From: Candidatus Nitrotoga sp. SPKER
GTDB taxonomy: Bacteria; Pseudomonadota; Gammaproteobacteria; Burkholderiales; Gallionellaceae
Direction of reading: 5' to 3'
Length of the DNA: 64,000 nucleotides
Assembly: GCA_003402285.1 (NCBI GenBank)
Contig: QFXG01000031.1
Location: forward strand, 104,713 to 168,712
The notes beneath the pieces are model-generated. The model saw nothing but the letters and a program-made list of their open reading frames with translations, ran no database searches and was not told the origin of the DNA. Made by a program: the position numbers and the translations under genes. Of this stretch, positions 1-64,000 are shown piece after piece. How positions within the stretch are numbered: the stretch's first letter is position 1; the number at the start of each line of letters is the position of its first letter.

Positions 1-2
1 CT

Positions 3-1373
3 GACCGGTTCATGGACATCGCCAATCTGGTCGGCCATACCTTGCTGGTTGGAACGACGCGGGTTGGTAAAACCAGAATGATGGAACTGTTGATTGGTCA
101 GGCGATCATTCGCAACGAAACCGTCATCATCATTGACCCGAAAGGGGATCATGCCTTGGCGGAAAACGCCAAACGGATATGTGCGGCGATGGGGCACCCG
201 GAGCGCTTCGTGTACTTTCATCCCGCCCACCCGGAGAAGTCCACGCCCATCGATCCGATGCGCAACTGGAATCGTCGAACCGAACTCGCCAGTCGGGTCG
301 CCGCTCTGATTCCATCCGAAACCGGCGCAGACCCGTTTGCGGCCTTTGGCTGGAAAGTGCTGAACGATATTGTGAATGGTTTGGTGGCAACGGGTGTGAG
401 CCCCAATCTGGTTCACATGAAGCGTTATATCGAGGGTGGCGCGGACAATTTGCTGCTGAACACGTTGCGCCATCACTTTATCGACACCGTGCCGGAATGG
501 GAGACGCGCTCCAGCAGTTTTGTGAAAAAACATCGTGACCGAATACTGGAAGCCTTTATCGGTTTCTACAGGCAGGTCGCCATCCACGAAGCGCAGTCGT
601 CGGACCTGGATGGCCTGATTTCCACCTTTGAGCATAATCGCGACCACTTCCAAAAGATGGTCGCATCGCTCATCCCGATTCTGTCCATGCTGACCTCCGA
701 GCCGCTGGCGGAGCTTCTGTCGCCGGAATTCAAAACAGGGGATCAAAAACACGCGACCGACATGGCGAAGATCATCAACAACAACCAGGTGCTTTATCTC
801 GGTCTTGATAGCCTGGCTGATGGCACGGTCGGGAGTGCCATAGGCTCAATCATGCTGGCCGATCTGACCGCAGTGGCCGGTGACCGTTATAACTACGGGA
901 TCGCCTCAAACAAGCCGGTCAATCTCTTCATCGATGAAGCGGCAGAGGTCATCAACCAGCCCACCATCCAGCTCATGAACAAGGGCGGCGGCGCGCTCTT
1001 CAGGGTGACGATTGCGGCGCAGACGTTCGCGGATTTTCCTGCGCGGCTCGGCGATGAGAACAAGGCTCGCCAGGTGCTCGCCAACATCAACAATCAGATT
1101 GTGCTGCGTGTGATTGACGCGGAGACGCAACAATACATCGCCGACAGCATGCCCAAGATCAAAGCCCAATCGCTGAGCATCAGGTACGGCCATGGCGTTG
1201 ATGCAAAAATCCAGGACGAATATCAGTCGTCCTATCAGGAATCCATGTTGGCGGAAGAAGTGGAACTGTTTCCCGCTGCAATGCTTGGCAACCTGCCTCC
1301 GCTGCACTTCCTGGCCAGGATGTCAGGCGGGCGGGTCATCAAAGGCAGATTGCCCATCTTGAAGGCCGAGTGA
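3..1373 (+). CDS. traD: Conjugative coupling ATPase TraD, 5'-truncated by window edge
   Basis: Type IV coupling protein of the SXT/TOL TraD subfamily, an inner-membrane-associated ATPase that delivers the relaxosome to the mating-pair channel. The frame stays open to the left edge (DRF before the first Met in the track), so that Met is internal and the N-terminal membrane part lies outside the window. Counting from it, the P-loop GTTRVGKT is at residues 14-21 and the Walker B stretch VNLFIDEAAE is near residue 305. The C-terminus is complete. The DUF4400 gene follows after one base, an order common in elements of this class. The family assignment is firm; the full length is unknown. Confidence 0.93.
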   Translation, partial: DRFMDIANLVGHTLLVGTTRVGKTRMMELLIGQAIIRNETVIIIDPKGDHALAENAKRICAAMGHPERFVYFHPAHPEKSTPIDPMRNWNRRTELASRVAALIPSETGADPFAAFGWKVLNDIVNGLVATGVSPNLVHMKRYIEGGADNLLLNTLRHHFIDTVPEWETRSSSFVKKHRDRILEAFIGFYRQVAIHEAQSSDLDGLISTFEHNRDHFQKMVASLIPILSMLTSEPLAELLSPEFKTGDQKHATDMAKIINNNQVLYLGLDSLADGTVGSAIGSIMLADLTAVAGDRYNYGIASNKPVNLFIDEAAEVINQPTIQLMNKGGGALFRVTIAAQTFADFPARLGDENKARQVLANINNQIVLRVIDAETQQYIADSMPKIKAQSLSIRYGHGVDAKIQDEYQSSYQESMLAEEVELFPAAMLGNLPPLHFLARMSGGRVIKGRLPILKAE

Positions 1374-1374
1374 C

Positions 1375-1977
1375 ATGGCAAAAGACCAGAAAGAGCAAGG
1401 GAGCTTTACTGCCCTATGGATGGTTCTTGCCTTGATCGTGGCAATCGGCACATGGATGTTCATTACCCCGGAACACCTGCTGAAATCACTTGCAGGTGAA
1501 CGCGCGTTTGTAACCGAACTGTCTGGGCAGCAAGCCGATCAGTGGATATTTGGCAAAATGATTTCGGTAAGCGCGGGTCAAATCCAGGGTATGTCGGATG
1601 CAATCAAAGATACACAAGACACGCCGGGCGCATTCAAAGAGTGGATTCAGAACCGGATTGTTGTAACGTGGTTGTGGGGTTCGTTGATCGTGTACCGCGT
1701 CAATCTGCTTATGCTGTTCTGGTTCATCCTGATGCCATTCACCATTGCGGTGGCGATAGACGGATATTCAACAAGGATGATACGCACCTTTCAGTTTTCT
1801 TCGCAGTCGCCCATTCGTCACCGGATAGGCGTGCTCATCTCCACGGTCGTGATGTTTGGCGTAGCAATCTGGCTGGTGCTACCGATACCATTGCCTTCAA
1901 TGGTTGCTCCTCTGGCGATTGTATCCATCGGCTGGGCGACTTGGATGTGGGTCAGCAATTTGCAGAAACGGATTTAG
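1375..1977 (+). CDS. DUF4400 integrating conjugative element membrane protein
   Basis: A 200-aa membrane protein with about four hydrophobic segments: near residues 11-30, 101-127, 148-170 and 175-192. It matches the DUF4400 family of conjugative-element membrane proteins, which typically lie directly after traD. No enzymatic motif is visible. The start is one base after the traD stop, which suggests translational coupling. A role in the mating channel or pilus assembly is inferred from position only. Confidence 0.8.
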   Translation: MAKDQKEQGSFTALWMVLALIVAIGTWMFITPEHLLKSLAGERAFVTELSGQQADQWIFGKMISVSAGQIQGMSDAIKDTQDTPGAFKEWIQNRIVVTWLWGSLIVYRVNLLMLFWFILMPFTIAVAIDGYSTRMIRTFQFSSQSPIRHRIGVLISTVVMFGVAIWLVLPIPLPSMVAPLAIVSIGWATWMWVSNLQKRI

Positions 1978-1979
1978 GG

Positions 1980-2483
1980 ATGCTGGCATTCACCCATATT
2001 GCAGCGGGTTGTGCATCGTCGTTACTTGTCTCAGGCGCGCTCAACGCGTCGTCCTCGCAGACGATACTTATGCTCGGTGGCGGAATCCTTGGCAGCATGA
2101 TGCCGGACATCGATCACCCGCAAAGCGCATTTGGCAAACGTGTTCTGCCGCTCTCGATACCGATTGCAACAGTGTTCGGGCATCGCGGTATCACCCACAG
2201 CCTGCTGGCCGTTGTCGGCATGTCTGGATTGATCTGGTGGGCGTTCAATTCTGCGCACTGGCAGCAAGGATATGCCGTGCCGATGGTGATTGGAATTGCA
2301 ACCGGCTACCTGTCTCACCTTGCTGGCGACTGGCTCACCAACTCGGGTGTACCGCTGTTGTGGCCAATCAAAAGGCGGTTCGTTTCGCCGCTCAGGTTAT
2401 GCACAGGTGATCTGCGCGAGTATCTGTTGGCATTCGGGATGTATGGCTGGTCATTGGTGGAATGTTTAAGAATGCTGAAGTGA
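1980..2483 (+). CDS. YdjM-like membrane-bound metal-dependent hydrolase (DUF457)
   Basis: The track opens this frame at 1542, but the credible start is ATG 1980, two bases after the DUF4400 stop, giving 167 aa that begin MLAFTHIAAG. Conserved polar motifs sit among several membrane segments: an N-terminal His, MMPDIDHPQS, GHRGITHS and SHLAGDW, the last followed by LLWP. This is the signature of the DUF457/YdjM family of inner-membrane proteins with predicted metal sites. Relatives are frequent in SXT/R391-like transfer regions. The substrate is unknown. Confidence 0.75.
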   Translation: MLAFTHIAAGCASSLLVSGALNASSSQTILMLGGGILGSMMPDIDHPQSAFGKRVLPLSIPIATVFGHRGITHSLLAVVGMSGLIWWAFNSAHWQQGYAVPMVIGIATGYLSHLAGDWLTNSGVPLLWPIKRRFVSPLRLCTGDLREYLLAFGMYGWSLVECLRMLK

Positions 2484-2532
2484 ATAATCCAGACGGTGCG
2501 CTGTGGGCGCTTCTTGCAGTAAATGCGTTCCG

Positions 2533-2552
2533 ATATATTGACATATATTGAC
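2533..2552 (+). promoter_or_regulatory. Tandem 10-bp repeat upstream of abiE
   Basis: ATATATTGAC occurs twice head-to-tail, and each copy is followed by A, so two TTGACA hexamers (2538-2543 and 2548-2553) stand upstream of the abiE start. They could be alternative -35 elements or a repressor site. No strong -10 is obvious at 17 bp. AbiEi proteins are known as DNA-binding autorepressors, so an operator here is plausible but unproven. Confidence 0.35.
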
Positions 2553-2575
2553 AACTACCGATGTTATGGAACAAT

Positions 2576-3184
2576 ATGACGGTTATGAACAAGCTTGCCG
2601 AAAATCTGCTCGACCTGGCTCGAAACAAAGGACTGATACGTCCGTGTGATCTGGCACCGCTGGGTATTCCGCGTGTTTCGCTGACGCGCGCTGTCCGTCG
2701 CGGGCAGCTAGAGCGTGTCGGGCGCGGTCTTTATGGGTTGCCTGGGCGCGTAGTGTCAACCCAAGGATCGCTGTCGGAAGTGTCACGCAAGGTTCCCAAA
2801 GGGGTTGTCTGCTTGCTCTCTGCCCTCCGTTTTCACAACCTGTCTACCCAAGCGCCTTTTGAGGTGTGGCTGGCGGTTGAAAACAAGGCCGTCAAACCGA
2901 AGCTCGATTACCCGCCGCTGCGTATTGTGCGTTTCTCTGGTGCGGCGTTTACCGAGGGGGTCGAGGAACACGTCGTGGATGGCGTGACTGTCCGCGTCAC
3001 CGGTGTTGCAAAGACTGTTGCCGACTGTTTCAAATACCGCAACAAGATCGGCCTCGATGTCGCACTTGAAGCACTGCGAGAGGCTTGGCATGCAAAACGA
3101 ATGACGAGTGATGATATTTGGTACTACGCCAAGGTCTGCCGCGTGGCCAACGTGATGCGCCCGTATCTGGAGAGCCTGGCATGA
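2576..3184 (+). CDS. abiEi: AbiEi-family type IV antitoxin
   Basis: A ~202-aa antitoxin with an N-terminal winged-helix region (RPCDLAPLGIPRVSLTRAV, then GLYGLPG) and an AbiEi C-terminal domain. AbiEi proteins repress their own operon and neutralise the AbiEii nucleotidyltransferase. Three in-frame ATGs (2561, 2576, 2585) are close together; 2576 has a GGA upstream at reasonable spacing and is preferred. The stop overlaps the toxin start by four bases (ATGA), the usual arrangement of this pair. It is cargo inserted after the traD cluster. Confidence 0.85.
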   Translation: MTVMNKLAENLLDLARNKGLIRPCDLAPLGIPRVSLTRAVRRGQLERVGRGLYGLPGRVVSTQGSLSEVSRKVPKGVVCLLSALRFHNLSTQAPFEVWLAVENKAVKPKLDYPPLRIVRFSGAAFTEGVEEHVVDGVTVRVTGVAKTVADCFKYRNKIGLDVALEALREAWHAKRMTSDDIWYYAKVCRVANVMRPYLESLA

Positions 3185-4092
3185 GCGTTCAGAATATGGG
3201 CGCATCCATTCGCAACCGGCTGCTCGATAAGGCGCGTACAGAAAAGCTGGACTTCAACCTATTGCTGACGCGTTATGCACTGGAGCGCATGCTGTATCGT
3301 TTAAGCATCTCGGCACAGTACGATCAATTCCTGCTCAAGGGGGCGTTGCTGTTCGATTTGTGGTTCGATGTGCCGCATCGTCCGACCCATGATGCTGATT
3401 TGCTCGGTTTTGGTTCACCTGAAATTCCTCATCTGGAAGAGGTTTTTCGTAATATCAGCCGCATTAAAGTCGAGGATGGCATCGTGTTCCAGCCTGATTC
3501 CGTGAAAGGTATCGAAATTCGCAAGGAGGCCAACTACGCGGGCGTTCGGATCACGCTGACGGGCTTGCTGGATAGTGCCCGCTGCCCAATACAGGTGGAT
3601 GTCGGGTTCGGTGATGCCGTTGTGCCCGGTCCTGAAGATGTGAGGTATCCGATCATTTTGACCGGTTTGCCAGAGCCGCAACTGCGGGCCTATCCTCGAT
3701 ACACGGTTGTTGCGGAAAAGCTGGAGGCGTTGACATCGCTTGGCATATTAAACAGTCGAATGAAAGATTTTTTCGATCTCTGGGTGCTGGCGAAATATTC
3801 TGATTTCGATGGTGAGTTACTGTCACGGGCAATCGCGGCTACCTTCGAACGTCGGCGCACAGGGTTTCCAGAAGGAATATCTATTGGGCTGAGCGACGAA
3901 TTCATTAACGATAATCAGAAGAACAAGCAGTGGCAGGCCTTCCTGCGCAAGAACGCACTGGATCCGATGCCGCTGGCGACGGTAATCAGTGATCTTCGAG
4001 AATTTTTGCTGCCGGTGTTGGTGGCCGCAGCAAAGAGCAGCAGGCACGACATGGTCTGGCGGGCAGGGCTGGGTTGGCGAAAGAATGGGTAA
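3181..4092 (+). CDS. abiEii: AbiEii-family nucleotidyltransferase toxin
   Basis: A 303-aa toxin. The track frame begins inside abiEi; the coupled ATG at 3181 is the sensible start. Motifs match the AbiEii DUF1814 nucleotidyltransferase family: KGALLFDLW (53-61), the acidic RPTHDADLL (67-75) and, further on, VVAEKLEAL followed by MKDFFDLW. In known systems this toxin inhibits growth on phage infection or antitoxin loss; characterised relatives act as GTP-binding or tRNA-modifying nucleotidyltransferases. Here it could serve both phage defence and element stabilisation. Confidence 0.87.
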   Translation: MSVQNMGASIRNRLLDKARTEKLDFNLLLTRYALERMLYRLSISAQYDQFLLKGALLFDLWFDVPHRPTHDADLLGFGSPEIPHLEEVFRNISRIKVEDGIVFQPDSVKGIEIRKEANYAGVRITLTGLLDSARCPIQVDVGFGDAVVPGPEDVRYPIILTGLPEPQLRAYPRYTVVAEKLEALTSLGILNSRMKDFFDLWVLAKYSDFDGELLSRAIAATFERRRTGFPEGISIGLSDEFINDNQKNKQWQAFLRKNALDPMPLATVISDLREFLLPVLVAAAKSSRHDMVWRAGLGWRKNG

Positions 4093-4113
4093 GGCCAAAC
4101 TGGGAATTTGGCC
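4093..4113 (+). terminator. Hairpin after abiEii
   Basis: GGCCAAA and TTTGGCC form a perfect 7-bp stem with a 7-nt loop directly after the abiEii stop. It lacks a T-run, so it is a weak candidate terminator between the abiE operon and the convergent STAND gene. The rest of the gap up to 4355 shows no recognisable gene. Confidence 0.4.
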
Positions 4114-4355
4114 ATCTACAAAACACTAGGAACAAACCGTCAATAGAATCGCTTCGACCATCCATTTCTCGGCCTCAGCAGCCGCTTAAAGTTTGTCAGA
4201 TTCAGCTAGTCGCGTGTGTCTGTTATTGAGCACATCGAACAGGGGGTTTTAAGCCGAAGAAAATGATAGCGACATTATTTTATGCATGGGTGATGTAGCG
4301 CGATTGTTCAAAATGAAACATTGAACCGCCCTCAGTTAACTTGTGGGGTCTAGTG

Positions 4356-7300
4356 CTACTGAGTCGTTGGTGCCGTGCAATCGATAGCAAAGACAATTAA
4401 TTCCTGAATGCCTGGAAAATCAGCTTTGATGAGGCGGGCTTGTTCCTGCAAGTAGGTCACGAGAGCTGAGATCGGTTGCTTTTTCAAACCATCTGGGATG
4501 TCCCAAGTTTTCTCATCGAGACGGCATAGGACCAAGATGCCATGACTGCTGTTATAGCCCTTCAGGTATTGGTCAACGATTTGCGTTTTTAGCGTTTTGG
4601 CGAGTGAGTTCGCGGAATAGCTTCTCCCCGCATTCACCGGCTTAATCTCAATGCAGACATTACCTAGTGGGCAGCCAAGTTGAATATCTGTCTTTTTGTC
4701 ATCGTCCACCTCCTCCTCCCGGTGAACACTAAACCGTCGGTTGGGTGTGTCTCGGAATCGCGCGGCCAGCCAGCGTTGTATGTGCTTTTCTGGCATGCTC
4801 AGACTGAAAAGGTCTCGTTCGCTGAAGGGCCCTTCCTCAATGCCCTTTTTAATTTCCTCCAGCCGCGCCATAACTTGCTGGAAGAGCTGAACTTCGCTTC
4901 TTGGCTCAGTGAGGAATGGCGAGCTAATTGCTCTAAGGTCGCTTGGATCAATCTGTGCAGTTAGATTTGCCTCCAGAGTTGCGTGCTCATATATTCGGGC
5001 ACCTAACCAGCTCTTCCTATGCTGGTTAACTTCTGTGGTAGCAAGCTCGGTCAAAGCTCGGTGAGCAATAATGCCTCGAATTTGCACCAGCACTCCCGGA
5101 ATGGCCTCTCGAAACTGCGCAATCGGGTGCCCTCCGAATATTCCAGCATCCTCATCCGCAACGGGCGTTCCTGGTGGCGGGGAGTGTTTCATCAGTAAAG
5201 TATCCATCCGCAACAGAACTTCGACGGATGTGCTGCACAACTGCTTCCTCTCCCAATTACAGTCGCACATCGCCTTGGCGAAGTCCTTGACCTGCGTTTC
5301 TGCGGTGGTGCCAAGCCCAGTAACAAACACCTCAAACCAAGTCCACGCACTATGTGCATCTTCTTCCAGCCATATGCTAAGCCAGCGCATCTCCCCAATC
5401 AAGCCGTCGCTGCCAATCGACTTAAGCAGCATAGAGCGGCACAGATCCGCAATTGCATTCGGGGTAATGAGAGCATCCTCTCGAAGAGCGTCAACAACGG
5501 CCCTGACCGTTTCCGAGCGAGTTATACGGCCCTCCGTAACCATTGCCGCGAGCGGTCGAATCAATATCGAACGCACTCCTGTCGAGCAACGCAAGACCAT
5601 TTCAAGAGTACTACGTAAGCGATAAACATCTGTCACAGACAGAGCACCATTACAAATCCACGGGTGAAGGGCATCGCAAACGGCAGAGCCATGGGTAGAC
5701 GTCAAACTCTCAAACCAACTTGGTGGACCATTTAGTTCCCAAACAGAGAGTCGCGCAGCCCGGGCAGCGTCTTTCTCTGTTAGCGCTGCGATGTCCAAGC
5801 TCTCTGCAAGTAGTGTATGCAGCCCAGCTAATGCTGAGATGGCCTTCCAAGGCACCGAGCCGTTTAGATAGTCTGCCGGGTTTGGCGTTTCGGCACTCGC
5901 CCATACCACCTTGAGTCCATCAGCTAGGGCATCGGCGACGTCCTGACCAAAGGCTTTTGCGATCACTTCGTAGTCAACACAAGTAAGGCTCTTAAGGGCT
6001 GAATGATTATAAGAGTAATGGATAAGCCAATGGAGTGTATCTGGGTACGTCGCGTCTCGAATATGTTGAATACCATCGCGGATTTTGGACTTGTTGGCTT
6101 TATTCGTAGCAAGTTTCGCGCGCTTACGTTGTCGCTGTTCTGCCTTAAATGAGCGCATCTGTTGCACACCCTTGATGCACCCCGCACGCTGTTGCGCGAT
6201 GTCTATGCATCGCGCTCCGCCTTCAGGGCCTGCTTCAAGAGATGTGAGAGATATTTTGCGTGCTGAACCTCGCAAGTTTCGGAATACAATTTCTTTTGCT
6301 ACGGCAAACCATACGGTGCGTTCGTCTAAGTTAGAGCATATATCGTTTGCTCGCCTAATCAGTTCAGGCAGGTCCGTGCCACAAAAACTGACAATACAAT
6401 TGGTACCCCATGTCAACCTGCTTGTTGAGAGCATGATGTCTTTTGATTGCGCAATCGAGAACCCCAGTTGCCAGCGCAACATCGGATGTTTGGCAATCAG
6501 GCCGTGAATTCGATTTAATTCCTGAGGGTTAGTAAAGCCTGTGTCTCGGTGTATCTCTATGAGTTCCGAAGCATTCAGGCAAACCACCGGATATTCATCG
6601 AGTGTCGTCGGCAAAATGTTCAATAGCCGTTCAATACAGTCAGGCAGCACATCCAATAGCCATGCACGCTCAGGCTGATTTGAATCAGGATACTTTGCAA
6701 ATCGCTGACCTTCTTCTGGTGTGGGCAATGCGGCAACAACAGCCTCAAGAATCAAAACTGCTGAGTCTGCAGATGCGGTTGGGAGCATGTCAGTCTTTAT
6801 GGCTAGTGACATAGGTCCATAGCTCTCTTCAGAGGTGCTATTGGCGAATACCTTGCTAAGTTCGTCAGCCGTGAGCTTCTCCCAGTCGACAATTGTAATC
6901 ACTGATGCGATAAGCTCGTTCGAAGTCAGTGTGCCGGCCAACAGGTCAGCCAAAAAGGCTTGGCGCTGATCGTGTGTCGCAATCGTCTGCAGGGCATCAA
7001 TCGCATACCGGCACTCTCGCGGGGGCGCAGACGCATTCTTGTAGATGCCAAACACAGTTTCAGCACAATCAGTCAGTCGGGCGTGCTTAATTATGGGCAT
7101 GAGGGCAATTCTGACTTGGGAAGGAAGTTCCGTGTCAGCGAGCAGTGCGGCGACTCGTCCAGAGGGCAAGCATTTGCCAACACGCCTGAACTCGCTCGCA
7201 TTGTTGTACCAGTCTGTTTTTAATCCGCTTTTGAGCCGTTGCACATACCCCAAAAATGCCTGATCCACAGTTAAAACATCCCATGCCTCGGGGTCACCAT

Positions 7301-8615
7301 CAAAGAGAATCATTTCTGGGAAGTGGTACGTAACCCACTCGCGGATTCTTACATTAAAGGCTGCAAGCCAGCACAGCGTCCAACGATGGGGACTGATCAG
7401 AACCATCTCTTCAAAGGGCGACGCAGCAAATAAAAATAGCACTCGATGGAACGGCATTCCAGTTGCGATTTGTCGGTTTACCCAACAAGCGGCAAGATAT
7501 TCGCGCACAGAGCGGTGGTGAAATTTGACCCGACCAAAGGTCGCCTCGTCGAAAATTGCTGACGCGAGTAATCGAGTGACTTCAACCGTAGTCCAATCAG
7601 TTAATATTTCCCGTGGCATGAACTCATCTGGGCGAAGAGTCGATGTCGACCCCGCTTCGACAAACGCGCGCCCAGAAAATACGGATGCGGCAGCCAACTC
7701 TTCTGCACCCCTACGAAGTTGATCCAGTGAAAGGACAGCGCCAGTAGTTTGGTAACTCGGGTTCATTTCAGTTAGCCGATTGGCGACGTTGGCTTCGATA
7801 AGTTCGAGATAAGTGCCAAGGCTACCTTTCTGATTCCACAGGCTCACCATCCATCGCAAGTCCAGTGGTCTTGTCGCCATATAGTCGTATTGCCCGTCAT
7901 CAATAGCGGCCCAAAATGCCGGTGTGTTCTCCACACTCAAAGCCTCAGCGAGTTTGAATGCCTCCGGTCTTGAGAGTGGGTCGAGAGAAACAACAAATGC
8001 TTCCGGTTGTATATCGCTGGTAGGCTGATCAACATTAACGGTTGGCATCTCCTCACTGAATTCGCTTTCCGGTACCACACTTGCTGCGCGACGAGCTGCT
8101 TCAATTGGGAAAACGAGATATTCATCTACCGTGGCTCGCACTTCGACGATGGACCAGTCAGTCCATCGGCTGGAAATGGCGATTCGCACACAGCCGAAAT
8201 GTAGACGCAGGCTCGCTTGAACGACCGTAAGTGCTTTCTTGAATGCGGCGTGGCTGGTTAGACGCGCTTCGTCAACAGCGTCCAGAAAGAAGTAGCCATC
8301 TTTTGATGATGCCTGCCACTTCGCGTAGGCGGATGCTGATTGCCCCAGAGCTAAACCCCAGGACTCGAGATCGGCCAGTTGATTGAGTTCGATGAAGAAC
8401 GCAGCTTTACCTTCTGTTTGTAGTCTTTTAACCTCGTTCTTGAATTCGATTGTTTTGCCGATACCGGCCTCGCCCACGACAACCGTCACGTGTTTATCGT
8501 GAAGTATTTTCCAAGTGAGTTTGCCGCTGCCTTGATCAAGGTAATGTCCCCAGTCGAAGTTATCCTCGGCCTGATCCTTGGGAATAGAGAAGGTGCGCTG
8601 AAGATCTACTTGCAT
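4356..8615 (-). CDS. STAND/NACHT-like NTPase with C-terminal PD-(D/E)XK nuclease motif
   Basis: A 1419-aa single-gene protein transcribed against its neighbours. The N-terminus carries a P-loop GEAGIGKT (48-55), a Walker B block GYFFLDAVDEAR (108-118) and a sensor-type IAISSR (145-150), the layout of STAND/NACHT ATPases. A long leucine- and alanine-rich middle, probably helical repeats, has no motif I can name. Near the C-terminus, D1310 and EIK 1323-1325 in a strand-like setting fit a PD-(D/E)XK nuclease core. Antiviral STAND proteins (Avs, bNACHT) sense phage proteins and trigger an effector. By analogy this would be a defence gene with a nuclease effector, but with the effector at the opposite end from classic Avs proteins. 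Function is inferred. Confidence 0.7.
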   Translation of the reverse strand: MQVDLQRTFSIPKDQAEDNFDWGHYLDQGSGKLTWKILHDKHVTVVVGEAGIGKTIEFKNEVKRLQTEGKAAFFIELNQLADLESWGLALGQSASAYAKWQASSKDGYFFLDAVDEARLTSHAAFKKALTVVQASLRLHFGCVRIAISSRWTDWSIVEVRATVDEYLVFPIEAARRAASVVPESEFSEEMPTVNVDQPTSDIQPEAFVVSLDPLSRPEAFKLAEALSVENTPAFWAAIDDGQYDYMATRPLDLRWMVSLWNQKGSLGTYLELIEANVANRLTEMNPSYQTTGAVLSLDQLRRGAEELAAASVFSGRAFVEAGSTSTLRPDEFMPREILTDWTTVEVTRLLASAIFDEATFGRVKFHHRSVREYLAACWVNRQIATGMPFHRVLFLFAASPFEEMVLISPHRWTLCWLAAFNVRIREWVTYHFPEMILFDGDPEAWDVLTVDQAFLGYVQRLKSGLKTDWYNNASEFRRVGKCLPSGRVAALLADTELPSQVRIALMPIIKHARLTDCAETVFGIYKNASAPPRECRYAIDALQTIATHDQRQAFLADLLAGTLTSNELIASVITIVDWEKLTADELSKVFANSTSEESYGPMSLAIKTDMLPTASADSAVLILEAVVAALPTPEEGQRFAKYPDSNQPERAWLLDVLPDCIERLLNILPTTLDEYPVVCLNASELIEIHRDTGFTNPQELNRIHGLIAKHPMLRWQLGFSIAQSKDIMLSTSRLTWGTNCIVSFCGTDLPELIRRANDICSNLDERTVWFAVAKEIVFRNLRGSARKISLTSLEAGPEGGARCIDIAQQRAGCIKGVQQMRSFKAEQRQRKRAKLATNKANKSKIRDGIQHIRDATYPDTLHWLIHYSYNHSALKSLTCVDYEVIAKAFGQDVADALADGLKVVWASAETPNPADYLNGSVPWKAISALAGLHTLLAESLDIAALTEKDAARAARLSVWELNGPPSWFESLTSTHGSAVCDALHPWICNGALSVTDVYRLRSTLEMVLRCSTGVRSILIRPLAAMVTEGRITRSETVRAVVDALREDALITPNAIADLCRSMLLKSIGSDGLIGEMRWLSIWLEEDAHSAWTWFEVFVTGLGTTAETQVKDFAKAMCDCNWERKQLCSTSVEVLLRMDTLLMKHSPPPGTPVADEDAGIFGGHPIAQFREAIPGVLVQIRGIIAHRALTELATTEVNQHRKSWLGARIYEHATLEANLTAQIDPSDLRAISSPFLTEPRSEVQLFQQVMARLEEIKKGIEEGPFSERDLFSLSMPEKHIQRWLAARFRDTPNRRFSVHREEEVDDDKKTDIQLGCPLGNVCIEIKPVNAGRSYSANSLAKTLKTQIVDQYLKGYNSSHGILVLCRLDEKTWDIPDGLKKQPISALVTYLQEQARLIKADFPGIQELIVFAIDCTAPTTQ

Positions 8616-9158
8616 GGCTCTTAATGTTGTGGCGTCAGAATATTAGGGTAGAGAGTATGCCAAGAATTACAGATGCATACCAATTGATGGGTTCCGAGAG
8701 ACAAAATAAATGGTACTGAATTGCATAGGTTTGTGTTGGCCAGAAATCCTGAATTTGAACTAGAAAACAGCAGTACGCACCATACCACTTATGCATGTGT
8801 TGCATCGCACAGTTGAACTTACACCGAAGAGTAGCCGCTCGCCGCAAACGAGATGAGACCGTGTTCAAAGTTGTTACTTGACCGCCACTTCATGTTGAAA
8901 CCAATGACCGCTTTATATCCATAAACTGCTCCCACAAATCCTCGAAAATCCAGTGGCGCTTTTGAACCATTTTAGGTGACCGATTTTGCATCGTTATAGG
9001 TGGTAGGTTTGTGATTGTAATGAGTGTCACTGCCGTGTTGGATACGTTATCCAAAATAATCACCGTTCACACCACCCCATAAATTGCAACACAGATTCTG
9101 CGCATAATTGCTCAGAACCCACCTGATTTTTTTATGCTTCCCGCGCAACAATTGTTGC
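8616..9158. other. Divergent intergenic region between STAND gene and traF
   Basis: No convincing gene is visible; the 77-aa minus-strand ORF here has no family character. It should hold the promoters of the STAND gene (minus) and of the traF-traI operon (plus). A short dyad GGATA-cgt-TATCC at 9040-9052 lies upstream of traF and could be an operator. A 26-codon minus-strand reading near 8893-8973 looks protein-like but is too short to support. Confidence 0.4.
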
Positions 9159-9689
9159 ATGGAAGACATTCAATCCCTCAAGGCGTTATTCTGGTTTTCA
9201 GGCAAGATGGATGTGCTGTACGAGCATCTATGCCGCCAGTACAAAGCCTACATCTTGCTGCTGCTTACCTATCTCGCTTTCTCGTTGCGCTTTGAGTTTG
9301 CCGTCAACGTAAGCCGAAGTCTGCCGGGTACGCTGTACCTCATAGAGAAGGGAGAGCTTCCCAAACGAGGGGAGTATGTCGCCTTCAACTACCAGAGCAA
9401 TTTTCTGTACCCACAAGGCACACGATTCTTGAAGCGCGTCATGGGTACAGCGGGCGATTCTGTTGAATCTCGCGACCACAAATACTATGTCAATGGGACG
9501 TTCGTGGGTGAGGCAAAATCAACGACCAGCACCGGGCGACCGATTCGGGAGCTGGGTTTCAATGGCGTCATCCCCGCTGCTCACTACTATGTAATGGCCG
9601 ATCACCTGCTGAGTCTTGATTCCCGGTATGAAGCGGTCGGATTGGTGTCAGCCAGCCACGTCATTGGCAAGGCGTTCAAGCTGTTCTGA
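9159..9689 (+). CDS. traF: S26-family conjugative signal peptidase TraF
   Basis: A 176-aa membrane-anchored serine protease of the TraF/LepB type, which processes pilin or other secreted transfer proteins. The track starts at TTG 9108, but ATG 9159 gives the usual length. A transmembrane segment (about 30-42) precedes the nucleophile region SRSLPGTLY (52-60), and FLKRVMGTAGD (90-100) holds the candidate general-base Lys92. The gene sits four bases upstream of traI. Assignment is good; the exact start is uncertain because no strong ribosome site is seen. Confidence 0.8.
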   Translation: MEDIQSLKALFWFSGKMDVLYEHLCRQYKAYILLLLTYLAFSLRFEFAVNVSRSLPGTLYLIEKGELPKRGEYVAFNYQSNFLYPQGTRFLKRVMGTAGDSVESRDHKYYVNGTFVGEAKSTTSTGRPIRELGFNGVIPAAHYYVMADHLLSLDSRYEAVGLVSASHVIGKAFKLF

Positions 9690-9692
9690 TTC

Positions 9693-11792
9693 ATGGATAC
9701 TTTAACCGACCGACTGTTACGCAAATTCCGCTTTCTGCCGAGCGTGCATGAGGCTGTGCAAATCAACCAGATGGCGTTTGCCAAGCGGATTGAAGACCTG
9801 CAAAGGATACCGCGCTATCCGCCATTCATGGAGGGATTGCCTGTGTATGCCCCCGCCGAACTGCTCGCCACGCAACACGAACTCACGGGCGGAATTCGCC
9901 AGCTGATTGCTGACGCGGAGCTGCTGGCAACTCACTACAACCCGGCGATGTTGCGCCTTGCCGCTTTTGTCCATCTCTTGCCGGCCTCGCAAGCGCATCA
10001 TCATCGCGGTGCGGGCGGCATGTTGCGCCACTCTCTCGAAGTCGGATTATGGGCACTGCAACAAACCGAGGGCAAACTGATACGCGGTGTGACCACGCCA
10101 CAGCAACGACGCGTGATAGAGCCGCGCTGGCGACTGGCCGTGTTCCTGGCTGGCATCTGCCACGACCTCGGCAAGGTGGTGACCGACTTGACTGTCACCG
10201 ACCGCGCGAACGCGCAAAGGTGGCGACCTTACCACCAAGGTGTTTATGACTGGGCACTGTCGCACGACATTGAGAATTATTTTTTGCACTGGCAAGAGGG
10301 GCGGGGAAGACGTCACACCAATGTATCCAGCACACTGATCGATGCGGTGATCGTCAAAGAGTCGTTCGACTGGATCAGTGACGGCAGCACGGATGTGGTG
10401 ATCTGGCTGACGGAATCGCTCAACAGCAATCCTGGACAAACCAACCAGATACATGACTATGTGGTCAGAGCCGACCAGTTAAGCGTCGAGCGTGACCTGA
10501 AAACCATGGGCGTGGCGATGGCAGGCTACGAGATCGGTGTGCCAGTCGAGCGCTATCTGACCGACATCATGCGTCGTCTGGTGCGCGAGGGCGTGTGGCG
10601 AATCAACGAACCATCAGCCAGAGTATGGAATATCGACGGCATGACCTACCTTGTCTGGCCGATGGCGGGTGAGGAGATTGCCCGGCGCACCAACGATGAA
10701 GATATTCCCGGCTTGCCCAAAACCCCGGATGGCATCCTCGACATGATGGTTGAAAGAGGGATTGCCTGTATGCGCGAAGGCGATGGTGATCCGTATTTCT
10801 ACATTGCGCCCGATGTACTCACTGAAAAAATACCCACCCTGAAACTGAAGTCCATACGGCTTCGCGATCAGGCGCTCATCAGCACGATGCCGATTGCGCC
10901 TGTCGCCGGTTGCGTGATCGGCAGCAACGAAGCTGTTGGCAGCACCAAAACCCATGTTGACGCAGAAAACCCAGAACGTCCCCAGCACCTCTCCAGCACG
11001 TCTGAGCAAGTGATCAGCGCCGGCACAGAAAACCCAGTACACCTACAGCACGTCTTCAGTACAGCTGAGTCTGAAACCCTTGGGCCAGCAACGCCTGCCA
11101 CCGCCGAGCAGCTCACCGGCAGCGTGGGCGAAATGCTCAAGGTGCTGATCGATGATTTTCAGACAGGCAAGAAAGTATTGAACGACCTTGCCGTGTGTCT
11201 CGAAGACGGCTGCCTGCGTCTCAAGTGGCCACAGGCCTTTGCCGGTTACGGGTTCACGCCCAAGCAGATTCTGGACGGTCTTACCGAGCGCGGCTGGATG
11301 GAAGCGGACAGTGAGGTTGCCAAGGTGGGTGAAGCCGAGTTCGCCAGCGGTATCGCCAAGGCCATCAGGCTTAGCCGATCGATCAGCAATCTTTTTCCAC
11401 AGCGCGCAACAACCGCGCCGCAATGCGCACCTGCCAATACGGATTCCGCAATCGAAGCGCGGCAGGAAACAAAGACGGTTCGCCAACTTGCCACGAGCGA
11501 TGTGCCTGAGCGGCAGAACATCGTCACACCACCCAATAAGCCCAAGAAGCGCCCTGCGCCAAAGCCAGGCGCTACTCATGTTGCCGAAGTCAAAGAGCAA
11601 TCGCTACCACCGGTTGATCCGCCAAGCCAAATTGCCAGGCTGAATGAATTGTTGCAAGCGGCCAAGAGGGATGGCAAAGAACTCATCAGGCGCGACATCA
11701 ATTTGCTGGTGCAGCAGAAAGTTGGCGTCATGGCAGCAGCGCGCCTCATGCGGGGCATCGCGCTTTCAGACATCCCGGAATTGAAAACATGA
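9693..11792 (+). CDS. traI: MobH-family relaxase TraI
   Basis: A 699-aa relaxase that nicks oriT and pilots the transferred strand. The TraI_2 N-terminal domain has the MobH histidine motif HHHRGAGGMLRHS (102-114) and an HD signature CHDLGK (156-161). A variable linker (about 420-480) contains internally similar segments of the AENPxxxQHLxST type. A C-terminal helical domain (about 490-570) and a Pro/Lys-rich tail follow. It is immediately downstream of traF and overlaps the next small ORF by ATGA. The length and motifs match relaxases of SXT/ICEclc-type elements. Confidence 0.92.
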   Translation: MDTLTDRLLRKFRFLPSVHEAVQINQMAFAKRIEDLQRIPRYPPFMEGLPVYAPAELLATQHELTGGIRQLIADAELLATHYNPAMLRLAAFVHLLPASQAHHHRGAGGMLRHSLEVGLWALQQTEGKLIRGVTTPQQRRVIEPRWRLAVFLAGICHDLGKVVTDLTVTDRANAQRWRPYHQGVYDWALSHDIENYFLHWQEGRGRRHTNVSSTLIDAVIVKESFDWISDGSTDVVIWLTESLNSNPGQTNQIHDYVVRADQLSVERDLKTMGVAMAGYEIGVPVERYLTDIMRRLVREGVWRINEPSARVWNIDGMTYLVWPMAGEEIARRTNDEDIPGLPKTPDGILDMMVERGIACMREGDGDPYFYIAPDVLTEKIPTLKLKSIRLRDQALISTMPIAPVAGCVIGSNEAVGSTKTHVDAENPERPQHLSSTSEQVISAGTENPVHLQHVFSTAESETLGPATPATAEQLTGSVGEMLKVLIDDFQTGKKVLNDLAVCLEDGCLRLKWPQAFAGYGFTPKQILDGLTERGWMEADSEVAKVGEAEFASGIAKAIRLSRSISNLFPQRATTAPQCAPANTDSAIEARQETKTVRQLATSDVPERQNIVTPPNKPKKRPAPKPGATHVAEVKEQSLPPVDPPSQIARLNELLQAAKRDGKELIRRDINLLVQQKVGVMAAARLMRGIALSDIPELKT

Positions 11793-12013
11793 ACACTAAA
11801 CAGATCAACATTTTCATTGGACATGATCTGCTCGGGCAGTGGTTCGCGCTATCTCCAGACATCCCCTGGTTGGCCGCAGAAGGCGAATCGTTTGCGGCTG
11901 CCCGTGAAGCCTTGGCCGATATTGCGCCGGGACTGGCAAGCATGCACGGCATCGAGAAGCCGATTGAGATTGTCTGGCATTCGATACATTCAGTCTTGCA
12001 AAACGGACGGTGA
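11789..12013 (+). CDS. Small HicB/DUF1902-like protein
   Basis: A 74-aa protein overlapping the traI stop by four bases and ending one base before traW, so it is part of the transfer operon. The run WFALSPDIPWLAAEGES followed by a helix resembles the HicB/DUF1902 fold, in which a short sheet precedes a helix. No HicA partner is adjacent. The function is unknown and the family call is tentative. Confidence 0.55.
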   Translation: MNTKQINIFIGHDLLGQWFALSPDIPWLAAEGESFAAAREALADIAPGLASMHGIEKPIEIVWHSIHSVLQNGR

Positions 12014-12014
12014 G

Positions 12015-12647
12015 ATGCGAAACAACTTTTATCTTGCTGCGCTTTACGCTGTGGTGATCGCAACTCAGGTCGGCTTGGCTCACGCAGAAGACCTCGGTGT
12101 TATCGGCAAGACATATGACATTGCCGAACGTGACCTCATTGAGCTCATCAAAGACAAATTGCGCCACATGGAGAAAACCGGCGAGCTGGCAAAACGACAG
12201 ACTGAATACAAAAACCGCGTGATGTCGGGCATTGAACATCCCAAGCCGATACCGGGCATGCAAGCCACAGAAACAGCCAATACACACTATTACGACCCTT
12301 CCATAGTCACTGACAAGGATGTCACTGACACAACCGGAAAAATCCTTTATCCCCGTGGGACGCGCGTTAATCCGCTCGATTACATCGGCTGGAATAAATA
12401 CTTGTTGTTCGTGGATGCGCGTGATGCAAAGCAGTTGGAATTCAGCAAAAAAATTACCGCAGCATCCGACAGGCCGGTCAAGTTAGTGCTGGTAGCAGGA
12501 GCCCCACTGGAGCTGATGCGGAAATGGAAAATGCCCGTTTATTTCGATCAAGGCGGCAGACTGACCAAACGTTTCGCCATCACCCAAGTGCCCGCCATCG
12601 TCAGACAAGAAGGGAAGAGGCTGCGTATTGATGAACTACGTTACTAA
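12015..12647 (+). CDS. traW: F-type conjugal transfer pilus assembly protein TraW
   Basis: A 210-aa periplasmic protein needed for F-type pilus assembly. ATG 12015 gives a clear signal peptide (MRNNFYLAALYAVVIATQ, cleavage near AHAED). The mature part has the TraW core, including DPSIVTDKDV, YPRGTRVNPLDYI and LLFVDARD, ending in a thioredoxin-like stretch TQVPAIVRQEGK. It overlaps traU by 17 bases, implying coupled expression. Confidence 0.9.
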   Translation: MRNNFYLAALYAVVIATQVGLAHAEDLGVIGKTYDIAERDLIELIKDKLRHMEKTGELAKRQTEYKNRVMSGIEHPKPIPGMQATETANTHYYDPSIVTDKDVTDTTGKILYPRGTRVNPLDYIGWNKYLLFVDARDAKQLEFSKKITAASDRPVKLVLVAGAPLELMRKWKMPVYFDQGGRLTKRFAITQVPAIVRQEGKRLRIDELRY

Positions 12648-13638
12648 AACATTACTCTGTGCGTTCGGCCTGCTGATATGTGGACAGAATGCGATGGCAT
12701 CTCTTGAGTGCCAAGGGCGTTTCCCAAATCCGATTACTGACATCTGTTGGAGTTGTGTTTTCCCAATCACGTTCGGTGCGGGCGCACTGTCGCTACCCGT
12801 CGCGCTCGGGCAAGAGGACACACCGAATCCCGGTGGTGCGCCGATTTGCCTGTGCGGCGTCAATCCCGGCATCAAGATCAGCTTCTGGGAGCCGGTGCGT
12901 CACGTTGACGTGGTGCGAAAACCATTCTGCATGACATCGTTGGGCGGTATTGATATGAACCCCGGATTCGACGCACCACACGGCACACAAAGAAAAAAAG
13001 ACAACTCTGATACCAGCTCGTTCTATCAGGTGCATTGGTATGTTGATCCGATATTGATATTGCTCCAAGCCGTTGTAGATAGTCCGTGTCTCGAACAGCA
13101 GGTGTTCGATGTGGCCTATCTCACCGAACTCGATCCGCTTTGGAATGATGACGAAATGACCAGCATCCTCAATCCGGATTCATTCCTGTTTGGCAACCTG
13201 GTAGCCAGACTCGCCTGTGGCGCGGATTGCGTTGCGTCCTCCCTTGGATTTGGCAGCAACACGTTGTTCTGGTGTGCCGGTTGTCAGGGTTCGATGTATC
13301 CGTTGAACGGACATGTCGCCTCACATATTGGAGGCGTGCAGGCATCGAGCCTGCTGGTGTCGCGCATCATTGCCAAGATGCATCGCGAAGGGCTGATGTG
13401 GGCCGCATCAGGGAGTTCCGGGCTGTGTGGATACTACCCGCAACTGCTCATGGACAAGACTAACTACAAATACCAGATGCACTTTCCGGTAGCGCAAGAC
13501 AAAATCAATGGAAAGTGTTGCCAGCCACTAGGCCGCACAACTGTCATTTGGGGAGCTGGCAAAGAAATTCCGGCCGCTGGCGAAGACTTTGCCTACATGA
13601 TCTTCCGCAAGCGGAACTGTTGCCAGGGAGCTTTCTGA
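12631..13638 (+). CDS. traU: F-type conjugal transfer protein TraU
   Basis: A 335-aa secreted, cysteine-rich protein required for DNA transfer and mating-pair stabilisation. The track uses TTG 12628, but the ATG at 12631 is adjacent and preferred. It has a signal peptide ending near NAMAS. TraU hallmarks include CQGRFPNPITDICWSC, FWEPVRHVDVVRKPFC and LFGNLVARLACGADC, with many cysteines expected to form disulfides. It overlaps traW at its start and trbC by one base at its end. Confidence 0.93.
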   Translation: MNYVTKTLLCAFGLLICGQNAMASLECQGRFPNPITDICWSCVFPITFGAGALSLPVALGQEDTPNPGGAPICLCGVNPGIKISFWEPVRHVDVVRKPFCMTSLGGIDMNPGFDAPHGTQRKKDNSDTSSFYQVHWYVDPILILLQAVVDSPCLEQQVFDVAYLTELDPLWNDDEMTSILNPDSFLFGNLVARLACGADCVASSLGFGSNTLFWCAGCQGSMYPLNGHVASHIGGVQASSLLVSRIIAKMHREGLMWAASGSSGLCGYYPQLLMDKTNYKYQMHFPVAQDKINGKCCQPLGRTTVIWGAGKEIPAAGEDFAYMIFRKRNCCQGAF

Positions 13639-14294
13639 TGGTGAACGTCACGTCGCGTATCACATTGGCCTGTGTGCTTGTTTTACTGGTGCAGCAAGCC
13701 AGCGCGGAAACGGTACTGGAAAGATCAAACCGCATTCTCCAGGAGATCAACGAGCGCGTTGTTAATCAATACCGCGCGCCCGCACCTAATGTAACCGCAT
13801 TGCCTCAACCTGCGACCACCGCAAACCCGGAAGACGTGGCAAAGCAATTCCACCAGCAGCCCTTGCAAACAAAGCTAGCAACACCAGAGATGATGATCTT
13901 TGTGTCGTTCTCGATGCCGCGAGAGAGTTTGCTGCGCATTGTTGAACAGTCGGAAAAAACCGGTGCGCGACTGATTTTCCGTGGTTTCAAAGGCGACAAA
14001 ATGACCGACATGTCAAAGCGCATCAGCGCGCTGCTAGGCAATCATCTTGTTGAAGCAGTCATCCATCCGCCCGCGTTTACTCAGTTCAAAGTGAATCAAG
14101 TGCCTGCACTGGTGCTCGCCCAACCCGACGCTGGCGACAAACTGGACAGCGGCTGCGCTCAACCGGATCGGTACGTGAAGGTTACGGGCGACGTAAGCCA
14201 GGACTACGCACTTGAATACATCGAGCGCACTTCACCGCAATGGGCGGCGACTGCACGCTTTTTTGGCGACAAAGACAAAATGGGTAATCAATGA
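13638..14294 (+). CDS. trbC: F-type pilus assembly protein TrbC
   Basis: A 218-aa periplasmic protein starting at the TGATG junction with traU; the track frame begins earlier inside traU. A signal peptide (LACVLVLLVQQASA) is followed by a coiled linker and a thioredoxin-like domain with MMIFVSFSMPRESL and FTQFKVNQVPALVL, characteristic of F-type TrbC. It overlaps the next gene by four bases. In F, TraW and TrbC act together in pilus assembly. Confidence 0.87.
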   Translation: MVNVTSRITLACVLVLLVQQASAETVLERSNRILQEINERVVNQYRAPAPNVTALPQPATTANPEDVAKQFHQQPLQTKLATPEMMIFVSFSMPRESLLRIVEQSEKTGARLIFRGFKGDKMTDMSKRISALLGNHLVEAVIHPPAFTQFKVNQVPALVLAQPDAGDKLDSGCAQPDRYVKVTGDVSQDYALEYIERTSPQWAATARFFGDKDKMGNQ

Positions 14295-15034
14295 GAGTAG
14301 GGTGCAGAAAGTTTGCCATGGTCTTGTATCTGAGTGGCGCAATCCCGCTGCTGTCACACGCCGTTACACCCGTGGAGCAGGCGTTTATCGATGGTCAAGC
14401 GACCGCGCAAAGTGCCACACCCAGCGCATCGACAAACATCACCAACGGCACGATAGCGACTACGGTCAACAGCTTCAATTCGAGCTACTACAATTACAGC
14501 AGTACCGCGCCAGAGGCTGGCTATTTCATGGGGGGAAGCGGAGACACGATTACACAAGGGGCGGGGAAAGTGACCGCCTGTCAGGCCGGCCCGGTCAACC
14601 CAAACGCCTTCCTCCAGCAAAACTGCGAAGCCATCAATTACATGGCGCGCAATCCGACAACGCGACCGCAGTTCACCCTCCCCCCGGGCGATCCGAATGT
14701 CACAAGATCGAGAATCATAGAAGCCAATCCCGGAACACTGGCAGCAACATCATTGGGGTATGCCAGTCCATCCGCAATCGGGGCTTTTACCGGATGCACG
14801 ACTCAAACCATCACCAAGCCGCCAACCTATACCACCGAAGTTTGTAACGAGTATCTGAGCACAACCAGTCACATGTGTATTGTCGGGCGCACGATTGTGG
14901 TGGATGCCGATGCCAACTATCAATGCAGCCAGACAGCAAAAAGCTACGAATCCCTGAGTTGTCGGCGAGGTGCCTCGACGGTAAGCACCTGGACGTCCAA
15001 CGAGTGCGTCGTCTTGCAACAGCGAGCACAGTAA
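14291..15034 (+). CDS. traN: TraN-like mating-pair stabilisation protein, N-terminal part
   Basis: A 247-aa exported protein with a signal peptide ending near LSHAV. It resembles the N-terminal third of F-type TraN, which is usually one large outer-membrane adhesin. The cysteines increase toward the C-terminus (ESLSCRRGASTVSTWTSNEC). The reading frame stops at TAA 15034, where the next ORF starts on the same base, so TraN appears split in two. Whether this is functional fission or decay cannot be told here. Confidence 0.7.
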   Translation: MRVGCRKFAMVLYLSGAIPLLSHAVTPVEQAFIDGQATAQSATPSASTNITNGTIATTVNSFNSSYYNYSSTAPEAGYFMGGSGDTITQGAGKVTACQAGPVNPNAFLQQNCEAINYMARNPTTRPQFTLPPGDPNVTRSRIIEANPGTLAATSLGYASPSAIGAFTGCTTQTITKPPTYTTEVCNEYLSTTSHMCIVGRTIVVDADANYQCSQTAKSYESLSCRRGASTVSTWTSNECVVLQQRAQ

Positions 15035-16776
15035 TGAAGTTGCTAGCGTTAGTGGTTCGGTCATTAAACAGATTGAAATCCGTATTGAAATCCGTTCGTG
15101 GTGAGCTTGTCCAACCACCTGTCTCTTCGACAACCTCGGGGTGCACGGCACACTATTTATTGGTCGGCTCTGTAGTGATCATTCTCGTTATGGTGCTCTG
15201 CGGTCGGGCAATTGCCGCTGATTGTCGGCTGGCAAGTTCCACTTGCGTCGATAGCACGGCCAGCAAAACGATTGCCGGTGTCACGGTGACGCTGGCCGAG
15301 GTTGGCGGTTGCTGGGAGTATCAGGACACCTATACCTGCATCAAACCCAACGCTGTCGATTATTGTTCAGCCTTCAGGCAAATTTCAGGGTGTTGGCAAA
15401 TCAGCTCAACGTGTGCGGTTACCGACACCACGTTTGGCACTGGTTGCATGCAATGGGATAACACATGGCGGTGTGGCAACCCGGCGTTATCCACGCCGCC
15501 GAACACACTAAGAGTAGCTGATAGCTATACCATTGTGACCGACACCCTCAATAACACCCAGTGCCAACCTTACGCAAACAGCCCGACCTGCGCGATTGCG
15601 TCGCACATCTGCGTTGAGCCAGCGGCAACACGCATAATTAACGGATTGCCGGTGTACAAAGACTGCTGGAGCTGGCAAGACAACTATTCGTGTCTGGGGA
15701 CGCCGCAAACGGACTGCGGCGCATTGCAGTCTAGAGGATGCGCGCTCAACACATCGCAATGCCTGACAACAGCACTCAACAACCAGTGCAGCCTTACCGA
15801 AAAAACCTATCGCTGCCTAAGCGCATCCGGATCGTCTTCCACCGTTGCAGATTGCGGTGGAAACACATACTGCACAGGCGGCAACTGTTTCAATACCGGT
15901 CATGTGCCGGACACGGACTTTGCTCAAACAGCCGCCATGATGGAAGTCACGCGACAAGCCGGAAATTACATGGATGCAGCGAGCCTGCGTATATTTGGAG
16001 GGCAGGGATCCAGTTGTAAAAAATCACTGTTTGGATTGGTTAACTGCTGCAAGCCGAGTGGAGGTGGTGCGGCGCTAAACAATGCTTCCGTCATGGGATA
16101 TGCCGTGAATGCCGGTGGGCAGACCCTGAAATATGGCAGTAGTTACATGTACGACACGTTGTTTGACAACTTTCATATTGTGAGAGGATTGGACTCGGTG
16201 CTTGCATCAACCCCGGTCGGATCACTCGCCGGTGGGTCGTCGATGCCATTCAGTCCGGCCTTTTCGCTTTACGGCTTTACCGCAACGTGGGGAGCAATGC
16301 CAGGGGCACTGGGTTCTTTCGGTGGGATCAGCTTTGCATTCGACCCCACCTCACTCGCGATCCAAGTAGGACTAATGATTCTTCAGGAACTTCTATCGTG
16401 CGACCAACCAGAAAAAATGCTCGCCATGAAAAAAGGGCAGAACCTTTGTCGTTACACAGGGAGCCATTGTTCAATAAAGATACCAATTATTGGCACATGT
16501 TTGCAGACAACGGAAAGTTATTGCTGTTTCAATTCCCGTTTGGCAAGAATTATCAATACATCAGGCGGCGTGCAAATTGGTAAACCTGTCACGGACTGCA
16601 CAGGCTTCACCCCAACCGAGTTTTCCAGTCTGGATTTTTCGAGAATTGATCTTACCGAATTCACCAACGAGATAATGGCGAACGTAAGAATGCCAAGCGC
16701 AACCATTATCAATACCGATAGCGCCGCCACCATGCAGCGCAAGCTGAATAACTACTACACGCGAGGTCGTCAATGA
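15034..16776 (+). CDS. traN: TraN-like mating-pair stabilisation protein, C-terminal part
   Basis: A 580-aa cysteine-rich protein. ATG 15034 overlaps the stop of the upstream TraN part. A hydrophobic segment (LLVGSVVIILVMVLCGRAIA) could be a signal peptide or anchor, followed by repeated CWEYQDTYTC, CWQISSTC and CWSWQDNYSC modules typical of TraN. The region ahead of the signal is encoded by a REP-like palindrome (separate entry), so the native start may be further in. It overlaps the following gene by ATGA. Confidence 0.75.
   Translation: MKLLALVVRSLNRLKSVLKSVRGELVQPPVSSTTSGCTAHYLLVGSVVIILVMVLCGRAIAADCRLASSTCVDSTASKTIAGVTVTLAEVGGCWEYQDTYTCIKPNAVDYCSAFRQISGCWQISSTCAVTDTTFGTGCMQWDNTWRCGNPALSTPPNTLRVADSYTIVTDTLNNTQCQPYANSPTCAIASHICVEPAATRIINGLPVYKDCWSWQDNYSCLGTPQTDCGALQSRGCALNTSQCLTTALNNQCSLTEKTYRCLSASGSSSTVADCGGNTYCTGGNCFNTGHVPDTDFAQTAAMMEVTRQAGNYMDAASLRIFGGQGSSCKKSLFGLVNCCKPSGGGAALNNASVMGYAVNAGGQTLKYGSSYMYDTLFDNFHIVRGLDSVLASTPVGSLAGGSSMPFSPAFSLYGFTATWGAMPGALGSFGGISFAFDPTSLAIQVGLMILQELLSCDQPEKMLAMKKGQNLCRYTGSHCSIKIPIIGTCLQTTESYCCFNSRLARIINTSGGVQIGKPVTDCTGFTPTEFSSLDFSRIDLTEFTNEIMANVRMPSATIINTDSAATMQRKLNNYYTRGRQ
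15092..15148. repeat. REP-like imperfect palindrome inside the split traN
   Basis: CCGTTCGTGGTGAGCTTGTC and, 17 nt later, GACAACCTCGGGGTGCACGG form an imperfect inverted repeat (13 of 20 positions complementary). It resembles, from memory, a dispersed palindromic repeat of the GTTCGTGGTGAGCTTGTCGA type found in many beta- and gammaproteobacterial genomes. It lies just after the traN split point and encodes the extra N-terminal residues of the second part. Confidence 0.5.
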
Positions 16777-17171
16777 TCGTTACAAAATGCCTTATCACCA
16801 TTGCGACAATCACTCTGTTGGCAACTGCGGCAAACGCAGCGGAAAGCGTTAGCGTGAAGGTGTTGCTCATGCAGGCATTGAATGCGCCAAATGGCGCAGC
16901 CAAAGGGGTTGTAGAAGGCAAAGAAGCAGATGCAATTCACGCTGCAACCGGCGCGTCCGTTCCAATCAGAGCGGAGGTATCAACAATCAAGAAATTTAAC
17001 CAGGAAGGGTGTAGCCGCCTTGCGGTTAAATTAATTCAGCCTAACACGCCAACCAAAGAGGGCGGTAAAACGGACTTTGCGTTGAATTACGAACTGAATC
17101 TATGTCGAAACGGCACGCCGCCGAACGAGGGGATGGATTTGGGGAAGGCCGCAAAGATTCTGGGCAATTGA
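16773..17171 (+). CDS. Small secreted protein at the end of the tra operon
   Basis: A 132-aa protein with a clean signal peptide (CLITIATITLLATAANA). The mature part is mainly polar, with two cysteines (EGCSRLAVKL and ELNLCRNG), possibly one disulfide. It overlaps traN by ATGA, so it is the last gene of the transfer operon. I do not recognise the family; the context suggests a periplasmic accessory of the mating apparatus. Confidence 0.7.
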   Translation: MIVTKCLITIATITLLATAANAAESVSVKVLLMQALNAPNGAAKGVVEGKEADAIHAATGASVPIRAEVSTIKKFNQEGCSRLAVKLIQPNTPTKEGGKTDFALNYELNLCRNGTPPNEGMDLGKAAKILGN

Positions 17172-17208
17172 CAATGACAATAGAGAAAGATATATTTAGT
17201 ATATCTTT
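17168..17208 (+). promoter_or_regulatory. Promoter and palindromic operator of the PemK-type TA pair
   Basis: A consensus -35 TTGACA (17168-17173) is 17 bp from TATATT (17191-17196, 5 of 6 matches). A perfect inverted repeat AAAGATATA-tttag-TATATCTTT (17186-17208) covers the -10. This is what an autoregulated antitoxin promoter should look like. It also argues that translation starts at ATG 17228 rather than at the earlier in-frame ATG 17174, which lies inside the promoter. Confidence 0.8.
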
Positions 17209-17227
17209 ACCGTTTTTCGAGAATATC

Positions 17228-17503
17228 ATGACGACTACAGCGAAACCAGATCAACTATTACTCCGTTTCCGGTCAACCGACACGCAGAACGGCATCAGCC
17301 GTTCAACCGTGGAAAAATTGGCTGAATATCTCGGTTTCACAGGGGAAACGCAAGTTATTCACTATGCGTTGCGCAAGCTGGCGAAGGAAGTGCTGCCAGC
17401 CTATGAAGCCGACGATGGCGAACTAACGCCGACACAGTTGGCCGCAATTCGCAAAGCGGTACCCCAAGGCCGCGCAAAATCGGTCAAATCGAGCTTGTTC
17501 TGA
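17228..17503 (+). CDS. Antitoxin of PemK/MazF-type pair
   Basis: A 91-aa protein with start ATG 17228, chosen because the promoter and operator lie just upstream. It has a central helical segment (SRSTVEKLAEYLGF, then VIHYALRKLAKEVLP) compatible with a ribbon-helix-helix or short HTH DNA-binding unit and a C-terminal tail that could wrap the toxin. It ends three bases before the toxin start. As is usual for such pairs it should bind the toxin and repress the operon. The family name is not certain. Confidence 0.65.
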   Translation: MTTTAKPDQLLLRFRSTDTQNGISRSTVEKLAEYLGFTGETQVIHYALRKLAKEVLPAYEADDGELTPTQLAAIRKAVPQGRAKSVKSSLF

Positions 17504-17506
17504 GGT

Positions 17507-17923
17507 ATGGGGAAACATTGGTGGCCGGCTCCGGAAGCAGGCGAAATTGTATGGTGTCACTTCCCGGAAAATAAGGGAATCAAGCCGGGGCCGAAGCCTC
17601 GGCCTGCTTTAATCATCAAGGTATTTGACGACCAAGCGCCCCATTTCATTGTATTGGTGGCCTATGGCACCAGTCAGAAAACTGACCAACTCCGCTCAGG
17701 AGAATTTCTTATCGCTGATCGCGAGACGGCGGCGTACCAACTCGCAGGCTTAAGCTACTCGACAAAATTCAGTTTCCATAACACAGTTGAACTGCCATAC
17801 AGCAGCGAATGGTTCAAGGTGCCACCCGCTGCACCAAACGGTCAAACACCAAAGCTCGGTGTGCTTCATCCAAGTTTGATGCAGCGTGTACGTGCCGCTT
17901 GGGAAGCGGCTCAAACAGGTTGA
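17507..17923 (+). CDS. PemK/MazF-family toxin (predicted endoribonuclease)
   Basis: A 138-aa protein with the MazF/PemK-type opening GEIVWCHFP and the conserved PRPALIIKV strand, followed by VAYGTSQ. MazF-fold toxins cleave mRNA at short sites and are neutralised by an upstream-encoded antitoxin. The pair sits between the transfer operon and the defence island, a position suited to element stabilisation. The residues after about 105 are outside the core fold and are less conserved in my recollection. Confidence 0.72.
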   Translation: MGKHWWPAPEAGEIVWCHFPENKGIKPGPKPRPALIIKVFDDQAPHFIVLVAYGTSQKTDQLRSGEFLIADRETAAYQLAGLSYSTKFSFHNTVELPYSSEWFKVPPAAPNGQTPKLGVLHPSLMQRVRAAWEAAQTG

Positions 17924-17975
17924 TGCCAGGCAGAGTTTCCAATAGCGATGAGTCCTATTCCTATGGATTCGATGG

Positions 17976-18270
17976 TCATTTGCAATCCATTCTCTCCCTA
18001 AGTTCCTTTCCGGCCTTGAAGTGCGGCACATACTTGGCTGGTACTAACACTTTGCTGCCCGTCTTTGGATTGCGCCCTGTGCGTAATGGCCTGTAATTGA
18101 GAGCGAAGCTGCCGAAGCCACGAATCTCTATACGGTCTCCCTTTGATAGCGCATTGGACAAGGTATCAAGAATTGGTTAAAGATCTACCAGATAAATCTG
18201 ATGTGGCGCAAGATTGAAATAGTGACCGATACTTGGCTGCCATCGCAACAGCAGCAATGAAGGAACCAGC
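17976..18270 (-). pseudogene. ihfB: Decayed ihfB (integration host factor beta)
   Basis: The minus strand encodes the C-terminal two-thirds of IHF-beta ([20 protein letters not shown], then [10 protein letters not shown] and [14 protein letters not shown]). In-frame TAA lies just upstream of this segment. The N-terminal part (AAVAMAAKYRSL) is readable about 40 codons upstream in another frame, so at least one frameshift has broken the gene. Intact IHF-beta is about 95-100 aa. The remaining 61-aa ORF would lack half the dimer core. Confidence 0.65.
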
Positions 18271-18277
18271 CAACTAG

Positions 18278-18376
18278 CTATAAGGTGGCCATATCGATAG
18301 TTACATTTCCTCGAACGTGTTTCTCGAACGAGATGTTCGCGCCATGTACTTTCCAAGAATCGATGTGCTCAGTCAT
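18278..18376 (-). CDS. Possible 32-aa ORF downstream of the DGQHR gene
   Basis: ATG 18376 begins a 32-codon frame (MTEHIDSWKVHGANISFEKH and 12 more residues) ending at TAG 18278, 24 bases after the DGQHR gene on the same strand. Composition looks protein-like but no family is recognised and no clear ribosome site is seen. It may be a relic like the adjacent ihfB. Confidence 0.25.
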   Translation of the reverse strand: MTEHIDSWKVHGANISFEKHVRGNVTIDMATL

Positions 18377-18400
18377 TGGTTTGTGCTGCCTGCTGATAAA

Positions 18401-19501
18401 CTAAGCTGATTTATCTATTAAATTCACATCCGTCGCCCATTGTGATTTGTATTTTATATTTTGCTGTATCTGTTTCATGGCATCGGTTATCTGATCTCTA
18501 ACGGATCGAGTGTCAGATATGGTAATCGTCCATGTGGCCAACCAGAAATCTTCCTGTTGTGTTTTGAGCACTTTTTCAACGCATTTGGTGACATCTTCCT
18601 CATTTGACAGATCGATTTCTTCTTCAGAATAATTTACGATGAATTCAATCGCATCAACAACAAATTGGTTCATACACGTCAAACCGACCTTGCTCAGCAG
18701 TTTGCAATCTTTCGAAAAAGCATTCCCCCAGTTCTTTTTTATTGCATTCCAGAGGGTCAGAAAAAAGTCTAATAACATATCTTCATCCTCAATGGCTCTC
18801 ATGTTCTTGGATTGAATATATGCGATGGATGATTCGATTGAAGCGGGTATTATCCATCGATTTTCTTCTGCAATATCAGGCAGTGATAACAGCCCCTTGA
18901 ATGGACTTCCTTCAACCTCATTTGCCCAGCCAACATAGCTAACTTGTCGACTCAGGCTTAATCGTGCTGAACGCAGCCGAGTTTCAAGCTCCTGATCAGA
19001 GCAGTTTATGGTGAGGGCTCGAATATGATCTGGAGAAACTTTGGATACTTTATTGTTAATGACAATGAACTGGAATGCTTTTTCGTCAGTGCTGGCCCCG
19101 AGTATTGCAACCACAGGAACGACAGTGTTGGGATTGTATGCATTCATTCCATATAATCGATGCTGCCCATCAATGACCAAAGCTTCAGCAGATTTGGATT
19201 CATCGATCTCTAAGGTATGAAGCCCAGTCACAACATCGTTAGATATCTTGAAAACATCATTGGATAACGCAATAACAATGGCTGTCGGAATAATGTTCCT
19301 TTCATCCTCCACCATAAATTTGGTGATTCCTCTAACTCGGAAATCATTTCTAGCTCGCTGTATTCCATCTTTCCTTTCAGGAGAAAGACTAGGGATAGTT
19401 ACCCAATTCAACAACTCGCCAACGGGCGCGCTAAAAATACACGTTTCAAGCGATTGTTCGCTGTTGCGTTGTTTAAATTTGATACAACAATAATTTTTCA
19501 T
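18401..19501 (-). CDS. DGQHR-domain protein, second DndB-like gene
   Basis: A 366-aa protein with the hallmark DGQHR at 111-115 (VIDGQHRLYG), the signature shared with DndB, and a following stretch FQFIVINNKVSKVSPDHIRAL. ATG 19501 is preferred to the track start at 19522, which would overlap the HNH gene. It is the last gene of the minus-strand dptFGH cluster and is distinctly A+T-richer than dptH. DndB regulates dnd expression in characterised systems; this paralogue could be a second regulator or a partner of the HNH nuclease. It is only distantly similar to the DndB at 28645. Confidence 0.75.
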   Translation of the reverse strand: MKNYCCIKFKQRNSEQSLETCIFSAPVGELLNWVTIPSLSPERKDGIQRARNDFRVRGITKFMVEDERNIIPTAIVIALSNDVFKISNDVVTGLHTLEIDESKSAEALVIDGQHRLYGMNAYNPNTVVPVVAILGASTDEKAFQFIVINNKVSKVSPDHIRALTINCSDQELETRLRSARLSLSRQVSYVGWANEVEGSPFKGLLSLPDIAEENRWIIPASIESSIAYIQSKNMRAIEDEDMLLDFFLTLWNAIKKNWGNAFSKDCKLLSKVGLTCMNQFVVDAIEFIVNYSEEEIDLSNEEDVTKCVEKVLKTQQEDFWLATWTITISDTRSVRDQITDAMKQIQQNIKYKSQWATDVNLIDKSA

Positions 19502-19509
19502 TGGAGAGC

Positions 19510-20346
19510 CTAAATTGTGCAATTAAAAAAATCTACGGCGTCATCTGGATGCTTGTGTTTTATTGACTTCCCCATAGCCCCAACTTTGAGCGCAGCTTCT
19601 TTTAGAGTAATCTGATCATCGCAGGCCCTGCGAAAAATATTCCGTCTATGCATGGCAATCTTCATTTTATACTGAATCCCTTTATTCAAATCCTCAGCGG
19701 TCGGTGATGGACTCAATACAAAAGAATGAACGTGTGCATCTTGCCATAGAAGGGTAGATCCCTTTGCGTGGTTACAAAGAGCGCATGCGGGCAACAGGTT
19801 CTCTGCAGTGCTGTCCCCTCCGAAATTTCTGGGCCAGATATGCTCGTACTGAACCTGGGTGGTTATATCTTCGGTTAACAGCTCAAGCTTACGGTCGCAA
19901 ATATAACAATAAATGGGTTTGTATTTGGGAGTCACTAATAGTTTTGTGCTCGGATTGACCTGCTTCCTGGTGCTTAATGCCGCTGAGAGAGATAGAGAAA
20001 TCAGTTTGTTGATAGCCTCTTTATTCTGACGATCAATGGCAATTTCCATTTGAGTTTGAAGATACCGTTTCATTTTTGGTTGTTGTTGTTCTTGATTGAG
20101 GGAGTAGTCCTCAATTAGATGAACGGCTTTTTTGATAAGACGCGCCATAAGATTAAAACAGTACACACCAATGTAGTATTCGGCCAAATCATCTTGGCGG
20201 TTGCCTATTTGTAAGTGACTTAATTGGTAAACTTGACTCTTCGCTTCAGATGGAATGAACTGTTTCGCTATGTGCTGAAATAAAAATTCACCTTGTGTTG
20301 AGGGGTGAAATCCGAACAAATTTTCGTTAACCTTTATCTTAGGCAT
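19510..20346 (-). CDS. HNH endonuclease linked to the dpt cluster
   Basis: A 278-aa protein starting at ATG 20346, which overlaps the dptH stop by eight bases. The C-terminal half has an HNH/McrA-type core: zinc ligands CYIC (147-150), YEHIWPRNFGG with His169, Asn183 (AENLLPAC) and CALCNHAKG (188-195). The N-terminal 140 residues are helical and unassigned. A sulfur-binding domain of the ScoMcrA kind is not evident. Coupling to dptH suggests it works with the phosphorothioation-dependent restriction module, but this is inference. Confidence 0.75.
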   Translation of the reverse strand: MPKIKVNENLFGFHPSTQGEFLFQHIAKQFIPSEAKSQVYQLSHLQIGNRQDDLAEYYIGVYCFNLMARLIKKAVHLIEDYSLNQEQQQPKMKRYLQTQMEIAIDRQNKEAINKLISLSLSAALSTRKQVNPSTKLLVTPKYKPIYCYICDRKLELLTEDITTQVQYEHIWPRNFGGDSTAENLLPACALCNHAKGSTLLWQDAHVHSFVLSPSPTAEDLNKGIQYKMKIAMHRRNIFRRACDDQITLKEAALKVGAMGKSIKHKHPDDAVDFFNCTI

Positions 20347-23300
20347 GACGTTCTTGTAATTCCCAGAATGCCAAGTCGCGAATCTTCTGGAACTTCTTAT
20401 TGCCATCGATGAAGATGCTGTAGTGTTTTTCCAGTTTGCGGACGCTCTCCATCAAGGTTTCCTGCTCGGACTTATCGTCCGTGTTGAATATGGATTTGAT
20501 GTCGGCGTTCTTTATTTCCGATACCCGATGTATGACCCAGGTCAGAACGTAGCTGGCGTAATTATTCTCGCCCGTTTTGAAGTGGGTGATGTCTTGGGTG
20601 GAAAGAATGATGCCGACACCGTATTCGCGTCCCTCTTTGAGTATCTTGCGCAACGATGAAAAATCCTGCGACATGAAGTTGTCAGCTTCGTCCACGAATA
20701 TCATTTTAGTGATCTGGCGAAAATCTCCCTGGACGGCCGGTTTCCCTTTCTTCTGCATTTGGGAGTAGAATAGATCTAGGGTCAGGGCAACGACGAGGTT
20801 CTGGATCTGGGGCGAGTATCCCGCCAACTCGATGACGGTCACCCTCTCGATGAGATCGTATAGGCTTGACACCTTCGATGGATCGCTCTCGAAAATCTGG
20901 TAACTGGTCAGGCTATCCAATGCCGCATAAAGCGAATCTTCTTCCACCTTCTCTTGGTTTACGAATAGCTCCCAGATGTCTTGGATCGTCGGCGCGGGTC
21001 TGCTCCAGGTCGAGGCGTCGGACCTGCTGATTCCGGCAAGTTCGTAGGCGTCGAGAATCATCTTGCGAAGACGCAACTGCTGCTTTTGCCCAAGATTGAA
21101 TGCGCGTGCCATGGTTTCCGCGAATCCGGTGGCGGTATGAACGGGCAGCATCGGCATGTCACCGTACAGGCTCAGCGGGTTGTAGGGCAATCCGTGCAGT
21201 CGATATTTCTTGGCTCCGGTGGCGTCGATGAAGGCATCATCGACGTAGTCCGACTTGTAATCGAATATGAGCATTCCGATCGGTAGCCCGCCCACGTTGC
21301 AGGATTGGTTGCGAACGAGTTGGGTGATTACCGATTTGGTGAACTGGGTTTTCCCCGTTCCCATCGTCCCGACGATGCCCGTATTGGTGTTCATGAACTT
21401 CGCAGTATTAGTAGGCTCCCAGTAGAGTGGGGTATTTTTTAGCACTTCATGGCCGAACAGCACTTTTAACGGAGTGACGGGTGTCTTTTGCTCGACAACT
21501 ACGGGCGCGACCTTTTCGGTCGTGATGACCTCTGCTGGAGTTGCCGGTTCGGTCTCGGCTTCAGGGGTTTTCGCTGGGATTGATGCGGCATGGGCCGGGC
21601 GCAGACGATGCTGGTCTGGGACGTGGAGGGTTGCCACCAGGGAATCCAGCTCTGTTGTCTTTTTTACGTTGATCAGTGAATCGAGCAATCCGAAGGGCAA
21701 CTCCACCTGCAAAATATTGGCATCGGTCAAGTGGTAATGGGGTTCGAAACAGCTGTCATTCTCGACGTGCGCCACGACGAATCCGGAGGCGTAATCATCA
21801 AGGTCGGCCAACCCGTATTGCCCCCTCAACCACCATTCGCGACGGGACATCAACTCGTTCAGATTGCTGTCGGATAGAACCTGGTAGAGACGCAACTTGT
21901 CGACTTGCATCAAAACTTGGCGGACGAACAGTCCCCGATAGAGTCGCGCCGCCAGCGTTTGGGGGCCAAGAACCTCTTCGGTTAAATAGCGCTTTAACTC
22001 GGTAGCCTGTTTCCCCGCGTAGTTGAAATCTGGCCTGACGCCCGTTTTCACTTCCAGTGGGAGCAGGTAGAGTCTTTCTCCCTTGAAGCCTACGAATAGC
22101 ACATCATCCGAGATGGCACCCCTACGATATCCATGGACGTTGCGCGAGAATTCGCTATCGCTCATTTTGAGACCGACGTTGCCGGAGACCCTGATCATCT
22201 CCGCCACCGACAATGGGATCCAGGTGATGTCGGAATCGCGCAGGATGGAGCTGACGAACTTGTAGGCCCCGATGATGCCGTTCTTCTCCTTGCGCTCTTT
22301 GGGGTTGGCAGTGAGCATTTTGAGCAGCCACTCTCCGTTGAACGCATTGAACTCGGAGAGCAGGTTGTCGCTGCGGAGCAGGCTCTTGAAAAGACCCACC
22401 TGCTTGGTGACGGTGATGGCGTCGTAGCCGGCGGCGCTGGTGTATTGGTCCGAGTAGTGGATAAGAACTACATCCTGTTGGTTGGCGAAAAAGTCGAGCG
22501 TTACCTTGGGGTCGATGATGGTCGTCCACAGCGCACTGTCGTAGGAGCGCTCCATCAGCTCCTTGAACTCGGTTCCGACGGCAAGTCCTATGCCCATCCC
22601 TAGATTGTGTGCGTTGCTCTGCCTTGCGGGTTGGAACAGGGTGCCGATGAGACGGGCCAGTCTCAGTGGCTGGTGCTGGTCGATCTGAACGCCGCGCAAG
22701 CCGAAGGCGGTGAAGTAGGAATTTCCTTTGGTCTCCGATGCTTCGCCAGCGATCAGACCGTCACACAGAACGCCGCTCGCGGCTTCTTCGATATTTACGA
22801 GGCGGCAATCGACGGGGGCATTGTTGGAAAAGAAGGCCAGATGGGCGTAGGCGAGTGGCTCGCCCACCTTCGGTGTCGTGAACTTGCTGTAGGTGAGCCT
22901 GCTGCGGACCAAGTCGATCAGCATGTCCGCATCCGCGCGGATATCTCCGGAGTTTAGTCCCAGCCAGGATTTGAGCTCGTCGTAGGATGCGGTTTCGGCA
23001 AAGCGGTCGAAATCATTGTAGAGCAAGGTGTCGTCGTAGAAATTGACGTGGATGGCGCTGGCCCGTTCCTTGTTCAACTTGAAATGGTCGACCAGACCCA
23101 AAAATAACTCAGCCGCATCTGCCTGATGGATGGCATTAACGATCAATGCGCTACGGGCCGCCGTTTTGAATAACCTGGCATAGGCTTGGGTGAACTCGGC
23201 CAGTTTATCTTTGACCAGGCGTTGGACGTAGCTGTGGCTGGCCTGCTTCTGGGGCACCAGCTCCAGCCAGAACGGGTTCTCCCGGACGGGAACTACATGG

Positions 23301-25372
23301 GAAAAATCGGTCTCGGTGCTGTAGACGAACGGCAATAACCCAGATGCGACCAGCCGCTCGCGGGTGACTACGGGCAGCTCTCCGAACGACCCCGACAGGT
23401 CCACCTCGATGTGGCGAACCAGATCGAGGTGATAGGCTAAAACGAGTGGATGCAACGGCGTGATGCGTTCTTTGCCTTCGAGAAAATATATGCCGATACG
23501 CAAGAGGCGCTTGTGGTCCTGGCTCAATACCTCGTGAAGCGGTATGGCCTGCAACGCAGCTTCGTATGCGTCAACCACGTTCTGGACCAGTCCCCGGTAG
23601 CCGTTGCCCCAAGCCACGAGGCTTGGCAGCGTTTTATGTTGAGTGAGGTAGTTGAATAGGGCCTGGTAGGCGAAGTGCAGGGGTTCGCAGAATACTTGGA
23701 GGTCTGCCAGCGTGATGCTGGTATTGGTCCCGACGAACAGGAGCTGCTCATCCACCAGCCTAGCCTCGGCGATGAGCATTTGCTGGCGGGATCCGACGAC
23801 GCTGATTTCCGAGTTGTCGATGACGATTTTGTTCTTGGCCCTATTGAACTCGGCGTTGTATTCGTCGCTGAAAAGTTTGCCGAAGCGATCCTGATCGAAC
23901 AGAAGCGGAATGGTCACACCTTCTTCGGCTGCCGGTCCCTCTACATTGAGGCAGAGGCTGTGTTGGCCCGATTGCAAAGAGAACTGGATCATTTCGGTCT
24001 GGTTGGCCAGCTGTTCGAAATCTACGAACCCGAATTGCGTGCAATCGACGTGTTCATCTCCTTCATCGAGATGGATGGTCTCGCCTCCATCCGCCTTGAT
24101 CTGAAGATGGTTTTCTTCCATCAACAGGGTCAACCATTCGTGGCGGGGGTCGACCCGGAACCGATTTTTGATTTCCTCCAGATGGAAATGCCCTTGCTCT
24201 ACCATAAGGCAGCGGAACTTGTAGTCTTCGGCCCTGTTATCGCGTTTGAGTTCGACGCTGAAGAAGGTCACCTGCCCATCGAATGGCAGTGTAACGGTTG
24301 CCCGACAACGCTTCCCTCCCGCCCGGCTCACATCGATCTGTGCCGACTTTTCCAGTGCCTTGTTGTGTGAGATCTTGATCTGGCTAGCCTCAAGGTCGCT
24401 GCCGGTAAAGATGAATTTGCTGGCCACCTGTAGTTGACCCACGGGAACCTCTATCAGCAGGCTCAGTTCTTTTTGGCCCGCTTTGGTTTGGCTTTTCGCC
24501 CGTTGATAGAAAGTGCATCCAGCAACATCCACCTCGTCGAGTTCCATCTTCTGTTCTTGGTTGGCACTGGCCTCAACAAGATAGGTTTGATACTCCAGGG
24601 TGCTCCAATCATTGAGTTCGATGAAGTGTTCTCTGATGAATTTTGCGCTGTAATCCTTAAGGACGTTTTCTAATTGATCTGAAAAATGCTCAACGTTAAC
24701 TTCGATTTTCCGTCGGAGGGCGCGGTTCTCCTCCAGGCGTTTCCGGATGGGGGCTACTTGGCCCTTCATATTGAGGATGAATGGATCGTTGAATAAACCC
24801 AGTTCGCCAAATTCTGGTACCCCATCAGTCAGGGTTTTATATAGTGGGGCGAAGCCGAAGACTGTGGCATCTTCTTCAGTGATGATGGCCAACTGGTCTT
24901 TGAGAAGGCAGATCGATAGTTCACGGCCCTCGATCCGCTGGTCTATCAGGATTTCCAGCTCTTTTTCGAGACGCTTCGGATGCCAAATTGCTCCCGCAGT
25001 ACCCACGTCCTTAGCGCTGTTGATCAGGGTATCCAGTAGGCTGTTGTGGATGATGAGCAGGGCGGCTTGAGAGAACTGTTGGCCGCGCCCGGCAACTTTG
25101 TCGCGAAGGAACGAGATGTAGTTCTCGGTGAATCCTTTTTCACCATGCAGGACGGGGATGAGATAGACCTCGTTGCAAAGCACGTAGGGCAGATGAACGC
25201 CGCCGATATCGATGGTTTGTCCATTGGCCAACGCTAGAAATGCCTGATGTAGATGGAGCGCGTTGTTCGCATCGGGCGATTTGAATTGATAGCGGAACCC
25301 CGAGCGAATGTCCGGAGTTACCCATTCGATGAAACGTCCGGCTAGGTAGTTCTCATACGGTCTTGCGGACAT
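20339..25372 (-). CDS. dptH: Phosphorothioation-dependent restriction ATPase DptH (DndH)
   Basis: A ~1677-aa protein, the size of DptH. The C-terminal third is a HerA/FtsK-like motor with P-loop GTMGTGKT (about 1335-1342), Walker B MIFVDEAD (about 1557-1564) and ILSTQD. The long N-terminal region has no motif I can name. The track starts at GTG 25393, but ATG 25372 has a GGAG nine bases upstream and is preferred; it overlaps dptG by 20 bases. With DptF and DptG it restricts DNA lacking phosphorothioates. An acidic/Thr-Pro linker occurs near residue 1270. Confidence 0.9.
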   Translation of the reverse strand: MSARPYENYLAGRFIEWVTPDIRSGFRYQFKSPDANNALHLHQAFLALANGQTIDIGGVHLPYVLCNEVYLIPVLHGEKGFTENYISFLRDKVAGRGQQFSQAALLIIHNSLLDTLINSAKDVGTAGAIWHPKRLEKELEILIDQRIEGRELSICLLKDQLAIITEEDATVFGFAPLYKTLTDGVPEFGELGLFNDPFILNMKGQVAPIRKRLEENRALRRKIEVNVEHFSDQLENVLKDYSAKFIREHFIELNDWSTLEYQTYLVEASANQEQKMELDEVDVAGCTFYQRAKSQTKAGQKELSLLIEVPVGQLQVASKFIFTGSDLEASQIKISHNKALEKSAQIDVSRAGGKRCRATVTLPFDGQVTFFSVELKRDNRAEDYKFRCLMVEQGHFHLEEIKNRFRVDPRHEWLTLLMEENHLQIKADGGETIHLDEGDEHVDCTQFGFVDFEQLANQTEMIQFSLQSGQHSLCLNVEGPAAEEGVTIPLLFDQDRFGKLFSDEYNAEFNRAKNKIVIDNSEISVVGSRQQMLIAEARLVDEQLLFVGTNTSITLADLQVFCEPLHFAYQALFNYLTQHKTLPSLVAWGNGYRGLVQNVVDAYEAALQAIPLHEVLSQDHKRLLRIGIYFLEGKERITPLHPLVLAYHLDLVRHIEVDLSGSFGELPVVTRERLVASGLLPFVYSTETDFSHVVPVRENPFWLELVPQKQASHSYVQRLVKDKLAEFTQAYARLFKTAARSALIVNAIHQADAAELFLGLVDHFKLNKERASAIHVNFYDDTLLYNDFDRFAETASYDELKSWLGLNSGDIRADADMLIDLVRSRLTYSKFTTPKVGEPLAYAHLAFFSNNAPVDCRLVNIEEAASGVLCDGLIAGEASETKGNSYFTAFGLRGVQIDQHQPLRLARLIGTLFQPARQSNAHNLGMGIGLAVGTEFKELMERSYDSALWTTIIDPKVTLDFFANQQDVVLIHYSDQYTSAAGYDAITVTKQVGLFKSLLRSDNLLSEFNAFNGEWLLKMLTANPKERKEKNGIIGAYKFVSSILRDSDITWIPLSVAEMIRVSGNVGLKMSDSEFSRNVHGYRRGAISDDVLFVGFKGERLYLLPLEVKTGVRPDFNYAGKQATELKRYLTEEVLGPQTLAARLYRGLFVRQVLMQVDKLRLYQVLSDSNLNELMSRREWWLRGQYGLADLDDYASGFVVAHVENDSCFEPHYHLTDANILQVELPFGLLDSLINVKKTTELDSLVATLHVPDQHRLRPAHAASIPAKTPEAETEPATPAEVITTEKVAPVVVEQKTPVTPLKVLFGHEVLKNTPLYWEPTNTAKFMNTNTGIVGTMGTGKTQFTKSVITQLVRNQSCNVGGLPIGMLIFDYKSDYVDDAFIDATGAKKYRLHGLPYNPLSLYGDMPMLPVHTATGFAETMARAFNLGQKQQLRLRKMILDAYELAGISRSDASTWSRPAPTIQDIWELFVNQEKVEEDSLYAALDSLTSYQIFESDPSKVSSLYDLIERVTVIELAGYSPQIQNLVVALTLDLFYSQMQKKGKPAVQGDFRQITKMIFVDEADNFMSQDFSSLRKILKEGREYGVGIILSTQDITHFKTGENNYASYVLTWVIHRVSEIKNADIKSIFNTDDKSEQETLMESVRKLEKHYSIFIDGNKKFQKIRDLAFWELQERHA

Positions 25373-26663
25373 ATACGGCATCTCCACTGTCACTCATTCT
25401 TTCAACGTTGCCCATGCGTTCGTAGAAGCCGACCAGAACCTGCTGGGTCTGGCCGTCCAAATAGAACCCTCTCCGGCGGAACTCGTCCATTAGTTCGTGA
25501 AGGCGTAGCTTTTCGTTCATACCTATAGCAAGATTGGTGAGAAGCAGAAGCTGGTCCTGGTTGAGCACCAGCACGCGTCCAGCCCTTCCACGGGTTTGAA
25601 TGAAGTCTCCGCAGATCTGCTTTTCGAGTTCCTTGGTGTATTTTTCGTTGATCTCGCTACGCGTCGTCTTGTTCACCTTGAACTGCTCGATGGCGAGACC
25701 GATCAACTGGTCGAATGCGGCCTCGACGGTTCCCGCCCCTCCGCGGCTTGGAAGCTCCCTGACTTTTGCGAAAGCGTCGAGATACCCGTTCAAGACCTTT
25801 AGGATGCCGTCCTGGTCGGGATGGTCGGCGCAGTCCTTGAATACCTGCCACAGTGGGCGTTTGAGTTCTTTGCGCTGTATGGCTTCCAGGGCGGAAAGCA
25901 TAGGAAACAACCATTCGCTGGTGTTGGCGAACAGCCTGTAACCGCGATGAACGTTGATGCGTTCGGTGCTGGCCTTCTCCACATCCAGAATGAAATATAG
26001 CGGTTTGCTGACGGGCTCCCCATCCTTCCATGCGGCGATATTCAAAGCCATTTGGGAGCAATAGCTGAATGCGTAGAGCCTGAGGGTGTTGGTCAGTTCC
26101 TGGAGTAGATACTTGGGATGTGCGGCCAGGAAGTTGATGTCATCCTGGAATGCTTTGGCAATATACGGAAGATACGGCTTTTCGCTCGCGTCGTGACCGG
26201 TGTCGTCGGTCAGTTTTTGTTGCAGGACGTGGAGCATCTGCCGTTCGACGAAATTGAGCTGATCGTTCACGTCGTTGAGCGGGTCAGCATTCCCCGTCAA
26301 GCCGAAGAACAGGTCCCCCATGCGCACGTTCGATGCCCCCAATTCGGCCTTGCCCGAGCCCTTGCGTTGAGCCTTGAACAGCAGAAAAATGGGGGATATG
26401 TTGAATACGGCCTTCGTTGAAAAATACATGCGGTCCAGCACGTCCCAGAAGGATGGCTGGTCCAGTCTGACGAGGAACTGTGTGCGGCAGTCCTCGCGGA
26501 ATTGGTCGAAGTCGTATTGCTTGATCTGCTTTTTCATCGCATGACCCAGCACCATCCCGGTGATGATGTCCCATTCGAAATCGTTTCCCTTGTTGCGGAT
26601 GGGAAGGTAGCTGGTGAGCTTGTTTTTGTCGGACGGGGCGAGGTCTTCGGGGATTGGGAACAT
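25353..26663 (-). CDS. dptG: Phosphorothioation-dependent restriction protein DptG (DndG)
   Basis: A 436-aa protein placed between dptF (one-base gap) and dptH (overlapping), the usual dptFGH order. I see no classical catalytic motif, as expected: DptG is defined mainly by size, context and family similarity. It is required with DptF and DptH for restriction of unmodified DNA. ATG 26663 directly follows the dptF TAG, implying coupled translation. Confidence 0.85.
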   Translation of the reverse strand: MFPIPEDLAPSDKNKLTSYLPIRNKGNDFEWDIITGMVLGHAMKKQIKQYDFDQFREDCRTQFLVRLDQPSFWDVLDRMYFSTKAVFNISPIFLLFKAQRKGSGKAELGASNVRMGDLFFGLTGNADPLNDVNDQLNFVERQMLHVLQQKLTDDTGHDASEKPYLPYIAKAFQDDINFLAAHPKYLLQELTNTLRLYAFSYCSQMALNIAAWKDGEPVSKPLYFILDVEKASTERINVHRGYRLFANTSEWLFPMLSALEAIQRKELKRPLWQVFKDCADHPDQDGILKVLNGYLDAFAKVRELPSRGGAGTVEAAFDQLIGLAIEQFKVNKTTRSEINEKYTKELEKQICGDFIQTRGRAGRVLVLNQDQLLLLTNLAIGMNEKLRLHELMDEFRRRGFYLDGQTQQVLVGFYERMGNVERMSDSGDAVYVRKTV

Positions 26664-26664
26664 T

Positions 26665-28281
26665 CTAGGTCACCCCGCTGATTTCTATCATGTCATCATC
26701 CTGCTGGGCGGTGTAGCAATGGCCGTTTTCGTAGAACCGCAGGATGTTGCTCTGCTTTGCCACTTCCCTGACTTGCTCGATAATCTCGTCCAGCAGCACG
26801 ACGGCATTCTTGTCATATTTGTTGGGCCGATAGCCCCGGTTGAGCTTGGAGATGAGTTCGAAAAGATTCAGGTTGATGGCGATGGGCTCCAGAACTTTAT
26901 CTGATACTTTCAAGCTGGCCCAGAAACGGGAGACCGATGGGCTGGTCTTTTTCTGGATGGATGCGAAATCGGCCTTCACGTCGATCGGTGCTGCCAGTTG
27001 GAGCGTTCCGGATTTTCCGAGAAAAACCTCCCCCTTCTGTAACCAAGGCGCATTACGGTTCGCGTAACGATAGATGGCACTGATGAGTTCGTTACCGTAG
27101 AAGGAGCGCAATGCCAGCTTGGTTTCGTTGCTGTCATCGTAATGCGCATGGAGCAGCCAGACCTTGGCATATTCGTTGAGCAAGGTTTCCTCGAAGTCAC
27201 CTTGAAACTGGTGGTGAAAATCGTTGCCGATGGAGAGGTCGCGCAGCAGATAGAACAGCCTGACCAGGGTCGCGGCACTTCCATCTGTCACTTCTTTAAC
27301 CTCGCCGTAGAGTCCCTTTTCTTGAAGGCTCTCAATGAAGGCGGCAAGTTCGGGGTTGGGAAGTCCCAGCTCGTAGCGCAACACGAACTGGTCGAGGGCC
27401 TGGGTATGCAAAAGGGCGGGGTCGAAATCTCCCATCCGCTGTATCAGCTCGTTGTCGCTTCCGCCGAACAGGTTGTCGGGCAGGTAGCCATTTCCGAGCA
27501 ATAACTGGTAGATGAAATCCAGCAGGGCCCGCGCGGTGATGAACTGGTCTTTTATCAGGCGGACTTTAAACAGGTTGGTGATGATGGCATCCTGCACGCA
27601 GTCTAACCCTAACAGCTTGTAGTTCGCCAGCAGTGCGGGATCGCGTCGTTCGCCATCATCCTTCAGGCTTAATGCGTAGAACGGATTTTCGTTGCTGGGT
27701 TCGGTGAGGCGTTGGATAAGCTGTTTGGCAAACTTGGAATGGGTGGAGGTGGAATCGGTGTTGAACTGGAATTTTGGGTAATTCTCGAAATCGAAGAAGT
27801 GGTAATTCGACTTTGCCGCCCCACCGCTTAGAAACTTATCGATAGCGTCCTTGATTGGTGAATGCCGCGCTGCCCCTTCTTTGCCATAATTGGCCAGCAT
27901 TCCGATATTGATGCCGACGACCAATGCTCTGCTATCGGTTTGGCTGGCATCGAAAAGCTGGTCCAGCGCATCAATGGCCGATTGGTAGGGGGAGAAGCTG
28001 TGGGTGCCGTCGAGGTGGAACCGGATGCTGCTTCGGTATTGTTCCTGGCATCTGGCGAGGATTTCCGATTTTCCGTCACCGCTGCTTCCGCACAGAAAAA
28101 TGATGTTCCCGCAACCGATGGTGGATAGCGCATTTCGGAAGTCGCGCTCGATGTCTTGTTCGATGTAGAGCCATTCTTTGGCATCATCCAATGGTTCGTG
28201 CGGTTTTTCGCTCAAGGTCTTTACGGAGAACGGCGACGCCTTGGAAAGGACGGACAGCGCATCTCGTAAGGTTAGATCCAT
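26665..28281 (-). CDS. dptF: Phosphorothioation-dependent restriction ATPase DptF (DndF)
   Basis: A 538-aa protein with P-loop GSSGDGKS (65-72) after IIFLC, as in DptF. The track frame runs 84 codons further upstream, but ATG 28281 (MDLTLRDALSVL) gives the family length and is preceded by a GGGA-type ribosome site. First gene of the minus-strand restriction operon, divergent from dndB. With DptG and DptH it attacks DNA lacking phosphorothioate marks. Confidence 0.88.
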   Translation of the reverse strand: MDLTLRDALSVLSKASPFSVKTLSEKPHEPLDDAKEWLYIEQDIERDFRNALSTIGCGNIIFLCGSSGDGKSEILARCQEQYRSSIRFHLDGTHSFSPYQSAIDALDQLFDASQTDSRALVVGINIGMLANYGKEGAARHSPIKDAIDKFLSGGAAKSNYHFFDFENYPKFQFNTDSTSTHSKFAKQLIQRLTEPSNENPFYALSLKDDGERRDPALLANYKLLGLDCVQDAIITNLFKVRLIKDQFITARALLDFIYQLLLGNGYLPDNLFGGSDNELIQRMGDFDPALLHTQALDQFVLRYELGLPNPELAAFIESLQEKGLYGEVKEVTDGSAATLVRLFYLLRDLSIGNDFHHQFQGDFEETLLNEYAKVWLLHAHYDDSNETKLALRSFYGNELISAIYRYANRNAPWLQKGEVFLGKSGTLQLAAPIDVKADFASIQKKTSPSVSRFWASLKVSDKVLEPIAINLNLFELISKLNRGYRPNKYDKNAVVLLDEIIEQVREVAKQSNILRFYENGHCYTAQQDDDMIEISGVT

Positions 28282-28644
28282 TTGAATCCCATAGTTATCT
28301 GGCGAAACGGTTGTTTGTTGCGGAGGGAGCCGTCGAGTCGCAGGCGAAGCGCAAAATGGGAAAACCGTCAGGAACTGAAGGTGACCATGATTATCTCGCT
28401 CTACCGGCCCACGCAGAACTTGCTTTGCAAGAAGGACACCCATCCTTTTTCGTGCGCGTTTTTTCGACCAAAAAGTTGCCGAATACGCGAGTCTATCACG
28501 CTGCAACGCCAATAAAGACGGGATGCTTCCCATTTTTACGCCTATGGGAAAAATGCGGTCGATTACGTAAAATTATCCGCAAAGTATGTATTAAAATGCG
28601 GTCTGTACGTTATAATGAGGCTCGTCACACATACAGGTAGGATT
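28282..28644. promoter_or_regulatory. Divergent dptF/dndB control region
   Basis: A 363-bp region between the restriction and modification operons. AAAATGCGGTC-N2/3-TACGT occurs twice as a direct repeat (28550-28570 and 28593-28610). A perfect -10 TATAAT (28611-28616) follows the second copy, with no good -35. A 7-bp inverted repeat TTCCCAT-N10-ATGGGAA (28527-28550) abuts the first copy. This reads as a regulated dndB promoter. DndB-type autoregulation is known in Salmonella; the sites here are candidates only. A 149-codon plus-strand frame crossing the region is not convincing. Confidence 0.6.
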
Positions 28645-29745
28645 ATGGATCCCGCATTTGAATACATTTTTCCTGCCATCCGTGGCATTCAGGCTGGACG
28701 AGAGTATTTCGTCTCGATGTGCCCTCTACGAGTCATCCCAAGGATGTTCTTGTTCGACGAAGAAGAACTCATGCCGGAGTTTAGAGCGCAACGCATTCTA
28801 AATCGAGCACGAGTGCCTGAAATTGCACAATACGTGTTGAACAATCAAACGAGCTACGTTTTTTCAGCCATAACAGCCTCACTAGACGGCGGGGTACGTT
28901 TTAAAGCATTGGGGGAAAATGGTGAATCAAATCGATTGGGTGCCTTACATGTAGATATGTCCGCACGCTTCATCATCAACGATGGCCAGCATCGACGTGC
29001 GGCAATCGAACAGGCTTTGAACAACGCACCCGAACTCGGCGACGAAACTATAGCCGTCGTATTTTTCATCGATCGGGGGCTTGAGCGCAGCCAGCAGATG
29101 TTTTCGGATCTGAATAGGCATGCGGTCCGCCCCAGCCGCTCTCTGGGTCTTCTGTATGACCATCGAAACGATCTTTCGAAGATTGCGAAGTTGGTGGCAT
29201 TGAAATCTACGGCCTTCAAGGACTTGGTGGAGATGGAGCGCAGCACCTTATCTGGGCGCTCGCGCAAACTTTTCACACTCAGTGCCATCTATACGGGGTG
29301 TTCGGTCTTGCTCGACTCGGCTGAATATTCGAACGTCGAACATGCATCCAAAGTTTGTATCGAATTTTGGGATGAGATCGCGAAACACATACCAGAATGG
29401 GGATTGGTGCGGTCTTCTAGGATGACAGCAGGAGAGATAAGGAGAGACTTCCTCCACTCTCATGCCATTGCTTTGCAAGTCTTTGGAATAGTGGGGCGTG
29501 ATCTGGTGCAAAGTGATCGCACAAACTGGAAGACCCGCTTGGCTGAAATCGGAAAAATCGACTGGTCCAGATCTAGCGCGGACGTATGGGAAGGGCGTGC
29601 CCTCATCGGCGGGCGGGTCTCGAAGTCGTCCAACAACGTCACCCTGACGGCAAACCTTATCAAGAACAGGCTAGGCCTCAAGCTTGGCCCCGAAGAGAAA
29701 CGGGTCGAGCAGATGTTCGAGCGTGGTCGCAACAATTCGAAATAG
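28645..29745 (+). CDS. dndB: DNA sulfur modification protein DndB
   Basis: A 366-aa protein with DGQHR at 113-117 (INDGQHRRAAIEQAL) and SDLNRHAVRPSRSLGLLYDHR, typical of DndB. ATG 28645 has an AGGTAGGA ribosome site; the track start 30 bases earlier lies in the promoter. DndB is not essential for sulfur insertion but regulates the operon and limits modification density in characterised systems. The gap to dndC is three bases. Confidence 0.92.
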   Translation: MDPAFEYIFPAIRGIQAGREYFVSMCPLRVIPRMFLFDEEELMPEFRAQRILNRARVPEIAQYVLNNQTSYVFSAITASLDGGVRFKALGENGESNRLGALHVDMSARFIINDGQHRRAAIEQALNNAPELGDETIAVVFFIDRGLERSQQMFSDLNRHAVRPSRSLGLLYDHRNDLSKIAKLVALKSTAFKDLVEMERSTLSGRSRKLFTLSAIYTGCSVLLDSAEYSNVEHASKVCIEFWDEIAKHIPEWGLVRSSRMTAGEIRRDFLHSHAIALQVFGIVGRDLVQSDRTNWKTRLAEIGKIDWSRSSADVWEGRALIGGRVSKSSNNVTLTANLIKNRLGLKLGPEEKRVEQMFERGRNNSK

Positions 29746-29748
29746 AGC

Positions 29749-31494
29749 ATGAGCAAAGAAAATATAACGATGGAAGACCGCATCGAGACGGCGATACGCA
29801 ACACCCAAGACCTTTACCTGAGCGATACGCTACCCTGGGTTGTAGGATACAGCGGCGGCAAGGATTCGACCGCAACCTTACAACTTATTTGGAAGGCGAT
29901 AGCGGCACTTCCGGTAGATAAACGTTCCAAGCCGATACACGTCATCAGCACCGATACGCTGGTGGAAAACCCCGTTGTGGCCATTTGGGTGACGAACTCG
30001 CTAATAGCTATGCAGAAGGCGGCGACGGAACAGGAAATGCCCATCATCCCCCATCGTTTGACGCCGAAACTGGAGGACAGGTTTTGGGTCAACTTGATAG
30101 GCAGGGGATATCCCGCCCCGCGTCCCTTGTTTCGCTGGTGCACCAGCCGGTTGAAGATCAACGCATCGAACACATTCATTACCGAACTTGCAAACAATCA
30201 GGGGGAGGCGATCCTGGTTCTTGGGTCCCGCAAGGCAGAAAGCCAGGCTCGAGACAAAGTGCTGGCCCGCTACGAGAACAGCACTCGCGAGCTCTTGAGC
30301 AGAAACGCCGACGCGAATCTGGACCGTGTGTGGGTCTACACACCAGTATCGACATGGACCAGCGATGATGTGTGGGAGTATCTCATCGAGAATGAGAACC
30401 CGTGGAATTACGACAATATAGAGTTGTTCCATATCTATCGGGGGGCCACGCCGGATGCTGAGTGCCCGCTGGTCGTCGATAAAAGCACGCCGAGTTGTGG
30501 TGATAGCAGGTTCGGTTGCTTCGTTTGCACGATGGTGTCGGAAGATAAATCCATGCAGGCCATGATCCAGAACGACGAGGATAGGCGCTGGATGATGCCT
30601 TTGCTGAGTTTCCGGAATGAATACCTGAAGACGGAAGGCGACAGGGGGCTGCGCGAGTTCACCAAAATGGGTGGAAGCCTGCAGCTCCAGTTTCTGGGCG
30701 TGAAAAGCGGCGGACGCACAGCACCCTCACGTCCTGGAAAAGTCGTCAGCGAGAAGGTGGTGCGGAGGTTGACTTCGACGAGTGATGGCGAAGAAGGCTA
30801 TCCGATGCCGAATCGTAAGGTGCTCGTTCTGGAAACGCGCGTGGTTGAGGGTGATGGGGAAACGCGCGAAACGACATATAAGATAGAAAAAATCGCGACG
30901 TTGGTGCACGGACCCTACACGCAGAATTATCGGGAGGCCATGCTCGAAGCGCTTCTGCGGGCCCAGGAAACCATCCGCAACAATTTGCCCGAATCCATCT
31001 CCGAGTTTTCCATCATTACACCGGAAGAGCTGGAGGAGATTCGCCGGATATGGGTGATCCAGAAGCGAGAGTTCGAAGACTCCGTTCCCGATATTTTCTT
31101 GAGAGCCACAGGCAAAGCTTATCCGATACCCGAACTGGATGAAACAACGCCTTTCAGGCCGGAAGATATTCGCCTGCTCCGCGATGTTTGCATGGACATG
31201 GCGATCGATTCACCTCAGAGCGGCCCGCTGGATTCCAAACAGCTGTTATTTACCGTTTTGCGTAATCAGTTGGGGATACAGCATAGCTACCGTGGGGCGA
31301 TCAGGCGAGTGGGGCTGCACGGAGAATTGGAGGATATGCTGGAGACACGGTCATTTGATAATGAGGATGAGGCGCTGGATTTTGCGCTTCAACGAAAAGC
31401 AGGGGGCAACGAGCTGATGTACGAGATGCGTGATGCCTCCGATGTCTTCGCTTACATACCGGAAGAACAACCAGCACAGGAACTGGAAGTATGA
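29749..31494 (+). CDS. dndC: DNA phosphorothioation protein DndC (PAPS reductase-like)
   Basis: A 581-aa protein with the PP-loop SGGKDS at 35-40, used to activate the DNA backbone. Cysteines C131 (RWCTSRLK), C250, C257 and C260 (CGDSRFGCFVC) fit the Fe-S cluster ligands of DndC. The enzyme works in the DndCDE complex with sulfur delivered by a cysteine desulfurase. It overlaps dndD by ATGA. An alternative start at 29770 cannot be excluded. Confidence 0.93.
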   Translation: MSKENITMEDRIETAIRNTQDLYLSDTLPWVVGYSGGKDSTATLQLIWKAIAALPVDKRSKPIHVISTDTLVENPVVAIWVTNSLIAMQKAATEQEMPIIPHRLTPKLEDRFWVNLIGRGYPAPRPLFRWCTSRLKINASNTFITELANNQGEAILVLGSRKAESQARDKVLARYENSTRELLSRNADANLDRVWVYTPVSTWTSDDVWEYLIENENPWNYDNIELFHIYRGATPDAECPLVVDKSTPSCGDSRFGCFVCTMVSEDKSMQAMIQNDEDRRWMMPLLSFRNEYLKTEGDRGLREFTKMGGSLQLQFLGVKSGGRTAPSRPGKVVSEKVVRRLTSTSDGEEGYPMPNRKVLVLETRVVEGDGETRETTYKIEKIATLVHGPYTQNYREAMLEALLRAQETIRNNLPESISEFSIITPEELEEIRRIWVIQKREFEDSVPDIFLRATGKAYPIPELDETTPFRPEDIRLLRDVCMDMAIDSPQSGPLDSKQLLFTVLRNQLGIQHSYRGAIRRVGLHGELEDMLETRSFDNEDEALDFALQRKAGGNELMYEMRDASDVFAYIPEEQPAQELEV

Positions 31495-33473
31495 TTTTTG
31501 AGCAGGTGGTTTTGCATAATTTTGGAGTCTATCGGGGGGAGCATAGAATCGATCTGGACGTTGCTCCCGAAAAGCCGGTAGTGCTTATCGGTGCGTTGAA
31601 CGGGTCGGGTAAGACGACCTTTCTGGATGCGATGCAGCTGGCCCTATATGGAAAAAGTGCGCGTTGTTCGGGACGTGATCGGGTCGGATATCCTGAATAT
31701 CTTGAGTCCATGATTAATCGCGATGCGCCACCACACCAAGGGGCTGGTGTCGAGTTTACCTTCCGTGCCCGCGCCAATGGACAGGATGCGCGTATTCGCG
31801 TATCCAGAACCTGGCAAAAACGTGGGGAAAGCATCAAAGAAAACCTGGAGGTATTCCGCGACGGGGAACATGACGCCGTGGCGTCGGAGCGGTGGGTGGA
31901 GTTCGTCGAAGACTTCATGCCGTCGCAGATTGCGGACCTGTTTTTTTTCGATGGCGAGAAAATCGAGGCCCTTGCCGATCCGCTACGATCCGCCGCCTTG
32001 CTCAGAGTTGGAATCCATTCGCTGCTCGGGATAGACCTGGTGGAAAGCCTGTTGCGCAGCCTCCAGCAAGTCGAGCGCAAACGTATGACCGATACGGCAT
32101 CGGAAAGCGACAAATCCATGCTGCAAGCCATCGAGGCACAACGCAACGAGATCCAGCATGCGCACGAAGCGAATATGTTGAAGCGTGCGTCCCTTCAAAA
32201 CGATGTCGACGGCATCGAGAAGAAGGAGGCTTCGGTCGCGGAAGAGTTCAGGCGTTTGGGCGGCGATCTCCTCGTCCAACGTGACCACCTGGTTTCGGAA
32301 CAAGCGTATTACCGGAAGAAGAAGGCCGAAATCGAAGATGAGCTGCGGGTGCTGGCTGCGGGTGCCCTTCCGCTGATGATTCCAGCGAAGACGCTCGAAA
32401 CTGCCTATTCGAGGGCGTTGTCGGCCCGACGCAATGGCAACGCCGACTTGCTAAAAGTAGAGGCCGAGTCGAGGGATGCCTCCATCGAAAAATTCGTTGG
32501 CACTCTTGGGTTGAGGCGTGATGTTTTGACCAAGTTGCGTTCCCATCTCAAGGCAGATAGGGCGCAGCGTTATAGGTCAAATGTTCCTACTGGCGCAATT
32601 TCCGAGGAAATCCTGAACCAGTTCAGCCACGAGGCAACCCAAGCCATGGGCCGTGTTGCCGCGCATACATTGAAATCCCTTTCTGATGTCGATGAACATC
32701 TGTCAGTCGTTGAGCGGAATCTCGCTGCGGTTCCGGCAAGCGCCGAAGTGTCGCGCATCCAGCAAGAAATGGACGCCTGCAGAACGGAGCGAGCCAGAAT
32801 CGAAGCAACGATTGGTTTGTTGGATGAAGAAGTTGCGGCCCAAAGAGTCAAAATGGAGCGACTCCAAGCACAGGCGGAGCGAGAAGCCGAAAAGCTGGGG
32901 GAGCGACTGACGCGCGACGAGGTATCGAAGCGTATGATCGATCATTCATCCAGGGGTCGCAAGGTGCTAGCGACCTTTCGGGAACGGCTTCTGGCAAACA
33001 ATCTGCATCGGTTGGAATTCTCGATTTTGAATTACTTCCAACGGCTCATCAGAAAGAAGACTCTGGTCCATGGTATTGCCATAGATGCGGAGTCCTTTCA
33101 GATATCTGTCACGAATCAGGCGGGTCAACTCGTTCCCGCACACCGTCTGTCCGCTGGAGAGCGTCAGCTCTTGGCCGTGGCAACCCTTTGGGCATTGGCC
33201 CACGCGTCTGGACGATATCTGCCTGCGGTCATCGATACTCCACTGAGCAGGCTCGACAGCAAGCATCGCGGCACTCTTGTTCAAAACTATTTCCCGACCG
33301 CAAGCCATCAGGTCATCCTTCTTTCGACCGATGAAGAGGTGGTCGGAACGTATCTGGATCGCTTACATCCGTCCGTTGGACGGTATTACCTGATCGAGCA
33401 CGACGAATCGGCAAACACGTCGAAGTTCGTCAACGGTTACTTCTCTCCCTCACATTCCGAGATGCGCGTATGA
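31491..33473 (+). CDS. dndD: DNA phosphorothioation ATPase DndD (SMC/Rad50-like)
   Basis: A 660-aa SMC-like ATPase. Walker A GALNGSGKT is at 34-42, a coiled-coil-rich centre covers about 190-500, the signature LSAGER starts at 553 and Walker B AVIDTPLS is near 579. DndD couples ATP hydrolysis to DNA opening or nicking for sulfur insertion with DndC and DndE. Both ends overlap neighbours by four bases, so dndCDE is a tightly coupled unit. Confidence 0.93.
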   Translation: MIFEQVVLHNFGVYRGEHRIDLDVAPEKPVVLIGALNGSGKTTFLDAMQLALYGKSARCSGRDRVGYPEYLESMINRDAPPHQGAGVEFTFRARANGQDARIRVSRTWQKRGESIKENLEVFRDGEHDAVASERWVEFVEDFMPSQIADLFFFDGEKIEALADPLRSAALLRVGIHSLLGIDLVESLLRSLQQVERKRMTDTASESDKSMLQAIEAQRNEIQHAHEANMLKRASLQNDVDGIEKKEASVAEEFRRLGGDLLVQRDHLVSEQAYYRKKKAEIEDELRVLAAGALPLMIPAKTLETAYSRALSARRNGNADLLKVEAESRDASIEKFVGTLGLRRDVLTKLRSHLKADRAQRYRSNVPTGAISEEILNQFSHEATQAMGRVAAHTLKSLSDVDEHLSVVERNLAAVPASAEVSRIQQEMDACRTERARIEATIGLLDEEVAAQRVKMERLQAQAEREAEKLGERLTRDEVSKRMIDHSSRGRKVLATFRERLLANNLHRLEFSILNYFQRLIRKKTLVHGIAIDAESFQISVTNQAGQLVPAHRLSAGERQLLAVATLWALAHASGRYLPAVIDTPLSRLDSKHRGTLVQNYFPTASHQVILLSTDEEVVGTYLDRLHPSVGRYYLIEHDESANTSKFVNGYFSPSHSEMRV

Positions 33474-33862
33474 CTCCCATTGAAACCGTCAGGCTTTCCG
33501 AGAAGGCCAAGATACAGTTGATAACGATGAAACGTCGCACCGGCATAGCCAATTGGAATGTTCTGTGCCGCTGGGCATTCTGCCTTTCTATCAACCAGCC
33601 GACCCGTCCACCAGAAGAAGTAATCCCTTCGGATAGTTCTGTCGAAATGACGTGGAAAACCTTTACGGGGGGTGCCGAAGAGGTGTATTGGGGTTTGTTG
33701 TTGATTCGTGCTGAGGAAAATGCCGTTCCGCAAAAAAAAGAAGCGCTCGCTCATTACTTTCGATTGCATCTCCATAGAGGTATTTCCTACCTCACAGGAG
33801 CCAATGGTCCCACTGATCTTCCTCAGTTTATTCACTTGGCACTTACAAAAAAACGGGGCTAA
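33470..33862 (+). CDS. dndE: DNA sulfur modification protein DndE
   Basis: A 130-aa protein, the last gene of dndBCDE, overlapping dndD by ATGA. It has the DndE core: RLSEKAKIQLITMKRRTGI, WNVLCRWAFCLS and FRLHLHRGISYL near the C-terminus. DndE is a small tetrameric protein that binds nicked DNA and stabilises the complex. No dndA is nearby; a host IscS-type desulfurase can replace DndA in other bacteria. Confidence 0.92.
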   Translation: MTPIETVRLSEKAKIQLITMKRRTGIANWNVLCRWAFCLSINQPTRPPEEVIPSDSSVEMTWKTFTGGAEEVYWGLLLIRAEENAVPQKKEALAHYFRLHLHRGISYLTGANGPTDLPQFIHLALTKKRG

Positions 33863-33946
33863 CTTCATGCTGGCCTGGCAACTGTGAAGTGGCACATTAT
33901 TGTCGGCGGTGCCATCCACAGTAAAAACCCTGACTAACGATAACGT

Positions 33947-33962
33947 TGACTATCGATAGTCA
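33947..33962. repeat. Perfect 16-bp palindrome at an AbiEi truncation point
   Basis: TGACTATCGATAGTCA is fully self-complementary. A further TGACTA lies just upstream (33931-33936). The palindrome coincides with the place where the AbiEi remnant loses homology, so it may mark a recombination junction or an operator. It lies 85 bp after dndE. Confidence 0.45.
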
Positions 33963-34244
33963 GCTTGGTGCGTTGATCCGTGGAAGGCCGCTGCGCGCAG
34001 CAGCGAGATACGGTAGTCGTGTCCCTGGATACTTCATCAAGGGATCGATCCATCGCACGGGGTCGGGGGCACAGCTAATCTGGTCTTCGGGACGCAGGAT
34101 AAGATAGAAGCCGTGGCGGTGATTCGCCACCCTACCAGCCGGTTAATGGCGGAAGCCAGAGCTTCCTGCTTCAGGTCTAGTACGATCAACGCCTCTTCGC
34201 GGGAGAAGTGGGCGCGACTATGGACATATCGGTCACCGATGAAT
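33953..34244 (-). pseudogene. Frameshifted, truncated AbiEi antitoxin remnant
   Basis: Not in the ORF track. Reading the minus strand in three frames recovers successive AbiEi segments: HFSREEALIVLDL with AINRLVG, then HGFYLILRPEDQ and DPVRWIDPLMKYPG, then DYRISLLRAAAFHGSTHQA. Two frameshifts separate them, and the sequence leaves the family at HQA, so the antitoxin C-terminus and any AbiEii partner are gone. It belongs to a different AbiEi branch from the intact gene at 2576. It marks a lost toxin-antitoxin module beside the dnd island. Confidence 0.7.
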
Positions 34245-34267
34245 TATTCAAGGAATCCTATTCCTAG

Positions 34268-34313
34268 GTCATACGCAAAAAATCTTGGTTTCGTGTCGAT
34301 TTTTGCGTATGAC
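34268..34313. terminator. Strong 14-bp inverted repeat, bidirectional terminator-like
   Basis: GTCATACGCAAAAA and TTTTTGCGTATGAC form a perfect 14-bp stem around an 18-nt loop, 26 bp beyond the DUF1845 stop codon. The A/T tracts sit inside the stem, as in some bidirectional terminators. It separates the defence island from the maintenance region. It could instead be a protein-binding site. Confidence 0.5.
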
Positions 34314-34339
34314 TTGGGGCAGAATTTGCTGGATCAGGA

Positions 34340-35098
34340 CTATAAAGTAGCTGCCATTAGGCCATCGTCTTTCGTCGCCTGTTCCGCCAGACAGGCATCC
34401 TCGCCCATCAATGGCGTGCTCGTTTCCGTGCTGTCAGGTGTCTTGGTTTTCGTCTTGCGCGACTTTTTCTTGGGTATTTCTACTACCTCGTCTGCGGGGA
34501 TTTCCGTTGCCGCATGGCCGGATTCTGCCTGAGCATCATGCTTGAGCTTCTGCGCGGCAGTGAACGCGCGCGCCAGGATCGCAGAAATTTCTGCCGAAAC
34601 CCCCAGCGTTTTCCTGCGCCATTGCCGCTCCAATGCGCCTTTCGCATCGTCGGCGATGAATCCGGCAAGCCATGTTGAATGCACCAATTCCATCAACCTG
34701 TCGAGTTCGCGGATCATTTGCAGATACTGGCCGGATTTGTTGCAGGTAATTTTGGCCTGATAAGTTGTGACGTTGGTGTAATTCACCCTGCCAATTTCAA
34801 TGCCGTTGTCCTCGGCGATTTTCTTGAGCCGCGCGCTTTCGTTGCGCAGATTCACAAACGCATTGTTGATCAGGTGATCGACCGCGCCATTGACGGTCAT
34901 TATTTCGTTATCGCTTTTGAGGACGGCTGGCAGAACAACGCTCAAGCTACGCAGTGCCGAATCGCATTTCTCGAAACCATTTTCAAAGACAGCCTGGGCA
35001 GGTGACGAATGTATCTTCACCTCCTGGGTCAGGAATGGATTGCTGAATTCATCAGCTTTTTTTCTGGGTGCGCCTTTTACTGCTTTACCGTTTTCCAA
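34340..35098 (-). CDS. DUF1845 (PFL_4669-family) conjugative element protein
   Basis: A 252-aa protein of the DUF1845 family found in integrating conjugative elements. The core includes SSPAQAVFENGFEKCD, NNAFVNLRNESARLKK and LMELVHSTWLAGFI; the tail is Lys/Thr-rich (PKKKSRKTKTKTP). The track start (TTG 35131) is less likely than TTG 35098, which has AAGGAG six bases upstream. The gene is divergent from the leader-bearing maintenance block. Its molecular role is not established; a regulatory role has been suspected for relatives but I cannot show it here. Confidence 0.8.
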   Translation of the reverse strand: MENGKAVKGAPRKKADEFSNPFLTQEVKIHSSPAQAVFENGFEKCDSALRSLSVVLPAVLKSDNEIMTVNGAVDHLINNAFVNLRNESARLKKIAEDNGIEIGRVNYTNVTTYQAKITCNKSGQYLQMIRELDRLMELVHSTWLAGFIADDAKGALERQWRRKTLGVSAEISAILARAFTAAQKLKHDAQAESGHAATEIPADEVVEIPKKKSRKTKTKTPDSTETSTPLMGEDACLAEQATKDDGLMAATL

Positions 35099-35199
35099 GA
35101 ATCTCTCCTTTGCGGTTGAGGAACAAAACAACAGCGCTAATACAAAGGCTGATAGTGAAACAGTGCTTCAGGAAAATCTGATCGAAAGTCGGCGATTTT

Positions 35200-35212
35200 G
35201 CGGATTATCCGC
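35200..35212. promoter_or_regulatory. Short dyad in the divergent control region
   Basis: GCGGA-tta-TCCGC lies between the divergent DUF1845 gene and the first leader of the maintenance block. The 35099-35270 stretch holds no gene, so this is a candidate operator. Evidence is the symmetry and position only. Confidence 0.3.
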
Positions 35213-35270
35213 ATGGAAGAAAGAATAAAACCGGTGTAGTGTCTGCCTCATCTTGCTTCATGTGCTTAAT

Positions 35271-35331
35271 GCCTTGAGCTGATATTGGCGGCTGACCAAT
35301 CAAAACAAACAGAAGACGAGCAATCGTCATA
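35271..35331 (+). ncRNA. Conserved upstream leader block, copy 1 of 3
   Basis: GAGCTGATATTGGCGGCTGA is followed by CCAATC, an A-rich single-stranded run AAAACAAACAGAA and a hairpin GACGA-GCAA-TCGTC with a GNRA loop. The block is nearly identical at 46438-46499 and clearly related at 53512-53590. ATTGG...CCAAT can form a second small stem. It stands directly ahead of leader A. A structured regulatory RNA domain is inferred. Confidence 0.6.
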
Positions 35332-35404
35332 ACCACCCAGCGGGGATATCGTTCCCCGCAAGGGTCATGGTGTCTCCGTTTTTTTTCATAAAAAGGAGAA
35401 CACC
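35332..35404 (+). promoter_or_regulatory. Repeated leader, copy A (before 26-aa ORF)
   Basis: GCGGGGA-N6-TTCCCCGC forms hairpin 1. CATGGTGTCTCC (35366-35377) is complementary to GGAGAACACCATG (35395-35407), which contains the ribosome site and start codon, with one bulged A; the T8 and A5 runs extend the stem. The translation start would be masked in this fold. Confidence 0.7.
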
Positions 35405-35485
35405 ATGGAACTTGTCATTATCGCTTGCTGCATCAGTGGCTACACCCTCAGCCGTCCAATTGTCTGGATGCTGGGGTTGAACTAA
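35405..35485 (+). CDS. 26-aa hydrophobic peptide with its own leader
   Basis: Too short for the track. ATG 35405 follows leader A and AAAAGGAG, encoding MELVIIACCISGYTLSRPIV plus six residues, ending TAA 35485. The product is hydrophobic with two adjacent cysteines and could be a small membrane protein. The full leader upstream and another leader immediately after the stop argue that it is translated. It could alternatively be a leader peptide. Confidence 0.5.
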   Translation: MELVIIACCISGYTLSRPIVWMLGLN

Positions 35486-35486
35486 A

Positions 35487-35554
35487 TCACCCACGCGGGG
35501 ACACCTCCCCGCCAAGGGTTTGTGTCCCCCTTTTTTTCAAAGAGGAGGCACAAA
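35487..35554 (+). promoter_or_regulatory. Repeated leader, copy b (before RecE-like gene)
   Basis: GGGGACAC (35497-35504) pairs perfectly with GTGTCCCC (35522-35529), followed by a T-run, so it reads as an intrinsic terminator. TTTGTGTCCCC also pairs with GGAGGCACAAA of the ribosome site at 10 of 11 positions. The two pairings use the same strand and exclude each other. Confidence 0.7.
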
Positions 35555-36367
35555 ATGAAACGCATCGTCAGACATTTGCCTATACAGGTTTACCACTCCG
35601 GTGAGGCAATATCACACAGCGGGATTGTTCAGTTACTCAAGTCTCCCGAACATTACCTGCAATACAAAACGGGATCAGCCGAGCCAACGCCAGCAATGGA
35701 ATTCGGTTCGGCATTCCACAGCTTTATCCTGGAACCCGAGGCTTTTTCAAAAGGTTATGTGCTCGCGCCGAAGTTTGACCGACGCACCAAGGAAGGCAAG
35801 GAAACAGCCGCAAAGTGGGATGTTGAAAATGCGGGCAAGACACCCTTGACCGCAGAGCAGATGGACACACTTGTCGCAATGCGGGTAAGCGTTTTCAATC
35901 ATGCGGGCGCAGCCAGAATGCTTAACGATGGCGAAGCCGAGACATCCTTGTTCTGGACTGATGACTACACGGGATTGCCGTGCAGGATACGTCCAGACTG
36001 GATGTGCGAGTACGGCATGGCAGACCTTAAAAGCTGCTGCGGTGCGAGCAAAGACAGTTTCTCCAAAGCGATAGCCAATCTTGGCTATGACGTGCAGGCC
36101 GCTTTTTACACGGATGGCATGAAGGCGGTGACTGGAAAAACGGTCAGCTTTCACTTTATCGCAGTGGAAAAGAATGCACCATTTTCGACGGCCTGTTACA
36201 TCGCAAGTCAGGAAATGATCGAAGTCGGGCGTGCAAAGTATCGCGGCGCGCTTGAGTTGCTGAAATGGTGCCAGGAAAACAAACAGTTCCCCGGCTATCA
36301 ACCGAACGGCGAGATCGAGACGATTGATCTTCCGCGCTGGGCAGCAAACTTCGATATCGAAGCGTAA
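35555..36367 (+). CDS. RecE-like PD-(D/E)XK exonuclease (DUF3799-type)
   Basis: A 270-aa nuclease. ATG 35555 follows AGGAGG of leader b; the track start lies inside the leader. The run HSGIVQLLKSPEHYLQYKTG and the catalytic core RPDWM...MADLKSC (Asp, then Asp-Leu-Lys) match the RecE/YqaJ-type fold, with a downstream YDVQAAFYTDG helix. Such 5'-3' exonucleases pair with RecT annealing proteins; recT lies 7 kb downstream in the same block. Known ICEs use these pairs to generate hybrid elements by recombination. Confidence 0.8.
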   Translation: MKRIVRHLPIQVYHSGEAISHSGIVQLLKSPEHYLQYKTGSAEPTPAMEFGSAFHSFILEPEAFSKGYVLAPKFDRRTKEGKETAAKWDVENAGKTPLTAEQMDTLVAMRVSVFNHAGAARMLNDGEAETSLFWTDDYTGLPCRIRPDWMCEYGMADLKSCCGASKDSFSKAIANLGYDVQAAFYTDGMKAVTGKTVSFHFIAVEKNAPFSTACYIASQEMIEVGRAKYRGALELLKWCQENKQFPGYQPNGEIETIDLPRWAANFDIEA

Positions 36368-36370
36368 CAA

Positions 36371-36442
36371 CAACCCTATCGGGGACACGTCCCCGACAAG
36401 GGCTCGTGTCCCCTTTTTTTTATTTCAAAAAGGAGACACAAA
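36371..36442 (+). promoter_or_regulatory. Repeated leader, copy c (before membrane protein gene)
   Basis: GGGGACAC (36381-36388) pairs perfectly with GTGTCCCC (36406-36413), followed directly by eight or more Ts. This is terminator-grade and lies just after the RecE-like stop. The GTGTCCCC strand can alternatively pair with GGAGACAC of the downstream ribosome site. Confidence 0.7.
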
Positions 36443-36703
36443 ATGGGCATCTTGATCTTGTTTGGCATCGCATTGGCAGTTTATTGGGGCATTCGGGTCG
36501 TGGTGGCGTTTATCAATTCACGCGCCAGGGCAAAGCTTGCGGCCGAGATTAAATCGGCATCAATGCCGAACGAGCAAAACTGGGCAGGACTTGACACACC
36601 CACATTCATCCGGCGTGGGATAGCCATTCCCATTCTGGCTGAAAAGAAAAAGAAGCGCATCCGCAGAGCAAAAGCTGCGGACGCACCGGCTTGCGTTAAT
36701 TAG
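36443..36703 (+). CDS. Small membrane-anchored protein
   Basis: An 86-aa protein with one N-terminal membrane segment (ILILFGIALAVYWGIRVVVA) and a basic C-terminal tail (EKKKKRIRRAKA) likely facing the cytoplasm. No family recognised. It has its own leader (copy c) and is followed by leader d, so it is an independent expression unit of the maintenance block. Confidence 0.65.
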   Translation: MGILILFGIALAVYWGIRVVVAFINSRARAKLAAEIKSASMPNEQNWAGLDTPTFIRRGIAIPILAEKKKKRIRRAKAADAPACVN

Positions 36704-36704
36704 C

Positions 36705-36776
36705 CAACCACCCACGCGGGGATGTCATGCCCCGCAAGGGGCATGGTGTCTCTGCTCATCCGAGTATGGAGGCATC
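36705..36776 (+). promoter_or_regulatory. Repeated leader, copy d (before 69-aa gene)
   Basis: CATGCCCC-GCAA-GGGGCATG is a perfect 8-bp stem with a GNRA tetraloop. The following GGTGTCTC is partly complementary to GGAGGCATCATG of the ribosome site and start. The T-run of other copies is missing here. Confidence 0.65.
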
Positions 36777-36986
36777 ATGCAACAAAAAATCAAACCCAAA
36801 GCTCTCAAGATCGCCCTGGATGCTTTTCGCGCAGACCCGTCACTAGGGGCGCGTCAGGCCAAATCACTTTTCTCGGAAATCATCACCCATTTGCAGGCGG
36901 GCATGTCCGATGAAGCTGTTTTGCAGGAAGTTCTCAAAAAGAATCGCCCGACAACATTGCCAACCGGCACGTTGACGCTGTTCTGA
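36777..36986 (+). CDS. Small helical protein of unknown function
   Basis: A 69-aa protein, mostly helical (PKALKIALDAFRADPSLGAR, then QAKSLFSEIITHL). No family recognised. ATG 36777 follows GGAGG. It is flanked by leaders d and e, which supports it as a real gene. Confidence 0.6.
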   Translation: MQQKIKPKALKIALDAFRADPSLGARQAKSLFSEIITHLQAGMSDEAVLQEVLKKNRPTTLPTGTLTLF

Positions 36987-36989
36987 ATC

Positions 36990-37059
36990 CACCAACCCGG
37001 GGACATCGTTCCCGCAAGGGGCATGGTGTCTCCGTGCTTATTAACAGCAAGGAGACACC
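36990..37059 (+). promoter_or_regulatory. Repeated leader, copy e (perfect start-codon mask)
   Basis: CATGGTGTCTCC (37022-37033) is perfectly complementary over 12 bp to GGAGACACCATG (37051-37062), which contains both the Shine-Dalgarno and the ATG. After a 1x1 mismatch the stem continues with TGCT/AGCA. CCC-GCAA-GGG forms an upstream GNRA hairpin. This is the clearest start-masking copy. Confidence 0.75.
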
Positions 37060-37698
37060 ATGAAAAAAATTTTTCATTTCTACGCCGACCCCGGTCACGG
37101 CTGGCTCGCCGTCAAGAAACACTACCTGCATAGTTTTGGCATAGCCTCTCAGATCACGCCATACAGCTACCAACGTGGCGATACGGCCTATCTGGAAGAG
37201 GATTGCGACTTGTCAGTTTTCCTGGCTGCACTCAAGGAAGCCGACATCAGGACGCATCACACTGATTGTCGATCCAGGATTCGCAGCTATGAATCGTATC
37301 GCTGCGAAGATTCCAGTCTGTGCAAGATCGAAAAAGTGTCCGAAGGCCGTTGGCTGGCACGAAACGCAGAAGGTGAACCTATCGGCGAGGTCTTCGGCAT
37401 TAAAGGAAAGTTTCAGGCGCAAACCATGAGAGGCGTTTTTGTTGCAAATGGCAGAACGTTGTACATGGCGGCTAACCTTTTATCTTCTGCTCACTACCAT
37501 GTGGTCGCCACAGTTCGTGATCCACGTACCAACGAGGGAATGAAGGGTGGCTCAACGCTGGGATATGACACCGAGTCGCGCGATATTGCCTTGCATCAGG
37601 CAAGGCAATGGGCGAGCGATGGCTACTGGGCATCGGTGTACGACAAGGTGTCCGGTGAAGTTCTCTATGACTTCTCTCCGAAAGGAGGTGTGCAATGA
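37060..37698 (+). CDS. Hypothetical phage/ICE-type protein
   Basis: A 212-aa soluble protein. The N-terminal half (HFYADPGHGWLAVKKHYLHS, then YLEEDCDLSVFLAAL) looks like a conserved phage/ICE hypothetical family; the C-terminal half (after about 90) may be a second unit. No catalytic motif seen. It heads a coupled set of three genes with a single leader, overlapping the next by four bases. Confidence 0.65.
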   Translation: MKKIFHFYADPGHGWLAVKKHYLHSFGIASQITPYSYQRGDTAYLEEDCDLSVFLAALKEADIRTHHTDCRSRIRSYESYRCEDSSLCKIEKVSEGRWLARNAEGEPIGEVFGIKGKFQAQTMRGVFVANGRTLYMAANLLSSAHYHVVATVRDPRTNEGMKGGSTLGYDTESRDIALHQARQWASDGYWASVYDKVSGEVLYDFSPKGGVQ

Positions 37699-37991
37699 GG
37701 CATACACAAGGTACCTGGCATAACATCGCCAACACCGAAATCATGGCGCGTTTCCCAAACCAGAATGGCGATCACATCGCAACGGTCTGGGCGAATGGAG
37801 AATCAGAAACAGCAGCGAATGCAAGACTCATCGCTGCCGCACCTGATTTGCTCGAAGCGCTCATCATGGCCGAACTCTTTATGCTCGGTTTTGATGGGGA
37901 CGAAACGCAAGAAGGTATGTCCAGCAAGTTGGTTCAGATCCGTGCCGCCATCGCAAAGGCCACCAAGGGAGGCAGCAATGCCAACCCCTAA
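37695..37991 (+). CDS. Small phage-type hypothetical protein
   Basis: A 98-aa protein overlapping its neighbours by 4 and 14 bases. NARLIAAAPDLLEAL is a motif widespread in small phage and element proteins of unknown function, usually downstream of an N-terminal strand region like GTWHNIANTE. The role is unknown. Confidence 0.65.
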   Translation: MRHTQGTWHNIANTEIMARFPNQNGDHIATVWANGESETAANARLIAAAPDLLEALIMAELFMLGFDGDETQEGMSSKLVQIRAAIAKATKGGSNANP

Positions 37992-38328
37992 AACCTTTGA
38001 TGGCTACAAGCGCATAACCTTCAGATTCAACGAAGGGTGGAAGGGCGACGATGAGCATGAGTACGTCGGTAAATTCCGAATTCTCAAAATCAGGCGCGTC
38101 GCCAACACTGACACAAGCAACGGAGAGGCGGAAGGTCGCATCTATACCGTAGCAGCACCAAGAGGCGCATCCGAAGCGGACGTTGCCAACGTTCTTCGAG
38201 GGGCTTTCACTTGGCATTGTCGGTGCGAGCATGACTGTTGCGGACATCTGCTGACAGGTATTTATTTGATCCGTCGAACAAAGCGCAGGGAATGGTTGGT
38301 TGAGGTCGTGCGCGGTAATAACGTGTAA
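37978..38328 (+). CDS. Hypothetical protein with Cys/His cluster
   Basis: A 116-aa protein. The track frame begins upstream, but ATG 37978 overlaps the previous gene by 14 bases and is the sensible start. A cluster WHCRCEHDCCGH (four Cys, three His) suggests a bound metal. The C-terminus is basic (RRTKRREWLVEVV). Unknown family. Confidence 0.6.
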   Translation: MPTPKTFDGYKRITFRFNEGWKGDDEHEYVGKFRILKIRRVANTDTSNGEAEGRIYTVAAPRGASEADVANVLRGAFTWHCRCEHDCCGHLLTGIYLIRRTKRREWLVEVVRGNNV

Positions 38329-38342
38329 CAACACAGGAGCGA

Positions 38343-38370
38343 TGGGCATGAGTGATTTTTTTCATGCCCA
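38343..38370 (+). terminator. Hairpin with T-rich loop after the 3-gene unit
   Basis: TGGGCATGA and TCATGCCCA form a perfect 9-bp stem with loop GTGATTTTTT, 14 bp after the stop at 38328. The Ts are inside the loop rather than after the stem, so termination efficiency is uncertain. Confidence 0.4.
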
Positions 38371-38389
38371 GAGCACTATCTAGTTTTTT

Positions 38390-38465
38390 CAAAAACCCTA
38401 CCGGGGACACAATCCCCGTTAGGGAAGTGTCCCCTTTTTTATTGCTGTCAAAAAAGGAGGCACAA
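38390..38465 (+). promoter_or_regulatory. Repeated leader, copy f (before DarB-like gene)
   Basis: GGGGACAC (38403-38410) pairs perfectly with GTGTCCCC (38427-38434), followed by TTTTTT. An inner TCCC-cgtta-GGGA stem nests within it. GTGTCCCC can also pair with the AGGAGGCAC ribosome site upstream of ATG 38466. Confidence 0.7.
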
Positions 38466-41400
38466 ATGAAATTGAAAGCAATCGCTGCGGCAATCATGTG
38501 GTTGCCCGGTTTTGAGCCAGAAGACAACGCCCCGATTGTTTTGCAAGGGCCGGTTGTCACGCAACGCGAAGCCGAGATCATCCCGTTTTCCAAAGCGCTG
38601 GCTGCCGAAGTCGCAACAATCAAAGCAGTATGGCCGCGTCTCGATGCCGTCACGTTTTTCGGTTTATCCGGCAACGTCACCAAATTCGAGGCTAACATTG
38701 CCGCAATCGAATGCCTGCGCAAGCTGGAGTCCGAGAAGAGGCAAGCGACCACGGAAGATCGGGAAGTGCTCAACCGTTACACCGGTTGGGGCGGCATTCC
38801 GCAAACATTCAATGATGACCAGAAAGAACAATCGTGGGTTGCCCGCGCTGAACGCCTCAAGGCATTGCTGAGTGAAGATGAGTACCAATCTGCTGAAGCC
38901 AGCACACCAAACGCCCACTACACCGCCCTGGAAGTCATCGAGGCGACGTGGAGTATGGTGGAACGGTTGGGTTTCAAGGGTGGCCGCATTCTTGAGCCAT
39001 CAGCCGGTGCTGGTTATTTTCTTGGCGCGATGCCGCAGGAGATTGCCCAGCAAAGCACCGTCACAGCAATTGAACTCGATCAACTATCGGCGCGCATCCT
39101 GAAGGCTCTTTACGGGGATTTCGGGGTAAACGTCATACAGAGCGGGTTTGAGGCGGCAAAGCTGCCGGATGAGTTTTACGATCTGGCTATCTCGAATGTT
39201 CCGTTCGGGAATTACCAGGTGCCGGAACTGCGCAACGTTCCCTACGCCAACTTCCTGATCCACGATTACTTCTTTGCGAAAGCGATGGAAGTTGTCAGGC
39301 CGGGCGGGTTGGTTGTGTTCATCACGTCCTCCGGGACGCTGGACAAGTGTGACGACAAGGTGCGGCAATATCTTGGCAGCAAGGCTAATTTGGTGGCAGC
39401 AGTTCGCCTGCCCAATACCGCTTTCAAGAGAATCGCCAACACCGAAGTGACGACCGACATACTGGTGCTGCAAAAACCGCTGGAAGGGCGTAGCAGTAAA
39501 AAAGGCTGGATGGAAACACTCGTTCTGCCGGAAACATCCCCGATCTACGGGGAGAGCAGGGAATACTGGAGACATCAACAAATATCGTGCAACCAGTATT
39601 TTGCCGAGAACCCTCAATGGGTCATCGGCAAGCTTGCACTGACTGAAAACGGATACCAGAAATCGACTGGCTGCATATTCGAGGGCAACCTTGAAGCCGC
39701 ACTGGCCGAAAAGGTGTCCATGCTGCCGGAAGGTATCTACGCGGCGATTCGGGAAGTTGAAAAAACAAAAGCTGTTTTGCGTCTGGAGTACAACGCCCAG
39801 GGTCGCCCAGGTTTCAGGGTGATTGACGGCAAGGTGTATGAAACAAATGACGGGTTGGAAGCGTCGCAATTCATCGCGCCGCAAAAAACGCTGGAACGCA
39901 TCGCTGGCATGTGCGGTATCCGTGATGCGGCACGCAAGATTGTTCGGTCACAAGTTGAAACCGGGGATGAGGCGATTCTTGCCGCTTACCGGTTGACACT
40001 GAATATCGAATACGACCACTTCGTCGCAAAATGCGGGAGCATCCACACCAAGGCAAACAGGGCCGCTTTCAAAGGTGATCCCGATCTGCCGTTGCTGATG
40101 TCGCTGGAACGCTGGGATGGGGAAACTCAGACCGCCGAAAAGGCAGACATCTTTTTTCAGCGCACGGTGGGGATGTTCAAAAAGGTCGATCATTGCGAAA
40201 CCTCGGAAGAGGCGTTGCTGGTCAGCCTGACCGAGTGTGGCCACGTCGTAGAAAACCGGATTGGCCAATTGCTCGGGAAACCGGGCAGCGAAGCCATGAA
40301 GGAGCTCGAAGCGTTGGGCGCGGTATTCCTCGATCCGCAAACCGGCAATTGGGAAACCAAAGACAGTTATCTTGCCGGTAATGTCCGTAATAAATTATCT
40401 GCTGCCAGGGTGTCGGGTGAGCGTTTCAGCCGAAATGCGCAAGCATTGGAAGCCGTGATTCCCGATGATCTGACACCAGGCGAGATCGGTGCGCGCATCG
40501 GATCCACCTGGATACCGACAAGCGATTACGAAGCATTCCTTGATGAAACTCTGGAGTGCAACGGAAACACCGTGACGTTCAACCAGGCAGCAGGCGCGTG
40601 GAATATCGACACGCATTACAGTACCAAATCGTCGATAGCAGCTACGCAGACGTATGGAACCGAGCGGGTAAATGCAGCAACCCTGTTCGACCAGGCATTG
40701 AATCAAACCGTGCCGACCGTGCATGATCCTGATCCCGAGGATCGTGACAAGCGCGTGGTCAACCAGAAGGAGACCATCGCGGCACGCGAGAAGCAGCAGT
40801 CGCTCAAGGAGAAATTTCAGGAGTGGTTGTGGTCCGATCAGGAACGAGCACTAAGACTGGCAAGGCTTTACAACGATACGTTCAACAGCGTTGTGCCGCG
40901 CAGGTTTGATGGTCGGCATCTGGTGTTGCCGGGATATTCCCGGATAGTCAGCCTGCACGAGCATCAGCGGGATGCCATCTGGCGTATTGTTGCGAGTCAG
41001 CTAAACACCTTGCTTGCCCATGTTGTTGGGGCTGGCAAGACGCTGACTTGCATCTGTGCCGGCATGGAGCTTCGTCGCCTAGGCAAGGCAAGCAAACCGA
41101 TGTATGTGGTGCCAAACCACATGCTTCACCAGTTTGCAGCCGAGTTCCTGCGTGCGTATCCCGGCGCCAACATCCTGATTGCGTCGAAAGACGATCTTCA
41201 GGGGGACAAGCGCCGTCAGCTTCTTTCCCGTATTGCCACCGGCGATTGGGATGGTGTGCTGATTACGCATGCTTCGTTCGAGCGCATCAAGATGAGCGAT
41301 GGATTCATGGAGGAATATATCCAGAATGAAATCGATCTCATTGAAGATGCCATTCGCGCTGAAAAGCAGGATCGCGGTAACCGCATCATCAAGGAGCTGG

Positions 41401-43373
41401 CCCGTGCGAAAAAAGCATGGGAAGCAAAACTGGCAAAGCTGTCAGGTAAAAACAAGAAGGATGAAATTCTGTCCTTCGAGCAATTGGGCATCGACTGGAT
41501 GTTTGTCGATGAAGCGCATCTGTTCAAGAACTTGTGGAGGTTCAGCAAGATGACACGGGTTGCCGGATTGCCTAACAGCAATTCGGAGCGGGCATTCGAC
41601 ATGTTCGTCAAGACTCGCAGCGTCATGGCAAAACACAAGGGCAGAGCAGGCGTGGTGTTCGCGACTGGCACGCCGGTGTCCAACAGCATGGCCGAAATGT
41701 GGGTCATGCAGCGATACCTGCAACCGAAGACGATGGAAGCCTTTCAGGTGGGGATGTTTGACACCTGGGCAGGCAACTTCGGCGAGTCGGTAACGGCTCT
41801 GGAGCTGGCTCCGGATGGTAGAGGCTACCGGATGCATACCCGTTTCGCGAAGTTCGTCAATCTTCCAGAACTGATGTCCATGTTCGGTGAGGTGGCGGAT
41901 ATTCGCACTGCGGAGATGCTGAAATTGCCGGTGCCAGATGCGCACAAGGAAACTGTAACGATCAAGCCGACAGATGACTTGAAAGCACTCGTCCAAACCC
42001 TCGTGGAGCGGGCAGAAGCAATAAGGAACGGCAACGTCAGTCCCTCTGTGGACAACATGCTGGCCGTTACCAACGATGGCCGCAAGGCCGCGTTGGACAT
42101 GCGTCTGATCGATTTATTCGCCGAGGTCGAGAATGGCAAGGTGAACCATTGTGCCGAGAAAGTATTCGGTATCTGGGGGGAAACCATGCTGTTCCGTGGA
42201 ACACAAATTGTGTTCTGCGACCTGTCCACTCCGGTGGAAAACGGTCGGTTCAGCGTGTATCAGGCGTTGCGTCAAAATCTGGTAGAGAGAGGCGTTCCAA
42301 TCGAGGACATCGCCTTCATTCACGACTACGAGAGCGATGCAGCCAAGGAAGAGCTTTTCAAGGCCGCGCGTGATGGGCGTATCCGCATCCTTCTGGGCAG
42401 CACGCAGAAGATGGGGGTCGGGACAAACATCCAGACCCGGTTGGCGGCACTGCATCATCTGGATGCCCCATGGCGGCCATCTGATGTGGAGCAAAGGGAG
42501 GGGCGCATCATTCGCCAGGGCAACCTGAACGAGCGTGTGCGCATCTACCGTTATGTAACCGAAGGCTCGTTCGATGCCTACATCTGGCAAACGCTTGAGA
42601 CAAAGGCGAGATTCATCGCACAAGTCATGCAAGGGGATACCGGGATGCGTAGCGCAGAGGATGTTGAATTGGCCGCGTTGTCTTATGCGGAGGTGAAAGC
42701 CTTGGCGTCAGGCAATCCGCTGGTGCTGGAAAAAGCGGGGGTCGATACCGAACTTGCCAAGCTGTCGTTGCTCAGGTCTCAATGGGATCAGCAGCAATGG
42801 CGCAACAAGCAGGAACTGGCAACCTTGCCAGGTCGCATCGAGCGCGTCCAGGCCAGAATTACCGGCATTGAGTCCGACATGGCTTCCCGGCAAGACGTAT
42901 CTGGTAGCAAATTCCTGATGGAAGTAGAGGGGAAACGCTATACAGATCGCGCCGAAGCGGGAAAGGCACTTTTGTACGCTGTGTATGGAGTGAAGTCAGG
43001 CGGTGATCGGATAGTGGGTCAAATTGCCGGGTTCCGTGTTGCCGTGCAGTTGTCGGCATTACAGGAAATGGGCGGACAACTGGTTGTCCTGGGAGGTGTC
43101 GAGTATCGATGCGGCCAGGCGGAATCAGCGCAAGGTTTTGTGCGTGTACTCGAAAACTCACTCAACAGGATGGAACAGTGGCTCCTGGAAGAGCAGGAGA
43201 ATTTGGCCAGAACCGAGAAACGCATGGCCGACATTCAGGCCGAAGCCGCAAAGCCGTTTGACAAGGCTGCGCGGCTGGAGTGGTTAAAACAACGGCAACG
43301 AGAAATCGAAGCCGAGCTCGATTTGAGCAAGGGCGAAAACACCGCTGTTGATGAAACAGAGGAAATAGCCTGA
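38466..43373 (+). CDS. N6-adenine methylase fused to SNF2-like helicase (DarB-like)
   Basis: A 1635-aa protein. The N-terminal methylase has the SAM-binding EPSAGAGYF (177-185) and catalytic NVPF (244-247, an NPPF variant). A helicase follows: P-loop VVGAGKT (about 853-859), Walker B FVDEAHLF (about 1012) and motif VI EQREGRIIRQGN (about 1342). The C-terminus is coiled-coil rich. The fusion resembles P1 DarB-type and plasmid antirestriction methylase-helicases, which protect incoming DNA. ATG 38466 follows AGGAGG of leader f; the track start lies inside the leader. The exact role in this element is inferred. Confidence 0.85.
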   Translation: MKLKAIAAAIMWLPGFEPEDNAPIVLQGPVVTQREAEIIPFSKALAAEVATIKAVWPRLDAVTFFGLSGNVTKFEANIAAIECLRKLESEKRQATTEDREVLNRYTGWGGIPQTFNDDQKEQSWVARAERLKALLSEDEYQSAEASTPNAHYTALEVIEATWSMVERLGFKGGRILEPSAGAGYFLGAMPQEIAQQSTVTAIELDQLSARILKALYGDFGVNVIQSGFEAAKLPDEFYDLAISNVPFGNYQVPELRNVPYANFLIHDYFFAKAMEVVRPGGLVVFITSSGTLDKCDDKVRQYLGSKANLVAAVRLPNTAFKRIANTEVTTDILVLQKPLEGRSSKKGWMETLVLPETSPIYGESREYWRHQQISCNQYFAENPQWVIGKLALTENGYQKSTGCIFEGNLEAALAEKVSMLPEGIYAAIREVEKTKAVLRLEYNAQGRPGFRVIDGKVYETNDGLEASQFIAPQKTLERIAGMCGIRDAARKIVRSQVETGDEAILAAYRLTLNIEYDHFVAKCGSIHTKANRAAFKGDPDLPLLMSLERWDGETQTAEKADIFFQRTVGMFKKVDHCETSEEALLVSLTECGHVVENRIGQLLGKPGSEAMKELEALGAVFLDPQTGNWETKDSYLAGNVRNKLSAARVSGERFSRNAQALEAVIPDDLTPGEIGARIGSTWIPTSDYEAFLDETLECNGNTVTFNQAAGAWNIDTHYSTKSSIAATQTYGTERVNAATLFDQALNQTVPTVHDPDPEDRDKRVVNQKETIAAREKQQSLKEKFQEWLWSDQERALRLARLYNDTFNSVVPRRFDGRHLVLPGYSRIVSLHEHQRDAIWRIVASQLNTLLAHVVGAGKTLTCICAGMELRRLGKASKPMYVVPNHMLHQFAAEFLRAYPGANILIASKDDLQGDKRRQLLSRIATGDWDGVLITHASFERIKMSDGFMEEYIQNEIDLIEDAIRAEKQDRGNRIIKELARAKKAWEAKLAKLSGKNKKDEILSFEQLGIDWMFVDEAHLFKNLWRFSKMTRVAGLPNSNSERAFDMFVKTRSVMAKHKGRAGVVFATGTPVSNSMAEMWVMQRYLQPKTMEAFQVGMFDTWAGNFGESVTALELAPDGRGYRMHTRFAKFVNLPELMSMFGEVADIRTAEMLKLPVPDAHKETVTIKPTDDLKALVQTLVERAEAIRNGNVSPSVDNMLAVTNDGRKAALDMRLIDLFAEVENGKVNHCAEKVFGIWGETMLFRGTQIVFCDLSTPVENGRFSVYQALRQNLVERGVPIEDIAFIHDYESDAAKEELFKAARDGRIRILLGSTQKMGVGTNIQTRLAALHHLDAPWRPSDVEQREGRIIRQGNLNERVRIYRYVTEGSFDAYIWQTLETKARFIAQVMQGDTGMRSAEDVELAALSYAEVKALASGNPLVLEKAGVDTELAKLSLLRSQWDQQQWRNKQELATLPGRIERVQARITGIESDMASRQDVSGSKFLMEVEGKRYTDRAEAGKALLYAVYGVKSGGDRIVGQIAGFRVAVQLSALQEMGGQLVVLGGVEYRCGQAESAQGFVRVLENSLNRMEQWLLEEQENLARTEKRMADIQAEAAKPFDKAARLEWLKQRQREIEAELDLSKGENTAVDETEEIA

Positions 43374-43478
43374 AGAAAATTCAAGTCGCTGCGTAATGCA
43401 GTGACGTGAAGAGGCCGCTGGCCTTGCCGGAAGGTAAAACAGCATCAAGCATCGTATCGGGCAACCGGTTCGATTCAA

Positions 43479-43557
43479 GCAACCCCACGGGGACATCCAT
43501 TGTCCCTCTGGGGCGTGGTGTCTCCGTTTTTTTGTTTTAACAAAAAGGAGAAACACC
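43479..43557 (+). promoter_or_regulatory. Repeated leader, copy g (before recT)
   Basis: TGGTGTCTCC (43516-43525) pairs with GGAGAAACACCA (43547-43558) around a two-base bulge. The middle is itself a perfect stem TTTTTGTT-tt-AACAAAAA, so a hairpin of about 18 bp can occlude the ribosome site and reach into the start codon. A GC-rich hairpin region lies upstream. Confidence 0.72.
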
Positions 43558-44613
43558 ATGGCATTACAAGCACTCAAAAACATCAACCGTACCGCCGCAG
43601 CCAATAACGAGCAACCGCAGGGCTTCCCGGCAATGCTTGAACAGTTCAAGGGAGAAATCGCCCGCGCGCTGCCCAAGCACATCAATCCTGACCGCATGGC
43701 ACGCATTGCGCTCACGGCGTTTCGCATGACCCCGAAGCTGGGGGAGTGCGACCCGCGCAGTGTGTTTGCCGCCGTCATCCAGTCCTCGCAACTTGGACTG
43801 GAAGTGGGGCTGATGGGCGAAGCTCACCTTGTCCCGTTTGGCAACCAATGCCAGCTCATTCCGGGTTACACCGGATTGATGAAGCTGGCGCGTCAGAGTG
43901 GATTGGTGCAGGACATCTATGCACACGAGGTGCGCATGAACGACACGTTCGCGCTAAAACTCGGCATGGAACGAAGCCTGGAACACGAACCGCTGACTGC
44001 ACCGGGCGGCTTCCCCGCGTCTGATGAAGAACGCGGAGAAGTGGTTGGCTTCTATGCGGTAGGCGTCCTCAAGGATGGCAGCAGGACGTTTGTCGCAATG
44101 GGGCGCAAAGAAGTCGAAAGCATCCGTGATGGCAGTCGCGGCTACCAGGCAGCCAGAAAATACAAGAAGGAATCCGTCTGGGATACCGACTTTGTGGCGA
44201 TGGGGCTGAAAACGGTCATCCGGCGCATCTGCAAGTTCTTGCCTAAATCACCCGAGCTGGCAACAGCACTGGCGATGGATGAAAAAGCGCATGCAGGCCA
44301 AGGTCAAAACCTGAATCTGAACGACGTGATCGACGGCAGTTACGCGCCGGTTGATGTCGCTGAGGGGGCGGAAGAGATCAAGGACAAACCACCAGCCAAA
44401 GCCGAGAGCCAACCGCAATCGGCAAAGGCAGTGAGCAAACTCGAAAAGCTGGACAAGGTTGTCGCGGCTTTGAAATCAGCCAGCACTGTTGAGGCATTGG
44501 ATGAGATTTATATCCGTGCCGAAGTGGATCTGGAGGATGCAGAGCTTGATGTCGCGCTGCGCGAGTATCGTAAATGCAAAGACGCGATCACTGAACAAGG
44601 CAGCCTGGTTTAA
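43558..44613 (+). CDS. recT: RecT-family single-strand annealing protein
   Basis: A 351-aa protein. The RecT core is clear: [40 protein letters not shown] and [18 protein letters not shown], with [16 protein letters not shown] near residue 225. The C-terminal ~90 residues are a linker plus a small helical unit not typical of phage RecT. It anneals complementary strands and would work with the RecE-like nuclease and the SSB encoded just downstream. Confidence 0.93.
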
Positions 44614-44687
44614 CCACCCTCACGGGGACATCGTTCCCCTCTGGGGAATGGTGTCTTCTTTTTATATTTTATCAAAGGAGAAATACC
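44614..44687 (+). promoter_or_regulatory. Repeated leader, copy h (before ssb)
   Basis: TTCCCC-tct-GGGGAA is a perfect 6-bp hairpin nested between GGGGACA and TGTCTTC. ATGGT can pair with ACCAT at the start codon; the middle pairing is weaker than in other copies. TTCTTTTTATATTTT follows as an interrupted T-run. Confidence 0.6.
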
Positions 44688-45113
44688 ATGTTGAACAAAG
44701 TGCAATTAATCGGCCGTCTTGGAAAAGACCCGGAAATTCGTTACACCCAGGGGAGCGAAGCAGTCGCAAATGTTTCCCTGGCAACTTCCGAGTCATGGAA
44801 AGACAAGAATGGTGAGAAACAGGAGAAAACAGAGTGGCACAACCTCGTGTTCTATCGCCGCCTGGCAGAAATGGTTGGTGAGCACCTCAAGAAGGGCGCG
44901 CTAATCTATGTCGAAGGCAAGATCACGACCGAGAAATATCAGAAAGATGGGGAGGATCGTTACGTCACAAAAATTGTTGTCTCCGAGATGAAAATGCTCG
45001 GCGGCAACAAGACGGATGATGAGTCCCACGTTGCAGCACCCGCACCCGCTGCCAACAAAGGCAAAACCACAAAGGCAGGCCAAAAGCCCAAATTGGACGA
45101 AGGCTCTTTCTAA
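44688..45113 (+). CDS. ssb: Single-stranded DNA-binding protein
   Basis: A 141-aa SSB with the OB fold ([43 protein letters not shown]). The linker is Ala/Pro/Lys-rich and the acidic tip is reduced to DEGSF, weaker than the usual DDDIPF. Element-encoded SSBs support strand transfer and recombination. Its leader follows the recT stop directly. Confidence 0.95.
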
Positions 45114-45116
45114 AAT

Positions 45117-45256
45117 CAACCACCCACCGGGGGAATCATCCCCCATGGGGTGCTTCTTTGCCGGTGGTTTTACAACCACCCGCCCACACGGGACACACCA
45201 ATACATCCCGCTGGGTGCTTTGGCGTGTCCCATGCGGGATAGACCAAGGAGGCATC
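45117..45256 (+). promoter_or_regulatory. Tandem diverged leaders, copy i (before primase)
   Basis: Two leader-like units in series. In the first, CCACCGG and CCGGTGG enclose GGGGGAatcaTCCCCC and precede TTTTAC. In the second, GGGACACACCAA pairs with TTGGCGTGTCCC and ATCCCGC with GCGGGAT. GGTGCTTTGG is partly complementary to the ACCAAGGAGGCATC ribosome site. This is the only doubled copy in the set. Confidence 0.55.
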
Positions 45257-46324
45257 ATGGAAGCGAAGGAATTGAAGTTGTTGGCCGCAGGACGCTGGGA
45301 AAGCATTGTTGCATCGCTTGCCCCGCAGCTTGGCCAGGCAGTAGAGCGCACGCCGAATCATGTACCGTGCCCCGTGCATGGCGGGACAGATGGATTCAGG
45401 CTGTTTCGGGATTTTGAAGATACGGGTGGCGGTGTGTGCAACACATGCGGCATCCATCACGATGGATATACGCTGCTCATGTGGGCGAACGGATGGGATT
45501 TTCTAACTACCCACCGCGCCATACACGACATGCTGTTGGGCAGCGGCGAGAAGTATTACGCGCCCTTGCCAGCCAAAAAAGTGTGTGTCAAAAAAGAGGA
45601 AAACAGGCAGGACATTCGCGATTCCCTGAATCATGTATGGAAAGTCAGTGTTCCTCTGACCTCACCCGAAGCGCGGGCAGCAAGGTTGTATTTTGCGAAC
45701 CGTGGAATCGGGCAGATCGACTATCGAAAAGTTGATGGCAGGATGATCCGTTTTGTCCCTTCGCTTGAGTATTACGAAGAGGGAAAGCCGGTCGGCACGT
45801 ACCCCGCCATTGTCGCGATGGTGTGCGATGCAAACGGTCGTCCTTCGACCGTGCATCGCTCATACATCACACACGATGGCGAGAAAGCCAAAGTCCCGTC
45901 CCCCAAGAAAATGATGCGGCACTGTGCCGATAATTTGTTTGGTGCGATGAGGATAGCGACACAAGGTGATAGCAGGGTATTGGCAATCACAGAAGGCATC
46001 GAAACAGCACTGGCCGTCATGGGTGCTTTTAACGTGCCTGTATGGGCTGCCGGCAACGCCTACTTGCTGGAAAACTTCGTGCCGCCAAAAGGTGCTGATG
46101 TGGTGATCTATGCCGACAAAGATCGGCCTTCCAGAATTCATCCGGAAGGTCACGGGTTGAGCTCGGCGAAGTCACTGGTAAAACGCCTGTGGAAAGAAGG
46201 CGTAAAGGCCAGCATCAAGTTGCCTGACACAGATATTCCGCGAGGGATGAAATCTGTTGACTGGCTGGATGTGGTCAATGGCGACGTGCATCAGGCATTC
46301 GCCAAAAAAACCGCCATACGGTAA
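45257..46324 (+). CDS. Toprim-domain primase with zinc-binding N-terminus
   Basis: A 355-aa protein. ATG 45257 follows AGGAGG; the track start lies in the leader. The N-terminus has primase zinc ligands CPVHGG and CNTCGIH. Toprim motifs follow: ITEGIETALAV (Glu) and VVIYADKDRP (Asp-x-Asp), with HGLSSAKSLVKRL. It resembles the phage P4/TraC-like primases of ICEs, which prime replication or complementary-strand synthesis after transfer. Confidence 0.82.
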   Translation: MEAKELKLLAAGRWESIVASLAPQLGQAVERTPNHVPCPVHGGTDGFRLFRDFEDTGGGVCNTCGIHHDGYTLLMWANGWDFLTTHRAIHDMLLGSGEKYYAPLPAKKVCVKKEENRQDIRDSLNHVWKVSVPLTSPEARAARLYFANRGIGQIDYRKVDGRMIRFVPSLEYYEEGKPVGTYPAIVAMVCDANGRPSTVHRSYITHDGEKAKVPSPKKMMRHCADNLFGAMRIATQGDSRVLAITEGIETALAVMGAFNVPVWAAGNAYLLENFVPPKGADVVIYADKDRPSRIHPEGHGLSSAKSLVKRLWKEGVKASIKLPDTDIPRGMKSVDWLDVVNGDVHQAFAKKTAIR

Positions 46325-46365
46325 GCAAGCCAGTTTCATGGGCATGCTTGTCCAGGGCTGTTTTA

Positions 46366-46385
46366 CCCCGCTTGCGGGGCTTTTT
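46366..46385 (+). terminator. Intrinsic terminator after primase gene
   Basis: CCCCGC-tt-GCGGGG followed by C and TTTTT, 42 bp after the primase stop: a textbook factor-independent terminator. It ends one transcription unit, after which conserved block copy 2 and leader j begin another. Confidence 0.8.
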
Positions 46386-46426
46386 ATGACGCATTCGATG
46401 AGTGCGCCATAAAAAGTGAATTCATC

Positions 46427-46499
46427 CTCAAGGCTATGCCTTGAGCTGATATTGGCGGCTGACCAATCAAAACAAACAGAAGGCGAGCAATCGTTATAA
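46427..46499 (+). ncRNA. Conserved upstream leader block, copy 2 of 3
   Basis: A perfect hairpin CTCAAGGC-tat-GCCTTGAG (46427-46445) opens the block. Next come CTGATATTGGCGGCTGACCA, the A-rich run and the hairpin GGCGA-GCAA-TCGTT. Relative to copy 1 both hairpin changes (A to G, C to T) keep pairing as G-U, while the loop and the flanking ~45 nt are unchanged. That is the pattern of a conserved RNA structure. Confidence 0.65.
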
Positions 46500-46565
46500 C
46501 TACCCTATCGGGGATACATCCCCGACAGGGCTTGTGTCCCCTTTTTTATTTCAAGGAGACACAAA
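46500..46565 (+). promoter_or_regulatory. Repeated leader, copy j (before radC)
   Basis: GGGGATAC pairs with GTGTCCCC through one U-G, followed by TTTTTT. Compared with copies c and f, the C to T change in the left strand keeps the stem through the wobble. GTGTCCCC can also pair with GGAGACAC upstream of ATG 46566. Confidence 0.7.
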
Positions 46566-47165
46566 ATGAATATCCAACATTGCAGCACACCTGATTTATT
46601 GTCCGTCCTGGTAGGAAAAGGGATGGCTAAAAAGATATCACAAGTTCCACTTTCCGTTTTATTTGGAATGCGTGCAAATCGTCAGGAAATGATTTGCGAA
46701 AACGAAGCTCAGTATGTGCCCGCACCTATCATCTCCGCAGCCAAAGAGTTGTTTGCGCGGGCACTCAAAGAGGACATTAGCATCCATCCGATTTCATTTA
46801 ATTCACCCAATGTGGTCAAGGATTACTTGAGGCTGGTGTTGGGTGGACGGCAGCAGGAAGTATTCATGGTGCTGTTTCTCGATGCCCAGCATCGTCTTAT
46901 CGCTTCGGAAGAGCTGTTTCACGGGACGCTCACACAAACCAGCGTGTATCCACGCGAGGTTGTCAAACGCGCCCTGATACACAACGCGGCAGCGGTAATG
47001 CTGAGCCACAACCATCCTTCAGGGGTGGCAGAGCCAAGCAGCGCCGACCGCATGCTAACTGATGCACTGAAGCAAGCCCTTGGATTGGTAGATGTTCGAG
47101 TTCTCGATCACATTGTGATCGGCGAGCAAGAAGCATTGTCTTTTGCCGAACGAGGTTTGATATGA
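46566..47165 (+). CDS. radC: RadC-like JAB/MPN domain protein
   Basis: A 199-aa protein with the RadC JAMM metal motif [15 protein letters not shown] and preceding [23 protein letters not shown]- and phage-borne RadC proteins of this type are common; their exact role (DNA repair, antirestriction or a peptidase activity) is unsettled. It overlaps the next gene by four bases. Confidence 0.85.
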
Positions 47166-47392
47166 GTGTGCCTGAAAGAAAGACGTATCTGTACTTCATC
47201 AATCTTGACGAACGCGGCGAGTTTTATGCTGATGTTCGTGATGAAAGCAATAACACCATTTTCGAGATCAAGGGTTTTGATATTTTTGAAGATGGCTGGA
47301 TGCGGAACAAGAATGACCTTATGGGGCTGAGAAACCATTTGGTTGGTCTTGGAGTGATGAAGGATGACGATTATTTAACCAGAGAAGCTTGA
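47162..47392 (+). CDS. Small hypothetical protein downstream of radC
   Basis: A 76-aa acidic protein coupled to radC by ATGA. Alternating strands ([20 protein letters not shown], then [15 protein letters not shown]) resemble small element proteins that often follow RadC. No function is recognised. Confidence 0.65.
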
Positions 47393-47396
47393 ATTT

Positions 47397-47463
47397 AACC
47401 TACGCGGGGACACTTCCCCGCAAGGGGCATGGTGTCTCCGTTTTCCATATAAAGGAGCGCGCC
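47397..47463 (+). promoter_or_regulatory. Repeated leader, copy k (covarying start mask)
   Basis: CATGGTGTCTCC (47428-47439) pairs with GGAGCGCGCCATG (47454-47466). Here the ribosome-site strand has GCGCC instead of ACACC, yet pairing is kept through two U-G pairs plus one bulged C. CCCC-GCAA-GGGG forms the GNRA hairpin. Confidence 0.7.
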
Positions 47464-48189
47464 ATGTTTTTTGAAAAGACGTTAGACAAGCGTAGCAAAA
47501 AAGTGATGATTGATTTTGTGACTGGCCATTACAGGTACAACACAATGAACAGTTGGAATCGCTCGACAAGCTATGCGCACAACATAAAGTTGCACAAACT
47601 GGGTCTGACTTCCGAGCAATTGAATGCAGCATACGACATGCTGCAAACGGATTTTTGGGACGAAATCGACCAGCCAATTGCAGACTTCACCTCAGAAATG
47701 AGTGGGAGATACACGATTGGAACCAATGGGCGATCCAGTGGCTACCTCGTCCTTTACAACAGCAAGTATGAGTTGACTGGACACAAGTCGCACTGTCGCA
47801 CCTGCGGCCAAAGAAATTACCGTTATGTTTATACGCCTGACGCTACGGCAGAAGGCGTGATAACGGCTGCGGTGATTGCCAGGGATTACACCATTGGCAA
47901 CAGGTGTGGCGCATGCGGCGCTGAAGGAGAATATGGCCGCGTCAATTACACGTTGCCACCAAAACGCTTGTCGGTGTATCCCGGAAAGAGCATCGACCAG
48001 AATGAGGAATTTTCTGAATGGTCGATGTCAGAACTTCGTAATCACGTTGAACTGGTTCGCCGGTTCGATCAGGCGTGTGACGAAATTCGGGATAATTTCA
48101 TTGAGCTGATTAGGAGTTGCAAGGTTGTCGAAGAGGTTGTAATGATTCCCAAGACCGTGAAGCGGATTGAATGCTGCCACGCATCTTGA
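47464..48189 (+). CDS. Hypothetical protein with CxxC zinc ribbon
   Basis: A 241-aa protein; ATG 47464 follows AAAGGAG of leader k, and the track start lies upstream in the leader. Two CxxC pairs, CRTCGQR and CGACGAEG, about 40 residues apart suggest one zinc ribbon. The N-terminal part is polar and aromatic-rich. The family is unrecognised. Confidence 0.65.
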   Translation: MFFEKTLDKRSKKVMIDFVTGHYRYNTMNSWNRSTSYAHNIKLHKLGLTSEQLNAAYDMLQTDFWDEIDQPIADFTSEMSGRYTIGTNGRSSGYLVLYNSKYELTGHKSHCRTCGQRNYRYVYTPDATAEGVITAAVIARDYTIGNRCGACGAEGEYGRVNYTLPPKRLSVYPGKSIDQNEEFSEWSMSELRNHVELVRRFDQACDEIRDNFIELIRSCKVVEEVVMIPKTVKRIECCHAS

Positions 48190-48228
48190 AATAAGTAATA
48201 AGCAATTCGTCGGTTAATACGGCGAATT

Positions 48229-48297
48229 TAACCCACGCGGGGACACTTCCCCGCAAGGGCATGGTGTCTCCGTTTTTTTCATAAAAAGGAGAACACC
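48229..48297 (+). promoter_or_regulatory. Repeated leader, copy l (before ardC)
   Basis: CATGGTGTCTCC (48260-48271) pairs with GGAGAACACCATG (48288-48300) with one bulged A, and the T7/A5 runs extend the stem. GGGGACA (48239-48245) can instead pair with TGTCTCC. CCC-GCAA-GGG is the GNRA hairpin. Just upstream, ATTCGTCG and CGGCGAAT (48205-48226) form another stem. Confidence 0.7.
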
Positions 48298-48889
48298 ATG
48301 CAAGAAAAATCAAATCGCGCCAACTGGGGCAAATTGTTTTCGGATGCCCTTTCCTGCCCTGGAAAGGTTTCTGAGGCGTACTCGGTATTTCACGATTACA
48401 GCCTTGGCAATGCCATCCTCGCCGCTCTGCAATTAACCGTTAAGGGGCTGCCACTGTCCCCAATCGCTTCCTTCAATAAATGGAAGAAATTGGGGCGGTG
48501 CGTGAAAAAAGGCGAGAAGGCAATTGCATTGGTCATGCCTGTTACCGTCAAAACCAAGTCCAGTGATGAGGTTGAAAACGGTGCTGGATTCAATGACAAC
48601 ACCAGGGAAGTCAGAAGTTCAGGACGCACGATGTTTGTGCTGAAAAATATCTGGTTTTCTTTGGATCAAACAGAGGGAGCGGACTACGCCAACGAGGTGA
48701 CGATTCCAGAGTGGAGCAAGGTGCAAGCCTTGTCCGGTCTGGGAATCACGGAACAACGTTTTGAGTTGCTGGATGGAAACACGCAAGGGTATTCCATTCC
48801 CAACAAGAAACAGCTTTCCGTGTCTCCCGTAGCGCTGATGCCGTGGAAGACGCTTTTCCATGAAATGGCTCACTGCCTGATGCACTCGA
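48298..48889 (+). CDS. ardC: ArdC-like antirestriction protein, exon 1
   Basis: The first 197 codons plus one base of an ArdC-type gene. An N-terminal ssDNA-binding domain (NWGKLFSDALSCPGKVSEAY, then NKWKKLGRCVKKGEKAI) is followed by the zincin motif HEMAH (188-192). A group II intron starts at G48890, ten bases after the codon for Met195. The unspliced frame adds three residues and stops at 48900. ArdC proteins bind ssDNA and protect entering plasmid DNA. Without splicing, the third metal ligand would be lost. Confidence 0.88.
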
Positions 48890-49507
48890 GTGCGACGTGA
48901 TGTCGTGTAAATAATTGTTTATTTGGTGATAAACGCTAAATAAACCTGTCGTTTTCCCGACAGTAGTCTAGGAGGGCAGGCGTGGCTGGTAACGGCTGGG
49001 TCTGAAGCCCCTCTGACAATGTAGCCCACTCCGAAAGGATGAAGTCGAAGCTGCGAGGCGGAAACGGAACTGCGAGCATTACGTGGTGGGGAACTAGGCT
49101 TGGAAGTAAGGTGAATATATGTGAAGTGGTGATAAATTCCGTGAATCAGAAGCTGCCAAAAATGCTAACAGGCAGTAACCAAAAATGGTAAGTGAGCGGT
49201 CTTGATTTTTCGAGTTAATCAAGCGGAAACAAAGCCTCACCGGAAAATAGCCACCACCTAACCTTCCAGTGTTATTTGCATGGAACACGGTAAGCCCGTA
49301 TATCCGCCCACATAGGGCAAGCCGACCGCAAGGGAAGCCGATGGATGCGCGGGTAGAGGATGTCAGAAAAAGCGAACGCTGTCCTGTAAGGGGATGGATA
49401 GGGATTGAGGCGCAAGCCAACATTATCCTGTCCGAAAGGAAGCAGACTTCTGATTGGTCTCTCTTTGCAAGAGAGTATGTAGAACTTCAACAACGGAGGA
49501 AAAGCAA

Positions 49508-51208
49508 ATGACGACTGCGGAAATTGTAGTTGGTGCGGCCTCTGGCTGTGAAGTGGATTGGCACAGTCTCGACTGGGCAAAAATTCACCAAACGGTAAAG
49601 AGGCTGCAAATGCGTATTGCAAAGGCAACTAGGGAAGGCAGATATAGCAAGGTGAAAGCCTTGCAGTGGCTGCTGACCCACTCGTTTAGCGGCAGAGCAA
49701 TAGCTGTTAAACGAGTTACGGAAAATCAAGGCAAAAAAACGCCGGGTGTGGACAAGGTTGTATGGGATACCCCGGAGTTGAAAGCTGAGGCTGTTATGTC
49801 GCTCAAGAGAAGGGGCTACCAGCCCCAACCTTTGAGAAGGGTATTTATACCCAAAGCAAACGGCAAGATGCGTCCGCTAGGGATACCGACGATGAAAGAC
49901 AGGGCGATGCAAGCGTTACACCTGCAAGCCTTGGAACCAGTCTCGGAAACCAAAGCAGACCCGAATTCTTATGGGTTCCGACCCATGAGAGCAAGCAGAG
50001 ATGCGGCAGAGCAATGTTTCAAGGCTCTGTCGAGAAAACACTTTGCGGAATGGGTCATGGACGCAGACATAACCGGTTGCTTCGACAACATCAATCACGA
50101 TTGGCTGTTGAACAATGTCCCTATGGACAAAGTGATACTAAAGAAGTGGTTGAAATCTGGTTTCAAATGGAATGGACAGTGGTTTGCGACGGAAGCAGGG
50201 ACACCGCAAGGCGGGATTATATCGCCGACGTTAGCGAACATGGCTTTGGATGGAATGGAAATTCTGCTGACAGAACGTTACGGCGTCAAAGGCAGTCATA
50301 AATCCCGTAAAAACAAGGTCAACCTGATTCGGTATGCGGATGACTTCGTAATAACTGGCACAACGAAAGAAGTGCTGGAAGAAGCGAGGGAATTGATAGT
50401 GGAATTTTTGAAAGGCAGAGGATTAACGCTGTCGGAAGAGAAAACCAAAATCGTGCATATTGAAGAAGGCTTTGATTTTCTCGGATGGAACGTGCGCAAA
50501 TACGATGGAAAGTTACTCATCAAACCTGCGAAAAAGAACGTGCAAACGTTCTTGCGGAAAGTCCGGGGAATAATCAAAGAGTCCAAGACGATGAAGCAAG
50601 AAAATCTGGTGAGAAAACTCAACCCGATTATCAGGGGTTGGGCAAACTACCATCAGAACCAAGTAGCGAAGGAGACCTTTTCCAAGGTATACAACGTTAT
50701 TTGGAAACAGCTTTGGCAGTGGGCTTGCAGAAGGCATCCGAATAAATCAGTCGCATGGGTGAAGTCGAAATACTTCATGCGTGATGGTTTGAGGAATGGG
50801 GTGTTCGGCACAAAGGTAGAGGATGATAAAGGTGAAAAAAAGGTTGTGAAGTTGGTGTTAGCCAGCGACACGTCGATTAAACGCCACGTCAAAATCAAAG
50901 GCGCAGCGAATCCTTACGACCCAGAGTTTGAGACGTACTTCGAAGAAAGACTTGGTCTGACAATGAAGGAAAGTTTCAGAGGGAAGAACAGGTTGCTGTT
51001 CCTGTGGTATGCACAGGATGGGTTATGTCCGAAATGCGGAGAGAAAATAACGAAGGAAACGGGGTGGAATCTTCACCACATCCTTCCAAAAGCTCAAGGC
51101 GGAGAAGACAAGATGACCAATCTTGAGTTGCTACATCCGAATTGCCATAGGCAGGTTCACAGCCGAGAAAAGAAGTTAGTTACCGGCTCTGGTCAAACAG
51201 GGCTTTGA
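49508..51208 (+). CDS. ltrA: Group II intron reverse transcriptase/maturase with HNH domain
   Basis: A 566-aa intron-encoded protein. ATG 49508 follows GGAGG; the track start is upstream. RT motifs include [31 protein letters not shown], the catalytic [12 protein letters not shown] and [13 protein letters not shown] maturase domain X is followed by a C-terminal HNH endonuclease ([27 protein letters not shown]). It promotes splicing and target-primed retrohoming. All key motifs are present, so it is probably active. Confidence 0.95.
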
Positions 51209-51216
51209 AGAGGCTT

Positions 51217-51291
51217 GAGCCGGATGCGGGGAAACTCGCAAGTCCGGTTCTTAGGGGGGAGCGGCGCAGTAATGCGCTGTTCCTACCCGAC
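51217..51291 (+). ncRNA. Group II intron domains V-VI and 3' splice site
   Basis: Domain V is 34 nt, a hairpin opening GAGCCGGATGCGGG with a GAAA loop and closing CAAGTCCGGTTC. Domain VI follows with a GGGGGAG...TTCCTACCC stem; the bulged A at 51285 is the expected branch point, six bases before the 3' end at C51291. Confidence 0.85.
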
Positions 51292-51551
51292 AAGAGACGC
51301 AGATGGCGGACGGCGATTTGATGCGGAAAGACATCAAGGAGGTCGAAGCTGAAGCGGTGGCCTATCTGTGTTGCGCAACACTTGGATTGCCAGGGCTTGA
51401 AGAAAGTCGTGACTACATTCAGGGTTGGCTGGGTTCAAAGGAGCAATCCGATGAATTCTCCCAAAAGAGCGCGTCACGGGTTTTTTCAGCAGCCGACAAA
51501 ATACTCAAAGCCGGCACCAAGTCTGCGAATGCGGATGAGGTGAGCAAATGA
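51292..51551 (+). CDS. ardC: ArdC-like antirestriction protein, exon 2
   Basis: The second exon supplies residues 198-283 of the spliced protein. It begins inside codon 198 (A from exon 1 plus AA), reading KETQM and then KEVEAEAVAYLCCATLGLPG. The acidic EAEAVAYL helix provides the third zinc ligand expected after HEMAH. The track shows it as a separate 82-aa ORF from ATG 51303, which is probably not an independent gene. Confidence 0.85.
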
Positions 51552-51625
51552 CCGATGAAAACTGGATTGACTTCACCAGGCCGGTCGGTGATGTTCATTC
51601 CAGGCTTTCCGCAAATAAAATGTAG
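51548..51625 (+). CDS. Possible 25-aa ORF coupled to ardC
   Basis: ATG 51548 overlaps the ardC stop (ATGA) and encodes MTDENWIDFTRPVGDVHSRL plus five residues, ending TAG 51625. Coupling and codon pattern suggest translation, but no family is recognised. Leader m starts 30 bases later. Confidence 0.35.
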   Translation: MTDENWIDFTRPVGDVHSRLSANKM

Positions 51626-51654
51626 TCAACTTTTTCCAATCACACTTTTTTCAA

Positions 51655-51731
51655 TCACCCAAGGGGGATGCATCGAGCCCCCAAGGGGCTTGGTCTATCC
51701 CTCAAGGGCACTAACCAAAGAGGGATACAAA
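51655..51731 (+). promoter_or_regulatory. Diverged leader, copy m (before parB), compensatory start mask
   Basis: TATCCCTC (51696-51703) is perfectly complementary to GAGGGATA (51720-51727), the ribosome site of parB. In the other copies the equivalent pair is GTGTCTCC/GGAGACAC, so both strands have changed together. AGCCCCC-aa-GGGGCT is the GC-rich hairpin. No T-run follows. Confidence 0.65.
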
Positions 51732-53426
51732 ATGGAACATCAAACAATCACCAACATCCGTGTTGGCAGCCTTCTGGCTGGAAACAATCCGCGTACCTAT
51801 TTCGATCCGGTAGAGATGGCGGAATTGGAAGCATCAATCCTGGCAGCAAAAGAAGTGATACAACCGATTCTGATTCGTCCGGTCGAAGGCGGATACGCAA
51901 TCGTAGCTGGTGAACGTCGCGCTCGCGCATCAAGAAAGGTATTTGGCGATGACTATGAAATTCCGGTCATCGCCAAAGCGATCTCTGCCGAAGAAGCCGA
52001 TGACATGGCGCTGATTGAGAACACCCAACGCGCCAACATGAGCCCCACCGAAGAAGCCGCAGCAGCCGCCAAGATTCTCGGTCGTTGTGAAGGCAACAGA
52101 GATGAGGCAGCAAAGCGTCTTGGTTGGTCACGCAGTACGCTGGATAAGCGTCTTGCGCTGATGAACTGTAGTCCGTCCGTGATGACTGCTCTCAATGAAC
52201 GCAAGATCCAATTGGGTCATGCTGAATTGCTGGCGGCGGCACCGAAGGGCAGGCAGGAAAAGGCGATTGTGAACCTGCTGGCTCAAACAACACTTCCAAG
52301 TGTTGCTGAATTCAAAGCAGGATTGGAGGAAATTTCACGGTCTATGGCATTGGCAATCTTCGATAAAGCAGACTGCACAAGCTGTCATCACAACAGTGGA
52401 AACCAGCAAGCATTGTTCGCCGAAGCCGTCTCTGGCGGGCATTGCACCAACAGCGAGTGTTTCAATAAGAAGACTGAGGATGTGTTGGAAGCCAAGAAAA
52501 AATCCTTGGAAGAGAACTATCCTCGCGTTGTCATCGTCCGACAGGGCGAAAACAACACGGTCATCAAGTTGATCGCAGAAGGTGCAACCGGCGTTGGTGA
52601 TGAGCAAGCAGCGGCATGTCGTAGTTGCAAGTCGTTCGGAGCGGCAATCAGCGCGATACCCGGTAAAGTGGGTAACGTGTATGAGTCACAATGCTTCGAT
52701 ACCTCATGCCACACAAAAAAAGTTGGTGAACGCTTGTTGGCGGAAAAGAAAGCGGCTGCAAAGCCTGCGACTGCTCCAACAGCGTCTAAATCTGCCAGTT
52801 CAACGCCTGTAGCCGAGAAGGGCGCGGAGAAATCCACTACCACTTCCAAGGCTATCGTGACATCTGTTCAAGATACGCAGCGTGTCGTGGACTATCGTAT
52901 CGGTGTTTGGCGCAAGGCGTTGAAGAAAGAACTGTTCGCAGATCCACATAAGAACCTGTGCATGCTCATCGGAATAATGATGACGCGCGGCGGAACGAAT
53001 GTGTCATCTATAAAACTGGCATCCGGTTTTGAAACGATGACATCGCAAAAGCCCCCAGTCAGTAATGTCGGTGAAGCTGCTGTGATGGTGGCGGAAGTTG
53101 ACGACAAGGTGCGCTCGCAGATGTTGTCCGGGATCGTAATTTCAATCACGGATAGTATCGAAAAGTCACATCTGCCGGAAATGCTCAAGTTCATGCAAGT
53201 GGATTTGGTAAAACACTGGAAGTTGAACGCAGAATTCCTTGATCTGCTCACCAAGAGCGAGATCGAGGTGATTGCGGAAGAGCTAGGTCTGAAAGCCGCG
53301 CTTGGCGAGAAATACGCCAAAGCGAAAAGCGGTAAGAAGGACGAGTTCATCAAAGCGCTGATGGAGATTGAAGGCTTCGTGTACGAAGGCAAAATTCCCA
53401 AGGTGCTGAAACATGCAGTAGATTGA
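51732..53426 (+). CDS. parB: PRTRC-system ParB-family protein
   Basis: A 564-aa ParB relative; ATG 51732 follows GAGGGATAC, and the track start lies upstream in the leader. The N-terminus has the ParB fold with GERRARA and ALIENTQRANMSPTEEA, then an HTH (DEAAKRLGWSRSTLDKRLAL). The middle contains paired cysteines (CTSCHH, CTNSEC, CRSCKS, CFDTSCH), probably zinc sites not found in chromosomal ParB. It begins the PRTRC cassette. Roles in element maintenance are presumed; the cassette's biochemistry is unknown to me. Confidence 0.88.
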   Translation: MEHQTITNIRVGSLLAGNNPRTYFDPVEMAELEASILAAKEVIQPILIRPVEGGYAIVAGERRARASRKVFGDDYEIPVIAKAISAEEADDMALIENTQRANMSPTEEAAAAAKILGRCEGNRDEAAKRLGWSRSTLDKRLALMNCSPSVMTALNERKIQLGHAELLAAAPKGRQEKAIVNLLAQTTLPSVAEFKAGLEEISRSMALAIFDKADCTSCHHNSGNQQALFAEAVSGGHCTNSECFNKKTEDVLEAKKKSLEENYPRVVIVRQGENNTVIKLIAEGATGVGDEQAAACRSCKSFGAAISAIPGKVGNVYESQCFDTSCHTKKVGERLLAEKKAAAKPATAPTASKSASSTPVAEKGAEKSTTTSKAIVTSVQDTQRVVDYRIGVWRKALKKELFADPHKNLCMLIGIMMTRGGTNVSSIKLASGFETMTSQKPPVSNVGEAAVMVAEVDDKVRSQMLSGIVISITDSIEKSHLPEMLKFMQVDLVKHWKLNAEFLDLLTKSEIEVIAEELGLKAALGEKYAKAKSGKKDEFIKALMEIEGFVYEGKIPKVLKHAVD

Positions 53427-53432
53427 ACTTCA

Positions 53433-53457
53433 CCCGCCCCTTCTGGGGTGGGCTTTT
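53433..53457 (+). terminator. Intrinsic terminator after parB
   Basis: CCCGCCCC-ttct-GGGGTGGG (8 bp, one G-U) followed by CTTTTC, seven bp after the parB stop. A convincing rho-independent terminator that separates parB from the next leader-controlled unit. Confidence 0.75.
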
Positions 53458-53500
53458 CAAAGCACATCGGAAGGTGTGTTTTGCAAAGCTGATTCACACC

Positions 53501-53590
53501 CGGCGCTTATTGCGCCGAGTTGATATTGGTGGCTGGCCAATCCAAACAAACAGAAGATGCGAAAGCGTCAATGAAGCACCCAAAGCAGCG
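53501..53590 (+). ncRNA. Conserved upstream leader block, copy 3 of 3
   Basis: A perfect CGGCGC-ttatt-GCGCCG hairpin precedes GTTGATATTGGTGGCTGGCC, AATCCAAACAAACAGAA and the hairpin GATGC-GAAA-GCGTC. Sequence of the last hairpin differs from copies 1 and 2 in both strands, yet the 5-bp stem and a GNRA loop are kept. The A-rich run AAACAAACAGAAG is invariant across all three. Confidence 0.6.
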
Positions 53591-53665
53591 CTCACCCAAG
53601 CGGGGACATCGTTCCCCTTGGGGCATGGTGTCCCTTTTTTTGTTTCACCAAAAAGGAGATTCACC
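53591..53665 (+). promoter_or_regulatory. Repeated leader, copy n (before PRTRC protein E)
   Basis: CATGGTG (53624-53630) pairs with CACCATG (53662-53668); TCC/GGA and T/A runs extend it. CCCC-tt-GGGG is the GC-rich inner element and TTTTTTT follows. GGGGACA can alternatively pair with TGTCCC. Confidence 0.7.
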
Positions 53666-54139
53666 ATGTTCGCAGCACTTCAACCATTGCTGGCCAATTT
53701 GGCCAGCTTAACTATCGCGCTGGTCAACAATGCGGATGGCACCATCACGGTGACTGTTACACCGTATGGGGGCAAAGCGGGCAACGTTCTCGACACTCCA
53801 TTGTCTCTCACCGGCACTGCCGCTGAGTTCGATGATGGGTTCGTTGAGCATCTCAATAGCTATGTGCCCAAGCGTCAAACCTTGGCCGACCAACTGGCTG
53901 CTACAGAAGCGATTCTGGAAGCGGCACAGAAGGAAGCTACTGACAAAGCGAAGAAGTCGATCGCCAAGCCAGCAAAAACGGCATCTCCCACTACCACGGA
54001 CAACCCCGAAGGATCGGATGATGACAATGAAGGTGATGATGACACTGGCGCGTGCTGCACTGCACCGGATTCAACAGAACCGACATCAATAACTTCCGCA
54101 CCTGCGGCTTCGACAGAAGCCAAGGGTTTGTGGGAATAG
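53666..54139 (+). CDS. PRTRC system protein E
   Basis: A 157-aa protein. ATG 53666 follows AAAAGGAG. The N-terminal ~75 residues form the conserved core (FAALQPLLANLASLTIALVN, then DTPLSLTGTAAEFDDGF). The rest is a low-complexity Ala/Lys then Asp/Glu-rich tail. Position between ParB and protein C matches the PRTRC order. Function unknown. Confidence 0.78.
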   Translation: MFAALQPLLANLASLTIALVNNADGTITVTVTPYGGKAGNVLDTPLSLTGTAAEFDDGFVEHLNSYVPKRQTLADQLAATEAILEAAQKEATDKAKKSIAKPAKTASPTTTDNPEGSDDDNEGDDDTGACCTAPDSTEPTSITSAPAASTEAKGLWE

Positions 54140-54153
54140 GGGGGGATGACGAA

Positions 54154-54363
54154 ATGGCTATCCAAACCACAATACTGAATCGCACCTTTGCGTACAGCGG
54201 CTTGACCCTTCCTGATCCTGGGAAAGGTTTGTCGCTGGAAGAAGTTCGCGATGTCTATGCAGCCACCTACCCAGAACTGATCTCGGCCTCCATCGAGGGG
54301 CCGGAAAAGAAGGGGGACAACTTGGTCTACACGTTCAAAAAGGGCGTGGGGACGAAGGGCTGA
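54154..54363 (+). CDS. PRTRC system protein C
   Basis: A 69-aa protein. ATG 54154 (GGGGGATGACGAA upstream) is preferred over the track start inside protein E. The pattern RTFAYSGLTLPDPGKGLSLE, YAATYPEL and the terminal GVGTKG is diagnostic of PRTRC protein C. Function unknown. Confidence 0.82.
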   Translation: MAIQTTILNRTFAYSGLTLPDPGKGLSLEEVRDVYAATYPELISASIEGPEKKGDNLVYTFKKGVGTKG

Positions 54364-54429
54364 TCATGGGGTCATCACTGAAGGCAAGGCTTAAAGCCTT
54401 ATCCAAGGATGACTCCTCAACCAAGCAGA

Positions 54430-54472
54430 CAGGGCTAGTGATAGCCCCGTTTGTTTCCAAAGAGGAGCAATC
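54430..54472 (+). promoter_or_regulatory. Diverged leader, copy o (before PRTRC protein F)
   Basis: GGGCTA-GTGA-TAGCCC (54432-54447) is a perfect 6-bp stem with a GNRA-type loop, followed by CGTTTGTTT and then AAAGAGGAG ahead of ATG 54473. It keeps the hairpin, T-rich run and ribosome-site order of the other leaders, but I see no start-masking strand. Confidence 0.5.
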
Positions 54473-55543
54473 ATGCATCAAAGCATTGGTTCAACTCGTG
54501 CGCTCGTCAAAGAGCACGCAGAAGGAAGACCTGTTGCTACCTCCTTCGGGAGCGCTGCCACTGGTTTTCTGACGCTACCTTTCATTTCTCAGCACGTACC
54601 GGTTACTTCGGTGATTGATGAGGGTGATGGGAGATGGTTGCAGACGGCCAAGTTGTGTGCAGAGCTGGTTGAGGATGACGAACTCGTTATCCATGACAAG
54701 ACATCTGCGCGCGACATCATCGGTCAATCATTATCTGTGTGGGCTTCAAAACACTGCGCAGAGATACAAGTGCTGGATAAATTCGAGCTTGTCGCAAGTC
54801 TGGATCGAGATGCTTTCGGTCTGGATTACGAAGGTGAGCCAGAAAAGAAACTTCTGTACATCGGGTTTCAATCACAGCAAACAACGCCATACATCAACGT
54901 CAAGGCGAAAGTCGAGATGTTGGAGGCGGTGCATCCGGGTCTCGGTCGTACCGCAGTCAGTATCGCGGAATTGGCCGGTTATCGGACGTTCACGGTATTC
55001 ACACCGCAAGTGGCTCTTCATCACGCTTCATACCTGTACTGGTGTGGGACGGACAATGATGAAGATTTCAAAGAAGAGGTGGGTGTAATTGGTGATGAGG
55101 GCGAGCTTGACGAAGATACATTGTTGCCAAGCCAGTTCTTAGCATCATTTCCAAGCTACCTCGTCAGCGGCGAAGGGCTTGAACGTGATGTTATTCAACG
55201 TATCGCAACCAGCACGGAAACGGTGGGTGAAACGGCGCGGGTCATCTTGTCCGTCATGGACTTGATCGAACGGGATGCCAGATTGCCTTACCTGAATAAC
55301 TTTTATGGGGAGCCGGTCTTCTTTTCCTGCTACATGGGGACAGGTGACGACATGCTGGGTCGTGTGATTGATGACTTTTATCAAAGCACGAGCGACGGCG
55401 GTGAGTACACCGACATGTATGGAGTGGCGGAAGTCGCATTCAACAAGAGGGCTTTCCTGAAATGGAAGTCCGAAATGGAGAAAGGCTTCGCGCTCTACAC
55501 ACAACTTGATCGCCTGATGCGCTGCATCGGTGATGTTCAATAA
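54473..55543 (+). CDS. PRTRC system protein F
   Basis: A 356-aa soluble protein with a GAGGAG ribosome site. The family is recognised by position and by stretches such as FLTLPFISQHVPVTSVID, LLYIGFQSQQTTPYINVKAK and YLYWCGTDNDEDF. No catalytic motif is evident. It belongs to the coupled F-B-A-ThiF run; protein B starts 10 bases after its stop. Confidence 0.78.
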   Translation: MHQSIGSTRALVKEHAEGRPVATSFGSAATGFLTLPFISQHVPVTSVIDEGDGRWLQTAKLCAELVEDDELVIHDKTSARDIIGQSLSVWASKHCAEIQVLDKFELVASLDRDAFGLDYEGEPEKKLLYIGFQSQQTTPYINVKAKVEMLEAVHPGLGRTAVSIAELAGYRTFTVFTPQVALHHASYLYWCGTDNDEDFKEEVGVIGDEGELDEDTLLPSQFLASFPSYLVSGEGLERDVIQRIATSTETVGETARVILSVMDLIERDARLPYLNNFYGEPVFFSCYMGTGDDMLGRVIDDFYQSTSDGGEYTDMYGVAEVAFNKRAFLKWKSEMEKGFALYTQLDRLMRCIGDVQ

Positions 55544-55553
55544 AGGAGGCATC

Positions 55554-56291
55554 ATGCAAATTCAAGCAGCATGCGTGTCTGGCGCACAGAAGTTGTACGG
55601 AATGTCACACGCGATCCTGTTGTATGGCGAACGCGGCGGGCAGACAGTATTCGCTTCAGTGCATGACATTCAAACAAGCAACGATGGCGTAGCAACCATC
55701 GCAGCGGGTACACCGGTCTCCAAGACCGGCCTCGTGAAGATGATGCAAACCCTCGTGCCGGAGGATTATGCGCCGGCAGAGTTGTTAGGGAATCACATCC
55801 TCGCCAAAGGGAGCGACTACCTTGGGTGGTACTGCAAACCCCAGAAGCGTCAGGTGTGGTTCAAGAACGATGAAGTTGGGCAAGATGTAAGCGCAAATAC
55901 CCATCAACCTGGGCTGGTGTTCATCACCGGCAAGGGACATTGGTATGTGTTCGCCGTCAAAGGCAGCAAGCGTCCAACATCAAGCACGCCACTGTATGTG
56001 GCTCCATACCTCAACGTTTGGAAAGGTGGCAGCATCTGTACTGGCAACATCGAAACGCCGAAGGGCAAATTGAAGTTCAATACGGAAGCATGGGAAGAGG
56101 CTTTTTTCCGAAGCTACTTCACCCATCCGAACGTCCACGAAAAAGATGCACTGACAAAATATCGCGGCGGCATCTTTGCGTTGTGGCGTGCGCTGATGAA
56201 AGGCCGGACATTCCCGACTGAATCATTGGTGCGCGCTGGTGAGACGCTTGGTCAGGCATTTGAAAGGACGGTGAAGCATGGACAGTCGTGA
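55554..56291 (+). CDS. PRTRC system protein B
   Basis: A 245-aa protein. ATG 55554 follows AAAGGAGG, and the track start lies inside gene F. Recognised by ILLYGERGGQTVFASVHDI, PGLVFITGKGHWYVFAVKG and YVAPYLNVWKGGSICTGN. It overlaps protein A by 14 bases. In several PRTRC cassettes B, A and the ThiF protein are adjacent, suggesting a JAB/E1-like pathway with B as a partner; that is inference. Confidence 0.8.
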   Translation: MQIQAACVSGAQKLYGMSHAILLYGERGGQTVFASVHDIQTSNDGVATIAAGTPVSKTGLVKMMQTLVPEDYAPAELLGNHILAKGSDYLGWYCKPQKRQVWFKNDEVGQDVSANTHQPGLVFITGKGHWYVFAVKGSKRPTSSTPLYVAPYLNVWKGGSICTGNIETPKGKLKFNTEAWEEAFFRSYFTHPNVHEKDALTKYRGGIFALWRALMKGRTFPTESLVRAGETLGQAFERTVKHGQS

Positions 56292-56901
56292 CGTTGCGCT
56301 GCAAAGCGTGATGCCCACGGTAATGATGCCACGCTACTCTGAACTGAAAGAACTGGCCACGGCAGGTGATCGCATTTTGATGGCCGCCAACGGTGTCTGG
56401 CTGGAAGTTTGCCGCGCATGGTTGTATGCGCGCGTGCTGGTCGCAAAGCCTTCAATCATCCCGGTTCCATACGGGCAAGTGAGTGAGGTAATGCGGTTCG
56501 GCTTTGGCAAGCTGCCAATGGCGATGGTCGCTCAATTTATCGAGCAGGCCAGAGCCAGATGCCCAAACGAGTGTGCTGCTTGGGTCGTCTGGAATCAACG
56601 GACGAACGAGTGGAGGCTGATGATGCTTGAAGAGACATCGGTCGGGCCTGGTCATGTCAACGTCAACCTGCCAACACTGGAGGAAGACGAACACATGGTC
56701 ATGGATTTGCATTCGCATGGGCTGACAGAGGCGTTCTTTTCCAGAACGGACAACAAAGATGATCGAGGTGCGACAAAAATAGCCGGAGTCATTGGAAATC
56801 TTGATAAGCCGGAGGTGACAGCATCATTTCGCCTCTGTGCGAACGGGATGTTTGTGTCACTTCCATTTGATAGTCCGCAAGGGCAGGAAGGAACCACATG
56901 A
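56278..56901 (+). CDS. PRTRC system protein A, JAB/JAMM-like
   Basis: A 207-aa protein whose C-terminal half has the JAMM arrangement DLHSHGLTEAFFSRTDNKDD (His-x-His, then Ser and Asp). A glutamate earlier in the domain would complete the metal site. JAMM proteins are isopeptidases acting on ubiquitin-like tails. It overlaps the ThiF gene by four bases, an E1-plus-JAB pairing seen in ubiquitin-like bacterial operons. Confidence 0.82.
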   Translation: MDSRDVALQSVMPTVMMPRYSELKELATAGDRILMAANGVWLEVCRAWLYARVLVAKPSIIPVPYGQVSEVMRFGFGKLPMAMVAQFIEQARARCPNECAAWVVWNQRTNEWRLMMLEETSVGPGHVNVNLPTLEEDEHMVMDLHSHGLTEAFFSRTDNKDDRGATKIAGVIGNLDKPEVTASFRLCANGMFVSLPFDSPQGQEGTT

Positions 56902-57713
56902 TCCATAACATCGAATCACGCCTGCTCACGCGGGCGGTAAAGGTGGTGTTGGTTGGTGCTGGTGGCACCGGTTCTCACGTCTTACGACGGCTGTCCAACA
57001 TGCACCTGGCAATGGTCGAACTGGGGCATCCTGAAGGTTTGGATGTCTTGGTTTTAGATCCAGACACTGTGTCTAAAACCAACGTCGGTCGGCAGAATTT
57101 CTGGCCATCCGATGTTGGGCAGCCAAAGGCCGAAATTCTGGTCAACCGCTGCAATATGTTGATGCAAACGGGATGGCAGGCTGAAATTGCGAAAGTCACT
57201 GACGATTCGCGGTTCAACTCCCAGCCGGACATTGTGATCGGGTGCGTCGATAACAGGAAAGGCAGGGCAGCGATACTCAAAGCGCTCAAGCGCAGCGTGT
57301 ACCGCGCATCCTGCTACTACTTGGACATCGGCAATCGCGAACATGATGGTCAAGTGGTGCTGGGCGAGATCTTCGGTGAGAGCTTCAAACGGGAACATCG
57401 TTTGCCTCACATCGCCGATCTTTACCCTGACATCATCGACGGGTCGCTGGATGCTACAGACGATACGCCCAGTTGCAGCTTGGCTGAAGCGTTGGAGAAA
57501 CAATCGCTGTTCATCAACGACACGATGGCGAATGCGGCTTGCAACTTGTTGTGGGAGCTTTTTCGTTATGGACGGCTCACGCATCACGGCCAATTCGTCA
57601 ACATCAAGTCAGGGCGCGTAACGCCCTTGGCCATCGATCCCGAAGCGTGGAAGCGCTTTGGCTACGATGAGAATGCAAAACAAAAGCGGTGCAGTAAGGC
57701 CGCGAAGAAGTAG
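56898..57713 (+). CDS. PRTRC system ThiF-family (E1-like) protein
   Basis: A 271-aa adenylating enzyme. Rossmann motif VLVGAGGTGSHVLRRL (Gly-rich 20-25), VLVLDPDTVSKTNVGRQNFW and IGCVDNRKGRAAIL match the ThiF/MoeB/E1 fold. ThiF-like enzymes adenylate the C-terminus of ubiquitin-like proteins. No ubiquitin-like partner or E2 is obvious in the cassette. Last gene of the PRTRC run; an inverted repeat follows. Confidence 0.88.
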   Translation: MIHNIESRLLTRAVKVVLVGAGGTGSHVLRRLSNMHLAMVELGHPEGLDVLVLDPDTVSKTNVGRQNFWPSDVGQPKAEILVNRCNMLMQTGWQAEIAKVTDDSRFNSQPDIVIGCVDNRKGRAAILKALKRSVYRASCYYLDIGNREHDGQVVLGEIFGESFKREHRLPHIADLYPDIIDGSLDATDDTPSCSLAEALEKQSLFINDTMANAACNLLWELFRYGRLTHHGQFVNIKSGRVTPLAIDPEAWKRFGYDENAKQKRCSKAAKK

Positions 57714-57727
57714 GTAGTTAGCAACGA

Positions 57728-57757
57728 GTCCCATCCGCGACGTTTGCGGATAGGGAC
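57728..57757 (+). terminator. Stem-loop after the ThiF gene
   Basis: GTCCC-ATCCGC and GCGGAT-AGGGAC form an 11-bp stem (one bulged T) 14 bp after the ThiF stop. No T-run follows; it may be a terminator or the first element of leader p. Confidence 0.45.
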
Positions 57758-57774
57758 ACGATGAACCCCCTTGT

Positions 57775-57867
57775 TGGAAATAGCCATCAGGGGGCTTCAC
57801 TAAGTCATTGCAGGCTTAGTGAAGCCCCTGTTTGGCTTCTTCACCAACAACACAAAGGAGATTCATC
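57775..57867 (+). promoter_or_regulatory. Diverged leader, copy p, with a 14-bp perfect stem
   Basis: GGGGCTTCACTAAG (57791-57804) and CTTAGTGAAGCCCC (57815-57828) form a perfect 14-bp stem with a 10-nt loop, followed by TGTTTGGCTTCTT and then AAAGGAG before ATG 57868. CCCCCTtg and caGGGGG offer an overlapping alternative stem. The layout matches the other leaders, with different sequence. Confidence 0.55.
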
Positions 57868-58023
57868 ATGCCGTTATCTGCTGAAATGCGCGAATTTTTT
57901 GACAAGGTGGCCAAGAAGAACTTTTCCTTGGCTTGCGATGTGTACCATGCTCTTGCGACTGGGGAAGAAATAACACCCAGCCTGCGAGCCAAGGTACAAG
58001 AGGCATTGCGTCTTTCACGTTAA
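57868..58023 (+). CDS. 51-aa hypothetical protein
   Basis: A small, mostly helical protein (MREFFDKVAKKNFSLACDVY, then SLRAKVQEALRLSR). ATG 57868 follows AAAGGAG; the track start is upstream in the leader. It has its own leader and a strong terminator, so it is an independent unit. Unknown family. Confidence 0.6.
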   Translation: MPLSAEMREFFDKVAKKNFSLACDVYHALATGEEITPSLRAKVQEALRLSR

Positions 58024-58048
58024 TGTGGGGCGCAACGAAAAAGGAGAG

Positions 58049-58076
58049 CCAGCGCATTCGTGCGCTGGTTTTTTTT
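58049..58076 (+). terminator. Intrinsic terminator
   Basis: CCAGCGC-attcgt-GCGCTGG followed by eight Ts: a textbook rho-independent terminator, 26 bp after the 51-aa gene. It ends the leader-controlled maintenance block. Confidence 0.88.
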
Positions 58077-58090
58077 CGAATGTTTATCAA

Positions 58091-58318
58091 TCAGCTCTGC
58101 TCAATCAATCGAGCAATATCTCCACGGCAACCTGAACAAACGCCGACCAGCAACAAGTCTCCGGCTTTGACTACTCCAGAAAAATTGGTGATCGTGACTG
58201 CGTGGCCACATTTGCCGCACCAGACACTGGAGAGCAGTTTTTTGCGTGCGTCAGGTGGAATGGCTGCCCACAACTTGGCTGCGGGATCATTAAATTTGGG
58301 GATGGATTCGGTGGGCAT
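58091..58318 (-). CDS. Small zinc-ribbon hypothetical protein
   Basis: A 75-aa protein with two CxxC pairs, CGKCGH and CSGCRG, typical of a zinc ribbon, after KLWAAIPPDARKKLLSSVW. I recall this as a common conserved hypothetical of proteobacterial elements. It is convergent with the maintenance block. Function unknown. Confidence 0.7.
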   Translation of the reverse strand: MPTESIPKFNDPAAKLWAAIPPDARKKLLSSVWCGKCGHAVTITNFSGVVKAGDLLLVGVCSGCRGDIARLIEQS

Positions 58319-58528
58319 GACAAATTATAAAGAAAATATTGGTCAGAGTGGTTGTCAATTCTAGGCATGGTGAATTAAGAATTCGCTATTCGCAAATTGC
58401 CAAAACTGTTGCGTGAGCAGCTGAGCTCGCTGAATCTGGTTTATATCTGATGGACAATGTCACTATCCTTTAATGCTAAACTTCAAATCACTGCATGGTG
58501 CAGTAGCCAACTACGGAGAATAAATCAC

Positions 58529-58813
58529 ATGAACCGCAAAGAACTGATCGACGCCCTGGCAACAAAGACAGGCAGCACCAAGGCTGACGCTGACCGCAAC
58601 ATTGCAGCACTGATTGACATCATCACCACCACACTCAAGAAGGGCGACAACATCGCACTGGTCGGTTTCGGTACATTCGAGGTACGCAAGCGCGCAGCGC
58701 GCAATGGTCGCAACCCAGCAACAGGCGCGGCACTGAAGATTAAGGCATCCAAGGCACCAGCATTCAAGGCCGGCGCTACTCTCAAGGCTGCTGTGAACGG
58801 CGGAAAGAAATAA
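58529..58813 (+). CDS. HU-family DNA-binding protein
   Basis: A 94-aa histone-like protein. ATG 58529 follows GGAGA; the track frame starts 24 codons early. Helices MNRKELIDALATKTG and GDNIALVGFGTFEVRKR are followed by the DNA-binding arm NGRNPATGAALKIKASKAPA. It bends DNA non-specifically and may compensate for or replace host HU/IHF in element functions. A short ACTGCA-tgg-TGCAGT dyad lies just upstream (58491-58505). Confidence 0.92.
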   Translation: MNRKELIDALATKTGSTKADADRNIAALIDIITTTLKKGDNIALVGFGTFEVRKRAARNGRNPATGAALKIKASKAPAFKAGATLKAAVNGGKK

Positions 58814-58893
58814 ATACCCCACAAGCAACTGCTGGGGCATCTTGGTGGTTGCGTTTCTGAATGTCGGCTTCGGGGCTGTGTGGCAATGAAACC

Positions 58894-59148
58894 ATGAAGG
58901 AAATCCTACAGTACCTGATAAAACATGGGGAACGGCTGGACACGGACATCGCTGAAGCTACAGGTATCTCACTTGCCACCGTGCGTTTGCAGTTAGCAGA
59001 ACTTGTTGCCAAATGTGAAGTTGTGGCGTGCCATTCAATCAGGTTTAAGAATGACAAGAAAATCGAGGGAACAATTTACAGGGTAGCTGGATATACACCT
59101 CCAGCATCGCCGGGCAGGAAATCGAAAACACAGTTGAAGTTATCGTAG
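58894..59148 (+). CDS. Small winged-helix transcriptional regulator-like protein
   Basis: An 84-aa protein (the track starts 11 codons earlier at 58861; neither start has a strong ribosome site). The pattern EILQYLIKHGERLDTDIAEA, GISLATVRLQLAEL and then a wing-like strand is a winged-helix DNA-binding domain. A C-terminal basic tail follows. Likely a regulator; target unknown. Confidence 0.65.
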   Translation: MKEILQYLIKHGERLDTDIAEATGISLATVRLQLAELVAKCEVVACHSIRFKNDKKIEGTIYRVAGYTPPASPGRKSKTQLKLS

Positions 59149-59173
59149 ATGAACCCCAATCCAACTTCATCCA

Positions 59174-59710
59174 TTAATGTAAAATTGTCGGCGGCTCGTC
59201 GTTTTCCTTCTTGGGCAGCAGGTGCATAAATCGGCCTTCAACTTCCTTGAAATAGCGGAACTCGACTACCCCAATTGTCCGTTTCTTTTTGGAAATCCCC
59301 TTGGGCTTGATCAGCGGTTGTGCGGCCCACACCCCACGCCTCGTTTCCAGCGTAAACGAGCACGTGTCTATCGCGTAGGGCGAGGCGCCTATGCTTCCGT
59401 ACTTGTCGAGGATCGCGTTCATCTGAGGTATTTTGTTTGGCCGAAGCGTCCATGCTTCCATAATCGCGAACACAAAATCAGCATCCAATGCCAACGCCGC
59501 TGACTTTATCATCCGCGCAGATTGATCTTTGTCCACGACGCTTTCAGGATGAATCATCACCGGGATAACTTCTTTGGTGGTCAGATTGCCAACGAAGGCG
59601 AATGCCTGAAGTTTTTCACCGGCCTCCAGAAAGCCTCGCGCCTTGTCGATCAGCGAACTGATGATGTCCATGTACGCTTGCGGTGGGGTGCTAATGGGTG
59701 CCTCAATCAT
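59174..59710 (-). CDS. Hypothetical protein
   Basis: A 178-aa soluble protein. The track begins at GTG 59731, but ATG 59710 has an AGGA ribosome site and overlaps the stop of the upstream pseudogene by four bases (ATGA), so it is preferred. Features: AYMDIISSLIDKARGFLEAG, then VFAIMEAWTL and RRTIGVVEFRYFKEVEGR-type strands. Unrecognised family. Confidence 0.6.
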   Translation of the reverse strand: MIEAPISTPPQAYMDIISSLIDKARGFLEAGEKLQAFAFVGNLTTKEVIPVMIHPESVVDKDQSARMIKSAALALDADFVFAIMEAWTLRPNKIPQMNAILDKYGSIGASPYAIDTCSFTLETRRGVWAAQPLIKPKGISKKKRTIGVVEFRYFKEVEGRFMHLLPKKENDEPPTILH

Positions 59711-60018
59711 TTTTTCCTCAATATTTGCCACCGGTCGTGCAAACCGGGGAACGTGCGGTGATGTTCGCTGAGTGCCAGCGTATAGGCGTTGAGGCGTTCG
59801 AAATCGGCGCTGAGCACATCGAAAAACTCCTTGGTCGCCGTGTTGCCGCCTTTCTCTTAGCCTTCGAGAATCATAACCTGTCCGGAGCGCATCGCGTGAG
59901 CGACCTGTTAGCCGAACGGCGTGTCGAGGTTCGGCCAGATCAGCACCACCATGTCGAAACTGCCTGGCAGCAGCGCAACAGCATCACCATGGTGATCAAG
60001 GCGAAACACGGATCGCAT
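59707..60018 (-). pseudogene. Degenerate gene with two in-frame TAA codons
   Basis: The minus strand from ATG 60018 reads MRSVFRLDHHGDAVALLPGS, FDMVVLIWPNLDTPFG, TAA, QVAHAMRSGQVMILEG, TAA, EKGGNTATKEFFDVLSADFE and then HHRTFPGLHDRWQ in one frame to TGA 59707. Both TAAs are one base from a sense codon (CAA and GAA would fit). The coding character on either side is good, so it was a gene of about 103 codons coupled to the next gene by ATGA. Not in the ORF track. Family unknown. Confidence 0.6.
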
Positions 60019-60111
60019 GGGATAACCGCGCTTCTAGTCGCGAGGTTGCTTATAGGTAAGCAATGGATTGGGCAGAGATGCGAAGTACATCATAGCCGAT
60101 CACGTTACCCA

Positions 60112-60157
60112 AAAAGTGTCATTCCTGATAACTCTTATTATCAGGAATGGCACTTTT
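60112..60157. repeat. 20-bp inverted repeat (19 of 20 paired)
   Basis: AAAAGTGTCATTCCTGATAA and TTATCAGGAATGGCACTTTT are complementary at 19 of 20 positions (one G-T) around a 6-nt loop. It ends 127 bp before the small ORF at 60284. It could be an operator, a terminator or the relic of a mobile element end. Confidence 0.55.
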
Positions 60158-60283
60158 CGCGACCAAGTCGGCAGCGCGCATTTACACTGACTACGAAGCC
60201 ATATAAAAATACACAGAAACATGCTGTGAACCAGCCAGATATTGCGATAGCATGGCGCACCAACCACGCAAGAAGAAAAAAAT

Positions 60284-60544
60284 ATGGACAAACTACTGGA
60301 GGGGCTGGAACGCCATGAGCGGATGGCAAACATCATCGCTCAACAACCCGAATACATCAGGGATGACATTGCAAGCCTTGTGAAGGATGAGCAGAAGCCA
60401 GGATCGTTTGGTGATCTGATCAAGCGTTCCGTTGAACTGGCAGGTGCTCACAATGAGTTTCAAGGCTCGAACGTGGTATCGATGATCGGCAGGTGCTCCA
60501 GAAATAATGACGGACGCGGTCATGCTACTTGTCCGAGTAACTGA
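60284..60544 (+). CDS. Small hypothetical protein
   Basis: An 86-aa protein, helical at the N-terminus (LLEGLERHERMANIIAQQPE, then DLIKRSVELAGAHN). The last 25 residues look unstructured and may be out of the original frame. AAGAAAAAAAT precedes ATG 60284, a weak ribosome site. No family recognised; it could be a truncated gene. Confidence 0.4.
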   Translation: MDKLLEGLERHERMANIIAQQPEYIRDDIASLVKDEQKPGSFGDLIKRSVELAGAHNEFQGSNVVSMIGRCSRNNDGRGHATCPSN

Positions 60545-60983
60545 GTTGCAGCGTTTATTTCCGCACCATGTCGACAGAGCACCCACAGTACGTCCCCAGA
60601 GCATTTGCCAATCGCTAACTGCGCCGATCTTGTTGGCCACAGCGCCTACAGTACGTCTTTGGGGGCGGGCTCTGGAAAGGGTGGCAGCAGAACGCCAGTC
60701 CCTACGGTACGATATCGTACCCAACAACAGTTTGATTGCAACTGCTTTGCGAATACAATTATGACCTACCAGCTAGGTTCAGGTGTTGGTAATCTGGGCC
60801 TTAAATAGCCATAGCAAAGTAGTATTTTCGAACATGGTACAAGCAATGGTATTATCAAGTTTCTAAAATAAAATTACCTGTAAAATCAATTTGATGAGTG
60901 TCTAGTTTACAATTGAGTGGGAATAATTTAGCCTGTTCGAAGGCTTATCGAGCGCTATCAAAAAAACAATAGGAATACATTGA
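60545..60983. other. Intergenic region with palindrome and spaced repeats
   Basis: No credible gene. CC(C/T)AC(A/G)GTACG occurs three times on the plus strand (60582, 60645, 60701). The third copy runs into the perfect 16-bp palindrome GGTACGATATCGTACC (60706-60721). From about 60780 the sequence becomes A+T-rich up to the GGDEF gene, consistent with a junction between element and chromosome, but no attachment site could be fixed. Confidence 0.5.
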
Positions 60984-62663
60984 TTAGATAAAACCCACAG
61001 CCTCAGCTGTAGGCGCATCCGAGACTACCACCTGATTGCGTCCGGCATGCTTGGCATTATAAAGAGCCTTGTCAGATGCCTCAATTAATTTGGTAACATC
61101 CCGAAACTGAGATATATCAGCGATCCCACAACTAAATGTAACGCTAAATTCTTTTCCATCCGCGAGATAACGCAAATTGGAGAAATTCTTACGTATCGTA
61201 TCCAAGACTTGTAGTGCCGCCGTTCTATCAACATTAACCAAGACTACCGCAAATTCTTCCCCTCCATATCGTCCGACCAAGTCACTCGCGCGCAATCGCT
61301 GTTTAAGCAACCGCGCAAGGCTTTTAATTATACGATCCCCAATAGGATGACCATAGGCATCATTAATCTGCTTGAAGTGATCAATGTCGATCATCGCAAA
61401 AGCCAAAGGTATCCCATGCCGTTTTGACCGAACAACTTCGCGATCCAACTCGTCCTTTATAGCAGTGTGATTAAACAATCCGGTCAAACTATCGCGCAAC
61501 ACGAGAGAACGTAGAATAAGGGAGCGTTGTATACGGCTATTTACCGAAGAAATCAGATGTTGTGGTTGTATTGGTTTGGCAAGAAAATCATCACCGCCTA
61601 AGCTCATAGCAACCAACTGCTTGTCGAGATCGATTTCGGCCGAAAGAAATACTATCGGAATGCTGACAAAGGCATCAAGTTGTCGAATAACCTTAGCTAA
61701 ATCCATTCCATTGTATTCCGGCATATACAGATCGATCAAGATCAAATCGGGAGCAAACTCAAGTAAAACTTTAATCAAATTAAGCGGGTTATGAACTACC
61801 ATTGGCACCATTCCAGCTTGTTCCAGTACCGTAGCATAGTAGGCGGCAAGTGATTCCGAATCATCAATGATCATGACACGGTATGGCACAGTTGTTAAAG
61901 TCGATGTCAAAGCATCGAGCTTATCGATCAGTTTGCCAATATTTATTGGTTTACTTAAATAGGCGATGCCACCCGCACGTGCGGCTTCAAGTCTTATCAC
62001 AAATTCATCGTGTACCGTGATAAAAATTACAGGGAATGGCGTATCTCGTCCTGCTTGAATTTCCTTTATGACCTCAACTCCACCCAAGCTATTATCGGGA
62101 AAAGAAATGTCAGTCAATATCACCGCGTCAGCAGTTCGCTGCATGGCAACCCGAAAATCGGCCAGCGTATAAAACACTGTAACTTCATAACCAAAATAGC
62201 CGAGTTGAACTTTCAGTTCCTCTGCCTGCTCGGGATCATCCTCCAATAAAAAAATGTGACGAGGACTGCGAGCATCATAGTTGGGTGGCGCAATTGCGAT
62301 CGAACCAGCTTGGTCATTAAACAAAGTTTCTCTGTAAATAGCCACTTGACGTAGCTCACGCATCAATTTCTGTATATGCTGATATTGCTCTTCACTCAAT
62401 GCTGTTTTTATCTGAATAACTTGCTTTAAATATTCTTCCAGATTACGTGCCGCATCACTGAGTAAAACAAACCCAAAGGTTTTTCCTGACCCGGTCAAGC
62501 TATGCACCATGCGATACAAGATTTGAAAACCCTCCCCATCCCAACTATTCTGAGACAACTGCTCCCACATCTCTTCGATATGTTTAAGTTTTTCAGGTAA
62601 TTGTACGGCGTAGGCATCGCATAGACGTTCTAATTTTGATTGTAATACGTTTGGATCAGTCAT
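60984..62663 (-). CDS. Hpt-REC-REC-GGDEF diguanylate cyclase
   Basis: A 559-aa signalling protein. ATG 62663 overlaps the upstream regulator stop (ATGA); the track adds four codons. An Hpt domain with His54 (MVHSLTGSGKTFG) precedes two receiver domains (FLLEDDPEQ with ILTDISFP; MIIDDSES with LILIDLYMPEYNG). A C-terminal GGDEF domain has GGEEF (467-471) and the product-inhibition site RASD five residues before it. It should make c-di-GMP under phosphorelay control. Probably chromosomal. Confidence 0.9.
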   Translation of the reverse strand: MTDPNVLQSKLERLCDAYAVQLPEKLKHIEEMWEQLSQNSWDGEGFQILYRMVHSLTGSGKTFGFVLLSDAARNLEEYLKQVIQIKTALSEEQYQHIQKLMRELRQVAIYRETLFNDQAGSIAIAPPNYDARSPRHIFLLEDDPEQAEELKVQLGYFGYEVTVFYTLADFRVAMQRTADAVILTDISFPDNSLGGVEVIKEIQAGRDTPFPVIFITVHDEFVIRLEAARAGGIAYLSKPINIGKLIDKLDALTSTLTTVPYRVMIIDDSESLAAYYATVLEQAGMVPMVVHNPLNLIKVLLEFAPDLILIDLYMPEYNGMDLAKVIRQLDAFVSIPIVFLSAEIDLDKQLVAMSLGGDDFLAKPIQPQHLISSVNSRIQRSLILRSLVLRDSLTGLFNHTAIKDELDREVVRSKRHGIPLAFAMIDIDHFKQINDAYGHPIGDRIIKSLARLLKQRLRASDLVGRYGGEEFAVVLVNVDRTAALQVLDTIRKNFSNLRYLADGKEFSVTFSCGIADISQFRDVTKLIEASDKALYNAKHAGRNQVVVSDAPTAEAVGFI

Positions 62664-63043
62664 GATCGCTCCCATATCTCCTGCACCCTGCTTGCCAGAA
62701 GCATCGGATCGAAAGGTTTGTGAATGACATCAATTACACCAAGTCCCTTGTAGCCTGCAACCTCACCAGGTTGAACTTTTGCGGTCATAAAAATTACCGG
62801 TGTATTGACAAATTGAGGCAGTGCACGCAACATTTTAAGCGTACTTGGCCCATCCATACCTGGCATCATCACGTCTAGCAAAAACAGCTGGGGTTGAAAC
62901 CCAGGTGCTCGCTGCAGAGCCTCATCACCCGAACTGCATATCTCCATGGTGTAGCCGCCCACTGCTTCCAAGGCAAGGCGCGCCACCATCTGGATATCCG
63001 GCTCATCTTCCACATACAAAATGCGCACTAACTTGTCTCCCAT
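62660..63043 (-). CDS. Single-domain response regulator
   Basis: A 127-aa receiver domain: acidic pocket VEDEPD, phospho-acceptor in LLDVMMPGMDG, Thr in VIFMTAK and Lys in IHKPFDP. No output domain. It is coupled to the Hpt-REC-GGDEF gene by ATGA and may shuttle phosphate to its Hpt domain. The 187 bp upstream contain no gene. Confidence 0.88.
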   Translation of the reverse strand: MGDKLVRILYVEDEPDIQMVARLALEAVGGYTMEICSSGDEALQRAPGFQPQLFLLDVMMPGMDGPSTLKMLRALPQFVNTPVIFMTAKVQPGEVAGYKGLGVIDVIHKPFDPMLLASRVQEIWERS

Positions 63044-63230
63044 ACGACCCCTTTCTATTGAGACATATCGCTATTTTGTCCAACGCTTCAGATACTTTAT
63101 CCATTTGCATTCTGGCCGTTGGATGCTTCATCAATCACTGGATAATCCTCGCTACGCAAAATAATTCAATATCACACACCTGCTGTCATTATCCGCCACT
63201 ATTATCAGATATTTTGCTGATTTCACCATA

Positions 63231-64000
63231 CTATTCAACCCCGATCAATCGTTTTATAGTTGCCAGCAATTGTGCATCGCTGGTGCGTGATTTCACCATC
63301 AAGGACGCCACATTCCGGATTTCTTCTCGCCCAACTTCACGGGCTGAAAATACCATCACCGGAATCGGCGGCGTTGCGCCATTCAATATAGATAGTAGCT
63401 CTTGGCCCGAGCCGTCAGGCAAGGTGAGGTCAAGAATGACCAGGTCGTAACGGCATTGCTTAAGCAGGTGCCTGGCATCGGCAAGCATTCCGGCATGATC
63501 GAGGTCTGCCATATCACCTACGAGTCCATGCATCACTTTAAAGATATCCGGGTCGTCTTCGACATGCAATACCCGGGGACGGATGCCAGAAAACCGCCCC
63601 ACTGCACGTCTGATCGCCAACACCATTTGCTCTTTGTCGATCGGTTTAGTTATCCAGTCTATGATGCTGTACGCCTCGCCGTTCAATTCCAGACTACCCG
63701 CAATCGCCCTGGCCGAAACCACTACAATCGGTAATTTAACGGTTTTCTCTTCCATGCGTAGTTCTCGGATAAAGGCGATGCCGTCCTGACCAGGCAGTGA
63801 TAGATCCAAGGTCATGGCCGCATAATGATGCTGTGCCAGCATGTGTTTTGCCTGTACGGTATCGTAGGCGACATCGGCCACGAATCCATCCTGTTCCAGC
63901 ATAAAATGCAGCAATGCGGCAATAAGGCGATCATCCTCACAAATGAGTATCCGCTTGGTTTTTTCTTCTATTTTGTCAGAAGAAACGTCGGCTCTCTTTG
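63231..64000 (-). CDS. Two-receiver-domain protein, 5' part outside window
   Basis: The track starts at 63914, but the frame is open to the right edge (KTKRILICEDDRLIAALLHF before the track Met), so it is partial. Two receiver domains are visible: the first with ICEDD and LDLSLPGQDG, the second with LHVEDDPD and LDLTLPDGSG. It may be the C-terminal part of a hybrid histidine kinase or of a multi-receiver regulator. It lies upstream of, and is probably part of, the same signalling locus. Confidence 0.82.
   Translation of the reverse strand, partial: KRADVSSDKIEEKTKRILICEDDRLIAALLHFMLEQDGFVADVAYDTVQAKHMLAQHHYAAMTLDLSLPGQDGIAFIRELRMEEKTVKLPIVVVSARAIAGSLELNGEAYSIIDWITKPIDKEQMVLAIRRAVGRFSGIRPRVLHVEDDPDIFKVMHGLVGDMADLDHAGMLADARHLLKQCRYDLVILDLTLPDGSGQELLSILNGATPPIPVMVFSAREVGREEIRNVASLMVKSRTSDAQLLATIKRLIGVE

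Follow-up and report, generated by a model that had tools for sequence, protein, structure and literature searches.

Leaders and accompanying features in the window

The window, the whole 64-kb stretch of DNA that was analysed, corresponds to a Candidatus Nitrotoga-like mobile element. Between positions 35333 and 53669 it contains 13 clear copies of a short leader, each of which stops at the start codon of a separate gene, and a degenerate 14th copy is located at about 45112-45259. The genes behind the leaders include a 26-codon ORF, a DUF3799 nuclease gene, small ORFs, an SNF2-type helicase/N6-methylase gene (1637 aa; 100% identity to a protein of Candidatus Nitrotoga sp. HW29), recT, ssb, radC, an ORF without a Pfam match, ardC-like and parB-like genes, and the gene for PRTRC protein E. 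Leaders b, c, d, e, h and k start a few bases from the preceding stop codon. All strong matches to the leader model in the host's own genome lie inside this mobile element.

Four strands recur in each leader in the 5' to 3' order U, C, S and D. The leader begins with 5'-AACCC, followed by U (GGGGACA-like), a small loop, C (TCCCCGC-like), GGG, S (GGTGTCTCC-like), often a T-tract, and finally D, which extends from the Shine-Dalgarno sequence to the ATG. Three helices can be drawn from these strands: P1 is formed by U and C plus the flanking CCC/GGG (for example, GCGGGGA/TCCCCGC), P2 by U and S, and P3 by S and D. P2 is incompatible with both P1 and P3, which are compatible with each other. Since P1 rivals P2 for U, the upstream strand is, like S, common to two stems. 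The bit scores below refer to R1, a covariance model that was built from the window copies and contains P1 and P3; a second model, R2, was built from the R1 matches, and P2 is absent from every search model.

35264-35331, + strand: operon-head RNA upstream of leader a; 7-nt loop CGGCTGA, then AAACAAACAG
35333-35407, + strand: leader a, first in operon, before a 26-codon ORF (R1 79.9 bits; P1/P2/P3 by duplex energy)
35488-35557, + strand: leader b, before the DUF3799 PDDEXK-type nuclease gene (R1 70.2 bits; Pfam PF12684)
36372-36445, + strand: leader c, before an 86-codon ORF (R1 76.4 bits; sequence)
36381-36388, + strand: strand U of leader c, GGGGACAC, partner of C (P1) or S (P2) (sequence)
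36406-36413, + strand: shared strand S of leader c, GTGTCCCC, then T8 at 36414-36421 (sequence)
36432-36439, + strand: strand D of leader c, GGAGACAC, Shine-Dalgarno region, maskable by S (sequence)
36709-36779, + strand: leader d, before a 69-codon ORF (R1 60.4 bits)
36990-37062, + strand: leader e, with the mask CATGGTGTCTCC/GGAGACACCATG (R1 74.4 bits; inverted repeat I4)
38394-38469, + strand: leader f, before the 1637-aa helicase/N6-methylase gene (R1 58.9 bits; Pfam)
43480-43560, + strand: leader g, before recT (R1 64.8 bits; Pfam PF03837)
44615-44690, + strand: leader h, before ssb (R1 76.1 bits; Pfam PF00436)
45112-45259, + strand: leader i, degenerate or variant, before the toprim primase gene (weak R1 match at 45121-45166, E 0.36; by eye)
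46423-46497, + strand: operon-head RNA upstream of leader j
46501-46568, + strand: leader j, first in operon, before radC (R1 61.1 bits; Pfam PF04002)
47397-47466, + strand: leader k, before a 241-codon ORF without a Pfam match (R1 71 bits)
48230-48300, + strand: leader l, before the ardC-like gene (R1 81.8 bits; Pfam PF08401)
51657-51734, + strand: leader m, before the parB-like gene, with changes in both S and D (TATCCCTC / GAGGGATA) (R1 54.7 bits; Pfam PF02195)
53499-53565, + strand: operon-head RNA upstream of leader n
53593-53669, + strand: leader n, first in operon, before PRTRC protein E (R1 75.3 bits; Pfam PF19556)

The initial annotation concerned positions 36381-37062, and although the copies it named there are real, the set is far larger. 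As it had described, the P2 stem of copy c is a perfect 8-bp pairing of GGGGACAC (36381-36388) with GTGTCCCC (36406-36413) and is followed directly by T8 (36414-36421). The 12-bp start-codon mask reported for copy e was likewise confirmed, with CATGGTGTCTCC (37022-37033) perfectly complementary to GGAGACACCATG (37051-37062), and the repeat finder recovered it as inverted repeat I4, which has 17-nt arms that are 94% complementary. The upstream stem of copy e (GGGGACA/TGTCTCC) requires one G-U pair. Both stems of the original scheme, P2 and P3, are thus present, but that scheme had overlooked the third helix, P1.

Other features lie among the leader-bearing genes. A group II intron at 48945-51291, whose ends match RF02012 and RF00029 and which has a reverse-transcriptase ORF at 49454-51208, splits the ardC-like gene behind leader l. 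The leader-bearing genes are followed by a PRTRC cassette at 51732-57710 that encodes ParB-like, PRTRC protein E, Prok-E2_D, JAB and ThiF proteins. A 13-codon ORF with a Shine-Dalgarno-like sequence (38342-38383) ends 10 bases before leader f and overlaps the hairpin GGGCATGA...TCATGCCC; it is possible that this ORF is a leader peptide.

Conservation of the pairings and distribution of the leaders

Conservation of the helices was assessed by duplex energies: the value for a strand and its own partner was compared with the values for partners from other leaders of the same element, a shuffling of partners that preserves composition and the common GGAG/CUCC. For the window (n = 13), z was -3.3 for P1, -3.0 for P2 and -3.5 for P3, and shuffles as good as the own pairing numbered 12, 102 and 1 of 50,000, respectively. 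The corresponding z values were -6.6, -4.3 and -3.8 for a Sulfuricystis plasmid (L001, n = 12) and -9.3, -9.3 and -5.6 for a Delftia plasmid (L002, n = 24; 0 of 50,000 shuffles each), some leaders of the latter having a weak P3. A set of 105 distinct leaders from 16 other genome loci, all outside model building, gave -13.6, -11.7 and -11.3 (0 of 20,000 each), with values of -0.6, -2.5 and 0.0 for its reversed-strand and C:D controls. Leaders from pKLC102, ICEhin1056 and the Enterobacter and Comamonas plasmids (n = 30) gave -8.9, -8.0 and -5.2, again with 0 of 20,000 shuffles each. Over all sets the reversed-S control ranged from near zero to -3.6 and C versus D from 0 to -2.0; the reversed-S control was not wholly flat in small sets, reaching -2.1 in the analysis of the window, L001 and Delftia and -3.6 in the named elements.

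Leaders found with the covariance model are biased toward P3 because the model includes this helix. An unselected test took in every annotated gene start of five plasmids, 112 in total, and here too an upstream strand complements the gene's own Shine-Dalgarno/ATG region (z = -6.2, 0 of 20,000 shuffles; reversed control, z = -0.5). The same test gave z = -1.9 for 21 Rhodoferax transfer genes, and signals that weak are therefore not to be taken as leaders. The P3 own-partner tests together with the unselected test indicate that a strand pairing with the gene's own Shine-Dalgarno/start region is conserved, and the P2 own-partner tests indicate the same for an alternative pairing able to release the Shine-Dalgarno sequence. 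G-U pairs are common in the leaders, and complementarity is kept as the letters diverge. At the level of sequence, these comparisons show that the strands and structures P1, P2 and P3 are preserved by compensation across divergent copies. The central proposal of the initial annotation, in which a single strand S takes part in two exclusive stems, one terminator-like and the other masking the start codon, is strongly supported by these compensatory changes.

Searches with R1 and R2 found leaders at E<=0.001 in 47 of the 300 genomes sampled at order level, in 24 of 274 at class level and in 15 of 299 at phylum level; these samples overlap one another and include the own genome. The same layout with different letters occurs in the Sulfuricystis and Delftia plasmids and in Rhodoferax and Piscinibacter plasmids; the Delftia plasmid has about 24 leaders, which precede most of its genes. 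Leaders were also found in pKLC102, ICEhin1056, and Enterobacter and Comamonas plasmids, where they precede STY4534/DUF3577, radC, helicase and other genes, and in gammaproteobacterial loci the genes behind them resemble the STY4534-type replication module of these elements. Up to about 10-20 leaders occur per locus, nearly all on a single strand, and each is placed exactly at the Shine-Dalgarno/ATG of one gene on that gene's strand. Many Delftia leaders are 100-480 bases from the preceding annotated gene. Within the order sample, leaders occur in 9 of the 10 genomes that have Prok-E2_D and in 38 of the 290 without it, and the PRTRC cassette was rejected as sole carrier on the latter count. 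Phage origin was likewise rejected: a degenerate DNA pattern gave 74 stretches in viral contigs, almost none of which is backed by the covariance model.

Some leaders depart from the common arrangement. The leader of the toprim primase gene differs from the rest in L001 (5737), L002 (8029) and the window (45112-45259) alike: it is longer and of another form, and its U:S stem is also longer. Several leaders (L002 20001, 26016 and 33288; L145 12958; L147 16010) directly follow an intrinsic-terminator-like hairpin and T-run that ends at AACCC, which leaves no space for a promoter between the two.

A second structured element precedes the first leader of each operon. In PRTRC-type elements this head RNA consists of a hairpin with a 5-bp stem and a 7-nt loop, [CT][AG]GCTG[AG] (YRGCTGR), the conserved AAACAAACAG and another hairpin. 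It is also present in L001 (3804, 7346, 11474, 14970 and 17622) and in L005, L006, L009-L011, L013, L021, L023, L025, L026, L137 and L138. A search by loop and tail alone recovered 44 occurrences, and in every one of them the two five-base flanks are fully complementary, with differing letters. By pattern, 39 of the 44 have a P1-like sequence within about 110 bases downstream, and in four of the remaining five a model match lies just downstream. The head RNA had no Rfam match where scanned. The Rfam radC RNA (RF01754) is found immediately upstream of leaders in pKLC102 (L144; 15681-15828, 16758-16908 and 19286-19423, with leaders at 15838, 16939 and 19432) and in the Enterobacter plasmid (L146; 8329, 10263, 11174 and 14733), and it may be the operon-head counterpart in these two elements. 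Most leaders have no radC RNA directly upstream; none of the 13 leader-bearing genomes searched had an above-cut-off match, and the best match in the own genome (E 2.86) is located away from the leaders.

Predicted switching and alternative explanations

What could these leaders do? Following the 3' end of P2, T occurs at frequencies of 0.53-0.62 (about 0.60) at positions +1 to +5 and A at 0.11-0.17, and T drops to about 0.2 by +10 to +12; at matching distances from the ATG, 279 control genes have T frequencies of about 0.2-0.3. In leaders with long spacers, T is 0.65-0.69 at the P2 3' end versus 0.21-0.26 before the Shine-Dalgarno sequence. The T-tract is thus anchored at the 3' end of P2, and a terminator-like state is therefore supported on average. 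A count of at least 5 T in 8 was reached in just 58 of the 154 leaders, and the GC-rich elements L133 and L141 are without a T-tract, so that a GC-rich stem followed by a U-tract, as read from sequence, is a property of the family on average and not of these two elements. T-poor leaders retain P2 (z = -4.2) and P3 (z = -3.8), as do the GC-rich elements (z = -4.8 and -4.1), which implies that termination is not the sole function. The idea that the T-run serves mainly as partner of an A-run before the Shine-Dalgarno sequence was rejected as a general rule, given a z of -1.9 for spacer self-complementarity and the few T-run leaders that contain an A-run.

Segment folding at 25 C gave mean energies for P1 alone and P2 alone of -17.6 and -19.6 kcal/mol in the window, -25.5 and -23.8 in L001, and -18.2 and -19.5 in Delftia. 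P1 and P2 are within about 2 kcal/mol of each other on average, which places the choice between them at the time when S has been made and D has not. In 48 of 49 leaders P1 and P3 together are more stable than P2, the mean margin being 12-20 kcal/mol; the decision point would thus precede D, with a masked default thereafter. The initial annotation had S choosing between P2 and P3, and although these are indeed exclusive, the full-length RNA is predicted to adopt P1 and P3 and not a balance of P2 and P3.

We consider it probable, on these models, that the leader is a dual transcription and translation attenuator that is masked by default and opened by a trigger. Each leader would be a cis-acting RNA control unit for one gene of the mobile element. 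Hairpin P1 would form first, and S would then choose either U (P2, usually with a T-tract) or D (P3, the translation mask). Where the T-tract is good, early formation of P2 could halt RNA polymerase, and a transcript that escaped P2 would refold to P1 and P3 and be masked. As termination at P2 and masking by P1 and P3 are both off states, the on state would require a trigger: expression would follow if P1 were opened, or S captured, after passage of the polymerase, with P2 then holding S and the Shine-Dalgarno sequence free. From these pairings we infer that the leaders switch, terminate transcription and mask the start in vivo, as well as the direction of control and a trigger common to all leaders of an element. 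CsrA and ProQ were rejected as the trans factor since the own genome has no match to either family (PF02599 for CsrA; PF04352 for ProQ/FinO).

An alternative explanation is a purely translational switch, in which P3 masks the start, P2 is the anti-mask and the T-tract is just an unstructured or S1-binding stretch. The persistence of P2 and P3 in T-poor leaders and GC-rich elements is what such a switch would predict, but T is much commoner than A at +1 to +5, and in long-spacer leaders the T-tract remains next to P2 instead of directly preceding the Shine-Dalgarno sequence; we regard this explanation as unlikely. The geometry of stem and T-tract would equally suit a plain transcription attenuator in which S resembles a Shine-Dalgarno complement merely through the CUCC/GGAG makeup of both. 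This is very improbable, since shuffling retains GGAG/CUCC and yet P3 reaches z values of -5 to -11, the unselected test over all gene starts gives z = -6.2, and the mask follows gene-specific letters to the start codon, as in CGATATTCC/GGAATATCG of ICEhin1056.

Translational coupling would place the trigger in the ribosome, which on finishing the upstream gene opens P1 so that P2 forms and the next start is freed. The six leaders close to an upstream stop codon are suitably positioned for this, but the distances of many Delftia leaders from the preceding gene are not, and the first leaders of operons come after the head RNA, where no ORF was recognised; coupling therefore seems quite unlikely. 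It is hardly credible that the repeats are DNA-level elements (protein operator, single-stranded DNA hairpin or dispersed repeat) instead of RNA control. The carrier elements are mobile, and leading-region genes are readable from single-stranded DNA, but the exact placement at one Shine-Dalgarno/ATG per gene on the gene's own strand, the common G-U pairs and the complementarity kept despite diverging letters all argue for RNA.

Our guess is that the head RNA may be a processive antiterminator. It is conceivable, if doubtful, that the leaders and the head RNAs, which in some elements would be radC RNA, form one RNA-only expression programme of a large family of conjugative elements, in which the head RNA lets polymerase or a factor pass P2 and the leaders gate the genes, allowing a joint switch-on. 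Well-studied elements such as pKLC102 and ICEhin1056, along with a broad proteobacterial sample, appear to carry an RNA device before many of their genes. If the leaders work as predicted, these genes would constitute a regulon under gene-by-gene control at the RNA level, which would account for dozens of accessory genes staying silent and then being switched on jointly. The leaders would also amount to a natural collection of three-way RNA switches, hundreds in number, whose sequences evolved independently.

Relation to known systems

No Rfam 15 family reached its gathering score over the leaders in the window, L001, L002, L129, L133, L135, L137 or L144-L147, and a scan of 35000-46500 down to E 5 gave none over leaders. 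A search of open-licence papers found no description of them. The radC RNA resembles the leaders in being a candidate cis-regulatory RNA of proteobacteria on the same elements, but it has 149 positions and another structure, and does not overlap the leader. It gains context here, as it stands at the head of operons with leader-bearing genes.

The leaders share their logic with translational riboswitches and protein-controlled leaders, S being the anti-Shine-Dalgarno strand, U the anti-anti-Shine-Dalgarno strand and C the strand that occupies U. They differ in that no conserved ligand-binding core of the riboswitch type was found: P1 is short, its letters and loop vary between leaders, and the recurrent parts are only the AACC at the 5' edge and the helix layout. 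They differ also in that a single element carries the unit many times, in front of genes unrelated to one another. LicT/SacY RAT-type attenuators consist of an intrinsic terminator with an overlapping antiterminator hairpin, and in both cases a terminator-like stem (P2 here) has its 5' strand overlapped by a short 5' hairpin (P1 here). Unlike the RAT type, the candidate leaders add a third stem that masks the start codon, many copies are without a T-tract, and no protein is assigned to them in the place of the antiterminator protein.

The "mobile attenuators" of Naville and Gautheret are terminators from the ends of IS elements and prophages that were exapted by host genes and are highly conserved in sequence (PMC2965389). 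These are likewise terminator-like elements of mobile DNA upstream of genes, but the leaders described here are internal to the element, divergent in their letters, used per gene and equipped with a mask. Some toxin mRNAs, such as those of Helicobacter type I toxin-antitoxin systems, contain metastable hairpins that sequester the Shine-Dalgarno sequence (PMC6733600), and they resemble the leaders in having alternative hairpins around this sequence, possibly formed sequentially during transcription. In contrast, the leaders are not on toxins, have terminator-like geometry and precede many cistrons per element. The logic of anti-Shine-Dalgarno, anti-anti-Shine-Dalgarno and attenuator is known; what appears to be new is the leader family, its use gene by gene across elements, and the combination of terminator and mask in one design.
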